NCBI GenBank assembly: GCA_021792365.1
Contig: JAJYUT010000007.1
Coordinates: 1-64,000 of the forward strand
Length of the DNA stretch: 64,000 nt
Reading direction: 5' to 3'
Source of the DNA: Pseudomonadota bacterium
GTDB taxonomy: Bacteria > Pseudomonadota > Alphaproteobacteria > Dongiales > Dongiaceae
This document shows positions 1 to 64,000 of this stretch, one piece after another. How positions within the stretch are numbered: position 1 is the first letter of the stretch; every line of letters starts with the position of its first letter. The position numbers were made by a program, and so were the translations under genes. Below the pieces are notes generated by a model that ran no database searches, was not told the origin of the DNA, and worked only from the letters and a program-made list of their open reading frames with translations.

Positions 1-512
1 GTGCCGTCGGGCGCCGGCGGCGTGAAGATCGCGATCTCAGGAACGCCCGCGACTATGGCTGGGATCGCCGTCATCATGGTGACCGACGGAAAGGATCCCT
101 TGCCGCGCGGCACGTAGAGTCCCACCGATGCGATCGGATGCCAGCGGTCGCCGGCGAACGCGCCAGGGCTGGTCTCCTTCAGCCACATCGGCTCCGGCAG
201 CTGCTCCTCGTGGAACGTGCGGATCGCCTTGACGGCGACCTCGATGGCTTCGCGTACCGCAGGATCCAGCATCCGAAATGCGTCTTCGAATTCCTGCTCC
301 GTTACCAGAATGCGGTCGACCGACACATCAGCTTTGTCAAACTCGCGCGTATAGTGCGACAGTGCCTGGTCGCCTTCCGCTTTGACCGCGGCAAGGATTG
401 GGCGGACCTTGTCGAGGAACGGGCCGATGTCCTGATCCGCTCGCTTCATGAGGGCTGCTCGCGCCGCTGCCGACATGTTCGCAAGCTCGTGGAAATTGCA
501 GGCTCCGGTCAT
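1..512 (-). CDS. hisD: Histidinol dehydrogenase-like protein, 3' part outside the window
   Basis: Partial gene read leftwards from an ATG at 512; about 170 residues are present and the frame is still open at the window edge. The segment has the HisD N-terminal domain: a YTREFD motif near residue 50 and a glycine/proline-rich VGLYVPRG stretch followed by SVTMMTAIPAIVAGV, which is the NAD-binding entrance of HisD. The catalytic His/Glu and zinc-ligand regions lie outside the window. HisD oxidises histidinol to histidine in two NAD-dependent steps, but the family also includes dehydrogenases of other amino- or sulfo-alcohols. It is the last visible gene of the PotA-D-B-C operon and starts 12 bp after the permease stop. 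A catabolic role feeding HutH is inference. Confidence 0.85.
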   Translation of the reverse strand, partial: MTGACNFHELANMSAAARAALMKRADQDIGPFLDKVRPILAAVKAEGDQALSHYTREFDKADVSVDRILVTEQEFEDAFRMLDPAVREAIEVAVKAIRTFHEEQLPEPMWLKETSPGAFAGDRWHPIASVGLYVPRGKGSFPSVTMMTAIPAIVAGVPEIAIFTPPAPDG

Positions 513-524
513 TCGGTGAACTCC

Positions 525-1325
525 TCACTTCGATTTGAGAAAAATATCGAGCCCGACCAGCCGGTCGAGGATGGCAATGACCATCGCCGCCACGACGACA
601 AACACGACCGAGATCGCCGCAAGATCGGGCGTAATGATGGAACGGATCGAGTTGTAGATCAGAACCGGCAGCGTCACGATTCGGGAATCGACTAGAAGCA
701 GACTCACCAGGAATTCGTTGAGCGCGAGAATGAACATGAGCAACGCGCCGGTGATGACGCCCGGCATGACCGCCGGCAGGGTGACTGTCAGGAATGTCTG
801 GACCGGCGGCGCGCCGCAGTTCGCTGCCGCCTTCTCAAGGTCCGGGTCGAGCGCGTTCGCGCTGCCCGCGACAGCCCAGATCATGAATGGCAAGTTGATC
901 GCGCAGCAGGCGAGACCCACCGGCCAGAGGCTGCCGAGCAGCCCTCCGGCCCCAAACACCAGCATCAGGCCGACCCCCGACCCGATAAGCGGTATGGTGA
1001 ATGGTAGCAGCAGGTAGACCTGGATGCCCTTCCTGAACCGGATCCGATGCTTCGCGAACACGATTCCGGCAAGCGTGCCGCAGGGAAGGGCGATGAGTGT
1101 GCAGACCGTCGCCACGTACAGGGAGCGCAGGAACGCCGCACGCAGATCAAACGCTCCCAGAATTTGCGCATACCATTGGAGGGACAAGCCGTCCGGCGGA
1201 AAGGTGACGATCTTCCCCGACGTGAGCGACGCACCGATGATCACGGCAGTCGGCGCCGACAGGGTCACCACGGAGAAGCCGACCAGCAGCCAGAGGACGA
1301 CGGCCTTCGAGCGGTCAGTCATCAT
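525..1325 (-). CDS. ABC transporter permease, PotC-like
   Basis: Inner-membrane permease of a polyamine/opine-type ABC importer, about 266 aa with six predicted hydrophobic segments. The family EAA loop appears as EKAAANCGAP about 180 residues in, followed by PAVMPGVITG, the site that contacts the ATPase. The ATG at 1325 (or 1322) overlaps the stop of the upstream permease gene (1315-1317), so translation is probably coupled; an in-frame ATG at 1337 is a less likely start. It pairs with the PotB-like permease and the binding protein and ATPase upstream. The substrate cannot be read from the sequence; the hut neighbours suggest an imidazole or histidine derivative. Confidence 0.9.
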   Translation of the reverse strand: MMTDRSKAVVLWLLVGFSVVTLSAPTAVIIGASLTSGKIVTFPPDGLSLQWYAQILGAFDLRAAFLRSLYVATVCTLIALPCGTLAGIVFAKHRIRFRKGIQVYLLLPFTIPLIGSGVGLMLVFGAGGLLGSLWPVGLACCAINLPFMIWAVAGSANALDPDLEKAAANCGAPPVQTFLTVTLPAVMPGVITGALLMFILALNEFLVSLLLVDSRIVTLPVLIYNSIRSIITPDLAAISVVFVVVAAMVIAILDRLVGLDIFLKSK

Positions 1326-2262
1326 CGTGTCCTGCAAGGCCCAATGTGCCGATCCCGACCAAAAGAAGCGCGACGCCCACGGCCGCTGATCCGGCGATGA
1401 TCAGCAGCAGCGTCAACGCGGATCCAAGGCCCGCATCCGACGTGCGGAAGAACTGGTCGTAGATGGCATTGGCGATGAAATCGTTGCTGCCGCCGCCCAG
1501 AACGGCGGGAATGGCAAAATCGGTCAACGTCAGCGTGAAAACCACGATGGCGGCGCCGACCATGCCGGGCCGCGCCAGCGGAATTACCACGTATTGGAAG
1601 GTGCGGATCCAATTGGCGCCGAGCGATTCCGCAGCCCGCTCGGTCTCCTTGGGGATTGCGGTCAGCGCCGGCGCCAACATCAACACTGCGAACGGAATCA
1701 TGGTTTGAACAAGGCCAAAGAGAACAGCCCAGTAGTTGAACAGCAGCCGGAATGGCCCGATGCCCAAGAAAGACAGACTCGTGTTCAGGATGCCTTCATT
1801 CCCGAGAATGATCAGCCAACCATAGGCGCGCACCACCTGGCCGATGAAAAACGGCAGGAACAGCACAATCAGCAGCAGCTTGCGCAGGATCGGCGATTCC
1901 GTCCGCACCAGCACATAGGCATACGGGAACGCAAGAACGAGCGTTACCGCAGTGACGAGGATAGCTCCCAGAAAGCTGCGGAGGCCGATGTTGCGAAACA
2001 GCGACGCCGTCAAGGCCCGCTCGAAGTTCTCGAGCGAGTAGCTCTCGGACGAACGGAAGGTTGCCTTGTCCAGGACGTGCAGGCTGCTGTCGGCGATCTC
2101 GATAAGGCCGATGACCAGCAAGCCGGTAACAAGCAGAGCAGGCAGCAGAAGCAGGTATGGCAGCCACGGCGCAAAGCGCGCCGGCCAGACGCGCTTTGCC
2201 AGGGCTTCGACTGCATCAAAAATCCGCCAGCTCAGCGGATAGGCAGTACTGTAATGACGCAT
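1315..2262 (-). CDS. ABC transporter permease, PotB-like
   Basis: Second permease of the importer, 315 aa. It has an N-terminal membrane segment near residues 30-55, a periplasmic stretch, then a five-segment core. The EAA motif is ERAAESLGAN followed by PLARPGMVGA, typical of PotB/HisM-type subunits. The chosen ATG at 2262 follows the hairpin downstream of the binding-protein gene; an upstream in-frame extension would run into that hairpin and the preceding gene. The 3' end overlaps the next permease by about 10 bp. Order in the operon is ATPase, binding protein, PotB, PotC, HisD-like. Confidence 0.9.
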   Translation of the reverse strand: MRHYSTAYPLSWRIFDAVEALAKRVWPARFAPWLPYLLLLPALLVTGLLVIGLIEIADSSLHVLDKATFRSSESYSLENFERALTASLFRNIGLRSFLGAILVTAVTLVLAFPYAYVLVRTESPILRKLLLIVLFLPFFIGQVVRAYGWLIILGNEGILNTSLSFLGIGPFRLLFNYWAVLFGLVQTMIPFAVLMLAPALTAIPKETERAAESLGANWIRTFQYVVIPLARPGMVGAAIVVFTLTLTDFAIPAVLGGGSNDFIANAIYDQFFRTSDAGLGSALTLLLIIAGSAAVGVALLLVGIGTLGLAGHDDD

Positions 2263-2288
2263 CCCTCTCACCGGCCTCGAGCCGAGAA

Positions 2289-2319
2289 GCGCCTTCCTGT
2301 CCTGACGACAGGAAGGCGC
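2289..2319 (-). other. Strong hairpin between binding-protein and permease genes
   Basis: A perfect 13-bp inverted repeat (2289-2301 with 2307-2319) around a 5-nt loop lies just after the stop of the PotD-like gene. No clear T-run follows on the minus strand, so it looks more like a transcript-stabilising or attenuating structure than a full terminator. Such hairpins commonly keep binding-protein mRNA in excess over permease mRNA. Confidence 0.7.
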
Positions 2320-2329
2320 GGGTTCCTGA

Positions 2330-3448
2330 CTAGCCTTGCATGATTTCCTTGAACTTGGCGAACCACTCCGACTGGTGCTCGACCTGGATCTTCGGCGAGA
2401 CCTGGAGCAGCTTCGCCAGGTCATCGGAAGTGGTCGGGTATGACAGGTCCCCGACCAGATCCTCCGGCGGCGTCAGGCCGGGCACGACACCGGGAAGCCC
2501 AAGGGGACCTAGCCAAGCCTGCTGTCCGGCCTGGCCGATCGCATAGTTCACATACTGCTTGGTCCAGTAGAGGTCGGCTGCCGGCAGCCCCTTGGGAATC
2601 CAGAGGCAGTCGGTATCGAGCGTCGCCCCTTCCTTCGGGACAGTCCAGGCGACCGGGATGCCGTTCTTCTTGGCTTCGCGCGCGTTGGAGCTGATGGTGC
2701 AGGCGACATCGATCTCGCCCTTCTGGAACCAGGCCGTGAAATCCGGGTCCTCGCCCAGCAATGGATTCTGCGCCTTCAGCTTCGAGAAGTAGTCCCACGC
2801 CGGCTGCATGTTCGCCGGAATGTCGGCTAGCTTGCCGCCGCCCGCAACCACCGCCGGCGCGTGCATGCCGATGCCATCGTTGTAGAGCGCGACCCGGCCC
2901 TTGAACCTCGGATCGAGGAGGTCGTTCCAGGAGGTCGGTGCGCCCGAGGGGAATGCCTCATTGCGGTAAGCCAGCACATAGACGTAGGCATAGACATTGA
3001 CTAGCGGCACGCCTTCCAGCCCCTCCGGCTTGGCGACCGGCAGGACGTTGGCGAGGTTGGGCAGGTCCGACAGATCTTCGGTTACGCCGCGCAACGCAGA
3101 CTTGGTCGCATTGATCGTTGTGTCCCAGTTGATGTTGATCGGCGGCACACGTCCCTGGTCGACCGCCGCCCATACCTTCGGCTGGATCTCGTTGTCCTCC
3201 GTGAGATCGTGGCGGACGGCGATGCCGGTCATCTGAGTAAACGGGTCGGATACGCCGGCCTTTAGCGATTCGACCCACACACCACCCCAGGCGCGGACCA
3301 CAATCTCCGCCGGCTTTGGCTGTTCGTCCGCCCAAGCCTGCCCCAGGCCCAGCGTCGATATTCCCGCGACCGACCCAGCGGCCGTGGCCCCCTCCAGGAA
3401 TCTGCGGCGAGAGAGCTTGTAGCGTGCGATTTGATTGATGCCAGTCAT
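2330..3448 (-). CDS. Extracellular solute-binding protein, PotD/SBP_bac_8 type, Tat-exported
   Basis: Periplasmic receptor of the importer, 372 aa from the ATG at 3448, which has a CAGGGAG ribosome site at proper distance; an ATG six bases upstream is too close to that site. The N-terminus carries a twin-arginine signal (SRRRFLEG) and a hydrophobic alanine/glycine segment, with likely cleavage after WADE. The rest is a type II binding fold: an RAWGGVW strand early, a NINWD segment, then GPLGLPGVVPGL near the C-terminus. It has no obvious polyamine-binding signature, so the ligand is unknown. The gene lies between the ATPase and the permeases and is followed by a hairpin. Confidence 0.92.
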   Translation of the reverse strand: MTGINQIARYKLSRRRFLEGATAAGSVAGISTLGLGQAWADEQPKPAEIVVRAWGGVWVESLKAGVSDPFTQMTGIAVRHDLTEDNEIQPKVWAAVDQGRVPPININWDTTINATKSALRGVTEDLSDLPNLANVLPVAKPEGLEGVPLVNVYAYVYVLAYRNEAFPSGAPTSWNDLLDPRFKGRVALYNDGIGMHAPAVVAGGGKLADIPANMQPAWDYFSKLKAQNPLLGEDPDFTAWFQKGEIDVACTISSNAREAKKNGIPVAWTVPKEGATLDTDCLWIPKGLPAADLYWTKQYVNYAIGQAGQQAWLGPLGLPGVVPGLTPPEDLVGDLSYPTTSDDLAKLLQVSPKIQVEHQSEWFAKFKEIMQG

Positions 3449-3484
3449 CTCCATCTCCCTGTTTTGGCGCTCATGCGCTCCTAC

Positions 3485-4624
3485 TTACGCCGGAAAAACC
3501 AGCAGATCGCGGACATTCCACCCGACAAAGACGTGCGCGCCGATAGGATATTCGGCGTGCAGAGCGGGATCGTGGTCGAATGCTCGCACCCGGTGCTCAT
3601 TGAACCCGTCCACCAGCACTTCGTAGACGATGCGCTCGCCTTCGAAGATCACATCCTCCACGCGGCCTTCCAGGACCGTGTCGAGATTGCGAAGACCGGC
3701 GCCGGTCGTGGCTACTCTGACCTGTTCTGCGCGAAGTGCCGCTTCGGCGGCGCCTCCTGGCAAAAGCGTGTCGTCGCCAGCGACTGTGCCCTGTAGTTCG
3801 GCGCCGCCGATCCGGAGACGCGCCACGCCTTCTCTCACCGATCGCACCTCTACCGGCAGGAAGGCAGTCAGTCCGATGAATCCAGCGACGAAGCGGTTCG
3901 CCGGCTGCCGATACGTCCGCTGGGGGCGGTCCATCTGCTGGATACGCCCGCGATCCATAACGATGATTTCATCCGACATGATCAGCGCCTCGCGTTGATC
4001 ATGCGTCACGTTGATTGTGGTCACACTTAGCTCGCGCTGGATGCGCCGGAATTCGAGCTGCATCTCCTCGCGCAGCTTCCGGTCCAGCGACGCCAACGGC
4101 TCATCGAGGAGCAGAAGATCGGGTTCAAAGACCAGCGCGCGCGCGATCGCGACGCGCTGCTGCTGGCCGCCAGACAATTGTTGAATCCTGCGATTGCCGA
4201 GGCCGGGCAGGCGCACCAGATCGAGGTAGCGCTCGACCCTTCCAGGAATCGTGCGTGCATCGAACCGCCGCATTCTCAACGGAAACGCAACATTCTCAGC
4301 GACAGTCAGATGCGGGAACAAGGCCAGCCGCTGAAACACCATGCCGATGGATCGTTGATAGGCCGGCACCGACTGCACCGGCTGCCCGGCGATAACGATT
4401 TCGCCTGATGTCGGCGCCTGGAACCCTGCGATCATCTGCAGGAGTGTCGTCTTTCCGGAACCGGACGGACCGAGAATGGTGAGAAATGAACCCTTGGCAA
4501 GTTCGAACGAGACGTCGTCAACCGCCAGGACCGCAGGGTAAGCCATCGAGACGCGGCGCACCGAGACGGCGATGTTCCGGACGGCATCGGTACGTGTTGC
4601 GGACGTTGTGACTGCCTCACCCAT
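3485..4624 (-). CDS. ABC transporter ATP-binding protein, PotA-like
   Basis: ATPase subunit, 379 aa. Walker A is GPSGSGKTT near residue 55, the Q-loop VFQRLALFPHLT near 100, the signature LSGGQQQRVAIARAL near 145, Walker B LLLLDEPLASLD, and the H-loop NVTHDQREA. About 130 C-terminal residues form a TOBE/OB regulatory domain, as in PotA, MalK and FbpC. It is the first gene of the leftward operon, and its start faces the M20/hutU operon across a 172-bp divergent region holding the HutC-like operator. Importer ATPases are normally within 4 bp to tens of bases of their partner genes; here 36 bp separate it from the binding protein. Confidence 0.93.
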   Translation of the reverse strand: MGEAVTTSATRTDAVRNIAVSVRRVSMAYPAVLAVDDVSFELAKGSFLTILGPSGSGKTTLLQMIAGFQAPTSGEIVIAGQPVQSVPAYQRSIGMVFQRLALFPHLTVAENVAFPLRMRRFDARTIPGRVERYLDLVRLPGLGNRRIQQLSGGQQQRVAIARALVFEPDLLLLDEPLASLDRKLREEMQLEFRRIQRELSVTTINVTHDQREALIMSDEIIVMDRGRIQQMDRPQRTYRQPANRFVAGFIGLTAFLPVEVRSVREGVARLRIGGAELQGTVAGDDTLLPGGAAEAALRAEQVRVATTGAGLRNLDTVLEGRVEDVIFEGERIVYEVLVDGFNEHRVRAFDHDPALHAEYPIGAHVFVGWNVRDLLVFPA

Positions 4625-4724
4625 CCCAACTCTCTAGCTTGCCCACTTCCGTTGCAGCCTACCGCAGCACGCCGCCACCCCGGATCGAAACGGTCGAAGC
4701 TCTTTCTATACCCTATCGGGCATC

Positions 4725-4748
4725 TTTGTATAGTCTTGTATATACCAA
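4725..4748. promoter_or_regulatory. Putative HutC-family operator, divergent potA / M20-hutU promoter
   Basis: TTTGTATAG, seven bases, then TATACCAA. The reverse complement of the site at 12661-12684 has the same arms (TTTGTATAG-N7-TATACGAA). It also contains a CTTGTATATAC core resembling the known HutC target. It lies 49 bp before the M20 gene and 101 bp before the ATPase gene, so one site could control both directions. Assignment to the HutC protein at 7800-8630 is inference. Confidence 0.7.
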
Positions 4749-4796
4749 TGTAGAAATCTATTGTAGCGATGGCGCGCTCAAAGGGCAGGGACCTTC

Positions 4797-5990
4797 ATGC
4801 GGAAAGACATCAACCGGCGCATCAGCGACTACGTCGATTCACATGCCGACGACCTGACCGCATTCCTGCAGCAGGTGGTCCGCTCCAAGTCGCTCTGGGG
4901 CGATGTTGCTGAACTGGGCAAGCTGGCGGGTATGATTCATCGACGCCTCAACGACCATGGTGTGCGGGCGGAGCTGCAGGATTCCGGGACTCCCGGCGCG
5001 CCGAATGTGCTTGGCCGGATCGGCGACGCGAGCACAAGCCGGCGGTTGCTGTTCTGCGGCCATTTCGACGTCTATCCGCCATCCGACGCCTGGAGCTTCG
5101 ATCCGTGGTCCGCACCGATTCGCGGGGACAAGCTCCACGGGCCGGGTTCCACCGACATGAAGGGCGGGACCACCGCAATGCTGATGGCGTCAACGGTGCT
5201 AGCCGCGCTCGGGGAGCCGAAAGGCGGCGAGATGATCGTGCTTCCGATCCCCAATCATTTCGAGGGCGGCGAAGGGACGCGCCGCGCGCTGGATGCCGGA
5301 TTGACGGCGGAGGCTGGCATTGTGTGCGAACCGACGGATCTCGATGTCTGCGCGGCCCAGCGCGGCATCCTCTACGCCGACATCACGATCAAGGGCGTCG
5401 GCGCGCATACGACCTTTGAGCAGGTTGGCGTCAACGCCATTGAGCCGATCATACCGATCATCCAGGCGCTGAAGGCTCCCGCGTTCGCCAAGCCCGGTCA
5501 CGACGAATTCGGGCCGGAGAAGATCGTCAATATTGCGCTGGTGCAAGGCGGCCTGCGGCGATGCCTGATCCCGGCACATTGCGTGCTGACGGTCGATGTG
5601 CGGTTCTCGCCCTCCACGACTGCCGCCGCTGTGCTCGAGGAGATGCGCGCCATCGTGCGCGGGGTATCGATGGGCCAAAAGTTCAATGCGCGTGTCGAGC
5701 CGCAGGAAAGCTGCGTGAAGAACCCGCGCAGCCCGATGGACTGGATTGTGCATCCGATCCGCGACCGGCTGGCTGCCGCGCATGAGGCCTTCGCGGGCGC
5801 CGCGCCGCTTGCCGCCTGCCATCCTGCCTGGCCGGACACGCCCGTGCTCAATGAGCGCGGTATCCCTTCGATAACCTATGGACCGGGTTCGAAATACTGC
5901 TATTGGGACGAGGAATATGTCCCGATCCCGCAGTATCTGCAGGCGATCAAGGTCTATGCCTCGACGGCCGCGCACTGGTTCCAAGCCTAA
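4797..5990 (+). CDS. M20 family amidohydrolase (ArgE/DapE-like), first gene of hutUCH operon
   Basis: 397 aa, with the M20 fold: metal-site motif GHFDVYP near residue 84, GSTDMKGG near 118 (bridging Asp), and CEPTDLD near 180. Family members cleave N-acyl groups from amino acids with two zinc ions. Two expected sites are altered: where most relatives have the catalytic DEE pair before a GG-GT turn, this protein reads NHFEGGEGT, and the C-terminal His of the GPG...AH motif is missing (GPGSKYCYWDEEY). It may use other ligands or a different substrate. It lies directly after the HutC-like operator and ends 1 bp before HutU, so it probably acts on the importer's substrate before the hut steps. 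That order is inference. Confidence 0.88.
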   Translation: MRKDINRRISDYVDSHADDLTAFLQQVVRSKSLWGDVAELGKLAGMIHRRLNDHGVRAELQDSGTPGAPNVLGRIGDASTSRRLLFCGHFDVYPPSDAWSFDPWSAPIRGDKLHGPGSTDMKGGTTAMLMASTVLAALGEPKGGEMIVLPIPNHFEGGEGTRRALDAGLTAEAGIVCEPTDLDVCAAQRGILYADITIKGVGAHTTFEQVGVNAIEPIIPIIQALKAPAFAKPGHDEFGPEKIVNIALVQGGLRRCLIPAHCVLTVDVRFSPSTTAAAVLEEMRAIVRGVSMGQKFNARVEPQESCVKNPRSPMDWIVHPIRDRLAAAHEAFAGAAPLAACHPAWPDTPVLNERGIPSITYGPGSKYCYWDEEYVPIPQYLQAIKVYASTAAHWFQA

Positions 5991-5991
5991 G

Positions 5992-7644
5992 ATGAGGCTC
6001 GCCAATACTCCCATCGAGATCGGCCATGGCGACATCCTGCGCTGCAAGGGCTGGCGCCAGGAAGGCGTCCTGCGCATGCTGGAGAACACCCTCGCCAACG
6101 GCGAGAAGCCGCAGGAGCTGATCGTCTATGGCGGCTCGGGGCGGGTCGCCCGCAATTGGGAGTGCTATCATGCCATCGTCGATGCCCTGAAGGCGCTGGA
6201 AGCCGACGAGACGCTCGTGATCCAGTCGGGAAAGCCGGTAGCGGTGCTTCGCACCAGCCCATCGAGCCCCAAGGTGATTGCAGCGAACACCAACCTGGTC
6301 GGAAAGTGGGCCACCTGGCCGGTCTATCGCGAGCTGGAGGCGAAGGGCCTCATCATGTACGGCCAGTATACGGCCGGAACCTGGGCCTATATCGGCACTC
6401 AGGGCATTCTGCAGGGCACGTTCGAAACGTTCGCAGCAGCCGGCGCCACGTTTCCGTCCGGCGATCTAAAAGGTCGGATCGTGCTGACTGCTGGGCTTGG
6501 AGGAATGGGAGGCGCGCAACCACTCGCCGTCAAGATGGCGGGCGGGGTCTGTATCGCCGTCGAGGTGGATCCAGAACGGGCCGAGCGCCGGATCGGCATG
6601 GGATATTGCGATAGCATTGTGCGCACGGCCGAGGAGGCGCTGCGGAAGGCGCGCGCAGCCGCCGAAAGCGGCGAGACGCTGGGCATCGCGCTGATCGGCA
6701 ACGCCGCGGAAGAGTTCGAAAGGCTGCGCGCGCTCGGGCTCTCGCCCGCGGTGGTTACCGATCAGACCTCGGCGCACGACCCCCTCAATGGCTACGTGCC
6801 GGCTGGGTGCACCCTGGCGGAAGCGATTGATCTGCGGGCCCGTGACCCGCAGCGTTATGTCGCCATGAGCATGGCATCCATGGCGCGCCATGTGCGCGCG
6901 ATGCTGGCCTTCCGCGATGACGGTGCAATCGTCTTCGAATACGGGAACAACATTCGCGGCCATGCCGAGGAGACAGGCGAGGCGCGCGCATTCGAGATCC
7001 AGGGCTTCGTACCGCTGTTCATCCGGCCCAGCTTCGCGCGCGGCCGCGGCCCGTTTCGCTGGGTATGCCTGTCCGGCGCCCCGGAAGACCTGGCCGCCAC
7101 CGATGCGGCCACGCTCGCCGCTTTTCCCGACGATCCTTTGCTGAGGACCTGGATGTCCATGGCGCAGAAGCGCGTACCCATCCAGGGGCTGCCGGCGCGC
7201 TGCTGCTGGCTCGCGCTCGGAGAGCGCGACCGGCTCGGCCGCATCTTCAACGACATGGTTCGCGCCGGCCGGCTCAAGGCACCGCTGGCCCTGTCGCGCG
7301 ATCATCTCGACACTGGGTCCGTCGCACAGCCGACTCGGGAGACGGAACGCATGAAGGATGGAAGCGATGCTATCGCGGACTGGCCGTTGCTAAACGCATT
7401 GTTGAATGCGGTCAATGGCGCCGACGTGGTGACCATTCATCAGGGCGGCGGCAGCGGCATGGGAGGTTCGATCTCCGCCGGCATGACGATTGTTGCCGAC
7501 GGAACCGACGAGGCGGCGAATCGGATCGGTCGGTGCCTATTTGCCGATCCGGCGATCGGCGTGATCCGTCATGCCGACGCGGGGTACGACGAAGCGAAGG
7601 AAGCAGCAAGACGCGCGGGACTAAAACCATTGGTTGGCGTATAA
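5992..7644 (+). CDS. hutU: Urocanate hydratase-like protein
   Basis: 550 aa, the usual urocanase length. It adds water to urocanate using tightly bound NAD+ as an electrophile. Seen: YGGSGRVARNWE near residue 45, GQYTAGTWAYIG near 125, the NAD-binding GLGGMGGAQPLA near 170, DQTSAHDPLNGY near 262, EYGNNIR near 318 and the catalytic cysteine region LPARCCW near 405. Typical urocanases have GQMTAGSWIYIG and HNGGGVG-x-GYS-x-HAG; here the second reads HQGGGSGMGGSISAG, and the usual PLFC before RG-GPFRW is PSFA. These are pocket or near-pocket changes, so a modified urocanate is possible. The ATG at 5992 is one base after the M20 stop. No separate promoter is visible. Confidence 0.9.
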   Translation: MRLANTPIEIGHGDILRCKGWRQEGVLRMLENTLANGEKPQELIVYGGSGRVARNWECYHAIVDALKALEADETLVIQSGKPVAVLRTSPSSPKVIAANTNLVGKWATWPVYRELEAKGLIMYGQYTAGTWAYIGTQGILQGTFETFAAAGATFPSGDLKGRIVLTAGLGGMGGAQPLAVKMAGGVCIAVEVDPERAERRIGMGYCDSIVRTAEEALRKARAAAESGETLGIALIGNAAEEFERLRALGLSPAVVTDQTSAHDPLNGYVPAGCTLAEAIDLRARDPQRYVAMSMASMARHVRAMLAFRDDGAIVFEYGNNIRGHAEETGEARAFEIQGFVPLFIRPSFARGRGPFRWVCLSGAPEDLAATDAATLAAFPDDPLLRTWMSMAQKRVPIQGLPARCCWLALGERDRLGRIFNDMVRAGRLKAPLALSRDHLDTGSVAQPTRETERMKDGSDAIADWPLLNALLNAVNGADVVTIHQGGGSGMGGSISAGMTIVADGTDEAANRIGRCLFADPAIGVIRHADAGYDEAKEAARRAGLKPLVGV

Positions 7645-7799
7645 AGTGGCAGGTACCCTGATTCGAGTTCACCTTTTTCGGCGGCCGATATGAAGATAGC
7701 GAAAAGCCCGAGCGCCTCCCGCCCGCGCGAAAATCTTCTGACTTGGTGCGTGCCGCAGCGCCGTTTGCACGCCTCGTGAGGGACGGGAGAATCCAGATC

Positions 7800-8630
7800 G
7801 TGAGACGGTCGACCCACGTGGCGCTCAAGCCAGAGGCAGCACAACCTCTCTATCTGCAGGTCAAGCAGCTCATCCTGGACGGGATCCGTGCCGGCGAGTG
7901 GGATGACAAGCGGCTGCCGTCCGAGCAGTACCTTGTCGATCGGCTCAACGTTTCCCGCATGACAGTGCATCGCGCCCTTCGCGAACTGAAGAGTGAAGGC
8001 ATCCTGGTGCGCGTGCCTGGGCGCGGGACCTTTGTTTCTTCGGAAAAACCCCGCTCCACGCTCCTGGAAACCCAGGACATTGCGGAGGAAATCCGCAGCC
8101 GCGGCTCCGATTACCGGTGCGGCGTCAAGATCCTGGAGCCGGTCAAGGCGGATCGCGAAACCGCAGCGGCTCTTGATCTCAGACCGGGGGACACGGTCTA
8201 TCATTCCCTGATCGTGCACGAGGAAAACGGTGCGCCCCTGCAACTCGAGGAGCGCTGGATCAACCCCAGCGTGGCGCCGGGTTATATCGACCAGGATTTC
8301 ACCAGATTCACGCCGCATGCGTTCCTGACGCGAACGGCAAGCATCTCCGAGGTCGAGCATGTGCTTCATGCCATCCGGCCGGATGAGCGTGTGCAACGCT
8401 ATCTCCAGATCAGCAATGACGACCCTTGCCTCCTCCTCGTCCGGCGCACCTGGGCTGGAGCCGTGGTCGCAACGCGGAGCTTTTTCATCTACCCTGGCGA
8501 CCGCTACAGCCTGGGCGGTCGCTACCAGGTCTTCGGTGAGGCTGAGCGCCCCTTGATGGGCTCGATGCGTACCGGCCAGATATACGGCCCGAGCGGAAGC
8601 CGGCGCGGCAAGAAGCAGCCGAAGCGATGA
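7800..8630 (+). CDS. hutC: HutC-family transcriptional repressor (GntR/UTRA)
   Basis: 276 aa from the GTG at 7800, preceded by GGGAG ten bases upstream; an in-frame TTG at 7743 would add 19 residues that do not look like the family. The N-terminal winged helix reads QPLYLQVKQLIL, LPSEQYLVDRLNVSRMTVHRAL and VRVPGRGTFV. The C-terminal UTRA effector domain has SEVEHVLHAI, PCLLLVRRTW and YPGDRYSLGGRY, the HutC pattern. HutC proteins bind urocanate and release their operators. Its stop overlaps the hutH start (ATGA at 8627-8630). The shared operators at 4725 and 12661 are the likely targets. Confidence 0.92.
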   Translation: MRRSTHVALKPEAAQPLYLQVKQLILDGIRAGEWDDKRLPSEQYLVDRLNVSRMTVHRALRELKSEGILVRVPGRGTFVSSEKPRSTLLETQDIAEEIRSRGSDYRCGVKILEPVKADRETAAALDLRPGDTVYHSLIVHEENGAPLQLEERWINPSVAPGYIDQDFTRFTPHAFLTRTASISEVEHVLHAIRPDERVQRYLQISNDDPCLLLVRRTWAGAVVATRSFFIYPGDRYSLGGRYQVFGEAERPLMGSMRTGQIYGPSGSRRGKKQPKR

Positions 8631-10156
8631 TGCCTGAGATCAATATCCATCCGGGCCGCGTGACCCTGTCGGAGCTGCGCCGCATCGCGCGCTCGAATGC
8701 CTCCATCAAGCTGGACGCGGAAACCTGGTCGAACATCGAGGCCTGCCATGATGCGCTTGATCGTGCGATTGCGGAGGGGCGGACGATCTATGGCGTGAAC
8801 ACCGGATTCGGGAAGCTCGCCAGCACGCGCATAGCGCCGGCCGATCTGTTCACACTGCAGCGCAATCTGATCCGCTCCCACTGCACCGGCACCGGCCCAG
8901 AGCTCGGCGAAGAGGTCATCCGTCTCGCCCTCGCCTTGAAGGTCATTGGGCTGGCGCGCGGACACTCGGCCGTGCGGAGCGAGATCGTCCGAATGCTGAT
9001 GTCGCTGCTCCAACACCGGATGTACCCTTGTGTCCCGGCAAAGGGATCCGTCGGCGCGTCCGGAGACCTCACGCCGCTCGCGCATCTATCGGCCATTCTC
9101 ATCGGCGAGGGCGAGGCGATGCACCAGGGGCGACGTCTGCCGGCGGCCGAAGCGCTCTTGCAGGCGGGCCTCAATCCCATCGAGCTGGGACCCAAGGAGG
9201 GGCTGGCGCTTATCAACGGGACGCAGGTCTCGACCGCGCTTGCGCTCTCCGGATTATTTGCCGCCGAGGATGTGTTGGCCGCGGCCATCACCGCGGGCGC
9301 CATGTCGGTCGAGGGATCCAGGGGAAGCAGCGTGCCGTTTGACGAGCGCATCCAGGCGGTGCGCGGGCACCGGGGCCAGATCGACGTGGCGTCGGCGTTC
9401 CGGCAATTGTTCGCAGGCAGCGAGATCATCGCGGCTCACGGCAACGGCCATAGGGTGCAAGACCCTTACTCCCTGCGCTGTCAGCCGCAAGTGATGGGAG
9501 CGTGCCTCGACACGATCCGGCATGCCGCGCGGACGCTGGAGATCGAGGCGAACGCGGTATCCGACAATCCGCTCGTCTTTGCTCAGAACGGCGACGTTCT
9601 CTCAGGCGGAAACTTCCATGCCGAGCCGGTCGCCTTCGGCGCCGATTTCATCGCCATCGCGCTTGCGGAGATCGGCGCTATATCGGAGCGGCGCGTCGCA
9701 TTCCTGGTCGATACGAGCTTGAGCGGGCTGCCCGCTTTTCTTGTGAAATCAAGTGGACTGAATTCGGGCTTCATGGTTGCTCAGATCATGGCCGCTGCGC
9801 TGGCTTCGGAAAACAAGTCGCTGGCTCATCCGGCGAGTGTCGACAGCATTCCGACCGCCGCCAACCAGGAGGACCATGTCAGCATGGCGACTTTCGGGGC
9901 ACGCCGGCTGGCGGAGATGGCGGACAACGTCCGGGGGATTGTTGCGGTCGAACTGATCGCAGCGGCACAGGCGATCGACTTCCAGGCGCCCAAAATGCCA
10001 TCGAAGATGCTGGCCGATGCGCACGCCCTCGTGCGCAGCAAGGTTGCGCATTACGGCGAGGACCGGCGCTTCGCGGAGGACATTCAAGCCACCAAGGAAC
10101 TGATCGCGGCGGGCGCCTTCAACCGCTTCGTGCCGATCGCCCCCAGCCTGGGCTAG
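8627..10156 (+). CDS. hutH: Histidine ammonia-lyase
   Basis: 509 aa, full length. It removes ammonia from histidine to give urocanate through an MIO group formed by the Ala-Ser-Gly triad at about residues 144-146 (GSVGASGDLTPLAHL). Other active-site elements are intact: YGVNTGFG near 52, LQRNLIRSH near 82, NGTQVSTALAL near 197, QDPYSLR near 280, GGNFHAEPVAF near 330 and NQEDHVSM near 412. The intact glutamate of the last motif argues for an alpha-amino acid substrate rather than a trimethylated betaine. It overlaps hutC by 4 bp and meets the convergent kinase-like gene with a 4-bp overlap at 10153-10156. No hutU copy follows it. Confidence 0.95.
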   Translation: MMPEINIHPGRVTLSELRRIARSNASIKLDAETWSNIEACHDALDRAIAEGRTIYGVNTGFGKLASTRIAPADLFTLQRNLIRSHCTGTGPELGEEVIRLALALKVIGLARGHSAVRSEIVRMLMSLLQHRMYPCVPAKGSVGASGDLTPLAHLSAILIGEGEAMHQGRRLPAAEALLQAGLNPIELGPKEGLALINGTQVSTALALSGLFAAEDVLAAAITAGAMSVEGSRGSSVPFDERIQAVRGHRGQIDVASAFRQLFAGSEIIAAHGNGHRVQDPYSLRCQPQVMGACLDTIRHAARTLEIEANAVSDNPLVFAQNGDVLSGGNFHAEPVAFGADFIAIALAEIGAISERRVAFLVDTSLSGLPAFLVKSSGLNSGFMVAQIMAAALASENKSLAHPASVDSIPTAANQEDHVSMATFGARRLAEMADNVRGIVAVELIAAAQAIDFQAPKMPSKMLADAHALVRSKVAHYGEDRRFAEDIQATKELIAAGAFNRFVPIAPSLG

Positions 10157-11454
10157 AACGCGCTGCCATCGAGCAGGGCCACGAATGCGTCGTCGCCGGT
10201 TGCCGGCTCGCTCCCGCTCATGACGGAGATCGCGAACGACAGCGCCGACAAGGCGGGCGAGCGGCCGGGCGTGGCGCCGTGCGCAGCGCCGGCGCTGAGA
10301 TTCATCACCAGCGTAGGGCAGCAGAAGAGCGCGCATCGAACGATGCGCCGCCAATCGTCCGGCAGGAGGTGGAGTCGGTACAGCTCCGCCAGCAGCGGGC
10401 GCCAAATCAAGTCCCTCTTCAGCTCCAGGAACTCAGCCCGCAGAGGGGACAGGGCCCAGTCGTGCTGCAGCTCGATCCAGCCGTTCCGGATCACGAGATC
10501 GCTCTCGAAGCGCGTGTCCGCCTCAGCCGGGTGGTAGAGCCAGAACGGATGGGCGAAGATGTTGTGGAAGGTCGCCTTCACGTCGGCCAGCAAGGCCGGC
10601 ACGTGCCGCCCTGCGAAGGCTGGATCGAACAGAACAAGCCGTGCCGCCTTGGCGCCTTGTTCGATCCAGACGTTGGCGTTGTGGGCATCACCATGCGCGA
10701 CTACTGCTCCGCTTGACGCGAGATTGGCCGGCCGCAGCCTTGCAAGGCCCTCCTGGAACAGCTCGCCGAGACAGTGCCTGTACTCGATGCCGTTGATGCG
10801 CCAGCGGAGGCGGGCAAAGTCCTTCCACAGCACCGTGACGCCGGAAAGGATCACGGGCTTGCCGGCATAGAAGCGCTCTACCCGGCCGCCAAGGCTTGTG
10901 TCGTTGGGCGGCGTCACTAGCCGGTGGTGGAACAGCTGATGGATCGGCTCAGTCTTGCACCATTCCAGTCGCGACTCATGGAGCGTGCGCAGGTAGATAT
11001 CGCCGGTGAGGGTGTCCAGCGCGCGTTGGAGCACGATCAGGTCGGTGTCGCCCTGTCTGCCGCGGCGCTCGATCTCCAGGCAGGCGTCCGCCAGCTGGCG
11101 ATCCTTCCGATAGGCGTAGAGCAGGACCTGATGACCCGGACGACGCGACATCATCGCCGGCACATCGACTGGATAGCCGGCTGACTCGAGCAGCTCTGCG
11201 CGGTAATACTCCTCGACGGTCTCGCTCTCGCCTTCTTCCTGGTGGAACTTGAAAAAGAAACGCCGGCCATCGGCGACGTCGACGACGCCGTTGAGCGAGT
11301 TGAGGCTGCTCCAGTCGGCGTTGATCGCGACCCGGACGAGAGCGAGGTCGAAGTTCTCCGCGATTAAGGCAGCGACGACCTTCTCTGCTTCGTCGCGCCT
11401 GCCGGCCGCGACCAGCCGCCGCGCGGCGGCAGTCGGCGTTTCATTCGCGTTCAT
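10153..11454 (-). CDS. Kinase-fold protein (APH/choline kinase-like), function unknown
   Basis: 433 aa from the ATG at 11454. The C-terminal half has a phosphotransferase-like catalytic core: VVAHGDAHNANVW near residue 270, matching the HGD-x-H-x-N loop, and LVLFDPAF shortly after, the D-x-D/DFG-like metal site. The N-terminal half has FFFKFHQE, a candidate nucleotide-binding lysine strand, and an ENFDLALVRVAINADWSSLN segment shared by distantly related sugar or amino-alcohol kinases. Its start overlaps the end of the HisC-like gene by 14 bp, so the two are co-translated. A small-molecule kinase working with HisC on a phosphorylated intermediate is plausible, but the substrate cannot be named. 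Confidence 0.75.
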   Translation of the reverse strand: MNANETPTAAARRLVAAGRRDEAEKVVAALIAENFDLALVRVAINADWSSLNSLNGVVDVADGRRFFFKFHQEEGESETVEEYYRAELLESAGYPVDVPAMMSRRPGHQVLLYAYRKDRQLADACLEIERRGRQGDTDLIVLQRALDTLTGDIYLRTLHESRLEWCKTEPIHQLFHHRLVTPPNDTSLGGRVERFYAGKPVILSGVTVLWKDFARLRWRINGIEYRHCLGELFQEGLARLRPANLASSGAVVAHGDAHNANVWIEQGAKAARLVLFDPAFAGRHVPALLADVKATFHNIFAHPFWLYHPAEADTRFESDLVIRNGWIELQHDWALSPLRAEFLELKRDLIWRPLLAELYRLHLLPDDWRRIVRCALFCCPTLVMNLSAGAAHGATPGRSPALSALSFAISVMSGSEPATGDDAFVALLDGSAF

Positions 11455-12625
11455 GCGGGGAGCCGTTCGGAAGCACATAGTCCAGGGCAGCGATGAAGGC
11501 GTCGTTCTCGGCTGCGGTTCCCACGGTGACGCGCATATGCGTGCCATATGCGCCGCCCCATGGCTTTACGATCACGCCCTTCGCGATCAGTCGATCGGCG
11601 ATTAGCCGTGCATTCTCTCGAACATCGAAGAACAGGAAGTTCGCTGCCGAGCGCGCCGGCGCGAACCCGCGTGCACGGAGGGCCGCCGCCAGACGCGGCA
11701 GCTCCTGCCGATTGTGCGTGACGGTTTTCGCCATATGCGCCGTATCGTTCCAGGCGGCGAGCGCTGCCACTTGTGCGAGGTGGTTCACGTTGAATGCCGT
11801 GCGCGCCAGGTCGACCTGACGTGCGATCTCCGGGCTGGAGCAGATGCCATAGCCCACGCGCAATCCCGCTAAGGCATAGGCCTTGGAAAAGGTGCGCAGC
11901 ACGATCCAGGGCGCGGACATCGCGCGCAGAATTTGCAGTGATCGGGGATAGTTCGCATCCACCACGGCATATTCGAAATACGCCTCATCCGTCACGATCA
12001 GCGTCGACGGACCGGCGAGGCGGCATATCCGTTCAAAATCCTGCCTATCAATCGCAGTGCCGGTCGGATTGTTGGGGTTGCATAGGAACAACAGCTTCGG
12101 CTTCCGACCGACCGCTTCGCAGACTGCAGATAGGTCGAGCGTCAGGTCAGGCGGGCGCGGCACATCGATCACGGTGGCGCCCATCATAGCAGCGGAATCG
12201 GCGTAGACCGAGAAGGTTGGCGAAGAGATGACGATGCGATCAGTGGGATCGAGGAACGCCCGGCTGAGCACGGACAGCAAGTCCTCGGATCCATTGCCGA
12301 AGATCAGGCAGTCCGGGTTCACACCAAGCTTGGCAGCAATGGCGGCGCGGAGCGCGGTACAATAGGAATCTGGATAGAGTGCGACATCGCCCAGCGCCGA
12401 CGCGAGCGCCGCGTGGACCGCCGGAGAAGGGCCAAGCGGGCTTTCATTGCTCGCGAGCTTCACGACATGCGCAATGCCGTAGCGCTCGCGCACCCTGTCG
12501 GCGGATAGCCCTGCATTGTACGGGGCCAGATGGGCCAGCGCGGCACGCATCGGTCCCTGGAGCGGCTCCCGCTGTTCTATGGCTGATCTCCGTCCCGGCG
12601 CGGGACGTGCCAAACGCCGTCCCAC
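11441..12625 (-). CDS. hisC: HisC-like PLP aminotransferase (class I/II)
   Basis: Up to 394 aa; the GTG at 12625 gives the longest form and the ATG at 12550 the length closest to HisC. Fold type I motifs are VVKLASNESPLGPSP near the N-terminus, CNPNNPTG, TDEAYFEY and the PLP lysine in RTFSKAYALAGLRVGYG, with NFLFFDV and the C-terminal arginine region TVGTAAEND. HisC moves an amino group between histidinol phosphate and imidazole-acetol phosphate; close relatives act on aromatic amino acids. Placement beside a kinase, HisD-like and Hut genes rather than in a his operon points to a catabolic or salvage role. It is transcribed away from hutI across the second HutC-like operator. Confidence 0.9.
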   Translation of the reverse strand: MGRRLARPAPGRRSAIEQREPLQGPMRAALAHLAPYNAGLSADRVRERYGIAHVVKLASNESPLGPSPAVHAALASALGDVALYPDSYCTALRAAIAAKLGVNPDCLIFGNGSEDLLSVLSRAFLDPTDRIVISSPTFSVYADSAAMMGATVIDVPRPPDLTLDLSAVCEAVGRKPKLLFLCNPNNPTGTAIDRQDFERICRLAGPSTLIVTDEAYFEYAVVDANYPRSLQILRAMSAPWIVLRTFSKAYALAGLRVGYGICSSPEIARQVDLARTAFNVNHLAQVAALAAWNDTAHMAKTVTHNRQELPRLAAALRARGFAPARSAANFLFFDVRENARLIADRLIAKGVIVKPWGGAYGTHMRVTVGTAAENDAFIAALDYVLPNGSPHERE

Positions 12626-12660
12626 CTGTCACGCATCTTTCAGGCAGGAATCTAGGCCAA

Positions 12661-12684
12661 TTCGTATAGAGCTGTCTATACAAA
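12661..12684. promoter_or_regulatory. Putative HutC-family operator, divergent hisC / hutI promoter
   Basis: TTCGTATA, seven bases, CTATACAAA. Its reverse complement carries the same arms and spacing as the site at 4725-4748. It lies 43 bp upstream of hutI and 36 bp upstream of the longest hisC start, so it can serve both. It is the strongest sign that the hisC-kinase and hutI-M20D units belong to the same regulon as hutUCH. Confidence 0.7.
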
Positions 12685-12727
12685 AGCCTCGATCGTCGGC
12701 TAAGCTGGTCCGGCAAAGGGGATTGCG

Positions 12728-13954
12728 ATGTCGGATTGGGATCTGCTGCTGACCGATGCACGCCTCGCCACTGTCGTGAGCGATGAGCCAACCGCCATGA
12801 TCGACCGCGGCGCGCTTGCCATCGCGGATGGCCACATCGTGTGGGCCGGTCCCGCGCAAGAACTGCCCCAGGGGCGGGCACGCCGCACGATCGCGCTGGA
12901 GGGGCGGTGGGTCACGCCAGGCTTCATCGATTGCCACACGCATCTCATCTATGCCGGCAACCGGGCCAGTGAATTCGCGGAGCGGATGGCGGGCGCGAGC
13001 TACGCCGACATCGCCGCAGCTGGCGGCGGCATCAAGGCCACGGTAGCGGCCACCCGTGTAGCGTCCGAGGCGCAGTTACTGGCCAATGCTGCCTTGCGCC
13101 TCGACGCATTGCTCTCCGAAGGTGTCACGACCGTCGAGATCAAGTCCGGCTACGGCATGGATCGCGACACCGAGCTGCGTATGCTGGCTACCGCCCGGCA
13201 GCTGGGAGAGGGGAAGCCGGTCACCATCGTCACCACCTATCTCGGTGGCCACACCGTGCCGGCGGAATTCGCGGGCAACCGCGCTGGCTATGTAGAGCTG
13301 GTCTGCGGGACGATGGCGGAAGTTGCTGCCGCCCGCCTCGCCGACGCGGCGGACGTCTGCTACGACCCGATCGGCTTCGATCGGGAGGAGTGCGAGCGCA
13401 TGCTGCAGGCGGCGCGATGCGCCGGGCTGCCCGTGAAACTTCACACCGGTCAGATTGCCGCTCAAGGCGGCGGCGCGTTTGCCGCGTCGTACGGCGCCTT
13501 GTCGGCCGATCACGTCGAGTATCTGTCCGAGGACGACGTGTTGGCCATGGCCCGGTCTGGAACCGTCGCCGTACTGTTGCCGGGAGCATTCTATTATCTG
13601 CGGGAGACGACGAAGCCGCCGGTCGAGCTCCTGCGCCACCACGGCGTGCCGATTGCGGTGGCGACCGATCACAACCCCGGAAGCTCGCCGCTGCTGTCGA
13701 TCGTGCTCGCCATGAACATGGCCTCTGTGTTCTTCGGCCTGACCGCTGCTGAGACGCTGGCCGGTGTCACGCGCAACGCCGCGCGGGCGCTCGGCCTGCT
13801 GCACGATCGCGGAACGATCGAGGCCGGCAAGCGAGCAGATCTCGCAATCTGGGACATCGGTGACCTGGGCGAGCTGGCCAGCCTCATCGGTTCACGCAAA
13901 CCCTCCATGGTGATCCAGGACGGTCGATGCGTGGGAAGAAGGGCCGACACATGA
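12728..13954 (+). CDS. hutI: Imidazolonepropionase-like amidohydrolase
   Basis: 408 aa. HutI opens the imidazolone ring to give N-formiminoglutamate with one metal ion. Metal-site motifs are DCHTHLIYAGNR near residue 72, GGHTVP near 177, KLHTGQ near 240 and ATDHNPGSSP near 318. Usual HutI proteins have HAEQ or HADE at the third motif, so an acidic residue next to the metal histidine is replaced by Gly; the common FCE segment reads CYDPIGF. Fold and length are otherwise HutI-like. The stop overlaps the start of the M20D gene (ATGA at 13951-13954), implying coupled synthesis. Confidence 0.88.
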   Translation: MSDWDLLLTDARLATVVSDEPTAMIDRGALAIADGHIVWAGPAQELPQGRARRTIALEGRWVTPGFIDCHTHLIYAGNRASEFAERMAGASYADIAAAGGGIKATVAATRVASEAQLLANAALRLDALLSEGVTTVEIKSGYGMDRDTELRMLATARQLGEGKPVTIVTTYLGGHTVPAEFAGNRAGYVELVCGTMAEVAAARLADAADVCYDPIGFDREECERMLQAARCAGLPVKLHTGQIAAQGGGAFAASYGALSADHVEYLSEDDVLAMARSGTVAVLLPGAFYYLRETTKPPVELLRHHGVPIAVATDHNPGSSPLLSIVLAMNMASVFFGLTAAETLAGVTRNAARALGLLHDRGTIEAGKRADLAIWDIGDLGELASLIGSRKPSMVIQDGRCVGRRADT

Positions 13955-15129
13955 ACGACCGGAAATCGACAGTCCTGCCGACGGAGATCCGGGAGTTGTT
14001 GCCCGAGCTGATCGCGTGGCGGCGCGACTTTCACAGCCGACCGGAGATGGGATACGAGGAGCATCGAACCGCCGGGCTGGTGGCGCAGCGGCTCCGCGCC
14101 TTTGGCGTCGACGAAGTCGCGGAAGGCATCGGCCGCACCGGCGTGGTCGGAATCATCCGGAACGGAGGAGGACCGACTGTCGGACTGCGGGCAGACATGG
14201 ATGCGCTGCCGATCACCGAGGTTTCCGGCCGCCCCCATCGATCGGCGATCGACGGCATGATGCATGCTTGCGGACATGATGGCCACACCACCATGCTGCT
14301 GGGCGCAGCCTACTACCTCGCGAGGACCAGGCGTTTCTCGGGGACGGTCGTGCTGATCTTCCAGCCAGCCGAGGAAGGCAAGGCTGGCGCAAAGGCCATG
14401 CTGGACGAGGGCTTGCTGGACCGCTTTCCGTGCGACGCCATCTATGGTCTCCACAATGTTCCGGGCCTTCCGGCCGGCCAGATCGCCGTGTCTCCGGGCG
14501 CCGTAATGGCTGCAATCGACAGCTTCGAGATCAGGATCACCGGCAAGGGCGGACATGCTGCGCTTCCGCACTTGAACCGCGATCCGGTGGTGGCGGCGGC
14601 CTCGCTGATCATGTCAGCCCAGAGCGTTGTGTCGCGCAACCGCGATCCTAACCACGCCGCCGTTCTATCGGTGACACGCCTCGTCGCAGGCGAGGCCGAT
14701 AATGCGACGCCGGACACCGCGACCCTGAAGGGTAGCGTGCGCTTCCTTGAGGTGGGCGATGGCGCGCAGATCGAGGCCGATCTGGCGCGCATCGTTCGCG
14801 GAACCGCCGAGACTTTCGGCGTCCAGGCCGAACTCCTTTATACCGTGGGGCGCCCGCAAACCGTGAACCATGAGCGCGAAGCGAACGTGGCGCGGCGTGC
14901 TGCCGAGAGCCTCACATCCTGTGTCAGCGTCGCCGCGCGCCAGGTGCCGCTGCTCGCTTCGGAGGATTTCTCCTACTTCCTGCAGGCTCGTCCGGGCGCC
15001 TTCGCCTTCCTGGGCGCTGGCGAGAAGAGCCCTGCGCTACATACCGCGCACTACGATTTCAATGATGACCTGCTTGGGCCAGGTGCCGCGTTTCTCAGCC
15101 GAGTGGCCGAAGCAGAGCTGAGCCGGTAG
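13951..15129 (+). CDS. M20D amidohydrolase (hippurate/N-acyl-amino-acid hydrolase-like)
   Basis: 392 aa. Dinuclear metal hydrolase of the amidohydrolase/carboxypeptidase Ss1 type. Motifs: WRRDFHSRPEMGYEE near residue 25, GLRADMDALPI near 75, MHACGHDGHTTMLLG near 105 (metal Cys and His), IFQPAEEGKAGA near 140 (catalytic Glu pair intact), HAALPH in the dimerisation domain and the C-terminal SEDFSYF. It removes acyl groups from N-acyl amino acids. Coupling to hutI suggests it acts on the HutI product, possibly replacing HutG or HutF; this is inference. Unlike the M20 protein at 4797, all family residues look intact. Confidence 0.9.
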   Translation: MNDRKSTVLPTEIRELLPELIAWRRDFHSRPEMGYEEHRTAGLVAQRLRAFGVDEVAEGIGRTGVVGIIRNGGGPTVGLRADMDALPITEVSGRPHRSAIDGMMHACGHDGHTTMLLGAAYYLARTRRFSGTVVLIFQPAEEGKAGAKAMLDEGLLDRFPCDAIYGLHNVPGLPAGQIAVSPGAVMAAIDSFEIRITGKGGHAALPHLNRDPVVAAASLIMSAQSVVSRNRDPNHAAVLSVTRLVAGEADNATPDTATLKGSVRFLEVGDGAQIEADLARIVRGTAETFGVQAELLYTVGRPQTVNHEREANVARRAAESLTSCVSVAARQVPLLASEDFSYFLQARPGAFAFLGAGEKSPALHTAHYDFNDDLLGPGAAFLSRVAEAELSR

Positions 15130-15205
15130 CTTCCAGGCGCCAATTTGCCGTCCAAGCCCTTTCGGCGGATACTGCGGCATGCAAACGCAGAGGTGGCTTC
15201 GCGCG

Positions 15206-15979
15206 ATGGCCGTTCTCAAGTTGTTTGATCTAAGCGGGCGTAAGGCGCTGGTTACCGGCGCCAGCCGGGGCATTGGCCAGAGGCTTGCCATTGCCTTGGC
15301 GGATGCTGGGGCTGACTTGGCGGTGTTCGCGCGGTCACGGGCAGATCTCGCCCAGACACTCGCGGCGATCCAACCATTCGGCAGGCGGGCTTCTGCATTC
15401 ACCCTCGACGTGCGGGACGAGGCGGCCTGTTCGGCAGCCGTGGCTGCAGCGGCCGCTGCGCTCGGTGACATCGATATCCTCATCAACAATGCCGGCACTG
15501 AGGAGATACGCCCCTCAGTAGAAGTCGATGCGGCTCTCTGGGACAGGATTCTCGATACCAATCTGAGGGGCGCGTTTTTCTGTGCGCAAGCTGCAGCCAA
15601 GCGCATGCTAGAGGCGGGGCATGGAGGATCTATCGTCAATCTCTGCTCGCTCACGTCGCACGTAGGCATCCCCACTGCTGTGCCGTATGGCTCGTCAAAA
15701 TCGGGACTGTTGGGAATGACCCGTGGACTCGCTGCAGAATGGGCAGCGCATGGCATTCGCGTGAACGCGATCGCACCTGGTTACTTTAAGACTGCAATGA
15801 CGGAGATCTTCTATCGCAATGCCACTTGGCGCACAGAGATGCTGAAGAAGATTCCCATGCAGCGCTTTGGCAAGCTCGACGACTTGGTGGGCGCTGTGGT
15901 GTTTCTGGCTTCTAATGCTTCGAACTACGTGACGGGTCAGTGCCTTACTGTCGACGGAGGTACTATTTCGTCCATATAA
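15206..15979 (+). CDS. Short-chain dehydrogenase/reductase
   Basis: 257 aa from the ATG at 15206; an upstream ATG (15179) adds nine residues with no family support. NAD(P) site TGASRGIGQ near residue 18, NNAG near 95 and catalytic Ser with YGSSK near 160; the C-terminus has the usual VDGG. It resembles gluconate 5-dehydrogenase/KDG-type SDRs. It follows M20D by 76 bp on the same strand and precedes a hairpin, so it may be either the last gene of the hutI unit or a lone gene. The base composition is lower in GC than its neighbours. Confidence 0.85.
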   Translation: MAVLKLFDLSGRKALVTGASRGIGQRLAIALADAGADLAVFARSRADLAQTLAAIQPFGRRASAFTLDVRDEAACSAAVAAAAAALGDIDILINNAGTEEIRPSVEVDAALWDRILDTNLRGAFFCAQAAAKRMLEAGHGGSIVNLCSLTSHVGIPTAVPYGSSKSGLLGMTRGLAAEWAAHGIRVNAIAPGYFKTAMTEIFYRNATWRTEMLKKIPMQRFGKLDDLVGAVVFLASNASNYVTGQCLTVDGGTISSI

Positions 15980-16050
15980 AGCCGCGGGCTCAGCGAATGC
16001 TCGGGTTCAGCAAAGGTCCGCTGATGGCACGATACTGCCATAGGGTAGGG

Positions 16051-16070
16051 GCAGAGCAGGTCCGCTCTGC
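16051..16070 (+). terminator. Hairpin after SDR, possible terminator
   Basis: Perfect 7-bp stem (16051-16057 with 16064-16070) around a six-base loop in the 185-bp gap between two co-oriented SDR genes. The sequence after it, CGCGGTATTT, has only a short T-run, so termination would be weak. The rest of the gap holds the promoter at 16129 and nothing else recognisable. Confidence 0.45.
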
Positions 16071-16128
16071 CGCGGTATTTCAGACGTCGACTATCTCCCA
16101 GAGCGGGTTGAGTCATGGAATCATTAAA

Positions 16129-16157
16129 TTGACAAGTTGTCTGACCTCTTGATAATT
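16129..16157 (+). promoter_or_regulatory. Sigma-70-like promoter with FCD-GntR operator, probably leaderless
   Basis: TTGACA at 16129-16134, sixteen bases, then GATAAT at 16151-16156. The spacer carries AGTTGTCTGACCTCTTG (16135-16151), which recurs in inverted orientation at 38461-38477 and with two changes at 29844-29860. GACAA-G-TTGTC at 16131-16141 is a perfect palindrome. The predicted start of transcription is within a few bases of the ATG at 16165, so the mRNA may be leaderless. A repressor here would block RNA polymerase directly. Confidence 0.65.
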
Positions 16158-16164
16158 ACAGGCT

Positions 16165-16920
16165 ATGAACCTGAAGTTGTCGGGGCTTGCCGCCCTCGTC
16201 ACGGGGGCGAGCCAGGGCATTGGTCGTGCCATTGCTCGCCGGCTCGCGTCGGAAGGAGTCCAAGTCGCAATCGCTGCGAGGCGAACGGAGCTGCTTGAGC
16301 AGTTCGCGAGTGAGATTGCCGCGGAGGGTTGCCCTCGGCCTTTGATCTTTGCCTACGATCTATATCCCGAAGGTTCGGCAGAACGACTCGCGGACTCCGC
16401 ACTGCAGCAACTGGGCAAAGTCGATATCTTGATCAACGCCGCAGGCGGTTCCCGGCCATTGCCGTTCGATGCCTCATCGCTCCAGTGGAGCGAGGGAATG
16501 ACACTCAACTTCTGGCGCCTGCGCGAACTGACACACGCGTTGGCGCCGCGCATGGTGGATCGATGCTTTGGCCGCATCGTCAATATCACCGGAACCTCGG
16601 AGCCTCCGGCTTTCAACGCGGCCTCTACCGCGAAAGCCGCGGTCCATGTCTGGTCCAAAGGATTCTCCCGCGAGTTCGGCAAGCACGGAATCACGATCAA
16701 TTGCCTGCAGCCTGGCCGTATCCGCAGCGAGCAGATCGACCGCAAATACCCTGACGACGAGAGCCGCCGCACATTCGCCGCCGCTGAGATACCGGTCGGA
16801 CGGTTCGGTCAGCCCGAAGAGCTGGCGGACCTTGCTGTTTTCCTGTGCTCGCCCTTGGCCGGTTACATCACCGGCACCGTCATTCCGGTCGACGGTGGCA
16901 TGAGTCGATTCGCGTTTTGA
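16165..16920 (+). CDS. SDR-family protein lacking the catalytic tyrosine
   Basis: 251 aa. The cofactor motif TGASQGIGR lies near residue 14 and NAAGG near 92, and the C-terminus has VIPVDGG. In the active site the usual YxxxK reads ASTAK (residues about 155-159): the lysine is kept but the tyrosine is alanine, and the preceding serine region is NITGTSEPP. Either another residue supplies the acid/base or the protein is not a classical oxidoreductase. It is the first gene of an SDR-FAH-aconitase operon and has no visible ribosome site, in line with a leaderless message. Confidence 0.88.
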   Translation: MNLKLSGLAALVTGASQGIGRAIARRLASEGVQVAIAARRTELLEQFASEIAAEGCPRPLIFAYDLYPEGSAERLADSALQQLGKVDILINAAGGSRPLPFDASSLQWSEGMTLNFWRLRELTHALAPRMVDRCFGRIVNITGTSEPPAFNAASTAKAAVHVWSKGFSREFGKHGITINCLQPGRIRSEQIDRKYPDDESRRTFAAAEIPVGRFGQPEELADLAVFLCSPLAGYITGTVIPVDGGMSRFAF

Positions 16921-16945
16921 TCATCGGCCTGAGGTAGGTGCGAGA

Positions 16946-17737
16946 ATGCGGTGGGTGCGATACCGGCATGGAGAAGCGGTGGGATTTGGCGTCCTCGAAG
17001 ACGACACGATCACTCCCGTCGAGGGTTCGCCGTTCGGCGAACATCGGCCGCTCTCCAGAAGGATCGCGCGCTCGGACGTGCGGTTGTTGCCGCCGGTCAT
17101 CCCCCCGACCTTCTACGCCGCAGGCCTGAACTATCTGGGGCACACCAAGGAGATGGTGGACGCGCTCGGCGCATCGGCAAGGCGCCCGGCCAAGCCTGAC
17201 ATCGGTTATCGCGCCATCAACGCGTTGATTGGGGACGGCGATTCCATCGTCGTGCCGAGTGACTCATCGGGACGCGTGCAATATGAGCCCGAGCTTGTGG
17301 TCGTGATTGGTCGGCAGGCAAAACATCTCTCCGAAGAAGATGCGCTGAGCTGCATCTTCGGCTACACCATCGGCAATGACGTGAGCGAGCGGAGCTGGCA
17401 GGCGGCGGACAAAACCCTTTGGCGCGCAAAGAACACCGACACCTTCAAGCCAATGGGGCCTTGGATCGAGACCGACGTAGATCTAGAAAGCTTGACGACT
17501 CGGGTGCGGCTCAACAGCACCGTCGTTGCGGAGTTCCGGACCAACGACATGGTCTTCGGTGTTGCCCGTTATATCAGCGCGATGACGCGCTATCTCACGC
17601 TCTATCCGGGCGATGTCATCTGGATGGGCGCGGATTCCCCGACGCGCGACATGGTTCCCGGTGATGAGATCGAGGTGGAGATCGACGGAATCGGTGTCCT
17701 GCGCAACCGCGTCATTGCAGAACCCGTGCGTGGGTGA
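16946..17737 (+). CDS. Fumarylacetoacetate hydrolase (FAH) family protein
   Basis: 263 aa. The family cleaves or isomerises 2,4-diketo acids and related acyl-pyruvates at a divalent metal. An N-terminal 60-residue cap is followed by FYAAGLNYLGHTKE, the metal Glu pair in YEPELVVVIG near residue 117, FGYTIGNDVSER, and the C-terminal GDVIWMGADSPT and VEIDGIG. It lies 25 bp after the SDR and overlaps the aconitase start (GTGA). In carboxylate pathways such enzymes release pyruvate or oxaloacetate from a keto acid; the exact substrate is unknown. Confidence 0.92.
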   Translation: MRWVRYRHGEAVGFGVLEDDTITPVEGSPFGEHRPLSRRIARSDVRLLPPVIPPTFYAAGLNYLGHTKEMVDALGASARRPAKPDIGYRAINALIGDGDSIVVPSDSSGRVQYEPELVVVIGRQAKHLSEEDALSCIFGYTIGNDVSERSWQAADKTLWRAKNTDTFKPMGPWIETDVDLESLTTRVRLNSTVVAEFRTNDMVFGVARYISAMTRYLTLYPGDVIWMGADSPTRDMVPGDEIEVEIDGIGVLRNRVIAEPVRG

Positions 17738-20403
17738 GGCCCGAGATGCTTGATCGTTCGAAGGTGATAAAGCAGGCGCCCCGGCGCATGCTGAGGCCGA
17801 ACTTGTCCTGCATCGATCTGGACGCATCGGCCCGCGCAGTCGGGCTTGAACTGAGTCGTCTGCCGCGCTCGCATCGCATTCTCCTGGAGAATGTGCTCGT
17901 CCACGAGGGGTTGACGAATGATTATGTGCCCGCGTTTCCGGCGTGGCTGCACGGCGAGGCTCGTGAGATTCCCTTCCGACCGGCGCGCATCCTCTCGCAC
18001 GATACCGCAGGCATCGCCATGCTGGCCGATCTCGCTGCCCTCCGGGACAAGATCGCTTCCGAGGGAGGAGATCCCTCGGCAGTCAATTCGGCAGTCCCGA
18101 TCGACTTGGTCGTCGACCATTCGGTGAGCGCAGACGTCGTCGCGACGCCGGATGCGATGGCGGAGAACATGCGACGTGAGTTCGAGCGCAATCGGGAGCG
18201 CTATCGATTCCTGAGATGGGCGGAAATCTCGCTGGGAAATCTGCGCATCATTCCACCTGGGAACGGCATTTGCCACCAGGTCAACATGGAGCTTCTCGCG
18301 GCCGGCATCGTCACGGCCAAGACGGACAAGAGTCTCGTCCTTGCTGATACGGTGATCGGCACCGACAGTCACACGACGATGATCAATGCCCTCGGGATCC
18401 TGGGCTGGGGTGTGGGCGGTATCGAGGCCGAGGCAGTCGCAATGGGGGAGGCGCTGATCATGGGCCTGCCGCCGGTCACTGGCTGCCGGCTCGTCGGTCG
18501 CCGCGCCCCGATGATCTCGGCTGCAGACATCGTCCTGTTCGTGGTGCAAGCGTTGCGACGGCATGGTGTCGTCGGAAAGATCGTCGAGTTCCGCGGTGAG
18601 GGGCTGGACCAGCTGAGCATGGGCGACCGGGCCGCCATGGCAAACATGGCTCCGGAATATGGCGCGACCTGCGGCTTGTTTCCCATCGACGAGGTGACGT
18701 TGCGCTACTTGCGAGAAACGGGCCGTGACGAGCAGCGGGTCAACGACGTCGCGAACCATGCAAAGGCAGTCGGGCTCTGGCGCGATGATTCACTTGCGCC
18801 GTCCTTCACCGACGAGCTCGTGATCGACCTGTCGGACATTGTGCCGATTGTGGCCGGCCCGAAGCGGCCGCAGCAGATTGCTGCGTTGCCGGATGTGCCC
18901 GCCTCGTTCAAGGCAGCATTCCCCGTCAGGAATGCCGGCGAAGAGCGTCGCGAAGAGCTGCGCGACGGCGATGTCTTGATCGCGGCGATCACAAGCTGTA
19001 CGCACACGTCCAATCCCCACCAGATGCTGGCTGCGGGCTTGCTCGCCCGGAACGCTCAAGCGGCCGGCTTGAAGCGGCAACCGTGGGTCAAGACCTCACT
19101 CTCGCCCGGCTCACGGGCGGTCGGTGACTATCTCCAGGAGAGCGGACTCCAGGCATCGCTTGATGCCCTCGGTTTCAATGTCGTCGGATATGGATGTATG
19201 ACCTGCGCCGGCAATTCGGGAGCATTGGCACCTGAGCTGTCCACGCAAATCAGAGATCGGGCGCTCAGCGTCTGCGCTGTCCTTTCCGCCAACCGTAATT
19301 TTGAAGGCCGCACCCATCCCGACATTAGCGGTTGCTATCTGGCGGCGCCCGCGCTCGTCGTCGCGTACGCGCTCGCAGGAACAATTCTGGTCGACCTGAC
19401 CGATCAGCCACTGGGCTGCGACTCAACGGGCCGGCCGATCCGACTTGTCGATATCTGGCCATCGGACGACGAGGTCGACACGTATGTGCGTCGTTACGTC
19501 ACCCCAGAAACCTACCGCCGTGCCTATGATCCCGACGCACTTGCGCGCTCAAGCTGGTCAGAGATCGTCGCGCCGATCGGTGCGCAGTTCCCTTGGGATC
19601 CGGGTTCTACGTATGTGCAAAGGCCGCCATTCTTCACATCCGAGACGCGTTCGGTCGGGATCTCCGATCTGGCAGGAGCCCGGCCGCTTGCCGTCCTGGG
19701 TGACAACATCACCACGGACCACATCTCGCCATTTGGACGCATCCTGTCCAGCTCTGCGGCCGCACGATACCTGAAACAGCACGGGGTGCCCGAGAACGAG
19801 TGGTCAAGTTACGCGGAGCGCCGAGGCAATCACGAGGTGCTGTGGCGCGGGACTTTCTCGAACCCGAAACTCCGCAATGAGCTTGCTGACGGCAAAGCGG
19901 GCGGTTTCACATCCGGCCCCGATGGTGTCCTGATGAACATCGTCGACGCGGCGGAAGCATATCGTGCCGCCGGAATTCCGACCGTCGTGTTCGCCGGCCG
20001 GGAATACGGTACCGGCTCGGCGCGCGACTGGGCGGCGAAGGGCACGCTGCTGATGGGAGTGAAGGCCGTTATCGCCGAAAGCTTCGAACGGATTCACCGC
20101 GCCAATCTCGTGGGTGTCGGCGTGGTGCCATGCCAGCTCCCGCACGGCGTGACGGTTGCGTCTCTCGGGATCAGAGGCGATACCACTGTTTCCATCGAAG
20201 GCCTCGCCGGGCTGAATGGTCCCATGGGCACTGTGCGGCTGGTACTCAGGCAGGCGGACGGCAGCACTTCGACAGTTCCCATGATCTGTCGCATAGACAC
20301 GCAGGCGGAACTAGCGCAGATCCGGGAAGGGGGCCTATTTGCGACGGCCGAGGCGGCCGCCAGGGTCACGCAAGCTGACGGCCTCTCGCCACAAGCGACT
20401 TGA
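17734..20403 (+). CDS. acnA: Aconitate hydratase A-type protein
   Basis: About 885-889 aa; the GTG at 17734 overlaps the FAH stop, and an ATG at 17746 is an alternative. Complete AcnA/IRP-type fold: LLENVLVHEG near residue 50, VPIDLVVDHSV near 125, GTDSHTTMIN near 212, EYGATCGLFPIDE near 310, iron-sulfur cysteines in SCTHTSNP near 420 and GCMTCAGNSG near 485, and the swivelling C-terminal domain with GREYGTGSARDWAAKG near 755. It interconverts citrate, cis-aconitate and isocitrate, though paralogues act on methylated substrates. The position behind an FCD operator and next to a tricarballylate-type cluster suggests a dedicated catabolic copy. The 3' end overlaps the convergent LysR gene by 38 bp. 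Confidence 0.93.
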   Translation: MRPEMLDRSKVIKQAPRRMLRPNLSCIDLDASARAVGLELSRLPRSHRILLENVLVHEGLTNDYVPAFPAWLHGEAREIPFRPARILSHDTAGIAMLADLAALRDKIASEGGDPSAVNSAVPIDLVVDHSVSADVVATPDAMAENMRREFERNRERYRFLRWAEISLGNLRIIPPGNGICHQVNMELLAAGIVTAKTDKSLVLADTVIGTDSHTTMINALGILGWGVGGIEAEAVAMGEALIMGLPPVTGCRLVGRRAPMISAADIVLFVVQALRRHGVVGKIVEFRGEGLDQLSMGDRAAMANMAPEYGATCGLFPIDEVTLRYLRETGRDEQRVNDVANHAKAVGLWRDDSLAPSFTDELVIDLSDIVPIVAGPKRPQQIAALPDVPASFKAAFPVRNAGEERREELRDGDVLIAAITSCTHTSNPHQMLAAGLLARNAQAAGLKRQPWVKTSLSPGSRAVGDYLQESGLQASLDALGFNVVGYGCMTCAGNSGALAPELSTQIRDRALSVCAVLSANRNFEGRTHPDISGCYLAAPALVVAYALAGTILVDLTDQPLGCDSTGRPIRLVDIWPSDDEVDTYVRRYVTPETYRRAYDPDALARSSWSEIVAPIGAQFPWDPGSTYVQRPPFFTSETRSVGISDLAGARPLAVLGDNITTDHISPFGRILSSSAAARYLKQHGVPENEWSSYAERRGNHEVLWRGTFSNPKLRNELADGKAGGFTSGPDGVLMNIVDAAEAYRAAGIPTVVFAGREYGTGSARDWAAKGTLLMGVKAVIAESFERIHRANLVGVGVVPCQLPHGVTVASLGIRGDTTVSIEGLAGLNGPMGTVRLVLRQADGSTSTVPMICRIDTQAELAQIREGGLFATAEAAARVTQADGLSPQAT

Positions 20404-21268
20404 TGCCCGCAATGAAATTCTTGACGGCAGGCGCGCGTTCGTCGCGCCGATAGGAGAGAGAGATACGTGCCTCCCTCTGCAGGTTAATGTCGCGATAGCG
20501 CACGCCCGGCATCTGAATTCTCGAAAACGAGGCCGGCACCGCCGCAAGCCCGATCCCCGCGCTGACCATGGTGACGATCGTCAGGTAATCCGTCGCGCGG
20601 CTGGCGATGCGCGGTGCGAAGCCGCCTTGTTCGGCGATGGCCGTCACGTAGCCCACAAATGCCAGTTCGGCCTCCACGGAAGGCGCTATGAACGCCTCAT
20701 TGGCGAGGTCGACGCATTCCAGCTTCTTGACGCGTGCCAGCGGGTGTTTGTCCGGTAGCGCGACCACCACCGGCTGCCTGAATACCGGAATTCCGGTCAG
20801 ACCAAGCGGGTAACGGTCCGGTGGTCGCAAGAATCCGACGTCTATACGACGCTCGGCCAGCGCGGTCAGTTGCTGCGGCGTATCCAGCTTGTGCAAGCGA
20901 AGTTCTACCAGCGGATGTTGCTTGTGGTACTCGGCGAGGCTGTGGGACACGATGCCGCTGCACGCGGACGAGGTCATGTATCCAATCTCGACCCGCCCAA
21001 GATCGCCGCGTGCCGCCTGCCGTCCGACGAGTTCAGTATGCTCGGCTTGGCGTACCGTCTTGCGCGCCTCTTCCAGGAAGCGACGACCGGCGTCAGTCAA
21101 CTCCACCGAGCGTTTAGTCCTATTGAGGAGGCGGATTCCGATCTCCGTCTCCAGCGAGCGGATCTGCTGTGTCAAGGAAGGCGGAGTTATGTTCAGCCGC
21201 TCGGCGGCCCGTGCAAAGTGCAGTTCCTCGGCCACGGCTATAAAATAGCGCAGATGCCTCAGCTCCAT
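20366..21268 (-). CDS. LysR-family transcriptional regulator
   Basis: 300 aa from the ATG at 21268. The N-terminal winged helix reads LRYFIAVAEELHFARAAERLNITPPSLTQQI in successive parts (residues 4-34), followed by the linker helix and a two-lobed effector domain (VEIGYMTSSACSG near 95, AGIGLAAVPASF near 240). LysR proteins sense a pathway metabolite, often an aromatic or carboxylic acid. It is co-oriented with the TctBAC operon but separated from it by a terminator-like hairpin, so it likely has its own promoter. It may regulate that operon or the aconitase. Confidence 0.93.
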   Translation of the reverse strand: MELRHLRYFIAVAEELHFARAAERLNITPPSLTQQIRSLETEIGIRLLNRTKRSVELTDAGRRFLEEARKTVRQAEHTELVGRQAARGDLGRVEIGYMTSSACSGIVSHSLAEYHKQHPLVELRLHKLDTPQQLTALAERRIDVGFLRPPDRYPLGLTGIPVFRQPVVVALPDKHPLARVKKLECVDLANEAFIAPSVEAELAFVGYVTAIAEQGGFAPRIASRATDYLTIVTMVSAGIGLAAVPASFSRIQMPGVRYRDINLQREARISLSYRRDERAPAVKNFIAGIKSLVARGRQLA

Positions 21269-21323
21269 GCTTCCCCACGTTCCCGTGCCTGCGCATTGCA
21301 GGCTGCCCCATCTCATGTCAAAA

Positions 21324-21355
21324 GCGCGGCGAAGTCCATAAAGGCTTCGCCGCGC
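21324..21355 (-). terminator. Intrinsic terminator of the leuCD-tcuA-tctBAC operon
   Basis: An 11-bp perfect inverted repeat (GCGCGGCGAAG at 21324-21334 with its complement at 21345-21355) around a 10-nt loop. On the minus strand it is followed by TTTTGA, giving stem plus U-run about 30 bp after the TctC stop. Confidence 0.75.
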
Positions 21356-21383
21356 CTCGAGGCGTAGGGAACCGGAACGATGC

Positions 21384-22361
21384 TCAGGTGCGCGCCTTGA
21401 TTTCCTCGATGATTGGGGTCCAGTTCTCCTTCGCCCGTTCCGTCCACGCCTGGGTGTCTGCGCTGCTTTGGAACCAGACCGGCAAGCCCGCGACTTGCGT
21501 TGCCTGCTTGTATACGTCTGTGTCGCAGGCTTGGCGTACCGCTGCCTCGATCTCACCGACGATTCCTGGATCGGTGTCCTTGGGAACGTGGAGCATGATT
21601 GGCGTGAACAGCAGCGGTGTTTCCAGACCCTGTTCCGCCATCGTCGGCACGTCGGACAGGAATGGATCGCGTGCGTCGGAGATGACGCCGAGCGATCGGA
21701 CCTGCTCCTCGAAACCGGTCAGGTTCTGCGTTCCGAATACCGAGAACTCCACCTCGCCGTTCATCAGGGCATTCCGCGCATCAGGGGCTCCCTGGAACGG
21801 AACGTCCCTGGTCGGCAGCTCGTAGTTGGTCAGCAGTGCTTGGCCGGCAATGTGATGAATGCTTCCTCGACCCGTATGTGACCACAGAACAGGCTTGGAT
21901 GACGACTCAACGGCTGTCATCCATTCCTGCATGTTGGCGTAGGGTGCATCCTTGTTGACGACGATACAGGAGGCGTATCGGCCGATCGTGGCGACCGGCT
22001 TCATGTCAACCGCCAGGTCGGGGCCATTTCCGTCCCACACCTGCTTGATGACCGCCGTTCCGGCCGAGGTGAGGCTGAGCGTGTAGCCGTCCGCCGGGCT
22101 CGCCATGACCTGTTCCATTGCAAGCACGCCATTTCCGCCTGGCCGGTTCACCACGACGACGGCCTGGTTGTTCAGGAAAGAAGGCAGTGATGCGGCGATC
22201 GCCCGGGCGTACGTATCGGTACCCCCTCCCGGCGGTTGCCCGACGATGATCTCGAGCGCTTTTGATGGGAATTCGTCGGCCCACCCCGACCGAGCAAGCA
22301 GCAAAGTTGTGCCCGCTCCGGCTGCTCCCGCCAAAAAGGCCCTACGACCTGTCCGAATCAT
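21384..22361 (-). CDS. tctC: Tripartite tricarboxylate transporter substrate-binding protein (TctC/Bug)
   Basis: 325 aa from the ATG at 22361, with GAGGAGG upstream. The signal is twin-arginine-like (TGRRAFLAGAAGAG) with cleavage near WADEF. The Bug fold shows IIVGQPPGGGTDTYAR near residue 40, VVNRPGGNG near 72 and the ligand loop TSAG near 102, ending with a C-terminal helix. Bug proteins bind carboxylates by wrapping a water-mediated carboxylate loop. It is the last gene of the operon and is followed by a clear terminator. The co-operonic flavoprotein and LeuCD-like hydro-lyase suggest a di- or tricarboxylate ligand. Confidence 0.92.
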   Translation of the reverse strand: MIRTGRRAFLAGAAGAGTTLLLARSGWADEFPSKALEIIVGQPPGGGTDTYARAIAASLPSFLNNQAVVVVNRPGGNGVLAMEQVMASPADGYTLSLTSAGTAVIKQVWDGNGPDLAVDMKPVATIGRYASCIVVNKDAPYANMQEWMTAVESSSKPVLWSHTGRGSIHHIAGQALLTNYELPTRDVPFQGAPDARNALMNGEVEFSVFGTQNLTGFEEQVRSLGVISDARDPFLSDVPTMAEQGLETPLLFTPIMLHVPKDTDPGIVGEIEAAVRQACDTDVYKQATQVAGLPVWFQSSADTQAWTERAKENWTPIIEEIKART

Positions 22362-22450
22362 GAGTTCCTCCTCTTGTTCTGGAGCCGCTCCGATGGCTGC
22401 TCCTTCTCTTGCACGTTGTTTCGGTTCGCCACGCGGCGTACGATGACCCC

Positions 22451-23968
22451 TCACGTCTGATCCGCCTCCTGGACCAGCGCGGCGCCAGATCTGAATCGCA
22501 GAACGGTGCGCACCAGCACGACCAGCACCATCGCCACGCAAACCAGCATCAGAACGGCGGAGACGGGGCGCTCGAGGAAGATGCCGACGCCGTCACCCAG
22601 GATCAGCGACTGCCGTAATGAACGCTCAAAGATTCCGCCAAGAACGTAAGCGAGGACCATTGGTGCCGGATCGAAGCCGCAGCGACGGAGCAGGAACCCC
22701 ACGACGCCGAAGAGCAGGGTCATCCAGACGTCCTCGATCTGATTGTCGATCGTGTAGGCGCCAACAACGACAAACAGCATGATGAGAGGGACGAGCAGGG
22801 AAGAAGGCACTTTCAGGAGCCGCACGAATATCGAGATAAGCGGCACGTTAAGCACGATCAGGATCAAGTTGGAGATCAACATGCTCGCGATCACGCCCCA
22901 GAATACGTCCGGGTTGCGCGTGATGAGCTGCGGTCCAACCGCCACGCCGTGGATCATCAACGCGCCCATGATGACGCCCATCGTCGGGCTGGACGGGAGT
23001 CCGAGCGTCAGCATCGGAGCAAAGGCTGCTTGCGACCCAGCGTTGTTCGCAGTCTCCGGGCCCGCGACGCCTTCGATCGCGCCTCGCCCGAATTCCGCCG
23101 GTCGGCGGGAGAGCGCTTTCTCGATCGTGTAGGCCACGAAAGAAACCAGAGACATGCCGGCGCCGGGCAAGAGACCGAGGAGGAATCCGATCACCGATCC
23201 GCGGCCAATTGCCGGTGCGCTGCGGCGCCACTCGGCCCGGCTCGGGAGAAGCTCCCGGACCTTGAGCTTTTCGTATTGGAGTTTCTGCGTTTCATTGCGC
23301 CCGAGCGCGAGGGAGAGAAGCTCCGCCACTCCGAATAGGCCAATGGCGAGCGGCACGATTCCGATACCGTCGTAGAGGAAGGTGAAGCCGAACGTGAATC
23401 GCTGCTCTCCGGAGATCGGATCCGTGCCGACGGTCGCCAGCATCAGCCCCGCGAAAGCCATGATCAGGGACCGGATCGTGCCGCTGGTCCCCACCTGGGT
23501 AACCAGCAACAGTCCCGCCAATACCAGCATGGCGTATTCCGGTGGCCCGAAGCCGCGCGTGAGCTGCGGGATGGCCGGAGCCAGCAGCAGAAGCCCGATG
23601 GTCGCGAGTATCCCCCCGATGAACGAACCGAACGCAGCGATACCGAGGGCCGCTCCGGCGCGCCCGTTCTTCGCCATCTGGTGCCCATCGAGGCACGTGA
23701 CAACAGAGGCGGATTCACCGGGGACGTTGACCAAGATCGAGGTGATCGATCCGCCATACATTGCGCCCAGATAGATCCCGCACAGCATGATGATCGCCGA
23801 GGCGGGCGCCAGCTGAAACGTTACGGGCATCAGAATCGAGATCGTGGCGACGGGGCCTAGACCCGGCAGAACGCCGATGGCGGTTCCGATGGCCGCGCCG
23901 ATCAGCGCCATGCCCAGGTTGACGGGCATGGTCGCGACGTCGAGGCCAAGGATTAGGTTCTCGAACAT
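22451..23968 (-). CDS. tctA: Tripartite tricarboxylate transporter large permease (TctA)
   Basis: 505 aa with about twelve hydrophobic segments. Family hallmarks are GVLPGLGPVATISILMP near residue 32, MYGGSITSILVNVPGE near 70, LLPGAGMSLVSF near 265 and EGVAGPETANNA near 295. It is the translocating subunit, driven by a cation gradient. The start at 23968 lies 14 bp after the TctB stop. No truncation is seen. Confidence 0.94.
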   Translation of the reverse strand: MFENLILGLDVATMPVNLGMALIGAAIGTAIGVLPGLGPVATISILMPVTFQLAPASAIIMLCGIYLGAMYGGSITSILVNVPGESASVVTCLDGHQMAKNGRAGAALGIAAFGSFIGGILATIGLLLLAPAIPQLTRGFGPPEYAMLVLAGLLLVTQVGTSGTIRSLIMAFAGLMLATVGTDPISGEQRFTFGFTFLYDGIGIVPLAIGLFGVAELLSLALGRNETQKLQYEKLKVRELLPSRAEWRRSAPAIGRGSVIGFLLGLLPGAGMSLVSFVAYTIEKALSRRPAEFGRGAIEGVAGPETANNAGSQAAFAPMLTLGLPSSPTMGVIMGALMIHGVAVGPQLITRNPDVFWGVIASMLISNLILIVLNVPLISIFVRLLKVPSSLLVPLIMLFVVVGAYTIDNQIEDVWMTLLFGVVGFLLRRCGFDPAPMVLAYVLGGIFERSLRQSLILGDGVGIFLERPVSAVLMLVCVAMVLVVLVRTVLRFRSGAALVQEADQT

Positions 23969-23981
23969 CGCGTCCTCGCGG

Positions 23982-24455
23982 CTAGAACCAGGCCGATATC
24001 AGAACGCCATGCGGCAAGTCGACGGCGAGCAATCGCTCGAACACCAAATACACGACAAGGCCCGTGACGACTGTGATGAGGACCGCCTTGTGGAGCGGCA
24101 CCCGTTCACCGAACACCAAGAGCAGGGGAAAGACGATCGCCACGAGCGGAATGAACCCGACATATTTGAGCAGCACGGCGAATGCCAGAAGCGAAGCCAG
24201 ATACCACGCCAGCCGGGCATGGTCGAACTTCTGATGCTCTCGTGAGCGCACGGCCGCTGGTGTCCTGGCGATCATGATGGCGGCATCGATCAGGCATGCG
24301 GCCAACAGGACCAGACTCACCAGGCAGGGCACCAGAATGGGCGTCGGTTCACCCGCCACGATCCAGGGGCGATCGAGATGCAGGGCCACGAACGTGGCGC
24401 TCGCGATGGCGCCCAGCGCGGAAGGCAACCACAGGCGTGTCCTGGCAATGTTCAT
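23982..24455 (-). CDS. tctB: Tripartite tricarboxylate transporter small subunit (TctB)
   Basis: 157 aa. Four predicted membrane segments (residues about 10-28, 40-62, 82-112 and 118-145) with charged connecting loops and little sequence conservation, as usual for TctB. It lies between the TcuA-like gene (101-bp gap) and TctA. Its identity rests on size, topology and position. Confidence 0.82.
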   Translation of the reverse strand: MNIARTRLWLPSALGAIASATFVALHLDRPWIVAGEPTPILVPCLVSLVLLAACLIDAAIMIARTPAAVRSREHQKFDHARLAWYLASLLAFAVLLKYVGFIPLVAIVFPLLLVFGERVPLHKAVLITVVTGLVVYLVFERLLAVDLPHGVLISAWF

Positions 24456-24555
24456 CTATCCTCCCTCCCATGATGCCCGGCCCTCTTGCGTGGCCTTTTT
24501 GCAGCTCTATTCGGTCACGGCGCTTCGAAAGTAGACCTGGACCACCCAGTTACCT

Positions 24556-26034
24556 CTATCTCGTTGCGTAGTGGGCGGCGTTCTTGCCTGCGATTCGCCC
24601 ATATACGGCGCCGGAAACGAGCCCGGTTCCACCCGCATAGTTGAAGTAGAACAGGCCGCCGACCATCTCCCCAGCGCAATAGAGGCCCGGGATCGGCTGG
24701 CCGTCGAGATCGATCACGTGCGCGTCGGTGTCGATCTTTATGCCACCGAAGGTGAAAGTGACGCCGCAGGTGATTGCATAGGCTTCGAACGGTCCCTCGT
24801 CGATCCTATTCGCCCAGTTCGACTTGGGCACCTCCAGTCCCTGGGTGCAGCGGCCGTCCTTGACGCTCGGATTGAAGGGTATATCGGTGCGCACGGCTGC
24901 GTTGAAGCGCTTGACTTCATCCAGGAACGCTGTCGCATTCACACCTTCAAGCTTGCGAGCCAGTTCCTCGATTGTTGGGGCCGTCACTTTCGTCACGCGC
25001 TTGATCCGATACTCGTCGCGCAGCATCGGGATGGTCTTGGCATCGAAGATCTGCCAGGCGAACTGATTAGGCTGTTCCAGGACGACCTTGCCGTACTTGG
25101 CGTAGGTGTAGTTCCGGAAATCGGCGCCTTCGTCCAGGAAACGCTTGCCGTTGGCATTCACCATGATGCCGAACGGATAGGAATGCTTCTGGAAGTTCTC
25201 GCCGATCTCCAGGTCGCCGAACTCCGGCGCATTGAGGTCCCAGCCGACCGCATGGCAGCCGGACCAGTGACCGCAGGGACGCGCGCCCGCATCCATCGCC
25301 ATGCGGATGCCATCACCGTTGTTGAACTTGGTGCCGCGAACCTTGGCCAGATCCCAACCGGGGCCGAGATAACGCGTGCGCCAATCGACATTGGAGGAGA
25401 ATCCGCCACAGGCCAACACCACTGCACCGGCCCTGAGCTCCTCCTCGCGGCCGGCATGCCTCACCACCACGCCGGCAACACGCCCGTTCTCCTGGATCAG
25501 GTGCAATGCGCGCGTAGCGTAGCGGATCGGAATGCCCTTTGCCATCGCGGCCTTGTTCTCGAGCTCAACGAGCCCGGCGCCGCCGCCCCAACTTTCCAGC
25601 GCAAGCCCACCCCAGAACTTCAATCTCCCATCGATCTTGAACGATTGGCGATAGAGCGGCATGAAGCGAACGCCCTTGGACTGCATCCACAGCAGCGTGT
25701 CATAGCTCGCGCGGACGAATGTCTCGGTCAGGTCCGGATCGGTGCGGTAGTCGGTGACTCGGCCCATGTCGTCGAGGTACTGCTCCTCGGCATAGCTGCC
25801 GAAATCGAAGGTCGACAGCTCGCTCTCAGGGACTTCCGGCACGAGACGGCGGACGTCGTCGACGCCACGGAACGCGAATCGCAGGACGCCCGATGCAAAC
25901 CGGCTGTTTCCGCCATGCTCTTCTTGCGGGGCGGTCTCCAGCATCACCACGCGTGCGCCGTTCTCTTGCGCCGAAAGCGCGGCGCAGTAGGCAGCATTGC
26001 CGGCTCCGACCACAATTACATCATAAACAGACAT
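24556..26034 (-). CDS. tcuA: FAD-dependent dehydrogenase, TcuA (tricarballylate dehydrogenase)-like
   Basis: 492 aa. FAD motif VIVVGAGNAAYCAALSA at the N-terminus, NSRFASGVLRFAF near residue 45, a fumarate-reductase-like capping domain, and C-terminal GGIKIDTDAHVID and LYCAGEMVGGLFYFNYAGGTGL, typical of the flavocytochrome c/fumarate reductase superfamily. TcuA oxidises tricarballylate to cis-aconitate. The LeuCD-like genes directly upstream could hydrate such an enoate and the TTT genes downstream could import it. A TcuB electron acceptor is not found in the window. Other saturated di- or tricarboxylates are possible substrates. Confidence 0.82.
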   Translation of the reverse strand: MSVYDVIVVGAGNAAYCAALSAQENGARVVMLETAPQEEHGGNSRFASGVLRFAFRGVDDVRRLVPEVPESELSTFDFGSYAEEQYLDDMGRVTDYRTDPDLTETFVRASYDTLLWMQSKGVRFMPLYRQSFKIDGRLKFWGGLALESWGGGAGLVELENKAAMAKGIPIRYATRALHLIQENGRVAGVVVRHAGREEELRAGAVVLACGGFSSNVDWRTRYLGPGWDLAKVRGTKFNNGDGIRMAMDAGARPCGHWSGCHAVGWDLNAPEFGDLEIGENFQKHSYPFGIMVNANGKRFLDEGADFRNYTYAKYGKVVLEQPNQFAWQIFDAKTIPMLRDEYRIKRVTKVTAPTIEELARKLEGVNATAFLDEVKRFNAAVRTDIPFNPSVKDGRCTQGLEVPKSNWANRIDEGPFEAYAITCGVTFTFGGIKIDTDAHVIDLDGQPIPGLYCAGEMVGGLFYFNYAGGTGLVSGAVYGRIAGKNAAHYATR

Positions 26035-26057
26035 TCACCCGCTCCAATTGTTCGTTT

Positions 26058-26570
26058 TCACGCGCCGGCAGAATCGATCCCCGGCCCGATCAGGCCTTCC
26101 GATTCGAGCAATGGAAAAATTCCGCCGCCCTGCATCAGCTTGAGCAGCGCCTCGGGAATGGGAACGCCAGTCAGCGTCTGCCCCGTACGCAGATTGCGGA
26201 CACTCGCTGCTGACAGCGTGATCTCGGCCACATCTCCTTCATCGAAGGCAGCGCTGACGCCCGGGCATTCCAGGGCGGCGAGGCCAAAGCTGACGCAATT
26301 CCGGAAGAACAAGGGATTGATCGAGTCCGCGATCAGGCAGCCGATTCCGAGCGCGTTGAGGGCGAGCGGTGCGGGTCGGCTCGAGCCCGTTCCGAAATTG
26401 CGACCGCCTACGATCACGTCGCCGCTCTTCACAAGATCGACCCAGCCAGGCCGGTTCGCTTCGAAGACATGCTTCGCCTGCTGTTCCTTGGGCAGGTACA
26501 TGAACGGAGCCGGCAGGATGAGATCGGTATTGATGTCGTCGCCGAACTGCCAGGCCTTGCCGGTGATCAT
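26058..26570 (-). CDS. LeuD-like hydro-lyase small subunit
   Basis: 170 aa, the swivelling domain of a two-subunit aconitase-superfamily enzyme. Seen: FGDDINTDLILPA at residues 9-21, GGRNFGTGSSR near 56 (substrate-contact loop) and NPLFFRNCVSFGL near 87. Isopropylmalate, homoaconitate, citraconate and dimethylmalate hydro-lyases share this build; the substrate loop is not the classical YLRLTGR type of LeuD, so leucine biosynthesis is unlikely. The start overlaps the LeuC-like stop by 4 bp. Confidence 0.9.
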   Translation of the reverse strand: MITGKAWQFGDDINTDLILPAPFMYLPKEQQAKHVFEANRPGWVDLVKSGDVIVGGRNFGTGSSRPAPLALNALGIGCLIADSINPLFFRNCVSFGLAALECPGVSAAFDEGDVAEITLSAASVRNLRTGQTLTGVPIPEALLKLMQGGGIFPLLESEGLIGPGIDSAGA

Positions 26571-27847
26571 CCAGCGCGCTCCATGGAAATGAATTCGCCA
26601 GGATGGGTTACCCGCCCGGTCAGAGCGGAGGCCGCCACGGTGGCTGGCGAAGCCATGTAAACGGACGCGCTCGGATCACCCATGCGTCCCTTGAAATTGC
26701 GCGTGCTCGCGGTGATGCACACTTCGTTCGGGCCGATGACGCCCATATGTCCGCCCTGACATGCGCCGCACGTCGCATTCGTCACCACGGCGCCGGCTGC
26801 CATTAGGGTCTCGATGTAGCCCGCCTTGAGCGCCTGCCGATAGACTTCCTGCGAACCCGGAGTCACGAGAAACCGCACGCCAGCGGCGACCCGTCGGCCG
26901 GCCACAACCTCCGCGGCGATCTGCAGGTCGTAGAGATTGCCGTTCGCGCAGGAGCCGATAAAGGCCTGCTGTATGAAGACGTCGGCGACGTCGCCGACCT
27001 TGACGGAATTGTCGATCACCCGATCCGGCAAAGCCACGAGCGGTTCAATCGCGCCGAGGTCAAGCTGGCGACGGTCGGCATAGACGGCATTGGGATCTGG
27101 ATTGTAGGTCTGATAGGGACGATCCGTGCGTGCGCGCAGATAGGTGTCGAGAATGCCGTCCGCCTCGAAAATGGTGAACTCGGCGTTGAGTTCGGTACCC
27201 ATGGTCGCCAGCGTTCGGCGCTCGTCGATGCTGAGCGATGCAAGCGCGGGGCCGCCGAATTCGACGTTGTAGTTGGAGTGGTTTCCATAGATCCCTGCAA
27301 TATGCAGGAACAGGTCCTTCGGCGTCACGCCGTGCCGGAGTCGGCCAACCAGGTCGTACCGGATCGTTTCGCACACCCGGTACCAAGTGGAGCCTTTGGT
27401 CAATGCATAGATCACATCGGGGCCGCCGGTACCTCGCGCAGCGCAGTTGAGCGCGCCGGCGCTGCCCGCGTGTGAGTCTGAGCAGACCAGAACCGTGCCC
27501 GGCAGGGCATAGGCACGCTCGGCCACGATGACGTGCGCAATACCCTGGTCATATCCGATGTCATGGAATCGCTTGATGCCGAATTTCTCGACGAACGCGC
27601 GGCCGACCGAATGCGCGCGGGCGCAGTATTGATCCGGCGCGGGGGCGCGGTGGTCGTAGACCACCACCACGTTATCGGGCTTCGCGACCGACTTGATGTC
27701 GCGCCAGTAGGCGGGGAAGAAGTTGCCATCATAGAGCACGACGGTGTCGACGTCGACCACCACCATGTCTCCGGGTGACGTCCGCGATCGCCCGCTGGCG
27801 CGCGCCAGGATCTTCTCCATGATGGTCATGCCCATGGGCGTATGCAT
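26567..27847 (-). CDS. LeuC-like hydro-lyase large subunit
   Basis: About 426 aa from the ATG at 27847; ATGs at 27835 (better spaced from GGGAGG) and 27910 are alternatives. The family N-terminus GMTIMEKILARASG is plain. Iron-sulfur residues lie in FIGSCANG and NATCGACQGGHMG, and VCSDSHAGSAGALNC carries the substrate histidine loop. The C-terminus has TASTRNFKGRMG. It is the first gene of the leftward unit that runs through LeuD-like, TcuA-like and TctB-A-C. The enzyme probably hydrates or dehydrates the compound imported by the transporter; a catabolic homologue such as a citraconate or dimethylmalate hydro-lyase fits as well as cis-aconitate chemistry. Confidence 0.88.
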   Translation of the reverse strand: MHTPMGMTIMEKILARASGRSRTSPGDMVVVDVDTVVLYDGNFFPAYWRDIKSVAKPDNVVVVYDHRAPAPDQYCARAHSVGRAFVEKFGIKRFHDIGYDQGIAHVIVAERAYALPGTVLVCSDSHAGSAGALNCAARGTGGPDVIYALTKGSTWYRVCETIRYDLVGRLRHGVTPKDLFLHIAGIYGNHSNYNVEFGGPALASLSIDERRTLATMGTELNAEFTIFEADGILDTYLRARTDRPYQTYNPDPNAVYADRRQLDLGAIEPLVALPDRVIDNSVKVGDVADVFIQQAFIGSCANGNLYDLQIAAEVVAGRRVAAGVRFLVTPGSQEVYRQALKAGYIETLMAAGAVVTNATCGACQGGHMGVIGPNEVCITASTRNFKGRMGDPSASVYMASPATVAASALTGRVTHPGEFISMERAG

Positions 27848-28147
27848 TCCTCCCAACCAATTCCCTTGTTCTTGGAGCCCAGTGTGCTGGGATTCGGCGC
27901 TCGCGTCCATTTCGCGGTAACGCGTTTTAATTAGGCCGGCTCTAATAGCCGCAGACCGGAGATTGGTTGCCGTTCCGCGCGCATCCGCCTGCAAACGCGC
28001 ACGTTTCCGCATCGGCTCGCGCGGGCGCCGCCACCTCTTCTATGATCTTCGCAATGCGCGCGATGCTTGCGAGCGGGCTTGGCGTCGCTATGGTGGGCTG
28101 CCGTGTCCATCGGATTCGCGGTTCTTTCCGTACTGCTTCTTGGTGAA

Positions 28148-29335
28148 ATGATGTCGGCTGATGAACGAAGATGGCGCTCTTGGTTCCGGCTTCTGCTGGT
28201 ACAGAGTTTCATCCTGCATTCGCTGACTGTCATTGTGAGGGTTGCGCTCTCTTATCGAATTCTCGAGATCGGCCTCGATTCCTGGTGGGTCGGCATTGTC
28301 GGTGGAGCGTTCGGCGCTCTTCCGGCCGTGCTCGGCATGCATCTCGGGGTGGTGATCGATCGCAATGGTGAGGCTCGTCCCCTCATCGCGGGCGCCGTCA
28401 TCATCCTGGCTGGCGCAGTCGGACTCTGGATCTCCGGCGACAACTTGGCGATCCTGCTCGCGTGCAGCATTGCGCTCGGCTTGGGCCAGTTCATCTGCGT
28501 GGTGGCGCAGCACAGCGTCATCGCCCGTTCCGCCGCGCCGTCGAAACGGGACAATGCGTTCGGTCTGTTTACGGTCGTAATCTCTCTGGCGCAGGCGGTA
28601 AGCCCCGGTCTCCTGGCGCTATTCGATCGCGAATCGGCCGTACCGGATACCCAAGGCATTTTTCTTCTTGGCGTCGGAGCGGCAGTCCTGCTGCTGCTGT
28701 CGATTGTCCTCACACGCTTGCCGGACCATGCGCCCGCTCCCGACCGAAGGGGCCTCTGGCGGGTAATGCAGGCGCTCGTCAGGATCCGAGGATTCAATCT
28801 GTCCTTGCTTGCGGCCCTCGTGATCGTTGCGGGCATCGACCTCCTGGTGATTTATCTGCCGGTCTTTGGGGCCGAGCGCGGAATCTCGGCCTCTGTAATC
28901 GGGTATCTTTTGGCGGTTCGCGCGGCGTCATCGATCGCGTCGCGCCTGTTGTTCAGCCGGTTGATACGCCTGCTTGGCCGCGGCGCGTTGCTGATCTTGT
29001 CCATGCTGCTCGCTGGGTGCGGAATCGCGTTGCTTCCACTGACGACCGATATCTACCTGCTGACGCTCGAGCTCATAGCGACAGGATTTGGCCTCGGTAT
29101 CGGGGCGCCTCTGACCCTTTCCTGGATCTCCGAGACGTCGCCGGTCGGCATGCGCGGGGTAGCAGTGTCGGTCAGGCTGGCGGCAAACCGGATTGGCCAG
29201 GCGGTATTGCCGGTTGCAGCCAGTGCCGTCATCGTGGGCGTCGGCGCCGGCGGGGTGTTCTGGGCGATGGCAGCAATATTGGGGCTTTCAGCCTTGCTCT
29301 GTTGCGGCCACTTCGCACGCGAACGTGGCCGTTGA
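28148..29335 (+). CDS. Major facilitator superfamily transporter
   Basis: About 395 aa from the tandem ATGs at 28148-28153, with an optional N-terminal extension to 28067. Twelve hydrophobic segments in two halves; the A-motif-like loop is GVVIDRNGEARPLIAG near residue 75, and the second half has GFGLGIGAPLTLSWISE near 315. The substrate is not readable. It diverges from the LeuC-like gene and meets the AroQ-like gene tail to tail with a 4-bp gap, so it may export or import an intermediate of either pathway. Confidence 0.85.
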   Translation: MMSADERRWRSWFRLLLVQSFILHSLTVIVRVALSYRILEIGLDSWWVGIVGGAFGALPAVLGMHLGVVIDRNGEARPLIAGAVIILAGAVGLWISGDNLAILLACSIALGLGQFICVVAQHSVIARSAAPSKRDNAFGLFTVVISLAQAVSPGLLALFDRESAVPDTQGIFLLGVGAAVLLLLSIVLTRLPDHAPAPDRRGLWRVMQALVRIRGFNLSLLAALVIVAGIDLLVIYLPVFGAERGISASVIGYLLAVRAASSIASRLLFSRLIRLLGRGALLILSMLLAGCGIALLPLTTDIYLLTLELIATGFGLGIGAPLTLSWISETSPVGMRGVAVSVRLAANRIGQAVLPVAASAVIVGVGAGGVFWAMAAILGLSALLCCGHFARERGR

Positions 29336-29339
29336 GGCA

Positions 29340-29777
29340 TCAGCGCTTCGGGCCTATGACTTCCTTTAGCCCCACAAGCGCCAGCTTGTAGCCCGTAACG
29401 CCAAATCCTGTGACAGTTGCCCGGCACACTTTACTCAGATCCGATTGTATCCCGCGATTGGCGGGGTTGGAGACGTGCACCTCCACCACTGGAAAACCGA
29501 CCTGCTCGATCGCGACCGTAAGGCCGCGATAGCCGATCGAGAAGCCGGCGGGGTTGATAACCGCGCCGGCGAGTCCCCGCTCCGCGGCGTCATACAGCTT
29601 GTTCACGATTTCGCCTTCGAAATTGGACTGGACGATTTCGGCTGAGAACCGGAGCTCGCGCGCTGCTTCCTCGATCTGCCTGTCGTACTCGGGCAGGGTC
29701 ATCGAACCGAATACCTCGCGCTTCACCTTGCCGCGCATGTTCATGCCCAGACCGTGGATGACCAGAACTCTGTCCAC
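29340..29777 (-). CDS. AroQ-fold protein lacking type II dehydroquinase catalytic residues
   Basis: 145 aa from the GTG at 29777, which has GAGAGGG upstream; longer ATG forms add an unrelated N-terminus. It keeps the AroQ frame: LVIHGLGMNMRG, QSNFEGE near residue 57, NPAGF near 80 and the conserved VEVHVSN near 103. However, the usual R-E-P-x-I-Y-G-S loop reads KVKREVFGS, so both the catalytic arginine and tyrosine are lost (tyrosine to phenylalanine). It probably performs another reaction on a cyclic or keto acid. It is transcribed away from the second TTT operon across an FCD-type operator. Confidence 0.8.
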   Translation of the reverse strand: MDRVLVIHGLGMNMRGKVKREVFGSMTLPEYDRQIEEAARELRFSAEIVQSNFEGEIVNKLYDAAERGLAGAVINPAGFSIGYRGLTVAIEQVGFPVVEVHVSNPANRGIQSDLSKVCRATVTGFGVTGYKLALVGLKEVIGPKR

Positions 29778-29843
29778 TGGAACCCTCTCAAGATCAATGG
29801 TGGAGAATGGAGTTGCGAGCCGCCAACATATCACCTATCTTGT

Positions 29844-29860
29844 CAAGTGGTAAGACAACT
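29844..29860. promoter_or_regulatory. Putative FCD-GntR operator, divergent aroQ-like / tctB promoter
   Basis: CAAGTGGTAAGACAACT matches 15 of 17 bases of the site at 38461-38477 and of the inverse of the site at 16135-16151. It lies 67 bp from the AroQ-like start and 79 bp from tctB. It is embedded in TTGTCAAG, a partial palindrome. Binding by the GntR protein at 39570 is inference. Confidence 0.6.
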
Positions 29861-29938
29861 TAGAAGCCGACAAGCCGTTCGCTCGCTCCACGAGCCCGGC
29901 CGTCGAACGACCGGGATCGGCTAGGTCAGGGGGGTGTC

Positions 29939-30430
29939 ATGGAAATCAATCGGGACCGGATCATCGTGGCGGTTTCCATCGTCTTTGCCGCCGCTTACCT
30001 CTATGCGACTGGCCAGATCACTATGCTCGATTTTGGCGATCCGATCGGTCCGCGCTTGTTTCCTTACGTGGTCTGCTCGCTCTTCGTACTGGGCGCGCTG
30101 ATCTTGTTGCTGGAGAGTCGCTCTTCACGCCGCACTACCGCCGATGACTCGATCGCCGATGCGCCAAGACAAAGCAAGAATGCGCAGCAGCGCCGCAGCA
30201 TCTGGATGATCGCTGCCGTCTTGGGCTGGACGTTGCTCTACCTGCTTGTCTTCGAGCGATTGGGTTACATCATCTCGACCGTCACGTTCCTGCTTGGCCT
30301 CACGTTGTGCTTTTACAGGGGCAGATGGCAAATCAGCTTGGCCGTCTCGGCCCTCGTGCCCATTCTCGGCTATCTGGTATTTCACCATCTGCTGAACGTC
30401 AATTTGCCGGCCGGACTTATGCCTCTTTAG
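29939..30430 (+). CDS. tctB: Tripartite tricarboxylate transporter small subunit (TctB)
   Basis: 163 aa with four hydrophobic segments (residues about 8-25, 38-58, 85-125 and 135-158) and a charged RSSRRTTADD loop. LDFGDPIGPRLFPYVV near residue 33 is typical of TctB. First gene of a five-gene rightward operon (TctB, TctA, TPP enzyme, DapA-like, IlvD-like), nine bases before TctA. Its binding protein is encoded 8 kb away at 38545. Confidence 0.85.
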   Translation: MEINRDRIIVAVSIVFAAAYLYATGQITMLDFGDPIGPRLFPYVVCSLFVLGALILLLESRSSRRTTADDSIADAPRQSKNAQQRRSIWMIAAVLGWTLLYLLVFERLGYIISTVTFLLGLTLCFYRGRWQISLAVSALVPILGYLVFHHLLNVNLPAGLMPL

Positions 30431-30439
30431 GCCGCGCAG

Positions 30440-31999
30440 ATGGAAACTTTCGATCATATCCTGAACGGGTTTGCCGTCTGCTTGCAGCCGACGAATCTTC
30501 TGTTCACGTTCGTGGGCGTTCTGCTGGGGACCATCATCGGCGTCTTGCCCGGGATCGGTTCGGCGGCCGGGATTGCCTTGCTTCTGCCGGCCACCTTCGG
30601 CATGGACCCGACCGCCGCCTTGATCATGATCTGTGGGATCTTCTACGGCGCGAAGTACGGCGGTTCTACGGCTGCCGTCCTGATCCGCACACCTGGCGAT
30701 GCGTCGTCGGTGATGACATCGCTGGACGGCTACGAAATGGCCCGCAAAGGCCGTGCGGGCGCTGCTCTGGCAATCGCCGCGATCGGATCGTTCATAGCCG
30801 GCTCCATGGGTGTCGTCGCGCTGACGGTTTTCGCCGTGCCTCTGTCCTCGGCTGCGCTGAAGTTCGGGCCGGCCGAATACTTCATGCTGTTGCTGTTCGC
30901 GATGACATGCGTCTCGTCGCTCGCAGGCAAGTCGCTGGGAAAGGGCATCCTCTCGGCTGGCCTCGGCCTTATGCTCGCAACGGTGGGCATCGACCTGCAA
31001 AGCGGCCAGCAGCGCTACGTGATGGGTATCATCGAGCTGCAGGACGGCGTCAACTTCATCATCGTCTCGGTCGGCATGTTTGCAGTCGCGCAGGTTCTCC
31101 GAGGTCTGGAGTCGATCTATCGTGGAGATGCGGCGCAGGCCATGAAGATCAACGGCCCATTGTGGCTGACGAGAGAGGAATGGCGCCGCTCCATCGGTCC
31201 GGTGTGGCGCGGCGGCATCATTGGGTTCCTGATCGGCATCCTGCCCGGCGCCGGCGGGACGATTTCCGCGATCATGTCGTATGTCACGGAGCGAAGACTT
31301 TCGAAAAATCCGGAGTCGTTCGGCAAGGGTGCCATTGAAGGCGTTGCCGGGCCGGAAGCCGCCAACAATGCGGATACCGCTGGAGCGATGGTGCCGCTCC
31401 TGACCCTCGGTGTCCCGGGCGGCAGCACGACAGCCGTGCTCCTCGGGGCCTTCATCATGTTCGGGCTGCAGCCCGGACCGCTGCTGTTCCAGGAACGGCC
31501 TGACCTGGTCTGGGGAATTGTCGATAGCATGTATATCGGCAATCTCATTCTGCTGATCCTCAACCTGCCGCTCATCGCACTATTCACGCGGCTCCTCTAC
31601 ATTCCAAACGGGCTGCTATACCCGCTCATCCTCACGATCTCGGTAATCGGCGCATTCGCTGTGAATTTGAGCACGTTCGATCTGTACATCATGCTCATAT
31701 TCGGCCTACTGGGCTACGTGTTCGAGAAGCTGGAGATCCCCATTCCTCCGCTGCTCCTGTCCCTGGTCCTCGGCGAGATGATGGAGCAGTCCTTTCGGCG
31801 CGCGCTGACGATCTCGAATGGCGACGCGACGGTCTTCGTCGGCAGTCAGATCTGCGTGGTCCTGCTGATCATGTCCGTGATCTCGTTGCTCGGTCCATTT
31901 GGCTGGAGCCAGTTGAAGCGTCTCCGTGTGTTCCAGTCACTTCTCTCGTCCAACCGCCCTTCCGACAAGCCGGAGATCGGTGCAGGAAACGCGAAGTGA
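30440..31999 (+). CDS. tctA: Tripartite tricarboxylate transporter large permease (TctA)
   Basis: 519 aa. GVLPGIGSAAGIALLLPATF near residue 34, AKYGGSTAAVLIRTPGD near 72, LPGAGGTISAIMSY near 268 and EGVAGPEAANNADTAG near 300 are the TctA signatures; about twelve hydrophobic segments. Distinct from the copy at 22451, so the two operons likely import different carboxylates. The 123-bp gap to the next gene shows no terminator. Confidence 0.94.
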   Translation: METFDHILNGFAVCLQPTNLLFTFVGVLLGTIIGVLPGIGSAAGIALLLPATFGMDPTAALIMICGIFYGAKYGGSTAAVLIRTPGDASSVMTSLDGYEMARKGRAGAALAIAAIGSFIAGSMGVVALTVFAVPLSSAALKFGPAEYFMLLLFAMTCVSSLAGKSLGKGILSAGLGLMLATVGIDLQSGQQRYVMGIIELQDGVNFIIVSVGMFAVAQVLRGLESIYRGDAAQAMKINGPLWLTREEWRRSIGPVWRGGIIGFLIGILPGAGGTISAIMSYVTERRLSKNPESFGKGAIEGVAGPEAANNADTAGAMVPLLTLGVPGGSTTAVLLGAFIMFGLQPGPLLFQERPDLVWGIVDSMYIGNLILLILNLPLIALFTRLLYIPNGLLYPLILTISVIGAFAVNLSTFDLYIMLIFGLLGYVFEKLEIPIPPLLLSLVLGEMMEQSFRRALTISNGDATVFVGSQICVVLLIMSVISLLGPFGWSQLKRLRVFQSLLSSNRPSDKPEIGAGNAK

Positions 32000-32122
32000 T
32001 CCGTCGTCCGTCCCATTGAGCCAATTTAGAATATGTGATTTCGAAGCATGACCAAGTCAGCATCCGACGCATCGGGCATGGCGATGCACCCTGGCCCCGC
32101 ACGCCGGGAAGGCGAGACTCAT

Positions 32123-33790
32123 ATGGAATATGGACGCAGCGGCGCTCGGCTTCTGGTCGATGCTTTGCAGTTGCACGGAGTGGATCGCGTTTTCGGTGTG
32201 CCGGGTGAGTCCTACCTCTCGGTATTGGACGCGATGCTCGACACCGATGGAGCAATCGAGTTCATCGTCTGCCGGCAAGAAGGCGGTGCTGCCTACATGG
32301 CGGATGCTTACGGCAAGATGACCGGCCGACCTGGAATTTGCTTCGTGACCCGCGGCCCGGGCGCATGCAACGCCTCGATCGGGCTGCACACCGCATTCCA
32401 GGATTCGACGCCGATGATTATGTTCATCGGGCAGGTTGGGACTGATGTTCTGGAGCGCGAAGGTTTCCAGGAGATCGACTATCGCCGCATGTTCGGCCCG
32501 GTCAGCAAGTGGGTGGCGCAGATTGACCGGGCCGATCGCGTGGCGGAGTTCGTCAGCCGTGCTTTTCATACTGCGGTCAGCGGCCGCCCTGGCCCGGTTG
32601 TGCTGGTGTTGCCGGAAGACATGCAGCAGGCTTCATCGATGCCGGTTATCGCCCGGCCGTACACGCGCGTGTCCGCTCATCCCGGGCCCGCTGTCATGCA
32701 GGACATTGCTTCAAGACTCGCCGCGTCGAAAAAGCCGCTCTTGATACTGGGCGGTAGCGGCTGGACGAAGGAGGCTTGCCAGAGCGTGGCAGGTTTTGCC
32801 GCTCGGCTCAATCTTCCCGTCGCCTGTTCGTTCCGGCGCCAGGACTTGTTCGACAATCGCGATCGTCACTACGTCGGCGATCTTTCGCCCGGCATGAACC
32901 CCTCGCTCGCGCAGAGGGTGAAGGACGCGGACCTCCTGATATCGATCGGGTCACGTCTCGGCGAACTGCAGACTGCCGGCTACAGCCTGCTGGATATACC
33001 CATGCCGCGTCAGAAGCTCATCCACGTCCTTCCAGGGGCCGAGGAGCTTGGTCGGGTCTATCAGGGCGACCTGCTGATCAATGCGGGGCTCCCGGAGTTC
33101 GCGGCAGCGTTGCAGGCCCTGCCGCCTGTCGAAGTCGCGTGGCACGACTGGACCGCAGACGCACGGCGCGACTACGAAGCCTGGCAGGAAACGCAGCCGC
33201 AGGTTGGAACGCTCAATTTGAGCGAGGTCATGGCGTACCTGCGGGACCGGCTGCCGGCCGAGAGCATCGTCACGAACGGAGCCGGCAACTATGCGATCTG
33301 GGTGCACAGGTTCTACCGGTATACGGGCATGCGCACACAGCTGGCTCCTACCAGCGGAGCCATGGGTTATGGGGTGCCGGCCGCCGTGGCGGCCAAGCTG
33401 CTCGAGCCAGACCGGCCCGTCCTCTGCTTTGCCGGAGACGGTTGCTTCATGATGAACGGGCAGGAGTTGGCGACCGCGGCACGCTACCAGCTGAAGATCA
33501 TCTTCATCGTCATCAACAATGGCATGTACGGCACGATCAGGATGCATCAGGAGCGGGAATACCCCGGACGTGTAAGCGGGACGATGCTCTGCAATCCAAG
33601 CTTTACGAAGCTGGCTGACGCCTACGACATGCATGCCGAGCGCGTGGACCGTACAGTGGATTTCGCACCCGCCTTCGAACGTGCCTGGGCCGCGGAGAAG
33701 GCTGCCTTGATCGAGCTGACGCTGGATCCGGACGCCATCTCACCGCGTACCACCATCAGCGCCCTGCGCGCGCAAGCCAAAAAGAGGTAA
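32123..33790 (+). CDS. Thiamine-diphosphate enzyme, acetolactate synthase-like
   Basis: 555 aa from the ATG at 32123, which has GGAAGG ten bases upstream; an ATG at 32048 adds 25 unsupported residues. Three-domain build: the PYR domain with the catalytic Glu in CRQEGGAAYMADAYGK near residue 55, a central domain, and the PP domain with GDGCFMMNGQELATAA near 440 ending in INNGMYG for the Mg-TPP site. It lacks features that would fix it as acetolactate synthase and has no small subunit nearby. In this operon it may decarboxylate or cleave a 2-keto acid derived from the IlvD/DapA-like steps. Five bases separate it from the DapA-like start. Confidence 0.9.
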   Translation: MEYGRSGARLLVDALQLHGVDRVFGVPGESYLSVLDAMLDTDGAIEFIVCRQEGGAAYMADAYGKMTGRPGICFVTRGPGACNASIGLHTAFQDSTPMIMFIGQVGTDVLEREGFQEIDYRRMFGPVSKWVAQIDRADRVAEFVSRAFHTAVSGRPGPVVLVLPEDMQQASSMPVIARPYTRVSAHPGPAVMQDIASRLAASKKPLLILGGSGWTKEACQSVAGFAARLNLPVACSFRRQDLFDNRDRHYVGDLSPGMNPSLAQRVKDADLLISIGSRLGELQTAGYSLLDIPMPRQKLIHVLPGAEELGRVYQGDLLINAGLPEFAAALQALPPVEVAWHDWTADARRDYEAWQETQPQVGTLNLSEVMAYLRDRLPAESIVTNGAGNYAIWVHRFYRYTGMRTQLAPTSGAMGYGVPAAVAAKLLEPDRPVLCFAGDGCFMMNGQELATAARYQLKIIFIVINNGMYGTIRMHQEREYPGRVSGTMLCNPSFTKLADAYDMHAERVDRTVDFAPAFERAWAAEKAALIELTLDPDAISPRTTISALRAQAKKR

Positions 33791-33795
33791 CTCCC

Positions 33796-34716
33796 GTGAA
33801 GACCACTCCTGTCACCAGTGCCGATCTGGCGCGATCCGTTGTCGCTGTGCCGCCGCTTGCGCGCAACGAGGATCTGTCCCTGAATCGCGAAGCCAATGCC
33901 GCATTGATCCGCTATCTGGAAGCAGCCGGCATTCGCAGTATCATGCATGGCGGCAATGCGAACTTCTATCACGTGCCGGTCAGCAGCTATCAAGCCACGC
34001 TGGAAATGCTCGCAGAACTCGCGGGGCCGGAAACGTGGCTTCTCCCTTCCGCGGGACCGGACTATGGCAGGTTGATGGATCAGGCCGGGATTCTGCGCGA
34101 TCTGCCGTTTCCCACTGCGATGGCGCTACCCATGTCGTTCCCATTCACGGATGCGGGCCTTGCAACCGGGCTGCGCCACTTCACCGACAAGCTTGGAAAG
34201 CCGGCGGTGATCTACATCAAGGCGACGGACTATATTCATCCCGACACGCTCGGGAAGCTGGTCGAGGAGCGGCGTGTGGCGGCGATCAAATACGCAGCGG
34301 TGCGGCCGGACCCGGCTGACGATCCCTATCTTGAAGCCGTTGCGAAGGTGGTTCCGCCCAGCCTGCTGGTCAGCGGAATCGGTGAGCGGCCTGCCATCGA
34401 GCACATGCGCGATTTCGGGCTGGTCAGCTTCACGTCGGGATCGGTCTGCGTTGCGCCGCGCAGTTCCATGAAACTCCTCAGGCTGCTCGGCGAGAAGCGC
34501 TATTCGGAGGCCGAGCAAGTACGCAACGTATTCATTCCACTGGAAGATTGCCGGGACTCCATCAGTCCCATCCGGGTATTGCATGATGCGGTCACGTTGG
34601 CCGGGATCGCCGACATGGGACCCATGCTGCCGCTGCTGACCGGGTTGGACCAGGCGCAACGCGGTCGTGTGGCCGGAGTCGCAAAGGCGCTTCGGGCCGC
34701 AGACCTGAACGTGTGA
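33796..34716 (+). CDS. DapA-family (dihydrodipicolinate synthase-like) lyase
   Basis: 306 aa TIM barrel. The Schiff-base lysine is in VAAIKYA near residue 160, and the barrel tyrosine may be that in AVIYIK near 138. The usual GTTGE loop reads [10 protein letters not shown] near residue 50, which sets it apart from DapA and NanA. Family members split or dehydrate 2-keto acids. It lies between the TPP enzyme and the IlvD/Edd dehydratase, so a 2-keto-3-deoxy acid from IlvD is a reasonable substrate. This is inference. Confidence 0.85.
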
Positions 34717-34727
34717 GGGGAGCAGGG

Positions 34728-36470
34728 ATGTCGAGTTCCCGACGCAAGTCGCCCGAACAATTGCGAAGTCACCGCTGGTACGGTGCGAAAGACCTGCGTT
34801 CGTTCGGCCACCGCTCGCGCACCATGCAAATGGGGTACACGGCGGCCGATTATGGCGGTAAGCCGGTCATCGCTATCATCAATACCTGGAGCGATATCAA
34901 TCCCTGCCACACCCATTTCAAGCAACGCGTCGAAGAGGTGAAGCGCGGCATATGGCAGGCCGGCGGATTTCCCATCGAGATGCCCGCAATGACATTGTCG
35001 GAGCCGTTCCAGAAGCCGACGACCATGTTGTACCGCAATCTCCTGGCCATGGAGGCGGAGGAACTGCTGCGTTCCTATCCCGCTGATGGCTGCGTGCTGA
35101 TGGGCGGCTGCGACAAGACCACGCCGGGCCTTGTCATGGGCGCGCTGATGATGGATCTGCCGACGCTGTTCCTGCCGGCCGGGCCGATGCTGCGCGGGGA
35201 CTGGAACGGAACCGTGCTCGGCTCAGGCAGCGACACGTGGAAATATTGGGCCGAGCTGCGCGCCGGCACGATCACCGAAGCCGATTGGCATGGCATCGAA
35301 TCGGGCATCGCCCGATCTCCAGGGCATTGCATGACGATGGGGACGGCATCCACCATGACCAGCGCGGTCGAGGTGCTGGGTCTGTCGCTGCCGGGCTCAG
35401 CGTCGATCCCAGCCGCGGACTCGCGCCATGCGCAAATGGCGAGCGATACCGGCCGGCGCATTGTCGAAATGGTGTGGGATGACCTGAAGCCTTCGGACGT
35501 CCTCACGGCGGCGTCGTTCGACAATGCGGTCACCGTCGTGCTCGCGTTGTCCGGTTCCACGAACGCGCTGGTCCATCTGATCGCGATGGCGCGGCGGGCA
35601 GGGGTGGATCTCGATCTCGGTCGGTTCGACGAGCTCGCGCGACGGACGCCGGTGCTGGCGAATGTGCGGCCCGCCGGCAAATACCTGATGGAGGACTTTT
35701 TCTATGCCGGCGGGCTTCGAGCCTTGATGCGCCAGCTGGGAGATCTGCTTGACACGAGCCAGCGGACGGCAGCCGGCATCACCTTGGAAGAGGCGATTGC
35801 CTCAGCCCGCGTCTTCAATGACGATGTGATCCGCAGCCGCGACACCGCCTTGGTGGCGTGTGACAGCTTGGCGGTCCTGCGCGGCAACCTTGCGCCGAGC
35901 GGCGCGGTCATCAAGCCTTCGGCGGCCGATCCGAGCCTTCTGGTGCATTGCGGTCCCGCAGTCGTCTTTGAGAATTATGCGGATCTGGCGGCCCGAATCG
36001 ATCTCCCGGATCTGGAGGTCTCGCGTGACAGCGTTATCGTCCTGAAGAACGCCGGACCGCGTGGCGCACCCGGAATGCCTGAATGGGGCCAGTTGCCCAT
36101 ACCGAAAAAGCTGCTCGAGCAGGGGGTGCGCGACATGGTGCGCATCTCGGATGCCCGCATGAGCGGCACCAGCTACGGGGCGTGCGTGCTGCATGTCGCA
36201 CCGGAATCCTATGTCGGCGGCCCGCTCGCGCTGGTGCAGGACGGCGACCTGATCGAGCTGGACGTGCCCCGGCGCAAGCTTAACCTGCTGGTCAGCGATG
36301 ATGTTCTTGCGAAGCGTCGCGCCGCATGGCGGGAGCCTGTGGCCCATTTCGACCGCGGCTTCGGCTGGCTCTATGATCGCCACGTGACCCAGGCCGACCA
36401 GGGATGCGACTTCGACTTCATGGAACGGCAAACCGCGCGATCCCGGCCAAAAGATCCGCAGATCTACTGA
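34728..36470 (+). CDS. IlvD/Edd-family sugar-acid dehydratase
   Basis: 580 aa from the ATG at 34728, behind a GGGGAGCAGGG ribosome site. Cluster-binding cysteines lie in DINPCHTH near residue 65, GGCDKTTPG near 125 and [12 protein letters not shown] near 197; the C-terminal region holds [16 protein letters not shown]. The pattern resembles arabinonate/xylonate dehydratases rather than the branched-chain dihydroxy-acid enzyme. It would turn an aldonic acid into a 2-keto-3-deoxy acid. Last intact gene of the operon; the broken LhgO gene points towards it. Confidence 0.9.
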
Positions 36471-36484
36471 GCCGCTGCACCGAA

Positions 36485-37432
36485 TCAGGCGGCAGCGCGA
36501 CTGAGCGTCCTTTCCACGATCATCCTTGCGATCGGGATAGCGGAAGTCGCCGCGGGCGAGGGCGCGTTGCAGACATGAAGCATGCGTTCGGTCTGCAGAA
36601 ACAGGAAGTCATGGATGAGCTCGCCCGTGCTCGTCACCGCTTGTGCACGTATCCCTGCCGGCTCGGGAATCAGATCCGCGCGGGTCAGCTCCGGACAGTA
36701 TTTTCTGCACTCCTGCAGATAGAAATGTGGGAACAGTGAATTGCGCCATTCCGTAATACTCGCCGCGGAATGGAACAATCCGATGTGTAATCTCCAGGCC
36801 GGCCAAGCGCGCGAGACGGTCTGATTGCAGGCCCGCACAGGCGATGATCTGTCGGGCGCGATAGCTTTCTCCTCCCGCAATCACGGTCACCTCGCCGGCC
36901 CGCTCGCTAATTGCGGTCACGGGCGGCCGAACAGGACATTTCCGCCGGAGCGTTCGATCACCCTGAGCATCGCATGGCACACGTCGACATAGCTTACGAT
37001 GCCCGTGGACTTGACGAACAACGCACCCTTGCCGACCGTGTTCGGCTCGCGCTCGTGAAGCGCCGCGGCGGACAGGCGATCAACTGCGATACCGTTCTGC
37101 GCCGCGCGCTTGGCCAGGTCGGCCATGCGCTGCAGTTCGGTATCGTTGGTCGCAACGAGCAGCTTGCCGCAGGTTTCATAGCGGATGCCGTGCTCGTCGC
37201 AGAACGCCTTGGTGGCATCTGCTCCACGCCGGCATAGCTGCGCCTTCAGGCTGCCGGGTGCATAGTAGATGCCGGCGTGGATGACGCCGCTGTTGCGCCC
37301 GGTCTGATGCCGTGCGATGGCGGACTCTTTCTCCAGGAGCAGCACGCTCGCGCCTGGCCGAACCGCCAGCAATTCCATAGCGGTGGCGAGGCCGACGATG
37401 CCGCCGCCGATGACAATGAACTCGTACAGCAT
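36485..37432 (-). pseudogene. lhgO: LhgO-like L-2-hydroxyglutarate oxidase, frameshifted and internally deleted
   Basis: Reading starts at the ATG at 37432 with the FAD motif FIVIGGGIVGLATA and RHQTGRNSGVIHAGIYY, then stops near 36917 right after VLFGRP. One base missing there moves the homology to another frame ([13 protein letters not shown] to VPFRGEYY), and after about 36765 it resumes in a third frame with [12 protein letters not shown] and LHVCNAPSPAATSAIPI. Part of the middle of the protein is gone; a normal LhgO is about 400 aa and only about 315 codons remain. The gene cannot make an active oxidase. Confidence 0.85.
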
Positions 37433-37443
37433 ATGATGAGTGC

Positions 37444-38388
37444 TTACGGCCCGATCAGCGGAAGGCCGAGCGATTGGCTGCGAGCCCATGCCCGGCCGCG
37501 CGCATGTGGCTCCGCCGGCTTGGTAAGGTCGTAGTAGGGGCGCGTCGGCTCTTGGGCCTGCGCACGGTGCATGATGCGGTAGGAGTGGGGATCGAAATTG
37601 TCGCGGCGGTGCATGGTGCAACGATTGTCCCAGATCACCACGTCGCCCACCTGCCATTTGTGGTGCCACGCGAGGGAGCTCTGGGTCGCATGGGCCCAGA
37701 GCTCGTCCAGCAGGCGCTCCGATTCTTCGATCTCAAGCCCGGGAAGGTAGGAATTCAGCCGCCGGCCCAGATAGAGGGCATGACGTCCGGTTTCGGGATG
37801 CGTGCGAATGATCGGATGGATCGCTCCCGGCGATTTCCGGAGGTCGTTGATGGGCTGGAATCCCGCCCGCAATTGGCCGCCGGCGGTATACGTCGTGTCG
37901 TTCTTGACGGTAAGCCCTTCGATCCGGCGACGCAGGGCCGGGGCCATCGTCTCCAGCGCCAGATACATGTTGGAAAAGCCGGTGTCGCCGCCCCAGTTCG
38001 GTACCTTGAGGCAGTAGAGTACGCTCGCGGACGGGGGATACTCGCGGTACGAGGTGTCCGAGTGCCAGAAAACCTCATCGTCACCAAGGCCGCCGATCGG
38101 AACACCGTTCTCGATGACATTCGACACGACTGAAATGTACTTGTTGTCTCGTGGCTTCTGACCCACGCTGACAATCGGAACCTCGTCCAATTGGCCGAAG
38201 CGACGGCTGAATTCCATCTGCTGGTTGTCGGTGAGCTTTTGTTCCCGAAACACGAGGACGAGATGGTCCAGCCATGCCTGCCGGACCTCCGCGAACAGCT
38301 CGTTGTCAACGCGCGTAAGGTCCACACCCACGATCTCGGCGCCCAGCGGCGCATTGATCGGGCGAATATCCAAGGCGGTCCCGCCCAT
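37444..38388 (-). CDS. TauD/TfdA-family Fe(II)/2-oxoglutarate dioxygenase
   Basis: 314 aa from the ATG at 38388, with GGAGAAG upstream. The iron triad is WHSDTSY near residue 108 (His and Asp) and NRCTMHRRDNF near 255 (His); the 2-oxoglutarate arginine follows in HSYRIMHRAQ. N-terminal ALDIRPINAPLGAEIVGVDL is typical of the family. The enzyme hydroxylates an alkyl or sulfonated/aryloxy substrate, often releasing an aldehyde. It faces the TctC gene across the 38.4-kb operator region and ends 12 bp before the LhgO remnant. Confidence 0.92.
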   Translation of the reverse strand: MGGTALDIRPINAPLGAEIVGVDLTRVDNELFAEVRQAWLDHLVLVFREQKLTDNQQMEFSRRFGQLDEVPIVSVGQKPRDNKYISVVSNVIENGVPIGGLGDDEVFWHSDTSYREYPPSASVLYCLKVPNWGGDTGFSNMYLALETMAPALRRRIEGLTVKNDTTYTAGGQLRAGFQPINDLRKSPGAIHPIIRTHPETGRHALYLGRRLNSYLPGLEIEESERLLDELWAHATQSSLAWHHKWQVGDVVIWDNRCTMHRRDNFDPHSYRIMHRAQAQEPTRPYYDLTKPAEPHARGRAWARSQSLGLPLIGP

Positions 38389-38424
38389 TCTCTTCTCCGT
38401 GAACTGGTCCTCCGACCTCACAGC

Positions 38425-38483
38425 AAGATAAATCTCGTCGTCATGTTGTCAAGTAGATGACAAGAGGTCAGACAACTGATAAA
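38425..38483. promoter_or_regulatory. Divergent tauD-like / tctC promoter region with FCD-GntR operators
   Basis: On the minus strand TTGACA (38452-38447), sixteen bases, TATCTT (38430-38425) forms a good sigma-70-like promoter for the dioxygenase. CAAGAGGTCAGACAACT at 38461-38477 is identical to the inverse of the site at 16135-16151. TTGTC (38446) and GACAA (38459) form a second inverted pair overlapping the -35. GATAAA at 38478 is a possible -10 for tctC. Confidence 0.65.
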
Positions 38484-38544
38484 TCTGTCCGGCGTTAAAC
38501 CGTCGGCCCGGCAAGTGCCGATCACGAAAACCTGGGAGGGATGG

Positions 38545-39540
38545 ATGAATCATACGCTCAAAGGCGCTGCGCTGAGTTTCGCGACGATGTGTCTGGCAAT
38601 TGCGGGATTGCCGCCGGCATCGGCGGACCCCACTGGGCCAAGCTCCGTGGAACTTGTCGTTCCCAATTCGCCCGGAGGAGCCGCCGATACCATCGCCCGC
38701 GTCATGCAGCGCAACTGGACCGAGGGAAAACTGGTCAGCGCGCCAAGCGTCGTCATCAATAAGCCCGGCGGCGGAGGCAATGTGACGCTGTCGTACCTCG
38801 AGCAGAAGGAGGGTGAGGGCGGCGTCCTCGCCGTAACGTCGATCACCCATCAGCTCAACTACATCGTCGGTACGAGCGACTACAAGTATTCCGATTTTAC
38901 ACCGATCGCGATGTTGGTGGGGGATTACGTCGGATTTGCCGTAAAGGCCGGTTCCCGGTTCGAAACCGCCCAAGATCTGGTGGATGCTTTGAAGAAGGAT
39001 CCGCAATCCGCCAGCATCGCCATTACGGGGATTGGGGGGTTGAACCATATACCTGGCCTTCAACTGGCTCGGGCGATTGGCGTGGACGGCAGGAAGCTGA
39101 AGACGCCGGTATTCGATTCGACGGGTGACAGCGCGACCGCCATGCTCGGGGGCCATGTCGACGTGGTGATCGGTAGCGCAGGAAACCTTGCCGGCCATGC
39201 CGAATCCGGTCTGATCCGAATTCTTGCCGTAACCGCGCCCGAACGGCTTCCCGGCAAGCTCGCCGACGTGCCGACGTGGTCTGAACTGGGCTATGACGTC
39301 GTATTCAGCAGCTGGCGCGGATTGTGGGGCCCGAAGGGAATGACCCCGGAACAGATCGCGTTCTGGGACAAGACGATTGCGGAAAGCGGGAAGGCGCCAA
39401 GCTGGCGGAAAGAGCTCGAGGCGAACACCTGGACCGACTCGATAAAGTCGGCGGCTGAAACCCGTGCCGAGCTAGATGCCTTGCAGAAGGAGCTGGTATC
39501 GCTGCTGACGGAACTTGGTCTGGCGAAACGGACCGATTGA
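38545..39540 (+). CDS. tctC: Tripartite tricarboxylate transporter substrate-binding protein (TctC/Bug)
   Basis: 331 aa from the ATG at 38545, directly after GGGAGGG. Sec-type signal (LKGAALSFATMCLAIAG) with cleavage near ASADP. Bug fold: LVVPNSPGGAADTIAR near residue 35, INKPGGGGNVT near 70 and ITGIGGLNHIPGLQLA near 158. It is the probable receptor for TctB-TctA at 29939-31999, separated from them by the metabolic genes but tied to them by the shared operator. Confidence 0.9.
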   Translation: MNHTLKGAALSFATMCLAIAGLPPASADPTGPSSVELVVPNSPGGAADTIARVMQRNWTEGKLVSAPSVVINKPGGGGNVTLSYLEQKEGEGGVLAVTSITHQLNYIVGTSDYKYSDFTPIAMLVGDYVGFAVKAGSRFETAQDLVDALKKDPQSASIAITGIGGLNHIPGLQLARAIGVDGRKLKTPVFDSTGDSATAMLGGHVDVVIGSAGNLAGHAESGLIRILAVTAPERLPGKLADVPTWSELGYDVVFSSWRGLWGPKGMTPEQIAFWDKTIAESGKAPSWRKELEANTWTDSIKSAAETRAELDALQKELVSLLTELGLAKRTD

Positions 39541-39569
39541 GCCGCGGACGAAGCGGGAGCGGAGAGCGT

Positions 39570-40274
39570 CTACCGTTCTCCGCTCTCGGTCAGTACCCTG
39601 GTCTTGGCGTTGCGTAGATGCATCTGCATCGCGTCGCGCGCGCCTTCGGGATTGGACTCGCGGATATGGATCATAATCTGCTCATGTTCCCGCTGCACAC
39701 GCCGCAGCCGCTCGGCGCTCACCTTCAGCGACAAACGACGGGCAGTCGTAATGCCTTTCGACACATGCGGCGAAAGGACCTCCATTGCGCTGTAGAACAG
39801 TTCGTTCTTGGCTGCAATCGCAATGGCGAGATGGAAATTGATGTCGGCTTCAACGCCAAGCTCGCCCTTCTTAATCGCCTTTTCCAGCTTGTCGTACGCA
39901 CGTCCGATATGGGTAAGGTCCTGCGCCGTGCGCCGGATCGCCGCCAAGGCCGCCGCCTCGCTTTCCAGCGCCAGGCGAAACTCGAACGTCCGCATCAGTC
40001 CGGCGATGCTGCCGGTCGGAGCGATATCGAACAGAGCCTTGTTGGGCCTGTGCTGGACATAGCTTCCCGACCCGTGCCGAGAAACCACGATACCGTCGCT
40101 GCGCAGGCGCGAGAGCGCCTCTCGAATGATCGGGCGCGAGACATCAAAGACGCCGGCCAGTTCCTTCTCGGACGGCAGGCGCGCCCCCTCCGAGAACTCT
40201 CCAGACATGACCTGTTTCAGGATGCTCTCGTAGACCTGATCCGCCAGTTTCTTGGGTCTGATAAGTTCCAGCAT
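39570..40274 (-). CDS. FCD-domain GntR-family repressor
   Basis: 234 aa. Winged helix at residues 20-75 (LPSEKELAGVFDVSRPIIREAL, then GSGSYVQ), followed by an all-helical FCD domain with metal-ligand candidates in DINFHLAIA near 145 and REHEQI near 195. FadR/FCD proteins release DNA on binding an organic acid. Divergent from the SDR at 40399 by 124 bp. The only FCD repressor in this block, so it is the best candidate for the motif CAAG[AT]GGT[CA]AGACAACT. No copy of the motif is visible before its own gene. Confidence 0.92.
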   Translation of the reverse strand: MLELIRPKKLADQVYESILKQVMSGEFSEGARLPSEKELAGVFDVSRPIIREALSRLRSDGIVVSRHGSGSYVQHRPNKALFDIAPTGSIAGLMRTFEFRLALESEAAALAAIRRTAQDLTHIGRAYDKLEKAIKKGELGVEADINFHLAIAIAAKNELFYSAMEVLSPHVSKGITTARRLSLKVSAERLRRVQREHEQIMIHIRESNPEGARDAMQMHLRNAKTRVLTESGER

Positions 40275-40398
40275 CAGAGTGCGCGTCTCACCAAGCTAAA
40301 TGTGCCGCGTCTCCGTTGCGGCCGTCCGCCAAAGGATATCACCACCTTGGGCGGAGTCTATACGTTCGGGCACCGTGCCGACTTTACGGGAGAAGATC

Positions 40399-41160
40399 GT
40401 GGAGGAAGCTGAGCCAAAGGTCGCATTGGTAACGGGTGCCGGCGATGGGATCGGCAAGGCTGCCGCCCTCGCTCTGCTGGCGAGCGGCTATCGGGTCGTT
40501 CTGACGGGCCGGAGGACCGGCCCCCTCGAAGACACCGCTCATGCCGCCGGCTTGGCGGCGACGGCAGCGATGGTTTTCCCTGCCGATGTCTCCGCTCCCG
40601 ATGCCGTTAAGAAGCTCTTCGAGGCAACGGTCGCGCGATTTGGTAGGCTCGATATCCTCTTCAACAATGCCGGAACCAATGTCCCCGGGGTTCCATTCGA
40701 TGAGCTGACGGTCGAGCAATGGCATCGGGTAATCGACGTCAATCTGACCGGCAGCCATCTCTGCGCACAGGCTGCGTTCCGCCAGATGAAGACACAGAGG
40801 CCGCAAGGCGGCCGCATTATCAACAATGGCTCAGTCTCGGCGCATGTGCCGAGACCGGATTCGGTGCCTTACACAGCCAGCAAGCATGCGATCACAGGAT
40901 TGACCAGGGCGATCGCACTAGATGGCAGGTCCTTCAACATAGCGTGCTGCCAGATCGACGTCGGAAATGCGCAGACCAGGCTGGCCGGTCGTATGGCCAA
41001 AGGCGTCAAGCAGGCGGATGGACGAATCATGGCGGAGCCCATGATGGATGTCGCCTATGTGGCGCAGGCAGTGGTGTTCGTCGCGAACCTGCCGCTGTCG
41101 GTAAATGTGCCGTTCATGACCATCATGGCGACAGGAATGCCGCTGATGGGGCGCGGGTAG
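40399..41160 (+). CDS. Short-chain dehydrogenase/reductase
   Basis: 253 aa from the GTG at 40399 (CGGGAGAA upstream); the upstream in-frame codons do not look coding. Cofactor motif TGAGDGIGK near residue 12, NNAGTN near 88, active-site YTASK near 155. Divergent from the FCD repressor and thus perhaps controlled by it. Substrate unknown; it is the last intact gene before the decayed 41-44 kb stretch. Confidence 0.86.
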
Positions 41161-41351
41161 TGCCGCTCAGGAGCTCTCCATAGCCTAGTTGCAGTCTCCC
41201 TGAACTTCCAAGCTGTCAACGCGTCGGCGCAATCATGGCTTGGCGAGCTTCGGGTCTCGTCATGTCGAGAGAGACAGCTCATGCTCGAGGCTCGAGAGAC
41301 GCATCCCGATGCGGTCAGGAACAATCCTCCGGCCAGAGGCGTCATGGTGGA

Positions 41352-42074
41352 TCAGGGCAGAGTAACGCCCTCGATTCCGTGACGCTTCACCGAGTCCGAC
41401 ACAAAGCCGGTGGTGCGCATCTCGGTAACGAACGACCTAACGAATTCCGCCGCCAGTGGGCGCTCAGCTCGAACGCCCATCGCTTGGCGGATCGACATAA
41501 ACGCCGGCTCGAGCAGGCGGTATCCTTGTACTCGCGCTGCCTGCTGCTCCATTGCCTGCCTCACGCCTGCCAAACCATTCAGCTCACCGGCAGCCAGCGC
41601 TGCAGCCGCTTCGGCGAACTGCGCAAATGTGATGATCTGTGCGCCCTGCGTGTTGCGGGTTAGATGCAAGGCATAGGCACTTCCCTGCACGACACCAATT
41701 CGCAAGGCGAGTCCATCGACGTCCGCTGCTGTTCCTGCTGGCGAGTCCTGAGGGACCAGATAGCAGCCTTCGATCACTAGGTAAGGCTCGGTAAACGCAA
41801 TGAGCCCGGCGCGCATGGGGTCGTTTGCGAGAAAGCAGACGTCCCAGACATCGCTGCCCGCGCTGTCGGTTACGTCGCCGGCGCGGTTGAAATGCACGAA
41901 CGACAGCTGGATGTTCAACCGAGTGGCGAGGGCATGCGCTAGGTCGACCGTGATTCCTTCAGCTTCGCCGTCGGTGCTGCGCCGCCGAACCAGCACGACG
42001 TTCCCGTGGTTCAATGCGGCACGCAGATGTCCTTTTGGAGCAATTTCCCTGGCAACGGCAGCAATGTCTCTCAT
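41352..42074 (-). CDS. SBP_bac_3-type solute-binding protein without signal peptide
   Basis: About 240 aa from the ATG at 42074. LRAALNHGNVVLVRR near the N-terminus, GITVDLAHALATRLNI near residue 50, a WDVCFLANDPMRAGLIAFTEPYLVIEG core near 85 and IGVVQGSAYALHLTR near 130 match amino-acid-binding proteins such as those of glutamine importers. No signal peptide is present in this or the longer reading from 42128, and no permease or ATPase lies beside it. It may be cytoplasmic, a sensor-like relic, or a gene that lost its export signal. The 190 bp to its left hold no recognisable gene. Confidence 0.75.
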   Translation of the reverse strand: MRDIAAVAREIAPKGHLRAALNHGNVVLVRRRSTDGEAEGITVDLAHALATRLNIQLSFVHFNRAGDVTDSAGSDVWDVCFLANDPMRAGLIAFTEPYLVIEGCYLVPQDSPAGTAADVDGLALRIGVVQGSAYALHLTRNTQGAQIITFAQFAEAAAALAAGELNGLAGVRQAMEQQAARVQGYRLLEPAFMSIRQAMGVRAERPLAAEFVRSFVTEMRTTGFVSDSVKRHGIEGVTLP

Positions 42075-42175
42075 CAGAGAAAGCCTTCTTACGTCGTCGG
42101 TTCCGGTTCTTACCGCTGATTGGGCCACTAGAAAAGGTGAATCTCTTGATGCCGTGCCATCAGGAAGGCTTCAGC

Positions 42176-42245
42176 CGGATGTCTGCTGTTGGCACTTCTG
42201 CGACCCGGTGGCCTCGTCGGCAAATGTCCGATATTGGAGGTGAAT
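42176..42245 (+). repeat. Possible dispersed intergenic repeat in a gene-free stretch
   Basis: A segment reading as MSAVGTSATRWPRRQMSD in one frame resembles short dispersed elements seen in alphaproteobacterial intergenic DNA. The surrounding 42075-42459 stretch has no gene I can support. Recognition is from memory of similar sequences and needs a genome-wide search. Confidence 0.3.
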
Positions 42246-42459
42246 CGGACCATTGCAGGCTCACCAAGTTTCCTGATGCCAAAGTCGGGCACCGGCGACA
42301 GGTCGAGAATCCCGAAGCAGGAGAGGTGGAAATGATCTACGGCCGAACGCCTGGATTTGTAACTCGGAGGAGGCGCGTAGAGTCTATGCCGCAGACGCGC
42401 AGAGCTGCAACGCGCGCGACGCTGCCGCCTACCATCTCAGATAGGGAATGACGTATGTC

Positions 42460-42845
42460 GGGGCGTGGCCGCTGCGCGCGAACAGCGCCTGCAGTTGGTC
42501 GCGTGCCGGCGCCGCACCTCGAAGGCCAACTTGTAGCGATCGCGCTGCGCCGCGCTCGGCCGGCCCGGCTCACAGAAAGATGTCCGCACAGAAGCCGAAC
42601 GGCCCGATCATGTCGGTATCGAACGCCACCAGCTCGCCGGCCCGGACCATCCGGTCGCTGCATTCATGGAACCACGGATTGATGCGGTCACCGGATACCA
42701 GCAGGCGACCTTCAATCCATTCGCCGCCCATGGCGATGTTGGTCTGGTGGAGGATCGACCACAGCTCGTTCTCGGTCATGCCCGGGCGCAAGGCCTCGCG
42801 CATCCGCGCGAGACTCACTTCGGCGGCCGCGATTGCGTAGGTCCT
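42460..42845 (-). pseudogene. M24 metallopeptidase-like fragment
   Basis: Homology begins near 42845 (AIAAAEVSLARMREALRPGMTENELW) and passes through ELVAFDTDMIGPFGFCADI, the metal-aspartate region of M24/Xaa-Pro-dipeptidase-like enzymes, which includes DddP-type lyases. A stop follows at about 42570. Related sequence (RPSAAQRDRYKLAFEV) continues in another frame, as if about ten bases were lost, and fades by 42460. Both N- and C-terminal parts are missing. Confidence 0.7.
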
Positions 42846-42987
42846 GCACGGATTGCGTGCACTGGCAAGAGACCACCGAAGCGAGACCGGAGCGCGCGCA
42901 TCCGCTGTGCCTTGCGGTGCCGAACGTACCCGCGTGGCCCGGCAAAGCCAGCGACTCCGGCCCCGCCAGACCGCAAAGGAAGATCGC

Positions 42988-43260
42988 GTGAGCGTCCCGG
43001 CACCTCTCCTCCCAACGATTCTGATCTCGACGGAAGACATGGAGCTCAATCTGCTGCTCGATCACATCCTGCGGTTCGAGGACTTCACGTCGCGTCTGGT
43101 CGGCGGTGTCGAGGAGATTCAGACGCTGCTCCAGGTCTCGCCATCGGCGATGGTGCTGGTCGAGTCGAGAAGCTCGGCCGAGGCCTTCCGCGACATGTGC
43201 CTCACCTTGCGGCAGGACAAGGCGGTTTCAGGGGTTCCGATGACCTCTGTTCTGGGTTGA
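42988..43260 (+). pseudogene. Response-regulator receiver fragment
   Basis: From a GTG at 42988 with AAAGGAAGA upstream, 90 residues read TILISTEDMELNLLLDHIL and VSPSAMVLVES, the beginning of a receiver domain, then SGVPMTSVLG and a stop. A normal receiver is 110-120 aa and is followed by an output domain; here the homology breaks off before the conserved lysine. It is a truncated gene beside other fragments. Confidence 0.55.
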
Positions 43261-43396
43261 TCTCGTCAGGGCCTGCGACGTCGCTTACGTCCTTGCGATG
43301 CATCTTTGCAAATTCGTTCCACCGCGGGGTTGGCAATCAGGGTCATCATCCGTGCCATCCACCGCCGATCCTCCGTTACGCAACGCGGTGACGGCG

Positions 43397-44092
43397 AATT
43401 GCAATTTCGCGTTCTCGGGTCTCATCAAGTGTGCCCATTGCGGCTGCGCCCTGGTCGCCGAGATCAAGAACGGTAAGTACGTTTACTATCACTGCACCGG
43501 CTTCAAGGGAAAATGCGGCGAGCCATATGTCCGCGAGGAGGTACTGGAGGAGCAGTTCGCCCAGCACCTAGCTCGCCTGCGGATCGACCAGGAGGTCTTC
43601 GACTGGATCGTCCGCGCCCTTCGTGAGAGTTGCTCCGACGAGAAGCGCGAACACAAGGACGCAATCGCCCGGCTCCAGGCGGAATGGGATCGGCTCCAGA
43701 CACGCATCGACGCGATGTATGTCGATAAGCTGGATGGGCGGATCGAGGAGGGCTTCTACAAGCACATGCGCGCGCAGTGGCGGGACGAGCAGGAGCGCTG
43801 CGAGCGGGACATCGAGCGCCACCGCACGGCCGATGATTGCTATATGGACCAGGGCATCCAGATCCTCAATCCGGGCTAGAACGCTCATCACCTGTTCGCC
43901 AAGCAGCCCGCGAAGGAGAAGCGGAGCCTGCTGAATTTCCTACTTTCGAACTCCACCTGGGCGCAGGGCGAGCTCTCAGTGGTATTCAAGGAACCCTTTG
44001 ATCTGTTGGCAGAAACTGTCGAGGCCGCTGCACAGATTGAAGCAGCTCAAGGGGCGGAATCGGCCAGAAACGAGGTTTGGCTGGGGGACTAG
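43397..44092 (+). pseudogene. Large serine recombinase, C-terminal remnant with in-frame amber stop
   Basis: Starts within the zinc-ribbon region (FAFSGLIKCAHCGCAL, then YYHCTGFKGKCGEPY, two CxxC-like pairs) and continues through a coiled-coil-like helix (residues KREHKDAIARLQAEWDRL). TAG at 43877-43879 interrupts the frame; the same frame then continues with NAHHLFAKQPAKEKRSLLNFLL and FKEPFDLLAET to a stop at 44090, inside the tRNA gene. The N-terminal catalytic resolvase domain is absent. The gene is dead and marks a former integrative element. Confidence 0.8.
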
Positions 44093-44151
44093 GATTCGAA
44101 CCTAGACTGGCGGAGTCAGAGTCCGCTGTCCTACCGTTAGACGATCCCCCA
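44078..44151 (-). tRNA. tRNA-Gln (CUG anticodon), CCA encoded
   Basis: 74 nt on the minus strand. Acceptor arm TGGGGGA pairs with TCCCCCA before GCCA; the D-loop is CTAACGGTAGG; the anticodon arm is GCGGA-CTCTGAC-TCCGC with CTG at positions 34-36; the T-arm holds GGTTCGAATCC. The encoded CCA end overlaps the last codons of the recombinase remnant, a usual arrangement for integration into a tRNA 3' end. Confidence 0.95.
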
Positions 44152-44374
44152 ACTAAGCACTTATGCCAGTTGGATCTTTCCCGCCGGTTCGACGGGCGGC
44201 AACGTTTGGTTCTTGTTCCGTTACGGCGCTGCGGGCGGGTTTTAGCCCCGCTGCGGGCCGGCGTCAACCACAGCGGTGGGGGCTTGCTAGCCGTGCATCG
44301 GCCCGGTCGGCTCGGCCGGGGAGGCGGCGGATGCGCGCGTCCGCCGCGCCTTCCGCTCCCTCCGCCGCGTCGGT

Positions 44375-44405
44375 GAGCAGCCATCGGAATGAGCAGCCAT
44401 CGGAA
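44375..44405. repeat. Two-copy tandem repeat in a gene-free gap
   Basis: GAGCAGCCATCGGAA occurs at 44375-44389 and again at 44391-44405. The 294-bp gap between the tRNA and the SDR gene (44152-44445) is very GC-rich and shows no gene. Confidence 0.6.
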
Positions 44406-44445
44406 GAGGCCGCCGCCAGCGGCGCCCCTGGTTGTTCGCCCGGCG

Positions 44446-45240
44446 CTAGAAGGTGGCGGAAGCGCCGCCATCGACCAGGAGGATCTGGCCCGTCACGTAG
44501 CGCGCATCGTCGGAACACAGGAAGAAGGCCGGGCCGGCCATGTCCTCCGGCTCCGCGTAGCGGCGCAGCGGGATGCGGCCATACTTCACGTAGATGTCGC
44601 GGAACCAGTCGGAATCGTATTCATGCGAGCCGTCCGGCAGGATGGACATCGGCGTGTTGACGAAGCCGGGCGCCAGCGCGTTGACCATGATCCCGTGCGG
44701 CGCGAGGTCGGCGGCGAGCGCACGGGTGAAATTGACGATTGCGCCCTTGGCGGTCGAGTAGGGAATCGCGTCCGGCCAGCCGCGCACGCCCATGATCGAC
44801 GCGATGTTGACGATCCGCCTGGCGTCCTTCGCCTTCTTGAGAAGCGGCACGAAAGCGAGGCACATGCGCACGGCGCCGTCCTGGTTCACGCGGATCACCT
44901 CGTGGTAGCGCGCCATGGTCATCTTCTCGATACCGGTCCCGTCGGAGATGGCGGCGTTGTTGACCAGGATCTCGCAGCGGCCGTATTGCGCATCGAGCGC
45001 GGCCGACAATGCTGTAACGCTGGCGTCATCGCCGATATCCACCCGATGGGCGGCGCCGGTGCCACCGGCCTGTGCGATGCGCTGCGCCGCCTCGCGCGCG
45101 ACCGCCTCGTTGACGTCCGCGATCACGACGGTCGCGCCCTCCTGCGCCAGGCGGCTGGCGATGGCGAAGCCGATCCCTTGGGCACTGCCGGTCACTACGG
45201 CGATCCGGCCCTTCAGTCTCTCTCGTCCGTTGGCGGTCAT
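44446..45240 (-). CDS. Short-chain dehydrogenase/reductase
   Basis: 264 aa. TGSAQGIGF near residue 18, NNAAIS near 95, Ser with YSTAK near 162 and the C-terminal VDGGAS. Last gene of the leftward operon that begins at 53062 and runs SDR, SDR, zinc ADH, PotD, enolase-family, PotA, PotB, PotC, SDR. The start lies 2 bp after the PotC-like stop. It may oxidise a sugar or polyol intermediate. Confidence 0.9.
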   Translation of the reverse strand: MTANGRERLKGRIAVVTGSAQGIGFAIASRLAQEGATVVIADVNEAVAREAAQRIAQAGGTGAAHRVDIGDDASVTALSAALDAQYGRCEILVNNAAISDGTGIEKMTMARYHEVIRVNQDGAVRMCLAFVPLLKKAKDARRIVNIASIMGVRGWPDAIPYSTAKGAIVNFTRALAADLAPHGIMVNALAPGFVNTPMSILPDGSHEYDSDWFRDIYVKYGRIPLRRYAEPEDMAGPAFFLCSDDARYVTGQILLVDGGASATF

Positions 45241-45241
45241 G

Positions 45242-46048
45242 TTAATCCTCCTCAGGCTCTCCCTTGGGGCGCAGCAAGGACGCGGCGGCGAGCGCCAGCG
45301 CGATCGAAACCAGCAGCACCAGCGTGACCAGCGCGTTGATCTCCGGCGTGAAACCGACGCGCATCATGGCCCACAGGCGCAGTGGCAAGGTCATCTCGTT
45401 GCCGGCGACGAAGCTGCTGATCAGCGTCTCGTCAAACGATAGTGTCAGCGCCAGCAATGCGCCGGTCAGGATCGAGGAGGCGAGATGCGGCAGCAGGACG
45501 TAGCGCAGGGTCTGCCAGCGGCTGGCCCCCAGATCGAAGGAGGCCTCGATCAGCGTCGGCGGCAGGGCCTGCAGCCGCGTCAGGACCAGGCGATAGGCCA
45601 CCGCCAGCACGAAGATCGTGTGGCCGATGACGATGGTGAACAGGCCGCGGTCCAGACCCGCATTGGCCGACGCGACGAGCAGAGCCAGGCCGGTGACGAT
45701 CGGCGGCAGCAGGAACGGCAGGTAGATCAGCAGCGTCAGGGCGGTGCGCGCGATCGCGCCAGGCCACTCGGTGTAGAGCGCCAGCAGGACCGCGAGGGCG
45801 ACGGCGATCCCTGCCGAGCAGGTCGCCACGATCGCGGTGTTGACCAGCGCGTCGGTCACGCTGGCGTTGGACCAGAGCGTGACGTAATGCCGGAAGGTGA
45901 AGGTCTCCCACAGGATTTCGCCGCGGCGGATCTCGACGACCGAGAACACGGCGCTGACCAGGATCGGCGCGTAGAGCACCAGGAGCACCAGCGCGGTCAA
46001 GCCGCCAGCGGCGTATTCGGCGATACGATCTCCCCGCGTGCGCAGCAT
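45242..46048 (-). CDS. ABC transporter permease, PotC-like
   Basis: 268 aa from the ATG at 46048. Six hydrophobic segments; EAA loop EASFDLGASRWQTLRYV near residue 170. The C-terminus ends with the charged LRPKGEPEED. It lies 2 bp after the PotB-like gene, so the permeases are translated together. Partner of the ATPase at 46897 and the binding protein at 49256. Confidence 0.92.
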   Translation of the reverse strand: MLRTRGDRIAEYAAGGLTALVLLVLYAPILVSAVFSVVEIRRGEILWETFTFRHYVTLWSNASVTDALVNTAIVATCSAGIAVALAVLLALYTEWPGAIARTALTLLIYLPFLLPPIVTGLALLVASANAGLDRGLFTIVIGHTIFVLAVAYRLVLTRLQALPPTLIEASFDLGASRWQTLRYVLLPHLASSILTGALLALTLSFDETLISSFVAGNEMTLPLRLWAMMRVGFTPEINALVTLVLLVSIALALAAASLLRPKGEPEED

Positions 46049-46050
46049 GG

Positions 46051-46893
46051 CTACACCCGGCGCCGGCTGGCGGCATAGCCGGCCGTCACGATGAGCAGCA
46101 GCGCCACCAGCAGCAGGATCGCGGCCATCGCCGCGCCGAACGGCCAGTCGAACGCCAGGCCGAATTGCGAGAAGATGACGCGACCGATGGTGAAGCCGGT
46201 GGTTCCGCCCACCATCTGCGGCGTGATGAAGTCGCCGAGCGCAAGGACGAAGGCGAACAGGGCGCCGGCGATGGTGCCGGGCACGGACAGCGGCAGGACC
46301 ACGCGGCGGAACGTGTCCCAGCCGCCGGCGCCGAGATCGGTCGAGGCGTGGAGCAGGGAACGCGGGATGCGCTCCAGGCTCAGGAAGATCGGCAGCACGA
46401 CATAGGGCAGGTAGATCACCGTCATGGTGATCAGTACGGCGCGCTGATTGTAGAGGAACACCTGACTCGGCTGCTCCAGTATGCCGAGCGACACCAGCGC
46501 CTGGTTGACCAGGCCATTGAGGCCGAGCATGGATCGCAAGGTGTAGAGCTTGACAATGTAGCTCATGAAGAGCGGCAGCGCCGCGATCTGCAGCAGGGCG
46601 TAGCGCTTCCAGCTTTTCTGCCGCCAGATGTACCAGGCGATCGGATAGCCGACGATCAGCGACAGCAGCACGACTTCGAGGCACAGCCACAGGGTGCCGA
46701 GGAAGGTGCTGAGATAGGTCCAGTTGCCGAGGAAGCTGGCGTAGTTGCGCAGCGTCCAGTCGTAGATGATCTGGTGCTTCTCCGCATGGGCAAGGGACAT
46801 CGCGAGAAAGGAGCCCAGCGGCACGAGAATGACCAGGGCGGGCAGCGCCGCGACCGCGGCGAAGATCAGCCAGCGCGGGCCAGTCCTGGGCAC
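46051..46893 (-). CDS. ABC transporter permease, PotB-like
   Basis: 280 aa. N-terminal membrane segment, periplasmic loop, then five helices; EAA loop HASTDLGAGGWDTFRRV near residue 190. FVLALGDFITPQMVGG near 218 is typical of PotB. Three bases separate it from the ATPase gene. Confidence 0.92.
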   Translation of the reverse strand: MPRTGPRWLIFAAVAALPALVILVPLGSFLAMSLAHAEKHQIIYDWTLRNYASFLGNWTYLSTFLGTLWLCLEVVLLSLIVGYPIAWYIWRQKSWKRYALLQIAALPLFMSYIVKLYTLRSMLGLNGLVNQALVSLGILEQPSQVFLYNQRAVLITMTVIYLPYVVLPIFLSLERIPRSLLHASTDLGAGGWDTFRRVVLPLSVPGTIAGALFAFVLALGDFITPQMVGGTTGFTIGRVIFSQFGLAFDWPFGAAMAAILLLVALLLIVTAGYAASRRRV

Positions 46894-46896
46894 GGC

Positions 46897-47946
46897 TCAG
46901 GCCGGCACGACCACGGCATCCGCCGGGTCGTAGGTGAGGGTGACCTGCTGTCCGACCTCCGGTATCCGCGCGCGGAAGTCGCTGGCAAGGCGGACATCGA
47001 GACGCAGCTGCGGCGCGCTGCTCGCCCGCAGGAGCAGGCGCGTGGAGGCGCCGCCGAACACGATCTCTTCCACCTCCGCGGCAATGGCGGCCGCGCCGTC
47101 GCCGAGACGCAGGGCCTCCGGCCGCACCGCCAGCAGCACCTCGGCGCCGGGCGCCAGGCCCTCGCTCGCCGCGACCGGCAGCAGCCCGAGCGGCGTCGCC
47201 ACCTGAGCGGGATTGGACAAGGTGCCGCCGATGAGGTTGTTGTCGCCGAAGAAACCCGCGACGAAGCGCGTGCGCGGCCGATAGTAGAGGTCCTTGGGGG
47301 TCCCGAGCTGCTCGAGCCGGCCCTGGTTCATCACCACGATGCGGTCGGACATGGTGATCGCCTCGTCCTGGTCATGGGTGACGAAGACGAAGGTGGTGCG
47401 GATCCGCCGCTGCGTCTGCTTGAGGAAGAGCTGCATCTGCCGCCGCAATCCGGCGTCCAGCGCGGCCAGCGGCTCGTCCAGCAGGATGACCTTGGGCTCG
47501 CAGACGATCGCCCGCGCCAAAGCGACGCGCTGCCGCTGTCCGCCGGAGAGCTGCGCCGGGTAACGGTCGCGGAACTCCGTGAGGCCGACGATCTCGAGCG
47601 TCTCGTCGACCAGCTTCTTCGCGCGCGTCCGATCACGGCGCTGCACCAGGGGACCATAGCCGGCGTTCTGCGCCACCGTCATATGGGGGAACAGGGCATA
47701 ATCCTGGAACACGGTGTTGAACGGCCGCTTGTTGGCCGGCATGCGCGTGATGTCGGCGCCTTCGAACAGAATGGCGCCGCCATCCGCGGCGGCAAAGCCG
47801 CCAATCAGCCGCAGCACCGTAGTCTTGCCGGAACCGGACGGTCCAAGGAGCGTCAGGAACTCGCCATCGGCGATCTCCAGGGAGAAGGACGGCAATACCT
47901 CGATCGGCCCGTAGATTTTCCGGACATTCCGGAGCTCGAGGCTCAT
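46897..47946 (-). CDS. ABC transporter ATP-binding protein, PotA-like
   Basis: 349 aa. Walker A GPSGSGKTT near residue 38, Q-loop VFQDYALFPHMT near 83, signature LSGGQRQRVALARAI near 133, Walker B VILLDEPLAALD, H-loop FVTHDQDEA; a C-terminal TOBE domain follows. It lies between the enolase-superfamily gene and the permeases, showing that import and catabolism share one transcript. Confidence 0.94.
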   Translation of the reverse strand: MSLELRNVRKIYGPIEVLPSFSLEIADGEFLTLLGPSGSGKTTVLRLIGGFAAADGGAILFEGADITRMPANKRPFNTVFQDYALFPHMTVAQNAGYGPLVQRRDRTRAKKLVDETLEIVGLTEFRDRYPAQLSGGQRQRVALARAIVCEPKVILLDEPLAALDAGLRRQMQLFLKQTQRRIRTTFVFVTHDQDEAITMSDRIVVMNQGRLEQLGTPKDLYYRPRTRFVAGFFGDNNLIGGTLSNPAQVATPLGLLPVAASEGLAPGAEVLLAVRPEALRLGDGAAAIAAEVEEIVFGGASTRLLLRASSAPQLRLDVRLASDFRARIPEVGQQVTLTYDPADAVVVPA

Positions 47947-47958
47947 CGCGTGCTCCGG

Positions 47959-49179
47959 CTAGGCGACCCTGTAGCGCTTGACCACATCCCAATCGACCTC
48001 CACGCCGAGGCCGGGCTTCTGCGGCAGGGGAATTGTTCCATCAGGGAGAAGGACCAGCTCCTCCTGCGCCAGCTCGCGGCGCAGCCGCTCATGGCAGAGC
48101 TGCGGGGGCAGATACTCGATGAAGGCGCAGTGATCCGTGACGAAGGCCAGATGCGCCGTGCCGGAGATGGAGATTCCGGTCTTCCAGCAATGCGGCACGA
48201 TGAGGCGGCCGCGCGCCTTCGCCATGTCGCAGACGATCTTTGCCTCCCCGATGCCGCCCACCCGGCCGACATCGGGCTGGGCGACCTGCACCTTGCCGAC
48301 ATCCATCAGCTCCTCGAACTCGAAGCGGGTCGCCAGCCATTCGCCGAAGGCGATCGGCATCGGTGCGCGCTCCGCGAGCTTGGCCATCTCCCGCACGTTG
48401 TCCGACCAGAGCGGCGTCTCCAGGAAGAAGACGTTGAACTCCGCCCAATCCTTCACGGTTTGCAGGCAGGTGGCCGCGTCTTCCCACAGATACTGGACAT
48501 CAACCATCAGGGTGATATCGGGCCCGATGGTCTTGCGCACCGCGGCCAGGACTTCCGTGTGGCGCTCATAGCTCTCGCGCATGCCGCCGTGCGCGTAGGG
48601 ACCGTTCATGGTGATCTCGGTCTTCATCGCCTTGAAGCCGATGGCCTTCGCCTTCTCGGCGGAGGCGCAGAGCGCATCGCGGTACTCCTCGAAGCGATGG
48701 CCCGCCGGCTGCAGCGAGGCATAGGGCGTGATGCTCTGCCGCGTGGCGCCGCCGAGCAGCGCATGCACCGGCTTGCCCAGCGCCTTGCCGCAGAGATCCC
48801 ACAGCGCCATGTCGACGGCGCTCATGGCATGGATGATCATGCCGCGGCGGCCGTTCATGGCGGTGCCGAGATACATCTTCATCCACAGCTCGCCGATCTG
48901 GAACGGATCAGCCCCGATCAGCATCTCCTTGATGCAGAGGCCCATCGTGTGGGTGCCCGGCGCCTCGATGCAGGTCTTCGCCATCCACGGATTGGCGTCG
49001 CATTCGCCGATGCCGGTGACGCCGCCATCGGTGCGGATGACGACGACGATGCTGTCCTGCGCGGAGGAGGTGAAGCTGGCATCATAGTCCGGCGCCAGCA
49101 GAACGTGGCATTCGACATCGGTGATCTTGAGGCGGGGAGCCGGGCCGCTGAACTGGGGCGAGACGGTTGCGAAGGGCAT
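47959..49179 (-). CDS. Enolase-superfamily dehydratase (mandelate racemase subgroup-like)
   Basis: 406 aa from the ATG at 49179. Capping domain, then barrel: lysine strand AMKTEI near residue 195, metal ligands in LMVDVQYLW (Asp), FLETPL (Glu) and FGEW (Glu), the Asp of QPDVGR and the His of VPHCWKTG. The His/Asp dyad of acid-sugar dehydratases is intact. The usual KxK is KxE. It probably dehydrates an aldonic or aldaric acid brought in by the surrounding importer. The nearest relatives in the window are at 61312 and 62623. Confidence 0.9.
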   Translation of the reverse strand: MPFATVSPQFSGPAPRLKITDVECHVLLAPDYDASFTSSAQDSIVVVIRTDGGVTGIGECDANPWMAKTCIEAPGTHTMGLCIKEMLIGADPFQIGELWMKMYLGTAMNGRRGMIIHAMSAVDMALWDLCGKALGKPVHALLGGATRQSITPYASLQPAGHRFEEYRDALCASAEKAKAIGFKAMKTEITMNGPYAHGGMRESYERHTEVLAAVRKTIGPDITLMVDVQYLWEDAATCLQTVKDWAEFNVFFLETPLWSDNVREMAKLAERAPMPIAFGEWLATRFEFEELMDVGKVQVAQPDVGRVGGIGEAKIVCDMAKARGRLIVPHCWKTGISISGTAHLAFVTDHCAFIEYLPPQLCHERLRRELAQEELVLLPDGTIPLPQKPGLGVEVDWDVVKRYRVA

Positions 49180-49255
49180 GATGTGACCGCGGATGGGGTG
49201 GTTGAGACCGGCCGGAGCGGGCCTCGCTCCGGCCGGCGGGTGTGGTGAACGGGCG

Positions 49256-50299
49256 CTAGCCGGCCTTGACCTCGTTCCAGACGGCGACGCGCTTCTCGTA
49301 ATTCTCGGCCTGCTGCAGCCACGAGAGCTTGTCGCCATAGGTGAAGCCGGCCGCCTTGTTGACGTCGGTATTGGTGGTGTTGCCGTAGCCGGCCTTGTTG
49401 GTCAGTATCTCGCCGACGGAAGCGGCCAAGCAGGTGTTGATCCACTGGTGCGCCAGGTCCGGATCAGTGGCGCCCGCGCTCATGGTCCAGCAATCGAGCC
49501 AACCCGGCGCGCCTTCCTTCGGAATGGTGAGCGCGGCGTTGATGCCCTTGTTTTTCAGGGCCGGAACCTGCGGCTCGCCCATCGAATACATCACCTTGAT
49601 GCTGTTCTGAGCGAACATGTTGACGCCCTCGTCGAAACCCGCGAAGTAGCTGAGCAGCAGCTTCTTCTGCTCGATCAGCTTCTCCTTCACCCGGGCGAAG
49701 TCGTCATCCGACAGGTTGTACGGATTGTCGACGCCGACCACCAGCGCGCCCCAGGTGATGCAATTGTTCGCGTCGTCCATGCAGATGAGCTGTTGGCCGT
49801 ATTCGGGGTTCCACATCACGTCCCAGGAATCCGGAGGCGTGGAGAAGGCATCGGCGTCATAGACCATGGGCAGCGATCCCCACGCGAACGGGACTCCGAA
49901 CTGCTTGTCTGCGCGCATGACCTCCTTCACCTCGCGGAACTCGGGCGCGATGTTGCCGGCATTCGCGATCTTCGAGAGGTCGAGCGGCGCGAGCAGGTTG
50001 GCGTCGAGGTAGCGCGAGAAGATCGAGGTATCGAAGCTCACCACGTCGAAATCGGCGCCCTGCGAGCCCTGCATCTTGGCGAACATCTCGTCGGCGGAGC
50101 CGACATAGACGATCTTCACCTCGGCGCCGGTTTCCTTCTTGAAGGCCTCCACCCATTCGGGCTCGGCATAGCCTTCCCAGGCCAAAACGCGCAGCTCCTT
50201 GGAGGCGGCGCGCACGATGGTGGGGGCGGCGATCATCGCTCCGGCCGCAGCGGAACCGATCAGGAAATCGCGGCGATCCAACCGGATCTTCTTGGTCAT
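49256..50299 (-). CDS. Extracellular solute-binding protein, PotD-like, Tat-exported
   Basis: 347 aa. Twin-arginine signal LDRRDFLIGSAAAGA with cleavage near VRAAS. Mature part: VLAWEGYAEPEWVEAFKKETG, VSFDTSIFSRYL near residue 90, VPFAWGSLPMVYD near 135, FDEGVNMFAQNSIKVMYSMG near 220. Typical SBP_bac_8/PotD fold. The gene lies between the zinc dehydrogenase and the enolase-family gene. The ligand is more likely a sugar-acid or polyol derivative than a polyamine, judging by neighbours. Confidence 0.92.
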   Translation of the reverse strand: MTKKIRLDRRDFLIGSAAAGAMIAAPTIVRAASKELRVLAWEGYAEPEWVEAFKKETGAEVKIVYVGSADEMFAKMQGSQGADFDVVSFDTSIFSRYLDANLLAPLDLSKIANAGNIAPEFREVKEVMRADKQFGVPFAWGSLPMVYDADAFSTPPDSWDVMWNPEYGQQLICMDDANNCITWGALVVGVDNPYNLSDDDFARVKEKLIEQKKLLLSYFAGFDEGVNMFAQNSIKVMYSMGEPQVPALKNKGINAALTIPKEGAPGWLDCWTMSAGATDPDLAHQWINTCLAASVGEILTNKAGYGNTTNTDVNKAAGFTYGDKLSWLQQAENYEKRVAVWNEVKAG

Positions 50300-50350
50300 G
50301 TCAGTCTCTCCCTGTTCAAGACGCGTTGTGCGAGTTTCTTGTGGTTTGTC

Positions 50351-51481
50351 TCACTTGCCGTCCGCGAGGCGCAGGACGATGCGATTGACCTTGCCGGTCT
50401 CCACCAGCGCGATCGCCTCGTTGATGCGCGACAGCGGCCAGACCTCGGAGATGAGGGATTCCAGATTCAGCAGCCCATGCTTCACCAGCCGCAGCACCTT
50501 GGGAAAGTCGATCATCGGGCGGGTCGAGCCATAGCTGGAGCCGATCACCTTGTTCTCGTCCTGGGCGATCCAATAAGGCGGGAAGCCGGCGAGCGCATTC
50601 TCCGTCGGCTGCCCGATCAAGACGGTGGTGCCGGCGCGGCAGGTCGCCTTGTAGCAGAGCTCAGCCGTTTCGACGTGGCCGGTCGCCTCGAATGTGAAAT
50701 CGGCGCCGCCCTTGGTGATCTCGCGCACCTTGGCGACCGGGTCGCCCTCGGAGGCGTTCACGAAATGCGTGGCGCCGAACCGGCGCGCCTCGGCTTCCTT
50801 CTCTCCGCGAACGTCCACCGCCACGATCGGCAGCGCGTTGCACAGCTTCGCGCCCTGCACCGCGCTCAGCCCCACGCCGCCGCAGCCGAACACGGCGACG
50901 CTGTCGCCGGGGCGGATCTGCGCGGTGTTGATCGCGGCCCCGATGCCGGCCATCGCGCCGCAGCCGAGCAGGCAAGCCTCCTCGTCCGATGTGGCCGGAT
51001 CGATGGTGATTGCGCCGTTATGCGGCACGACCGTGTATTCGCAGAACGAGGAGACGAGGCTCAAATGATGGATCGGCTTGCCGTCCATCTCGAAGAAGCG
51101 CGTGGTGTCATCCCACATCGTGCCGGCGGCGGCGGCGCGCGCCACCTCCTCGCACAGCACCGAGCGGCCGGTGACGCAGAACTTGCACTGCCCGCAGGAG
51201 GGCGTGAAGGTGAGGATGACCTTTTCCCCGATGCGCGACTTCGACACGCCGGGACCGACGGATTCGATGATCCCGCACGCCTCGTGGCCCAAGATCGCCG
51301 GCTTGGGATGCACCCAGACGCCGCGCAGATAGTGGATGTCGCTGCGGCAGATGCTGGTGGTCAGTAGCTTCACGCGCACTTCCATCTCGTGCGGATCGTC
51401 GACCACGACCTGCCGCAGGTTGAGGGCGTCGCCGTCGCTGGGCTCGTCGCAGACGGCCGCCATCATGGTAAGTTTCCCCAT
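50351..51481 (-). CDS. Zinc-dependent alcohol dehydrogenase (MDR family)
   Basis: 376 aa. Catalytic zinc ligands in TSICRSDIH near residue 44 and GHEACG near 65; structural zinc cysteines in CGQCKFCVTGRSVLC near 95; Rossmann motif VFGCGGVGLSAVQGA near 195. It oxidises a primary or secondary alcohol with NAD(P). The C-terminal FFEMD-HHLSLVSSF segment follows the formaldehyde/benzyl alcohol dehydrogenase-like subgroup. Second step candidate in the module, upstream of the binding protein. Confidence 0.93.
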   Translation of the reverse strand: MGKLTMMAAVCDEPSDGDALNLRQVVVDDPHEMEVRVKLLTTSICRSDIHYLRGVWVHPKPAILGHEACGIIESVGPGVSKSRIGEKVILTFTPSCGQCKFCVTGRSVLCEEVARAAAAGTMWDDTTRFFEMDGKPIHHLSLVSSFCEYTVVPHNGAITIDPATSDEEACLLGCGAMAGIGAAINTAQIRPGDSVAVFGCGGVGLSAVQGAKLCNALPIVAVDVRGEKEAEARRFGATHFVNASEGDPVAKVREITKGGADFTFEATGHVETAELCYKATCRAGTTVLIGQPTENALAGFPPYWIAQDENKVIGSSYGSTRPMIDFPKVLRLVKHGLLNLESLISEVWPLSRINEAIALVETGKVNRIVLRLADGK

Positions 51482-51501
51482 GGCGAATGCTCCCGTCCGG
51501 A

Positions 51502-52275
51502 TCAGACGTTGACGAGGCCGCCGTCGATCGGCAGCACCACACCGGTGATGAAAGAGGCCTTGTCGGACGCGAGGAACGCCGCCGCGTCCGCGATCTCGTG
51601 CGGTTTGGCATAGCGGCCGATCGGATGCATGGCGGCGAGGACCTTCATCCCCTCCGCCTCGCCACCCGGCATGCCGCCGGCATAGGCGCGGGTCAGCGGC
51701 GTGTCGATGACCCCAGGCGCGATGACGTTGGCGCGCAAGCCAACCTTGGCGTAGTCCGAGGCGATGCAGCGCGCGAGATGCTGCAGGCCAGCCTTGGCTA
51801 CGTTGTAGGCGACGTCGCCTTCCCAGGCGACCAGACCGCAGACCGAGCCGATGAATACGATGGCGGGCTTGTTGCCCTTGAGCAAAGCGGGGATCAGCCG
51901 CTTCGACAGGCGGAAGGCGGCGTTGAGGTGCAGGTTCATCATCCGGTCCCAGGTCTCGTCCGGCGTCTCGTGAGTCGGCGCGGTCTGGGTCACGTCGATG
52001 CCGGCGCTGTGCACGAAGATGTCGAGGCCGCCAAGCCCGGCGATCACCTCGTCTGCCGCGCGCTCTGTCTGCTGCTTGTCGCAGAGATCGGCCTGGACCA
52101 CGATGTGACTGCCGCCGGGCAGCCTCCTGGCCATTGTCTGCGCCTGCTCGGCATGGCGCGAGGCGCCGATGGCGACGCGCGCGCCCTCCGCGGCGAAGGT
52201 CTCCACGATACCCGCACCGATCCCGCTGGAGCCGCCGGTGACATAGGCGCGCTTGCCTTCCAGAAGTCTGCTCAT
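51502..52275 (-). CDS. Short-chain dehydrogenase/reductase
   Basis: 257 aa. TGGSSGIGA near residue 14, HSAGID near 88, YNVAK near 157 and IDGG near the C-terminus. The classical Ser-Tyr-Lys set is complete. It follows the first SDR of the operon by 22 bp and precedes the zinc dehydrogenase by 20 bp. Confidence 0.91.
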   Translation of the reverse strand: MSRLLEGKRAYVTGGSSGIGAGIVETFAAEGARVAIGASRHAEQAQTMARRLPGGSHIVVQADLCDKQQTERAADEVIAGLGGLDIFVHSAGIDVTQTAPTHETPDETWDRMMNLHLNAAFRLSKRLIPALLKGNKPAIVFIGSVCGLVAWEGDVAYNVAKAGLQHLARCIASDYAKVGLRANVIAPGVIDTPLTRAYAGGMPGGEAEGMKVLAAMHPIGRYAKPHEIADAAAFLASDKASFITGVVLPIDGGLVNV

Positions 52276-52297
52276 GCCAGTCTGATCCCCTTTTGTG

Positions 52298-53062
52298 TCA
52301 ACGCGTCGAGTAGCCGCCGTCGATCGCGACTGCCTGCCCGGTCATGAAGGCGGAGAGGTCGCTCGCCAGATAGACGGCAAGCTCGCCCACTTCCTCCAGC
52401 TTGCCCGGACGGGGAATCGCATGCATCAGGCGCTTGGCCCGCAAGGTCGCCTCCGGATCCGGTTCCAGGTTCGCGACGGCGATCGCCAGCGGAGTCTCGA
52501 TGAAGCCAGGGCAGACGGCATTGACCCGCACGCCCTTCTCGGCGAAATCGAGCGCAGCGGATTTGACGAGGCCGATGACGCCATGCTTGCCGGCGCAATA
52601 GCCGGCGCGCTCCTTCTGTCCCACCAGGCCATACATGGAGGAGATGACGATCACGGACGCAGCGCCAGCGGCCAGCAGGTGCTCTGCCCCGAACCGCATC
52701 GCAAGAAACGGCGGCAGCAGCGAGTGATCGATGATCCGCTGGAACTCCGCGACCGGCGTGTCGAAGATCGGCGTGCGGCCGCCCGCGCCCGCGCTCACCA
52801 CGATGGTGTCGATCCCGCCCATGAACTCAGCGGCGGCGCCAGTGATGCGCTCGACGTCTGCGGCAATGGTCGCGTCGCCGGCCGCGTATCCCGCAGGGCC
52901 ATGCGCCTTCAGGCCCTGCACGGCCTCGCGCAGGACCGCCTCGCGGCGGCTGGAGATGAAGACGGCGGCGCCTTCGCGCCCCATCGCTTCGGCGCAGGCG
53001 AGGCCGATGCCCGTCCCGCCGCCATAGATCAGCGCCCTTTTGCCCTGGAGCCTTCCGCTCAA
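52298..53062 (-). CDS. Short-chain dehydrogenase/reductase, first gene of the operon
   Basis: 254 aa from a TTG at 53062, with GGGAGTGGA directly upstream; longer ATG readings add 165 residues without SDR features. Cofactor motif YGGGTGIGLA near residue 12 (the usual TG is YG), SAGAGG near 90, YCAGK near 152, IDGGY at the end. It faces the GntR gene at 53204 across the palindrome at 53177. Confidence 0.88.
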   Translation of the reverse strand: MSGRLQGKRALIYGGGTGIGLACAEAMGREGAAVFISSRREAVLREAVQGLKAHGPAGYAAGDATIAADVERITGAAAEFMGGIDTIVVSAGAGGRTPIFDTPVAEFQRIIDHSLLPPFLAMRFGAEHLLAAGAASVIVISSMYGLVGQKERAGYCAGKHGVIGLVKSAALDFAEKGVRVNAVCPGFIETPLAIAVANLEPDPEATLRAKRLMHAIPRPGKLEEVGELAVYLASDLSAFMTGQAVAIDGGYSTR

Positions 53063-53176
53063 TGCTCCACTCCCTGTCTGCGCCAGCCTTGTGTCGCCGG
53101 CGCGTTCCGCGCGGCGGCCAGTCTGGCTTTGTTGGATCGAGTGTGGCACTCTGCGCCTGGATTGTCGACATAATAA

Positions 53177-53186
53177 TTGTATACAA
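53177..53186. promoter_or_regulatory. Palindromic operator TTGTATACAA between SDR operon and gntR
   Basis: A perfect 10-bp palindrome inside AATAATTGTATACAAAAATACC. It lies 18 bp upstream of the GntR gene start and 115 bp from the SDR start, in an AT-rich island in GC-rich DNA. FCD/GntR proteins bind palindromes of this type, so autoregulation plus control of the operon is likely. Confidence 0.65.
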
Positions 53187-53203
53187 AAATACCGAGAGGG
53201 CCG

Positions 53204-53956
53204 ATGGCACGACCGAGCGTGAGATCGCTGGATCAACTGGCGCATGGTCCGGAGCGGGAGGAATTCAGGCCTCTGCTCGACATGCCGCGCACGTCGGGAT
53301 TGGCGGAACGCGCGGCCGAGGCGATCGTCCTCGGCGTCGCGTCCGGAGCGCTGCAGCCAGGTCAGCGGCTGGTCGAGGCGGAGCTGGCGCAGCTTCTGAA
53401 GATGAGCCGCGTTCCGTTGCGCGAGGCGCTCAAGATCCTCGAAGCGCAGGGCATCCTCGAGAGCACCCCGCATCGCGGCACGCACATCGCCAGCTTCGAG
53501 AATGCGCGGATCGACGAGATCTGCGAGGTGCGCATCGCGCTGGAGCGGATCGCCTTGCACGGCGCCGCGGCCGCCTATCAGCGCAACCCCCAGGATCTAG
53601 CGCGCCTCGACCGCATCCTGGCCGCGATGGAGCGCGCGGCGCGCCATCTGGACTGGCTCGAGATCAGCAAGGCTGACCTCGACTTTCATCGGGAGATCTG
53701 CGCGGCGTCAGGCAATACGATCGTGCAGACCCTGTGGGAGGCGCTGGCGCGCCACGTCCTCATCATCTTCGGCAAAGAGATCCGCGACGAGCGCGACGCA
53801 AAGTCCATCATCCCGCAGCACCGCAAGCTGCGCGACATGCTCGCGGCCAATGACCTGAAGGGCCTGGATGCAGAGATCGAGCATCACATCCTGCGGCTGC
53901 GCCGCCGCAAGCAGCCGCCCGCTAAGGCAAAGGTCGCCAAGCGGTCCGCAATTTAA
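53204..53956 (+). CDS. FCD-domain GntR-family regulator
   Basis: 250 aa from the ATG at 53204 (GAGAGGG upstream); a TTG at 53177 would lie inside the operator. Winged helix at residues 30-95 (EAELAQLLKMSRVPLREALKIL, HRGTHI), then an FCD domain with DLDFHREICAA near 163 and EIEHHILRLRR at the C-terminus. Divergent from the SDR-ADH-PotABCD operon, which it probably represses until an organic acid binds. It ends 2 bp from the convergent SMP-30 gene. Confidence 0.93.
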   Translation: MARPSVRSLDQLAHGPEREEFRPLLDMPRTSGLAERAAEAIVLGVASGALQPGQRLVEAELAQLLKMSRVPLREALKILEAQGILESTPHRGTHIASFENARIDEICEVRIALERIALHGAAAAYQRNPQDLARLDRILAAMERAARHLDWLEISKADLDFHREICAASGNTIVQTLWEALARHVLIIFGKEIRDERDAKSIIPQHRKLRDMLAANDLKGLDAEIEHHILRLRRRKQPPAKAKVAKRSAI

Positions 53957-53958
53957 GC

Positions 53959-54828
53959 TCAGGGCCGGAACAAGGGCTCGGGCAGGCCCGGCACATCAAC
54001 GTCGGTCGCGAACAACGCGCCGCCCTTGGGTTCGCTGTCGTCCGCCGCGCGGCCGGAGGTCACGAACAAGGTGCGCAGATCGGGCCCGCCGAGGCAGCAG
54101 GAGGTGATGTTGCGTGCCGGCAGCACCAGGGTGTCGAGACGCTCGCCCTTCGGCGACAGGCGGATCACCTTGCCGCCGTCGTACAGGGCAATCCAGATGC
54201 AGCCCTCCCGATCGACGCAACAGCCGTCGGGCAATCCGTCCGTCTCGGAATATTTCTGGAAGATGCGCCGGCGCGTGAGCTTTCCGCTCTCGGGGTCGAG
54301 GTCGTAGGCGAGGCTCTGCCGTCCCAGCGAATCGCTGAAATAGAGCACATCGCCCTTGGGCGAGAAGGTGGGGCCGTTGCACACGACGAACCCGCTGTCG
54401 CCGATGCGCCATTCGCCCCGCCGGTTCAGCACGTATAGGAGTCCACGCGGTGCGGATTCGGTCGCGTCGAAATTGCCGATCCAGTAATTGCCGTAGCGAT
54501 CGACCTTGGCGTCGTTGTAGGGCAGGTCCGGCCGGCCCTGGTTCGGATCCGCGAACGGCGCGATGGCGCCATTGCGCGGATCGAAGAAGTAGAGCCCGTT
54601 GTCCATGCCGATGATGAGCCGGCCATCCGCGCAGGGCACGACCGAGCCGATGCTGCTGAACTGGGAGAGCGTCCAGTCCGTGCGCTCCCCGTCCGGTCCC
54701 AGGCGGTGAATGGTCGGGCCGTAGAAATCGATCCAGAACAGCTCGCCTGTGGTGCTGTTCCATTGCGGGCTCTCGCCCAGCTTGTCGCGATGATCGGTGG
54801 GGATTTGCCAGTCCGGTGTGCGCGCCAT
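53959..54828 (-). CDS. SMP-30/gluconolactonase-family lactonase
   Basis: 289 aa six-bladed propeller. Metal-ligand candidates are the Glu in LGESPQW at residue 18, the Asn in LPYNDAKVDRYGNYWIGN near 105, the Asn in CNGPTFSP near 150 and the Asp in LPDGCCVD near 200. It hydrolyses sugar lactones to acids, which would connect a sugar dehydrogenase to the enolase-family dehydratases. Divergent from the PotA-like gene at 54936; the two promoters share the palindrome at 54902. Confidence 0.92.
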   Translation of the reverse strand: MARTPDWQIPTDHRDKLGESPQWNSTTGELFWIDFYGPTIHRLGPDGERTDWTLSQFSSIGSVVPCADGRLIIGMDNGLYFFDPRNGAIAPFADPNQGRPDLPYNDAKVDRYGNYWIGNFDATESAPRGLLYVLNRRGEWRIGDSGFVVCNGPTFSPKGDVLYFSDSLGRQSLAYDLDPESGKLTRRRIFQKYSETDGLPDGCCVDREGCIWIALYDGGKVIRLSPKGERLDTLVLPARNITSCCLGGPDLRTLFVTSGRAADDSEPKGGALFATDVDVPGLPEPLFRP

Positions 54829-54901
54829 GTGTGACCGAGGGTTTGAGTTTCGGGCGCCAAACTGTAGAGTCGGGCCAGGGAGATCACAATACCAGACGTG
54901 G

Positions 54902-54917
54902 TTCCGGAATACCGGAA
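54902..54917. promoter_or_regulatory. Inverted repeat TTCCGG-AATA-CCGGAA
   Basis: Perfect 6-bp arms with a 4-bp spacer, 19 bp before the ATPase start and 74 bp before the SMP-30 start. The shape fits an IclR-type or similar dimer site. A related TTTCGG...CCGAAA repeat lies at 60411-60427. Confidence 0.5.
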
Positions 54918-54935
54918 TCCGGGGAGCAACCGGGG

Positions 54936-55985
54936 ATGGCGGCGGCTGATATCGCGGTTCGCTTGCGCGGTCTGACCCGCAGCTTCGGCGCGGTGACCGC
55001 CGTGCATCCCATCGACCTCGACATCCCGCGCGGCGATTTCTTGGCGATCCTCGGACCGTCCGGCTGCGGCAAGACGACTTTGCTGCGCATGATGGGCGGC
55101 TTCATCGAACCCAGCGGCGGGTGCATCGAGGTCAATGACGCGGACATCACGCATCTTGGGCCGGAGCACCGCCCGATCAACATGGTGTTCCAGGGCTATG
55201 GCCTCTTCCCCCACATGAACGCACGGCAGAATGTCGGCTACGGCCTGCGGCTGAAGAGGATTGAGCGCGCGGCCATCGCGAAGCGGGTAAGTGAGGCAAT
55301 GGCCCTGGTGCGCCTGGAAGGCTATGAAGACCATATGCCCGCCCAGCTTTCCGGCGGGCAGCAGCAGCGCGTGGCGCTGGCGCGCGCCCTGGTGATGGAA
55401 CCGCAGGTGCTGCTGCTGGACGAGCCGCTGGCCGCCCTCGACCTCAAGCTGAGGCAGGCGATGCAGGAGGAGCTGCGCCGGATCCATCGCGCGATCGGCG
55501 GCACCTTCGTCTTCGTCACGCACGACCAGGGTGAGGCGCTGGCGCTTGCCAACCGCATCGCCGTCATGAAGGACGGGCGTATCGAGCAGCTCGGCGCGCC
55601 GGAAGATATCTATCTCAGGCCGCAGACGCATTTCGTCGCCAGCTTCATCGGCGAGGCGAACCTCCTCAAGGGCCGGCGATCGGGCGGCATGATCGAGACC
55701 GCTTGCGGCCTGACTCTTGCGGATACCGGTCCGGATGGCGAGATCGCGCTGGTCGTGCGGCCGGAGAGCCTGCGGCGCCTCGCGCCTGCGGAGCGGGCCG
55801 AGATCGAGGCAGGCGGCCGCGTGGAGGAGATCGTGTTTCTCGGCGCGCATGTCAGATATGTGCTCGCGCTGTCGAGCGGCGAGAGGCTGCGGGTGCAGGA
55901 TCCGGTCGAGCAGCCGCGCGCCGCGCTTGGCGATGTGATGCGCGTAGGCTGGAGCCGCGCGGCTCAGCGCATCATTGCCGCCTAG
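54936..55985 (+). CDS. ABC transporter ATP-binding protein, PotA-like
   Basis: 349 aa from the ATG at 54936 (CGGGG upstream). Walker A GPSGCGKTT near residue 40, Q-loop VFQGYGLFPHMN near 85, signature LSGGQQQRVALARAL near 137, Walker B VLLLDEPLAALD, H-loop FVTHDQGEA; a TOBE domain ends the protein. It is the only ATPase of the second module and is encoded opposite to its permeases and binding protein (57522-60314), meeting that operon tail to tail 9 bp from the SDR stop. Confidence 0.92.
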   Translation: MAAADIAVRLRGLTRSFGAVTAVHPIDLDIPRGDFLAILGPSGCGKTTLLRMMGGFIEPSGGCIEVNDADITHLGPEHRPINMVFQGYGLFPHMNARQNVGYGLRLKRIERAAIAKRVSEAMALVRLEGYEDHMPAQLSGGQQQRVALARALVMEPQVLLLDEPLAALDLKLRQAMQEELRRIHRAIGGTFVFVTHDQGEALALANRIAVMKDGRIEQLGAPEDIYLRPQTHFVASFIGEANLLKGRRSGGMIETACGLTLADTGPDGEIALVVRPESLRRLAPAERAEIEAGGRVEEIVFLGAHVRYVLALSSGERLRVQDPVEQPRAALGDVMRVGWSRAAQRIIAA

Positions 55986-55994
55986 AGATGGCTC

Positions 55995-56753
55995 TCACAC
56001 TCTCTTGCCGGCTGTGGCGCCGCCATCGGCCATGATGACGCTGCCCGTGAGATAGGTTGCGCGCGGAGAGGCGGCGAGCAGGATCGATTCGGCAATCTCG
56101 GTCGGCGCCGCGACGCGGTTCAGCAGGGTATAGGACGCCCATTGCTGCCGCGCTTTTTCTTCGTCCGGCGCGGTACCAATGCTGGCGCGCATCATGTCGG
56201 TCTCGGTCGGCCCAGGACAGAGGCAGAGCACGCGCACCTCCGGCGCCAGCTCGGTCGCCAGCGCGCGCGTCAGTCCGACCAGCGCCCCTTTGGAGGCGCA
56301 ATAGGCGGCGCACCCGGCATAGCCGAGGAGGGCGGCATCCGAGCCGACATTCACGATCGTGCCTCTGGTCGCGCGCAGCTTCGGTAGAAGCGCCTGCGAC
56401 AGGACCCACGCTGCCGTGAGATTGACGGCTATCGTCTCGTCCCAGAGCGCAAGGCTGGTCTCGGCGATTGCCGCTTCCCGGAAGATGCCGCCGCAATTCA
56501 CCAGGATGTCGAGCCCGTCGATGCTCGTGGCCAGCCCGCGACACGCCTTGCGATCGGAGAGATCGGCCGACAAGCCCCGCACGCGGTCACTGGAATGAGC
56601 CGCGGACAACCGCGCGACGGCAGCATCGACATCCGCTTGGCGCCGGCCATGCAGAACGACCGATCCGCCGCGCTCCAGGAACAGAGCGGCTGCGGCCGTG
56701 CCGATGCCGCGAGTGGAGCCGGTGACCAGGATCGTCTTGCCGTCGAATTCCAT
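55995..56753 (-). CDS. Short-chain dehydrogenase/reductase
   Basis: 252 aa. TGSTRGIGT near residue 12, NCGGIF near 90, YCASK near 148 and MADGG at the end. Last gene of the leftward binding protein-PotB-PotC-SDR-SDR operon, 2 bp after the preceding SDR. Substrate unknown. Confidence 0.9.
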   Translation of the reverse strand: MEFDGKTILVTGSTRGIGTAAAALFLERGGSVVLHGRRQADVDAAVARLSAAHSSDRVRGLSADLSDRKACRGLATSIDGLDILVNCGGIFREAAIAETSLALWDETIAVNLTAAWVLSQALLPKLRATRGTIVNVGSDAALLGYAGCAAYCASKGALVGLTRALATELAPEVRVLCLCPGPTETDMMRASIGTAPDEEKARQQWASYTLLNRVAAPTEIAESILLAASPRATYLTGSVIMADGGATAGKRV

Positions 56754-56755
56754 GC

Positions 56756-57529
56756 TCACTGCCGCCCAGCGGTGCTGCCGCCGTCGATCGTGACTGCGGC
56801 GCCCGTCATATAGCCTGCGGCGGAAGACAAAAGGCACAGGACAAAAGCCGCGATCTCGTCCGGTGTCGCGAGACGTCCGATCGGGTGGTACCGGTTGAAG
56901 GCCGCATAGTATGAGGCGGGATCGCCGCTGTCCCGCGCGCATTCCTGCATGAGTTCCGTATCCATCGTTCCCGGGCAGAGGGCATTGGCGCGAATGCCGG
57001 TCGGCGCCAGCTCGATCGCCATGGCCTTGGTCATCGCGACCAGGCCATGCTTTGCCGAGATATAAGCGACGTTGTTGGCGATCGCGTGCAGCCCGAGCTC
57101 CGAGGCGATGTTCACGATGCAGCCTCTGCTTTGCCGGAGATATGGCAGCGCAGCCTGCGCCGTGAGGAAGCTCGCCCGCAGGATCACGTTGAGATGCAGG
57201 TCCCAATGCGCGTCGTCGGTGGCCGTGACCGGCCGCTCGACATTGACGGCGGCGTTGTTGATCAGGAAGTCGAGCCGCCCACCGGCGGTCGCCTGGGCCA
57301 CGGCGTTCGCCGGCCCGTTCCCCGTCGCCAGATCTGCTGGCGCCGCGATCAACCCGGGACCGCCGCCGAGGCGGGCGATTGCCGCCGCGCACGATTCAGC
57401 CGTGCGGTCGTTCACCGCCACCGTGGCACCGGCCTTAAACAGCGCCTTGGCAATGGCGAAGCCAAGCCCGCGGCCTGCGCCCGTCACCAGCGCGACGCGA
57501 CCGCCATAATCGAACGTCACCTCAGCCAC
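56756..57529 (-). CDS. Short-chain dehydrogenase/reductase
   Basis: 257 aa. TGAGRGLGFA near residue 17, NNAAVN near 92, active-site YISAK near 155 and IDGGS at the end. Its start overlaps the PotC-like stop by 8 bp. The pair of adjacent SDRs mirrors the pair at 51502-53062. Confidence 0.91.
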   Translation of the reverse strand: MAEVTFDYGGRVALVTGAGRGLGFAIAKALFKAGATVAVNDRTAESCAAAIARLGGGPGLIAAPADLATGNGPANAVAQATAGGRLDFLINNAAVNVERPVTATDDAHWDLHLNVILRASFLTAQAALPYLRQSRGCIVNIASELGLHAIANNVAYISAKHGLVAMTKAMAIELAPTGIRANALCPGTMDTELMQECARDSGDPASYYAAFNRYHPIGRLATPDEIAAFVLCLLSSAAGYMTGAAVTIDGGSTAGRQ

Positions 57530-58313
57530 GGTAGCGGCTCACGCGCAAGGCGAGGAACGTCGAGCCGACGCTGAGCAGGATGAGCAGCGTGGCGATGGCG
57601 TTGATGGTCGGGTCGAGGGAGGTGCGGACCATGCCCCAGACCAGCGTCGGCAAGGTGTTCCCGGCTCCGATCGTGAAGAAGGTGATGACGAAATCGTCGA
57701 GCGAGATGGAAAGGGCGATCAGCGCCGCGCCGATGATGGTCGGGCTGATGATCGGCAGGGTTACCGTCAGGAATGCGCGCAGCGGCGAGGCGCCGAGATC
57801 GCGCGCGCTGTCCACGATTGCCCAGTCGAAGGTCGCGAGCCGCGAGAAGACGATCAGGATGACGAAGGGCTGGGCGATCACCAGGTGCCCCAGGATCACC
57901 GTCGGCAGGCCGAGCGGCAGGTCGATCAGGCGCACGAAGTAGCTCATCATGGCGACGCCGATGATGAGTGCCGGTAGCATCATCGGCACGCTGACGATCG
58001 CGATCAGCGCCTCCGCACGCCGCGGCGCCATGCGCGCCAGCAGCAGGGCCGCCATCGTGCCGATCACGACCGAGAGGATCGCCACCAGGCTGGCGACAAT
58101 CAGGCTGTTCCACAGCGCCGGCCAGAAGGCACCGAGCGAGAACAGCTTGCGGTACCAGTCCAGCGTGAAGCCGGTGAGCGGCAGGCTGGTCAAGGCCGAT
58201 TGGTTGAAGCTGAACAGCACGACCAGGATCAAAGGCACGCCCATGAAGGCCGCGAGCAGCAGGGCGACCGCCCGCCACCCTAGTTCCTCGACGAGGCCGA
58301 GCGCGCGATTCAT
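57522..58313 (-). CDS. ABC transporter permease, PotC-like
   Basis: 263 aa from the ATG at 58313, overlapping the PotB stop by 4 bp. Six hydrophobic segments; EAA loop DSARDLGASPLRAFLTV near residue 165, and ALSISLDDFVITFF near 195 as in PotC. Confidence 0.92.
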   Translation of the reverse strand: MNRALGLVEELGWRAVALLLAAFMGVPLILVVLFSFNQSALTSLPLTGFTLDWYRKLFSLGAFWPALWNSLIVASLVAILSVVIGTMAALLLARMAPRRAEALIAIVSVPMMLPALIIGVAMMSYFVRLIDLPLGLPTVILGHLVIAQPFVILIVFSRLATFDWAIVDSARDLGASPLRAFLTVTLPIISPTIIGAALIALSISLDDFVITFFTIGAGNTLPTLVWGMVRTSLDPTINAIATLLILLSVGSTFLALRVSRYRG

Positions 58314-59155
58314 GGCTGCAGGCTCCACCGCAGCAGGCGACGCAGGATCAACACCAGAGTCAGGGAGACACCCATCACCGTGAAGGCCATCGCGCTGCCC
58401 ATCGGCCAGTTGAAGCCGAGGGAGAACTGCAGCTCGATGAAATGTCCCATCATCGCCGCGCCGCCGCCCACGAAACGCGGCGTCACGTAATCCCCGGCGG
58501 CGATCAGGAACGCGAAGGTGAAGGCGATGACGATGCCCTTCTCGCATTGAGGGATCACGATGTCGCGCAGGACAGCCCAGCGGCCCGCGCCGAGATCGCG
58601 CGCCGATTCGATGGTGGCTGGCCGGATCGCGCGCATCGTGCCGTAGATCGGCAGGATGGCGAAGGGCAGGAGGAAATAGGTCAGGGTGATGACGACTCCG
58701 TTCACGCTGTAGAGCAACGCATCGAGCGGCTCGTCGATGATCCCGGTCCACAGCAGGAACTTGTTGAGGATGCCCTCCCGTCCGAGGATGCTCTTCCAGG
58801 CGTAGATCTTGACCAGGTATCCGCCGAACAGGGTGACGAGAGCCAGGAACAGCAGCGGCATCTCGAGGCGCCCGCACTTGAACCGGATCGCATAGGAGAA
58901 GCCCAATGCAAGGATGGTGGTCAGAGCGCCGATCGCCAGCGCGATCAGCAGCGTGCTGGCCATCGCGTCGTAGTAGTCGGACCAGGTGGCGATATAGTTC
59001 TTGAGCGTCAGATCCGGCCGCATGATGCGCGCCCGCACCGACCAGAAGCTGATGACGAGGAAGTAGAGGAGGGGCGCGACGAAGGCTCCTACGAAAATCA
59101 AGGCGGCCGGCAGCAGGAGCCAGTCCTGGCGGTCCCATGCCGGCCGCCTCAGCAC
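58310..59155 (-). CDS. ABC transporter permease, PotB-like
   Basis: 281 aa. PotB topology with an N-terminal anchor; EAA loop ESARDLGAGRWAVLRDI near residue 187 and FLIAAGDYVTPRFVGGG near 217. It starts 13 bp after the binding-protein stop. Works with the PotC subunit downstream and the ATPase at 54936. Confidence 0.92.
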   Translation of the reverse strand: MLRRPAWDRQDWLLLPAALIFVGAFVAPLLYFLVISFWSVRARIMRPDLTLKNYIATWSDYYDAMASTLLIALAIGALTTILALGFSYAIRFKCGRLEMPLLFLALVTLFGGYLVKIYAWKSILGREGILNKFLLWTGIIDEPLDALLYSVNGVVITLTYFLLPFAILPIYGTMRAIRPATIESARDLGAGRWAVLRDIVIPQCEKGIVIAFTFAFLIAAGDYVTPRFVGGGAAMMGHFIELQFSLGFNWPMGSAMAFTVMGVSLTLVLILRRLLRWSLQP

Positions 59156-59168
59156 TGTCCGGCTCCCC

Positions 59169-60314
59169 CTAGGCCTTTGACAGCCGCTGGTACTCGGTCA
59201 GGAAGTCGTCATAGGTGGCGACGGATCCATCGGATTCCGTCGGCGGGACGGGCTGCAGCCGGGCCTTCTGCATGAACCCATCGATGTCTGCGTAGTTGTA
59301 CGACTCCGCAAGCTCCTTCGACAGCATGGGCACGGTGTCGAGGTTGGTGATGCCGGCGCTCTGCTCCGTCGCGAACTGCTTCTGCGGCTCGGCCGAGACG
59401 ATGTGGTTGATCATCTTGTAGCTGAGGTCCATGTTCGGCGCGTCCTTGGGGATGCACAGGCAATCCATGAACATGCCGGTGCCTTCCTTCGGGATCGTGT
59501 ATTTGATGGTCTTGCCCTTGGCCTGGGTCCACACCGCGACGGCCTCCCAGCCGATGGCCGAGACCGTCACCTCGTTGCGCGCGAAGGCATCCGACATGTC
59601 GCCATAGCTCGGGAAGAACGCGCGCGCGTGCTTGGTCTTGATCTCGATCAGCTTGTCGATGACCTGGACCATCTCCTCCTTGGTGAGGATGGTGCCCATC
59701 GGCTTGCCGGTGACGACCGTGCCCCAGATCAGCAGGTTGCCGAGCGGGTCGTCGACCATCGCCACCTTGCCCTGGTGCTCCGGCTTCAGGATGTCGAGCC
59801 AGCTCTCGGGCGGCGTGGTGACGACGGCGGGATCATACATCAGGGGCAGGGAGCCCCAGTTCCAGGGCACGCCCATCAAGTTGCCCTGGTATTTGATCGT
59901 CTCCTGCGCGACGAATTGCGGGATCAGCTTCGGCAGCTGCTCGATCTTGCTCGTGTCGATCGGCTCGAGCAGTTCGCCTTCGGCCATCAGCGGCAGATAG
60001 CCGAAATACATGGTGATGAGGTCGGTCTTCCCGATGCCGCCCGCCTGCAGCTTGGTGATGATCTCCTCGTTGGAGGAGATGAAGGTGGGCTGGAAATCGA
60101 TGTCATTGTCGGCAAGGAACGTGCCGCTGAGGATCGGCGTCTCGTAGCCCTGCCAGCCCATCCAGGTCATGGTGGTCTTGGCGAAGGCGGGCCTTGCGCC
60201 GAATGCTGCCATCGTGCCGGCCGCCGCGGCGCCGGCGAGCACGTGACGGCGCGACAATGCGGAGCACGCGGACAATTCTGCCAGCGCACCCGAAACCTGT
60301 TTGCGTTTGTTCAT
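59169..60314 (-). CDS. Extracellular solute-binding protein, PotD-like, Tat-exported
   Basis: 381 aa. A longer N-terminal leader than usual, with the twin-arginine core LSRRHVLAGAAAAG at residues 21-34 and probable cleavage near AFAKT. Mature motifs: WMGWQGYETP, TDLITMYFGYLPLMAEGELLEP near residue 100, VPWNWGSLPLMYD near 150. First gene of the operon. The gap to the divergent SDR at 60537 (222 bp) holds an inverted repeat. Confidence 0.92.
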   Translation of the reverse strand: MNKRKQVSGALAELSACSALSRRHVLAGAAAAGTMAAFGARPAFAKTTMTWMGWQGYETPILSGTFLADNDIDFQPTFISSNEEIITKLQAGGIGKTDLITMYFGYLPLMAEGELLEPIDTSKIEQLPKLIPQFVAQETIKYQGNLMGVPWNWGSLPLMYDPAVVTTPPESWLDILKPEHQGKVAMVDDPLGNLLIWGTVVTGKPMGTILTKEEMVQVIDKLIEIKTKHARAFFPSYGDMSDAFARNEVTVSAIGWEAVAVWTQAKGKTIKYTIPKEGTGMFMDCLCIPKDAPNMDLSYKMINHIVSAEPQKQFATEQSAGITNLDTVPMLSKELAESYNYADIDGFMQKARLQPVPPTESDGSVATYDDFLTEYQRLSKA

Positions 60315-60410
60315 GAGTCGGCCTCCCAGCCTGTCTCGTTGCGATCCGGACTCGGATCCATCGGACGTAAAGAGGGCATTGCACGCCCTTCATGTTCTTC
60401 TCGAGTCCAT

Positions 60411-60427
60411 TTTCGGCTATTCCGAAA
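60411..60427. promoter_or_regulatory. Inverted repeat TTTCGG-CTATT-CCGAAA in divergent promoter
   Basis: Six-base arms with a five-base spacer between the PotD-like gene (start 60314) and the SDR (start 60537). The arms resemble those at 54902-54917. A common dimeric regulator, such as the IclR protein at the right edge, would fit. Confidence 0.45.
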
Positions 60428-60536
60428 TCCTGGACGCATATACAAGATGCAGGAATAGGCTAACATGCGCCGAAAAAACCGGTCAAGGAGACCGGATGCT
60501 TGTTGATGCAGGTAGCTCGCAGAAAAAGAGGCCGTT

Positions 60537-61295
60537 GTGAACTATTTCGATAATCCGAACTATTCCGTCATCGTGGTGGGAGCCGGCCGGGGCATCGGCC
60601 GCGCCGCGGCAGTCGAGCTGGCTGCCCAGGGGGTCGCGGTGGCGTGCTTCGACTCCGATGCTGAGACCGCGCGGCAGGTTGCCGAGGAGATCGGGTCCGC
60701 CGGCGGCAGATCGGTCCGGGCGCATCTCGACGTCACCGAACCTGGCACGCTTGCGCCGGCGGTCGAGAAGGCAATGACGGCATTCGGCCGGGTCGATGCG
60801 CTGGTGAATTGCGCAGGCATCACGGGCCGTACCAATGTCCCCGCACATGACGTGGACCCGGAGGATTTCGACTTGGTCTACCGCGTCAACCTGCGCGGGG
60901 CCTTGCTTCTGTCGCAAATCGTGCTGCCGCACATGCTGAAGCAGCGTTATGGGCGCATCCTCCATGTCGCTTCCATCGCGGGCAAGGAAGGCAATGCCGG
61001 CATGACAGCCTATTCGGCGACCAAGGCCGGCCTGATCGGCATGGTGAAGAGCATGGCCAAGGATTACGTCGAGCAGGGCATCACGATCAACGCGCTCGCG
61101 CCGGCGGTCATCCGCACGCCCATGGTGGACGCGCTGCCGCAGGCGACGGTCGACTACATGACCGCGAAGATCCCGATGCGGCGCTGCGGCGAGCTCCAGG
61201 AAGCTGCGCAGATGATCGCCTGGATCGTCTCGCCTGCCTGCAGCTTCACCACGGGCTTCACGTTCGATCTGAGCGGTGGCCGCGCGACTTATTAG
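60537..61295 (+). CDS. Short-chain dehydrogenase/reductase
   Basis: 252 aa from a GTG at 60537; there is no strong ribosome site (AAAAAGAGG lies close by). VGAGRGIGR near residue 16 (VG for the usual TG), NCAGIT near 90, YSATK near 158 and a C-terminal LSGG. Followed by an enolase-family gene after 16 bp, so the two form a dehydrogenase/dehydratase pair. Confidence 0.9.
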   Translation: MNYFDNPNYSVIVVGAGRGIGRAAAVELAAQGVAVACFDSDAETARQVAEEIGSAGGRSVRAHLDVTEPGTLAPAVEKAMTAFGRVDALVNCAGITGRTNVPAHDVDPEDFDLVYRVNLRGALLLSQIVLPHMLKQRYGRILHVASIAGKEGNAGMTAYSATKAGLIGMVKSMAKDYVEQGITINALAPAVIRTPMVDALPQATVDYMTAKIPMRRCGELQEAAQMIAWIVSPACSFTTGFTFDLSGGRATY

Positions 61296-61311
61296 CGGAA
61301 AGGGGGCGGGC

Positions 61312-62478
61312 GTGAGCAAGATCGCTGCAATAGAGGTGATCCCGATTATAGGCCCAACACCGGCCGCCGATGACCTGGACGGCACGACCGACACCGTCAT
61401 CGTGCGCCTGACCGACGAGGCGGGACGCACCGGAATCGGAGAGACGGACGCTCCACCGCACGTCGTGAAGGCGTTCCTCGAGATGCCGACGGCGCATCTG
61501 TGGAGCCGGAACGCCGCTGAGATCCTGATCGGCGCGGACCCGCTGGAGGCGAGCGGCCTCTGGCAGAAGCTCTACGAGGGCACCTTCTGGCCCGGCCGGC
61601 GGGGCCTCGGCATTCATGCCATCTCCGCCATTGACATTGCGCTCTACGACCTCGCCGGCAAGCAGCACGGCGTGCCCGCCTACAAGCTGATGGGCGGGGC
61701 GCGGCGGGACAAGCTCAGGCCCTACTGCACGATCTTCCCCGGCCTGGCGCATGGCCGCTCCATCGAAGAGCTGATGACGGAGATCGGCCGCCAGTTCGAC
61801 GCCGCTCTGGAAAGCGGCTTCCGCGCCGTGAAGATGGAGGTGCTGTTCTACGACCTGGTGACGGACCGAGAACTGGTGAGCCTCATCAAGCGCGGCCGCA
61901 AGATGCTGGGGGACGGCATCCTTATGGCCGTCGATTTCGGATATCGCTGGCAGAACTGGCACGACGCGCTCTACGTGCTGCACCGTGTCGAGGATTGCGA
62001 CATATTCTTCGCCGAAGCGACCCTGCAGCATGATGACCTTGAAGGGCATGCAAGGCTCGCCGAGCGCAGCCCAATCCGCATCGGCGGCGCGGAGGCCGCG
62101 GCGACGCGCTGGGAGATCCACGAATGGCTGACCCGCGGCAAGGTCGGCATCGTGCAGCCCAATATCGGCCGCGGCGGCGGCCTGACCGAGATCCGCCGGA
62201 TCGCCGACCTGTGCGAGCTGCACGGCGCCGAGGTCGTGCCGCATGGCTGGAAGACCGGCATCACCTCCGCGGTCGGGCGGCATTTTCAGGCGGCCTGCGG
62301 GCCGGCGCCGGTCTTCGAATACGTGTCCCCGAAAGTGTTCGACAGCCTGCTGCGGCGCGAGCTGGTCTCGCCCGAGCCCGCGGTGGTCGACGGCTTCATG
62401 GCCCTGCCGGACCGGCCGGGCCTTGGCATCGACTTGAATGAAGAGCTGGTTGAGCGGTTACGAGCCGATCGTCGTTAG
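61312..62478 (+). CDS. Enolase-superfamily dehydratase-like protein
   Basis: 388 aa from the GTG at 61312, with GGGGGCGGG upstream. Barrel residues: AVKMEV near 182, LMAVDFGYRW (Asp), FFAEATL (Glu), IGGAEAAATRWE (Glu) and VPHGWKTG (catalytic His). The aspartate that pairs with this histidine is asparagine (QPNIGRGGG), unlike the copies at 47959 and 62623, so the acid/base dyad may be weakened or tuned to another substrate. Probable acid-sugar dehydratase or epimerase. Confidence 0.88.
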   Translation: MSKIAAIEVIPIIGPTPAADDLDGTTDTVIVRLTDEAGRTGIGETDAPPHVVKAFLEMPTAHLWSRNAAEILIGADPLEASGLWQKLYEGTFWPGRRGLGIHAISAIDIALYDLAGKQHGVPAYKLMGGARRDKLRPYCTIFPGLAHGRSIEELMTEIGRQFDAALESGFRAVKMEVLFYDLVTDRELVSLIKRGRKMLGDGILMAVDFGYRWQNWHDALYVLHRVEDCDIFFAEATLQHDDLEGHARLAERSPIRIGGAEAAATRWEIHEWLTRGKVGIVQPNIGRGGGLTEIRRIADLCELHGAEVVPHGWKTGITSAVGRHFQAACGPAPVFEYVSPKVFDSLLRRELVSPEPAVVDGFMALPDRPGLGIDLNEELVERLRADRR

Positions 62479-62512
62479 AGCCAACTCCAAGGATAGCCGT
62501 CATTATCGTCAT

Positions 62513-62603
62513 CCCAAGGCTTGGCCTTGGGATCCACGAGTTTGTGACCCGCCGCTCGGTCCTGCTGGACGGACCTCGTGGATGGCAAGGCCAAGCCTTG
62601 CCA
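62513..62603. repeat. Imperfect long inverted repeat, REP-like
   Basis: Arms at 62514-62540 and 62575-62602 pair over about 27 bases with few mismatches. Each arm also contains the small palindrome AAGGCTTGGCCTT or a variant. It lies in the 144-bp gap between two convergent enolase-family genes and could act as a bidirectional terminator. The preceding GTCATTATCGTCATCC resembles the edge of common REP-type repeats. Confidence 0.6.
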
Positions 62604-62622
62604 TAACCAAGGGGATGCGCGT

Positions 62623-63753
62623 TTAGCCGAGCCGGTATTTCTCCACCGTCGCCATATCGAGGCTCACGCCCAGCCCCGGCGCTTCCGGCACCGGGATGCG
62701 GCCATCCGGCCCGATCTCGAACCTCTCGCGCGTCAGGTTCCAGCGGAGGGGCGACTCGCTGGTGGAATATTCGGCCGGCTCGTCATCCCAATGCTGCGAC
62801 AGGAAGGCGAGGTTCGCGGCAATCGTGATGTTCGACTTGTAGCCGTGGGTCACGACGCGCTTTCCGCGCCTTTTGGCGATCGCGGCGATGCGCATCAGTT
62901 CAGTCAGGCCGCCGGCCATCGTGACGTCCGGCTGGGCGATGTCGATCTTCCCGACCTCGAACGCGTGCTCGTATTCGTAGCGTGTGGTGAGGCCGAGATC
63001 GCCGCCGCCGATCGGCACGCCGAATCCCTGGAACCGGGCATGGCCTTCGAGGTCGTCGATCGGAAGCGGCGCCTCGACCCAGAGGAAGTTGTTGTCACGG
63101 AAGATCGGCATCAAAGGCAAGCCGTCCTCCGCCTTCTCCCACGCCGTGGCGGCATCCACCATCAGCCGGATGTCGGGGCCGACATGCTCGCGCGCGGCAC
63201 GGATGATCGCCTCGGCCTTGCGCACGTCCTGCCGCCAATGCGGATCGGCCACGATCTTGATCGCCTTCAGGCCCAGCTTCAGTCCGCGGTCGATGTTGCG
63301 CCGGACCTCGTCCGGCGTTTCGCCGAGCGGGTAGACCGTGCCATAGGCCAGCAGCCGGTTGCGCTTGCGCGGGCCGAGCAGGTCGGCGAGCGGCTTGCCC
63401 TCGACCTTGCCCCGGATGTCCCACAGGGCGATGTCGATGGCGCTCATGGCGTGGATGACGACTCCGCGCCGGCCGTAATAGCTGGTCCAGTCGTACATCC
63501 GGTCCCACAGGGCCTCGACCTCGAGGGGGTTCTCCCCGATCAGCACTTCCTTCAGGCCCATGGCATGGGTGTGGGACCGCGGCGCGTCGACGATTGCCTT
63601 GATGACGGCGGGAACGCTGTCCGCCTCCGCAATCCCCGTGACCCCCGCATCCGTGTGGACGAGGATCACGCAATTGTCGTATGACCCATCGAAAGTTGCG
63701 CCGGTCCAGCCCGGCACCCGTAGTTCGATCGTCTCGATGTCCGTGATCTTCAT
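62623..63753 (-). CDS. Enolase-superfamily dehydratase-like protein
   Basis: 376 aa from the ATG at 63753. AIKIVAD near residue 163, LMVDAATAWE (Asp), WVEAPL (Glu), then GGGDLGLTTRYE where the third metal ligand appears to be Asp rather than Glu, AQPDVTMAGG (dyad Asp) and VTHGYKSN (dyad His). Together with the copies at 47959 and 61312 it makes three family members, each with a different active-site variation. Divergent from the IclR gene. Confidence 0.88.
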   Translation of the reverse strand: MKITDIETIELRVPGWTGATFDGSYDNCVILVHTDAGVTGIAEADSVPAVIKAIVDAPRSHTHAMGLKEVLIGENPLEVEALWDRMYDWTSYYGRRGVVIHAMSAIDIALWDIRGKVEGKPLADLLGPRKRNRLLAYGTVYPLGETPDEVRRNIDRGLKLGLKAIKIVADPHWRQDVRKAEAIIRAAREHVGPDIRLMVDAATAWEKAEDGLPLMPIFRDNNFLWVEAPLPIDDLEGHARFQGFGVPIGGGDLGLTTRYEYEHAFEVGKIDIAQPDVTMAGGLTELMRIAAIAKRRGKRVVTHGYKSNITIAANLAFLSQHWDDEPAEYSTSESPLRWNLTRERFEIGPDGRIPVPEAPGLGVSLDMATVEKYRLG

Positions 63754-63831
63754 GACGGCGTCCCCTCCCGGACAGGTTTGCGCAGTCGTCTGAAATATTG
63801 GATACTGGTCCAGAATGTTGGAATGTGAAGC

Positions 63832-64000
63832 ATGACGCAAGCGGTAAAGGCATCCATGCGCGCCAACGCGCAGTCTTCGTTGCCGGATGAGGAGCAGGGC
63901 GGCTCGCGCAGCGTCCGGCGTGCGCTGGACATCCTCGAGTTCCTGCTGCAGCGGGGCGAGCCGGCGACCGTGGCCGGGATCGTCACCGCCTTGCAGATCC
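63832..64000 (+). CDS. IclR-family regulator, 5' part only
   Basis: The ATG at 63832 begins 56 codons running out of the window. RSVRRALDILEFLLQRGEPATVAGIVTALQI is the start of the IclR winged helix, read in parts. The 78-bp divergent gap to the enolase-family gene contains a CTGGTCCAG palindrome at 63805-63813. It probably controls this second module. Confidence 0.8.
   Translation, partial: MTQAVKASMRANAQSSLPDEEQGGSRSVRRALDILEFLLQRGEPATVAGIVTALQI

Follow-up and report, generated by a model that had tools for sequence, protein, structure and literature searches.

An intact M20D amidohydrolase encoded in a second, variant hut-like gene cluster of a Dongiaceae bacterium

The known repertoire of the M20D amidohydrolases consists of N-acyl-amino-acid hydrolases or carboxydipeptidases (PMC11511702). 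The M20D protein described here is like ILR1/ILL2, YxeP, HipO, BcepM20D and Corynebacterium AGA (TIGR01891) in fold family, in both domains and in all metal and catalytic residues. However, unlike these enzymes, it is encoded in a hut-like gene cluster. Variants of the hut pathway for modified substrates have been described. The thiourocanate and S-methyl-thiourocanate routes (NF058530, NF058531) have in common with this cluster HutU-family hydratases that are, or here appear to be, adapted to modified urocanates. The bacterial degradation of N-tau-methylhistidine (Beliaeva, Atac and Seebeck, 2022, as cited in PMC11432326) concerns a histidine with a modified ring, and a hut-like pathway for such a compound is what is proposed below. 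A histidine ammonia-lyase (HAL) that accepts N-tau-methylhistidine is also cited in PMC11432326.

The window is the whole stretch of DNA analysed, positions 1-64000 of contig C10 in a genome of 5.43 Mb. A PotABCD-type ABC importer, made up of two permeases, a binding protein and an ATPase, lies on the minus strand (525-4624). Diverging from it on the plus strand are an ArgE/DapE-type M20 hydrolase (4797-5990; TIGR01910, 168 bits, below the cut-off of 217.6; Pfam M20), the diverged urocanate hydratase HutU2 (5992-7644), the GntR/UTRA histidine-utilisation repressor HutC2 (7797-8630; TIGR02018, 263 bits, cut-off 220) and the histidine ammonia-lyase HutH2 (8627-10156). Farther along, a kinase-like ORF (10153-11454) and HisC2 of the histidinol-phosphate aminotransferase family (11441-12625; TIGR01141, 309 bits, cut-off 276.6), both on the minus strand, diverge from two plus-strand genes. 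These encode HutI2, a diverged imidazolonepropionase-family amidohydrolase (12728-13954; TIGR01224, 419 bits, cut-off 298), and the M20D protein of 392 amino acid residues (13951-15129). The ArgE/DapE-type gene ends 1 nt ahead of hutU2; its product has no plasmid relatives at E<1e-40 and, besides M20D, is a candidate enzyme should the cluster include a deacylation. Elsewhere in the window (17734-28012), two aconitase-family proteins flanking a TctA/TctC transporter and a TcuA-like tricarballylate dehydrogenase suggest a tricarboxylate catabolic module.

It is important to compare this cluster with the canonical hut genes of the same genome. Contig C1 carries HutC1, HutF (688.7 bits, cut-off 637), the HutG deformylase (345.9 bits, cut-off 278.75), HutD, HutI1 and HutU1, the last two likewise above their equivalog cut-offs, and contig C28 encodes HutH1, which is canonical and has the MIO triad. 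Both sets have in common the HutH-HutU-HutI logic, regulation by HutC and a similar operator. However, the second cluster is without HutF, HutG and HutD, has remodelled HutU2 and HutI2 proteins, and adds the importer, two M20 hydrolases, HisC and the kinase-like gene. The assignment of M20D to a variant hut cluster is well supported. The earlier note had seen no HutG or HutF. This is correct for the window, where the proteins scanned yielded no HutF, HutG (FGase) or ureohydrolase, but not for the genome. Its proposal that M20D replaces HutG or HutF is rejected for ordinary histidine, since both are encoded above cut-off together with HutI1, HutU1 and HutH1. Judging from gene content, the full canonical set should allow histidine to be degraded to glutamate without M20D. 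The lack of HutG and HutF thus could not be read from 64 kb of DNA, as the rest of the genome had both. Because the complete canonical pathway covers ordinary histidine, the second set probably serves a histidine derivative instead.

Two further members of the aromatic-lyase family were observed in the genome. One, a HAL homologue that belongs to the canonical hut locus (C1:392454-394043; L095:1454-3043), scores narrowly above the hutH cut-off, has GSVGYIVHG where the MIO Ala-Ser-Gly is expected, and is preceded by a HutC-type box of its own, TGTCTATACA. A fourth member (C9:756155-757522; L108) has SVGESDL and is also without the Ala-Ser-Gly triad.

Predicted HutC-type boxes are present in both divergent promoter regions of the second cluster. 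The operator between hisC2 and hutI2 (12661-12684, plus strand) reads TTCGTATAGA-GCTG-TCTATACAAA, with 10-nt arms that are 90% complementary. The operator between the importer and M20-hutU2 (4725-4748, plus strand) contains TGTATATACC, a match to TGTMTATACM. This pattern has exactly two matches in the 64 kb, both in the divergent promoters of the cluster, and none in 100 shuffles, but it was derived from those two boxes and its count is descriptive only. The published HutC binding site is TGTA-N2-TACA (PMC12977541), from which each of the two boxes differs by one mismatch. With one mismatch allowed this site gives 3 matches in the window against 2.35 expected, so that the boxes are supported by their position and their likeness to the canonical boxes, not by their number. 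The core of the box at 12661-12684 is identical to the one preceding the C1 HAL homologue, and a like motif precedes hutU1 as well as that homologue and is located upstream of hutH1.

The M20D start was claimed earlier to overlap the hutI stop, and this was confirmed. The ATG at 13951 shares the four nucleotides ATGA (13951-13954, plus strand, read directly) with the end of hutI2. The start at 13951 is putative, and an in-frame ATG upstream at 13927 would extend the overlap to 28 nt. Overlaps of 4 nt join at least three other pairs in the window, namely hutC2/hutH2 (8627-8630), FAH/acnA (17734-17737) and 33796-34716/34713-36470. Such an overlap is a common operon junction, ordinary in the window. 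The M20D gene is probably co-transcribed with that of the HutI homologue behind the HutC-type box.

The M20D protein scores 332.3 bits against TIGR01891 (cut-off 153.75) and exceeds the Pfam cut-offs for the Peptidase_M20 and dimerisation domains. The earlier statement that its metal and catalytic motifs are intact agrees with the alignment to the solved M20D enzymes ILL2, YxeP and AGA, in which the full set is kept: C107 and H109 (HACGH), E141-E142 (PAEE), H168 (GLH) and H364. The scores are below the equivalog cut-offs for DoeB2, the N-acetyl-diaminobutanoate deacetylase (350 vs 550 bits), and for the CpsA carboxypeptidase (333.5 vs 500 bits). The family-profile scans gave no match of M20D to HutG (TIGR02017/FGase) or HutF (TIGR02022), and the score of only 24.6 bits against TIGR01879 places it outside the carbamoylase branch. 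Homologues are widespread, occurring in 141 of 385 genomes of the class, and the best identity to any of them in the collections searched is about 50-58%. M20D and its nearest relatives form a clade supported at 0.998. The clade-mates have conventional residues, while T253, S262 and R301 are unique to M20D among the compared relatives; the position of Arg301 is occupied by Tyr or Phe in 30 of 30 of them, making the arginine unique among 31 sequences. Arg301 may point to a substrate that is acidic, an acyl-glutamate for instance. The neighbourhoods of the closest relatives are unrelated and have no hut genes. No other hutI locus fetched has an adjoining M20D gene, and orthologous HutI2-M20D clusters were found neither in genome contigs nor in the sets of 17, 385 and 398 genomes or the plasmids. 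Apart from this protein, the genome gave a single M20D-type match, with 47% identity (C28:130000-143000; L096), which lies with a class III aminotransferase, an FAD oxidoreductase and an importer of the PotABCD type.

The three hut enzymes of the cluster differ in how far they are conserved. HutH2 scores 677 bits (cut-off 539), and its alignment to the P. putida HAL shows the MIO Ala-Ser-Gly and the His-site residues Tyr, His, Asn, Gln/Tyr/Arg, Phe and Glu to be conserved. The roles of the HAL residues that hold histidine are well established, and by its sequence HutH2 looks canonical. An ergothionase was considered and is unsupported, as the protein is a HAL with MIO and scores 578 bits to the P. 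putida HAL against 234 to the ergothionase chain 6s7j.

HutU2 is well above the cut-off of TIGR01228 (776 vs 375 bits). However, it has substitutions at many positions where four canonical enzymes do not vary; among the changes are YGGIG to YGGSG, GQMTAGSWIYIGS to GQYTAGTWAYIGT, and HHGGGVGMG to HQGGGSGMG. Close relatives were found neither in 398 genomes nor in plasmids. A thiourocanate or S-methyl-thiourocanate route is unsupported, since HutU2 is below the cut-offs of both hydratases (NF058530, 683 vs 930 bits; NF058531, 703 vs 880 bits). In addition, two of its conserved segments match the canonical solved urocanases better than the chains 7ned or 8q9u, which we take to be hydratase variants of the thiourocanate/S-methyl-thiourocanate type.

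In the alignment HutI2 keeps the metal ligands of the HxH, H, D pattern (H70, H72, H239 and D314). Two residues past the metal-ligand His, however, it has Gly241 at a position that is acidic in 65 of 65 other HutI proteins (Glu in 37, Asp in 28), giving the motif HTGQ where others have H[AV][ED][QE]. Eight near-invariant positions are broken in HutI2, against three at most in other proteobacterial HutI; the changes are clustered as HAEQ to HTGQ, LAAH to LGGH and DVFCE to DVCYD. In the tree, HutI2 has the longest terminal branch of all proteobacterial sequences and is not sister to HutI1, and no close relatives were found in 17, 385 or 398 genomes or in plasmids. Identity of the altered residue with the Glu252 position of B. 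subtilis is excluded, as comparison of the HADE and HAEQ motifs sets it one residue earlier, and therefore we do not assign it a particular part in catalysis.

The kinase-like ORF contains the motif HGDxHxxN and gave no Pfam, NCBIfam or PDB match. Plasmid homologues of about 48-50% identity, annotated 'hypothetical protein' (L148:9929-11224, L149:9929-11215 and L150:11938-13227), adjoin an ABC importer and genes for hisD, SDR and ADH, to which hutC is added in Rhizobium. This suggests that the family, so far uncharacterised, takes part in catabolism of the histidinol type. The AlphaFold model from the single sequence (mean pLDDT 38) was unusable.

For an intact M20D protein that is probably co-transcribed with a HutI homologue, a part in the catabolism of an imidazole compound is reasonable. 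The reading that we favour, tentatively and with a little less than even confidence, is that M20D hydrolyses amide bonds within a second hut-like set, which is controlled by HutC and degrades a histidine derivative, and that it feeds the route as an aminoacylase or dipeptidase. The PotABCD-type importer would bring the compound in, and one or both M20 hydrolases would cut the amide bond of an N-acyl or peptide conjugate, which releases an imidazole amino acid. HutH2 would then remove ammonia, HutU2 would hydrate the product and HutI2 would open the ring. A derivative is favoured as the substrate because HutH2 keeps the His-site residues while HutI2 and HutU2, both without close relatives, lose invariant ones; the smaller residues in the two proteins would fit a bulkier ring. 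M20D is more likely to release the imidazole amino acid of a conjugate than to finish the HutI2 product, because the known M20D repertoire and the conventional clade-mates without hut context both point to an aminoacylase or dipeptidase.

This order of steps has to be weighed against the position of M20D directly after HutI2 and the replacement of Tyr or Phe by Arg301. The other M20 hydrolase, located beside the importer, could be the upstream enzyme, leaving M20D as the last step. HutI2 would then open the ring to give an unusual product, which could be N-(N'-methylformimidoyl)-glutamate if the pathway starts from an N-methylated histidine, and M20D would hydrolyse this product to glutamate, replacing HutF and HutG for this branch only. 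The ATGA overlap, the unique arginine and the HAL activity on N-tau-methylhistidine cited in PMC11432326 all agree with such a step, as does the remodelled HutI2 site, which has lost the invariant acid by the metal-ligand His, so that its product may not suit HutF or HutG. However, the position of M20D outside the carbamoylase branch, the unrelated neighbourhoods of its clade-mates and the presence of HutF and HutG in the genome make this terminal role rather unlikely. As the arrangement is known from one genome only, no conserved synteny backs any order of the steps.

The single occurrence also agrees with a general aminoacylase that takes part in no imidazole step, and that either lies beside hutI2 by chance or through shared regulation, or belongs with the SDR, SDR, FAH and aconitase genes that follow. 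The wide distribution of the homologues in the class is in line with this, and so are the 4-nt overlaps between unrelated-looking pairs such as FAH/acnA. The HutC-type box ahead of hutI2-M20D and the gap of 76 nt that separates M20D from the probable start of the gene after it speak against it, and we consider it doubtful to the same degree as the terminal role. Finally, HutI2, HutU2 and HutH2 are all above the canonical equivalog cut-offs, as would be expected of an ordinary redundant histidine pathway in which M20D deformylates or deiminates the usual HutI product as a back-up for HutG or HutF. This is very improbable in view of the deviation of HutI2 and HutU2 at conserved family positions and of the full canonical set in the genome.

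The more interesting part of the earlier note is its hint at N-methyl-formimino compounds, because the remodelling of HutU2 and HutI2 suggests a modified substrate. In its boldest form, which we regard as unlikely, the cluster would be a hut branch that has not been described before and that serves a ring-substituted histidine, for example an N-methylhistidine supplied as a conjugate, with the acid-lacking HutI variant and M20D as a new terminal pair yielding glutamate without HutF or HutG. If the cluster does serve a modified histidine, it shows how the hut pathway can be duplicated and retuned for derivatives, and Gly241 of HutI2 together with the HutU2 pocket would represent a testable specificity change in two well-understood enzymes.

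Follow-up and report, generated by a model that had tools for sequence, protein, structure and literature searches.

The window, the whole 64,000-nucleotide stretch of DNA that was analysed, carries at 29340–29777 on the minus strand an intact open reading frame for a 145-amino-acid protein with the fold of type II 3-dehydroquinate dehydratase (AroQ). The frame starts with GTG at 29777 and its stop codon ends at 29340, both coordinates being exact. Its GC content by codon position (0.65/0.40/0.75) is of coding type and resembles that of the neighbouring genes, and a simple scan of 29300–30000 detected no sigma-70 promoter and no intrinsic terminator. The AroQ-like gene is divergent from a tctB-tctA-TPP-dapA-ilvD series encoding TTT transport subunits and catabolic enzymes, and an operator lies between the two. 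The genes and sites concerned are as follows.

16137–16155, minus strand: second operator copy; its end lies 9 bp before the SDR start (13 bp for the exact 15-mer)
16165–16920, plus strand: SDR oxidoreductase, the first gene behind operator copy 2
16946–17737, plus strand: fumarylacetoacetate-hydrolase-family (FAH) protein (PF01557, 196.6 bits)
17734–20403, plus strand: aconitase, AcnA-type (1010 bits, cutoff 945)
29340–29777, minus strand: AroQ-like gene ('HGAGM' clade), 145 aa; lacks N12, R19, Y24, H81, D88 and the R112 segment
29783–29789, minus strand: Shine–Dalgarno-like GAGAGGG, separated by 5 nt from the GTG of the AroQ-like gene (read directly)
29840–29858, plus strand: operator copy TTGTCAAGTGGTAAGACAA, between the start codons of the divergent AroQ-like gene and tctB2
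29939–30430, plus strand: tctB2, TTT small membrane subunit (Pfam PF07331, 86.1 bits)
30440–31999, plus strand: tctA2, TTT large membrane subunit (named by reading; 35.7% to an annotated TTT permease in locus L068)
32048–33790, plus strand: thiamine-pyrophosphate (TPP) enzyme (NCBIfam PRK08199 subfamily, 875 bits, cutoff 539)
33796–34716, plus strand: DapA-like aldolase/dehydratase, very divergent (PF00701 16.5 bits, below the cutoff of 22.1; phmmer match to 3d0c, 2.4e-8)
34713–36470, plus strand: IlvD/EDD dehydratase (L-arabinonate dehydratase model, 986 bits, cutoff 882)
37444–38421, minus strand: TauD/TfdA-family dioxygenase (PF02668, 231 bits)
38461–38475, plus strand: third operator copy; the tauD-like gene and tctC2 diverge on either side of it
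38515–39540, plus strand: tctC2, TTT periplasmic receptor (named by reading; tblastn matches to TctC genes elsewhere)
39570–40274, minus strand: GntR/FCD regulator, the presumed operator binder

Neither tctA2 nor tctC2 has an NCBIfam match, and homologues of the DapA-like protein (43–51%) occur on Sinorhizobium, Neorhizobium, Thalassospira and Caballeronia plasmids. Beside ilvD, at 36609–37430 on the minus strand, lies a broken L-2-hydroxyglutarate oxidase-like gene (lhgO), truncated and divided between two frames. The minus strand at 24556–28012 encodes a TcuA-like FAD dehydrogenase and LeuC/LeuD-like subunits with their own TctABC.

The AroQ-like gene had been predicted to share its operator with the TTT/IlvD operon, and genome-wide searches bear this out. 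The sequence CAAGNGGTNAGACAA has three exact copies in the 5,428,897-base genome, all within the window (16137, 29844 and 38461), where simple arithmetic gives about 0.16 expected; the copy at 16137 precedes the SDR-FAH-aconitase genes. With up to one mismatch allowed, a reversed control pattern gave 5 matches against 3, so that single near-matches mean nothing and the case for the operator, whose pattern was drawn from these same three sites, rests on the copies being exact, intergenic and clustered. Its likely binder, we infer, is the GntR/FCD protein encoded at 39570–40274, because GntR homologues (42–44%) share 19-kb plasmid loci with DapA homologues in all four cases examined and because one of these four outside loci, and only one (L088), has an operator-like site, with two mismatches, between gntR and dapA.

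By fold and descent, the window protein belongs with the type II dehydroquinases. It scores 105.7 bits against the Pfam DHquinase_II model (gathering score 23.3), and its AlphaFold2 model, computed from a 40-row alignment (A3) that left out the orthologues described below and plasmid rows, has the AroQ fold with a pLDDT of 94.1 and a pTM of 0.89. The first 50 rows of a Foldseek and VIA-align comparison of the predicted structure with the PDB are all type II dehydroquinases, the best match having a Z of 24.7 and 1.2 Å over 142 residues. The fold read from the sequence in the original prediction is thus confirmed, as are the QSN loop and the VEVHVSN histidine motif, which are retained together with N75, E99, H101, S103 and R108. 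By the residues that define dehydroquinase catalysis, the protein fails to qualify, and its score against the NCBIfam TIGR01088 aroQ equivalog model (104.9–105.5 bits) stays below the cutoff of 169.85.

The loop GKVKREVFG replaces the usual G-x-REP-x-x-YG in the window protein, so the loop arginine and tyrosine are indeed missing (R19 to Val, Y24 to Phe); that part of the original prediction was correct but incomplete, since N12 (Gly), H81 (Ile) and D88 (Val) are substituted as well and the FRH segment with R112 is deleted. (Residue numbers follow the M. tuberculosis enzyme; in the window protein itself lid positions are numbered 1 lower, and from 75 onwards the two numberings coincide.) Among 49 aligned homologues, 15 of a subfamily that we call 'QGANM' and 34 others, N12, R19 and Y24 are each present in 49 and D88 in 48. 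A further 30 homologues, from what we infer to be a gammaproteobacteria-like class, all have R19, Y24 and D88, and N12 is present in the 27 whose alignment covered it, so that across the 79 homologues checked outside the window protein's own clade R19 and Y24 occur in 79/79 and D88 in 78/79. H81, by contrast, is present in only 26 of the 49. Its loss alone is therefore not diagnostic, and we rejected it as a key sign, the 23 homologues without it including copies in quinate-type clusters.

In the parts of the mechanistic account in PMC6011038 that bear on these positions, Y24 and R19 of the lid and D88 of the neighbouring subunit are essential in type II dehydroquinase, with Y24 as the base and D88 deprotonating it; N12 helps to keep a water in place at the C3 carbonyl, and of the ring hydroxyls the one at C5 is bound by H81 and R112 and the one at C4 by D88. 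The carboxylate is bound by N75, S103 and the backbone of 102/103, and N75 also positions the C1 hydroxyl for protonation by H101 (PMC6011038). Setting these roles against the residues lost and retained suggests that the window protein has given up the enolisation and ring-hydroxyl half of the site and has probably kept the acid and the half that binds the carboxylate and alpha-hydroxyl.

Two further AroQ proteins are encoded in the same genome. One, at C3:297182, is canonical, with all ten checked residues, and the shikimate pathway therefore does not need the AroQ-like gene; a housekeeping dehydroquinase was rejected as its identity on account of the lost catalytic residues and this canonical copy. 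The other (C3:27483–27893, locus L065) has Phe in place of H81 and lies with TRAP transport genes in a cluster that reads as quinate/shikimate-to-protocatechuate breakdown; its neighbours, named by reading and by comparison with the annotated locus L059, are dehydroshikimate-dehydratase-like, shikimate-dehydrogenase-like and protocatechuate genes. The H81-to-Phe change is common in the AroQ copies of quinate-type clusters.

Profile searches of 160 genomes of one proteobacterial order (that of genome G411) returned 13 matches, 5 of which, in five genomes, are orthologues of the window protein with 52–56% identity. Cutoffs differed between searches. At the cutoff of 1e-46 applied to this order and the family of G1063, the weakest orthologue passed with 7.5e-47; a still weaker one could have gone undetected, which makes 5/160 a lower bound. 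The order is believed to be Burkholderiales because an AroQ there resembles a Caballeronia AroQ. Four of the five orthologues come from one genus (g814) and one from another family, so they amount to about two independent outside contexts. Other searches found no orthologue in the window's family (17 genomes, the same 17 being drawn for its order), class (385) or phylum (398), in a small class (78), in the order of G674 (397), the class of G402 (239) or the family of G1063 (295), or in the plasmids and viral contigs searched, and a single-protein scan of genome contigs gave relatives of 31–42% only.

All six proteins, the window protein and the five orthologues, lack N12, R19, Y24 and D88, and none of the five orthologues has His at 81. 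They share 54 invariant columns, and among the residues invariant in the six and present in at most 1 of the 49 others are G11, R15, F23, Y31, G82, Y83 and Q92, with R15 and Y83 found in 0/49. All six carry the signature H8, G11, R15, F23, Y31, Y83 and Q92 with N75, E99, H101 and R108, by which we define 'HGAGM', a definition drawn from the same six sequences. The tree, computed with a bootstrap that had yet to converge completely, groups the six in one clade (support 100/100) and makes HGAGM and QGANM sisters (99/93); when the orthologues were left out, the window protein had a long branch (2.4 changes per column) and already joined QGANM. Pairwise dN/dS, calculated with a Nei–Gojobori script and with several dS values near saturation, is 0.08–0.37 in all 15 pairs. 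Because the orthologues share the losses and dN/dS is well below 1, sequence comparison supports the residue loss as a conserved subfamily trait under purifying selection. The clade-only polar residues R15, Y31, Y83 and Q92 lie in or near the lost regions, which suggests a rebuilt site.

The transport gene tctC is the next gene on the same strand in all five orthologue loci, with gaps of 0, 119, 32, 52 and 24 bp by tblastn. When 23 QGANM loci were examined in the same way, 21 had no tctC within the stretch covered (7.6–19.9 kb) and two had it 3.7 and 5.2 kb away. The orthologue genomes look rich in tctC (1–5 per fetched locus), which makes the adjacency less improbable than it appears. Given tctC beside all five orthologues and an operator common to the window's tctBA, tctC and TPP/DapA/IlvD genes, the link of the AroQ-like gene to TTT carboxylate transport is real.

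The partner enzymes vary. MR/MLE (enolase-superfamily) genes lie near the orthologue in four of the five loci, adjoining it in L156, L157 and L159 and lying 6.6 kb away in L158; that of L156 was named by likeness to those of L157 and L159. L155 and L156 have TauD-like genes, and L155 also an SDR and an HpaI-like aldolase gene. The order in L156, on one strand, is tctC, AroQ-like gene, MR/MLE, tauD, and a Variovorax plasmid has tauD, MR/MLE and tctC with no AroQ-like gene. The window's IlvD, DapA and TPP proteins have no tblastn match in any of the five orthologue loci (0/5). The co-occurrence of homologues with these three genes, raised in the original prediction, was therefore not seen, and we rejected them as standing partners. 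Repurposing within a carboxylate regulon, the broader idea, is supported in part, in that dehydroquinase function is very unlikely from the residues, the loss is a conserved trait and the TTT link is real.

The sister group QGANM is a broad second AroQ subfamily, recognizable by QGANM...GRRQPEIYG...NPAGFxYAG...LRDC and found at loci L036/L060, L039/L061, L041/L062, L043/L063, L044/L064, L056, L067–L069, L098–L103 and L134–L141. All five genomes checked have a canonical AroQ in addition to it; it often lies in catabolic clusters, and it is annotated as dehydroquinase (type II 3-dehydroquinate dehydratase in the plasmid records). Its members have lost the R112 segment and mostly H81. An EthD/DUF4286-like gene lies directly upstream of the QGANM gene in three loci (L098, L100 and L056; the L100 reading is without a Pfam match), close relatives (65–67%) of the window's TcuA-like protein occur with a TPP enzyme in two (L147 and L150), and the Paraburkholderia caledonica plasmid gene (L066:7998–8503) is covered by two overlapping annotated frames, a probable frameshift.

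Since its relatives show the same residue loss and adjoin an organic-acid transporter gene, the window protein probably represents, with them, a distinct protein family linked to organic-acid breakdown. The explanation we favour, at a probability of roughly 55%, is that the HGAGM clade descends from type II dehydroquinases, no longer performs dehydroquinase chemistry and probably serves as a lyase or isomerase for a TTT-imported hydroxy- or keto-carboxylate. The TTT system would import the hydroxy- or keto-acid, whose carboxylate the AroQ-like protein, most likely in the cytoplasm, would bind through N75 and S103. The E99–H101 dyad, with R15 and Y83 as candidate new residues, could then carry out a proton-transfer step (elimination, hydration or tautomerisation), before or beside a sugar-acid-type dehydratase, IlvD in the window and MR/MLE elsewhere, that would handle the dihydroxy-acid. 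A more far-reaching version, to which we give somewhat less than even odds, holds that HGAGM is an undescribed AroQ-fold enzyme family that has dropped the enolisation machinery, kept the alpha-hydroxy-carboxylate half-site and E99–H101, gained the R15/Y83 pair and serves as an obligatory early step on TTT-imported acids upstream of IlvD- or MR/MLE-type dehydratases.

The same residues could also belong to a non-catalytic ligand binder, whose carboxylate site would be occupied by the acid that is taken up or by a product of the pathway, and which would tune a partner such as TctC-linked uptake, the dehydratase or the regulator. The loss of the catalytic base and lid arginine from all six proteins while the carboxylate-binding N75 and S103 are kept, and the constancy of tctC while the partner enzymes vary, speak for such a role; we consider it a fair rival, though a less likely one, as E99 and H101 are invariant though not needed merely for holding a carboxylate and the Arg and Tyr residues specific to the clade point to a remodelled active site. 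Kinship with QGANM raises another possibility: as is probable for QGANM itself, the protein may act on a ring compound, as a modified dehydratase within the breakdown of alicyclic or cyclitol-type substances. QGANM genes lie near shikimate-dehydrogenase-like, FAD_binding_2, SDR, TPP and EthD-like genes, and the TcuA-like protein with relatives in two QGANM loci is encoded 3.3 kb from the window's AroQ-like gene. QGANM, however, keeps N12, R19 and Y24 (15/15) and D88 (14/15), of which HGAGM has none, and no ring-specific gene was recognized in the window regulon or the five orthologue loci; we regard a ring substrate as rather improbable.

That the clade still acts as a dehydroquinase, with other residues (Y83 and R15 or K17, for instance) standing in for the base and the lid arginine, draws on the clade-invariant R15 and Y83, absent from all 49 others, and on the retained H101 and N75. 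It would have to accommodate the further loss of D88, N12, H81 and the R112 segment in a genome that also encodes a canonical AroQ and, within a quinate/protocatechuate cluster, another copy, and in a regulon with no shikimate gene, and we judge it highly improbable. Decay of an aroQ duplicate might be suspected from the broken lhgO gene nearby and from the long branch of the window protein before orthologues were found. Against it stand the five orthologues, which share the losses, the dN/dS of every pair, well below 1, the 54 invariant columns, the intact frame and the Shine–Dalgarno-like site; we find it scarcely credible, and as far as computation goes we rejected it once the orthologues were found.

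A conserved clade without R19, Y24 and D88 shows that the AroQ fold can be redirected. The clade also offers an annotation marker: homology labels such genes type II 3-dehydroquinate dehydratase, and a metabolic model would list them as a shikimate step. Some proteobacteria have very many TctC receptors, most of which, to our knowledge, have no known ligand; a protein that travels with a TctC gene gives a starting point for identifying what that receptor imports. The literature that we searched on AroQ paralogues describes none that lacks the catalytic residues or is tied to TTT.

Among known systems, the type II 3-dehydroquinate dehydratase (AroQ, EC 4.2.1.10) shares with the window protein its whole-length fold, its Pfam family, N75, E99, H101, S103 and R108 and the QSN and HxSN motifs; it differs in having N12, R19, Y24, D88, H81 and the R112 segment, in the equivalog cutoff that the window protein stays below, and in a shikimate rather than a carboxylate-transport context. 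The catabolic dehydroquinase at C3:27483 is alike in Pfam family and in the loss of H81, but keeps N12, R19, Y24 and D88. QGANM is a sister clade that also lacks the FRH/R112 segment, mostly has M12, I48 and G109 in common with HGAGM and is likewise found in catabolic clusters, two of its loci having TctC further off. It has Q8 where HGAGM has H8, G11, R15, F23 and Y83 distinguish HGAGM, and adjacency to tctC is found in HGAGM only. The window protein lacks the QGANM signature (Q8, N11, R18, Y23 and D88) and is thus a sister of that subfamily, not a member.
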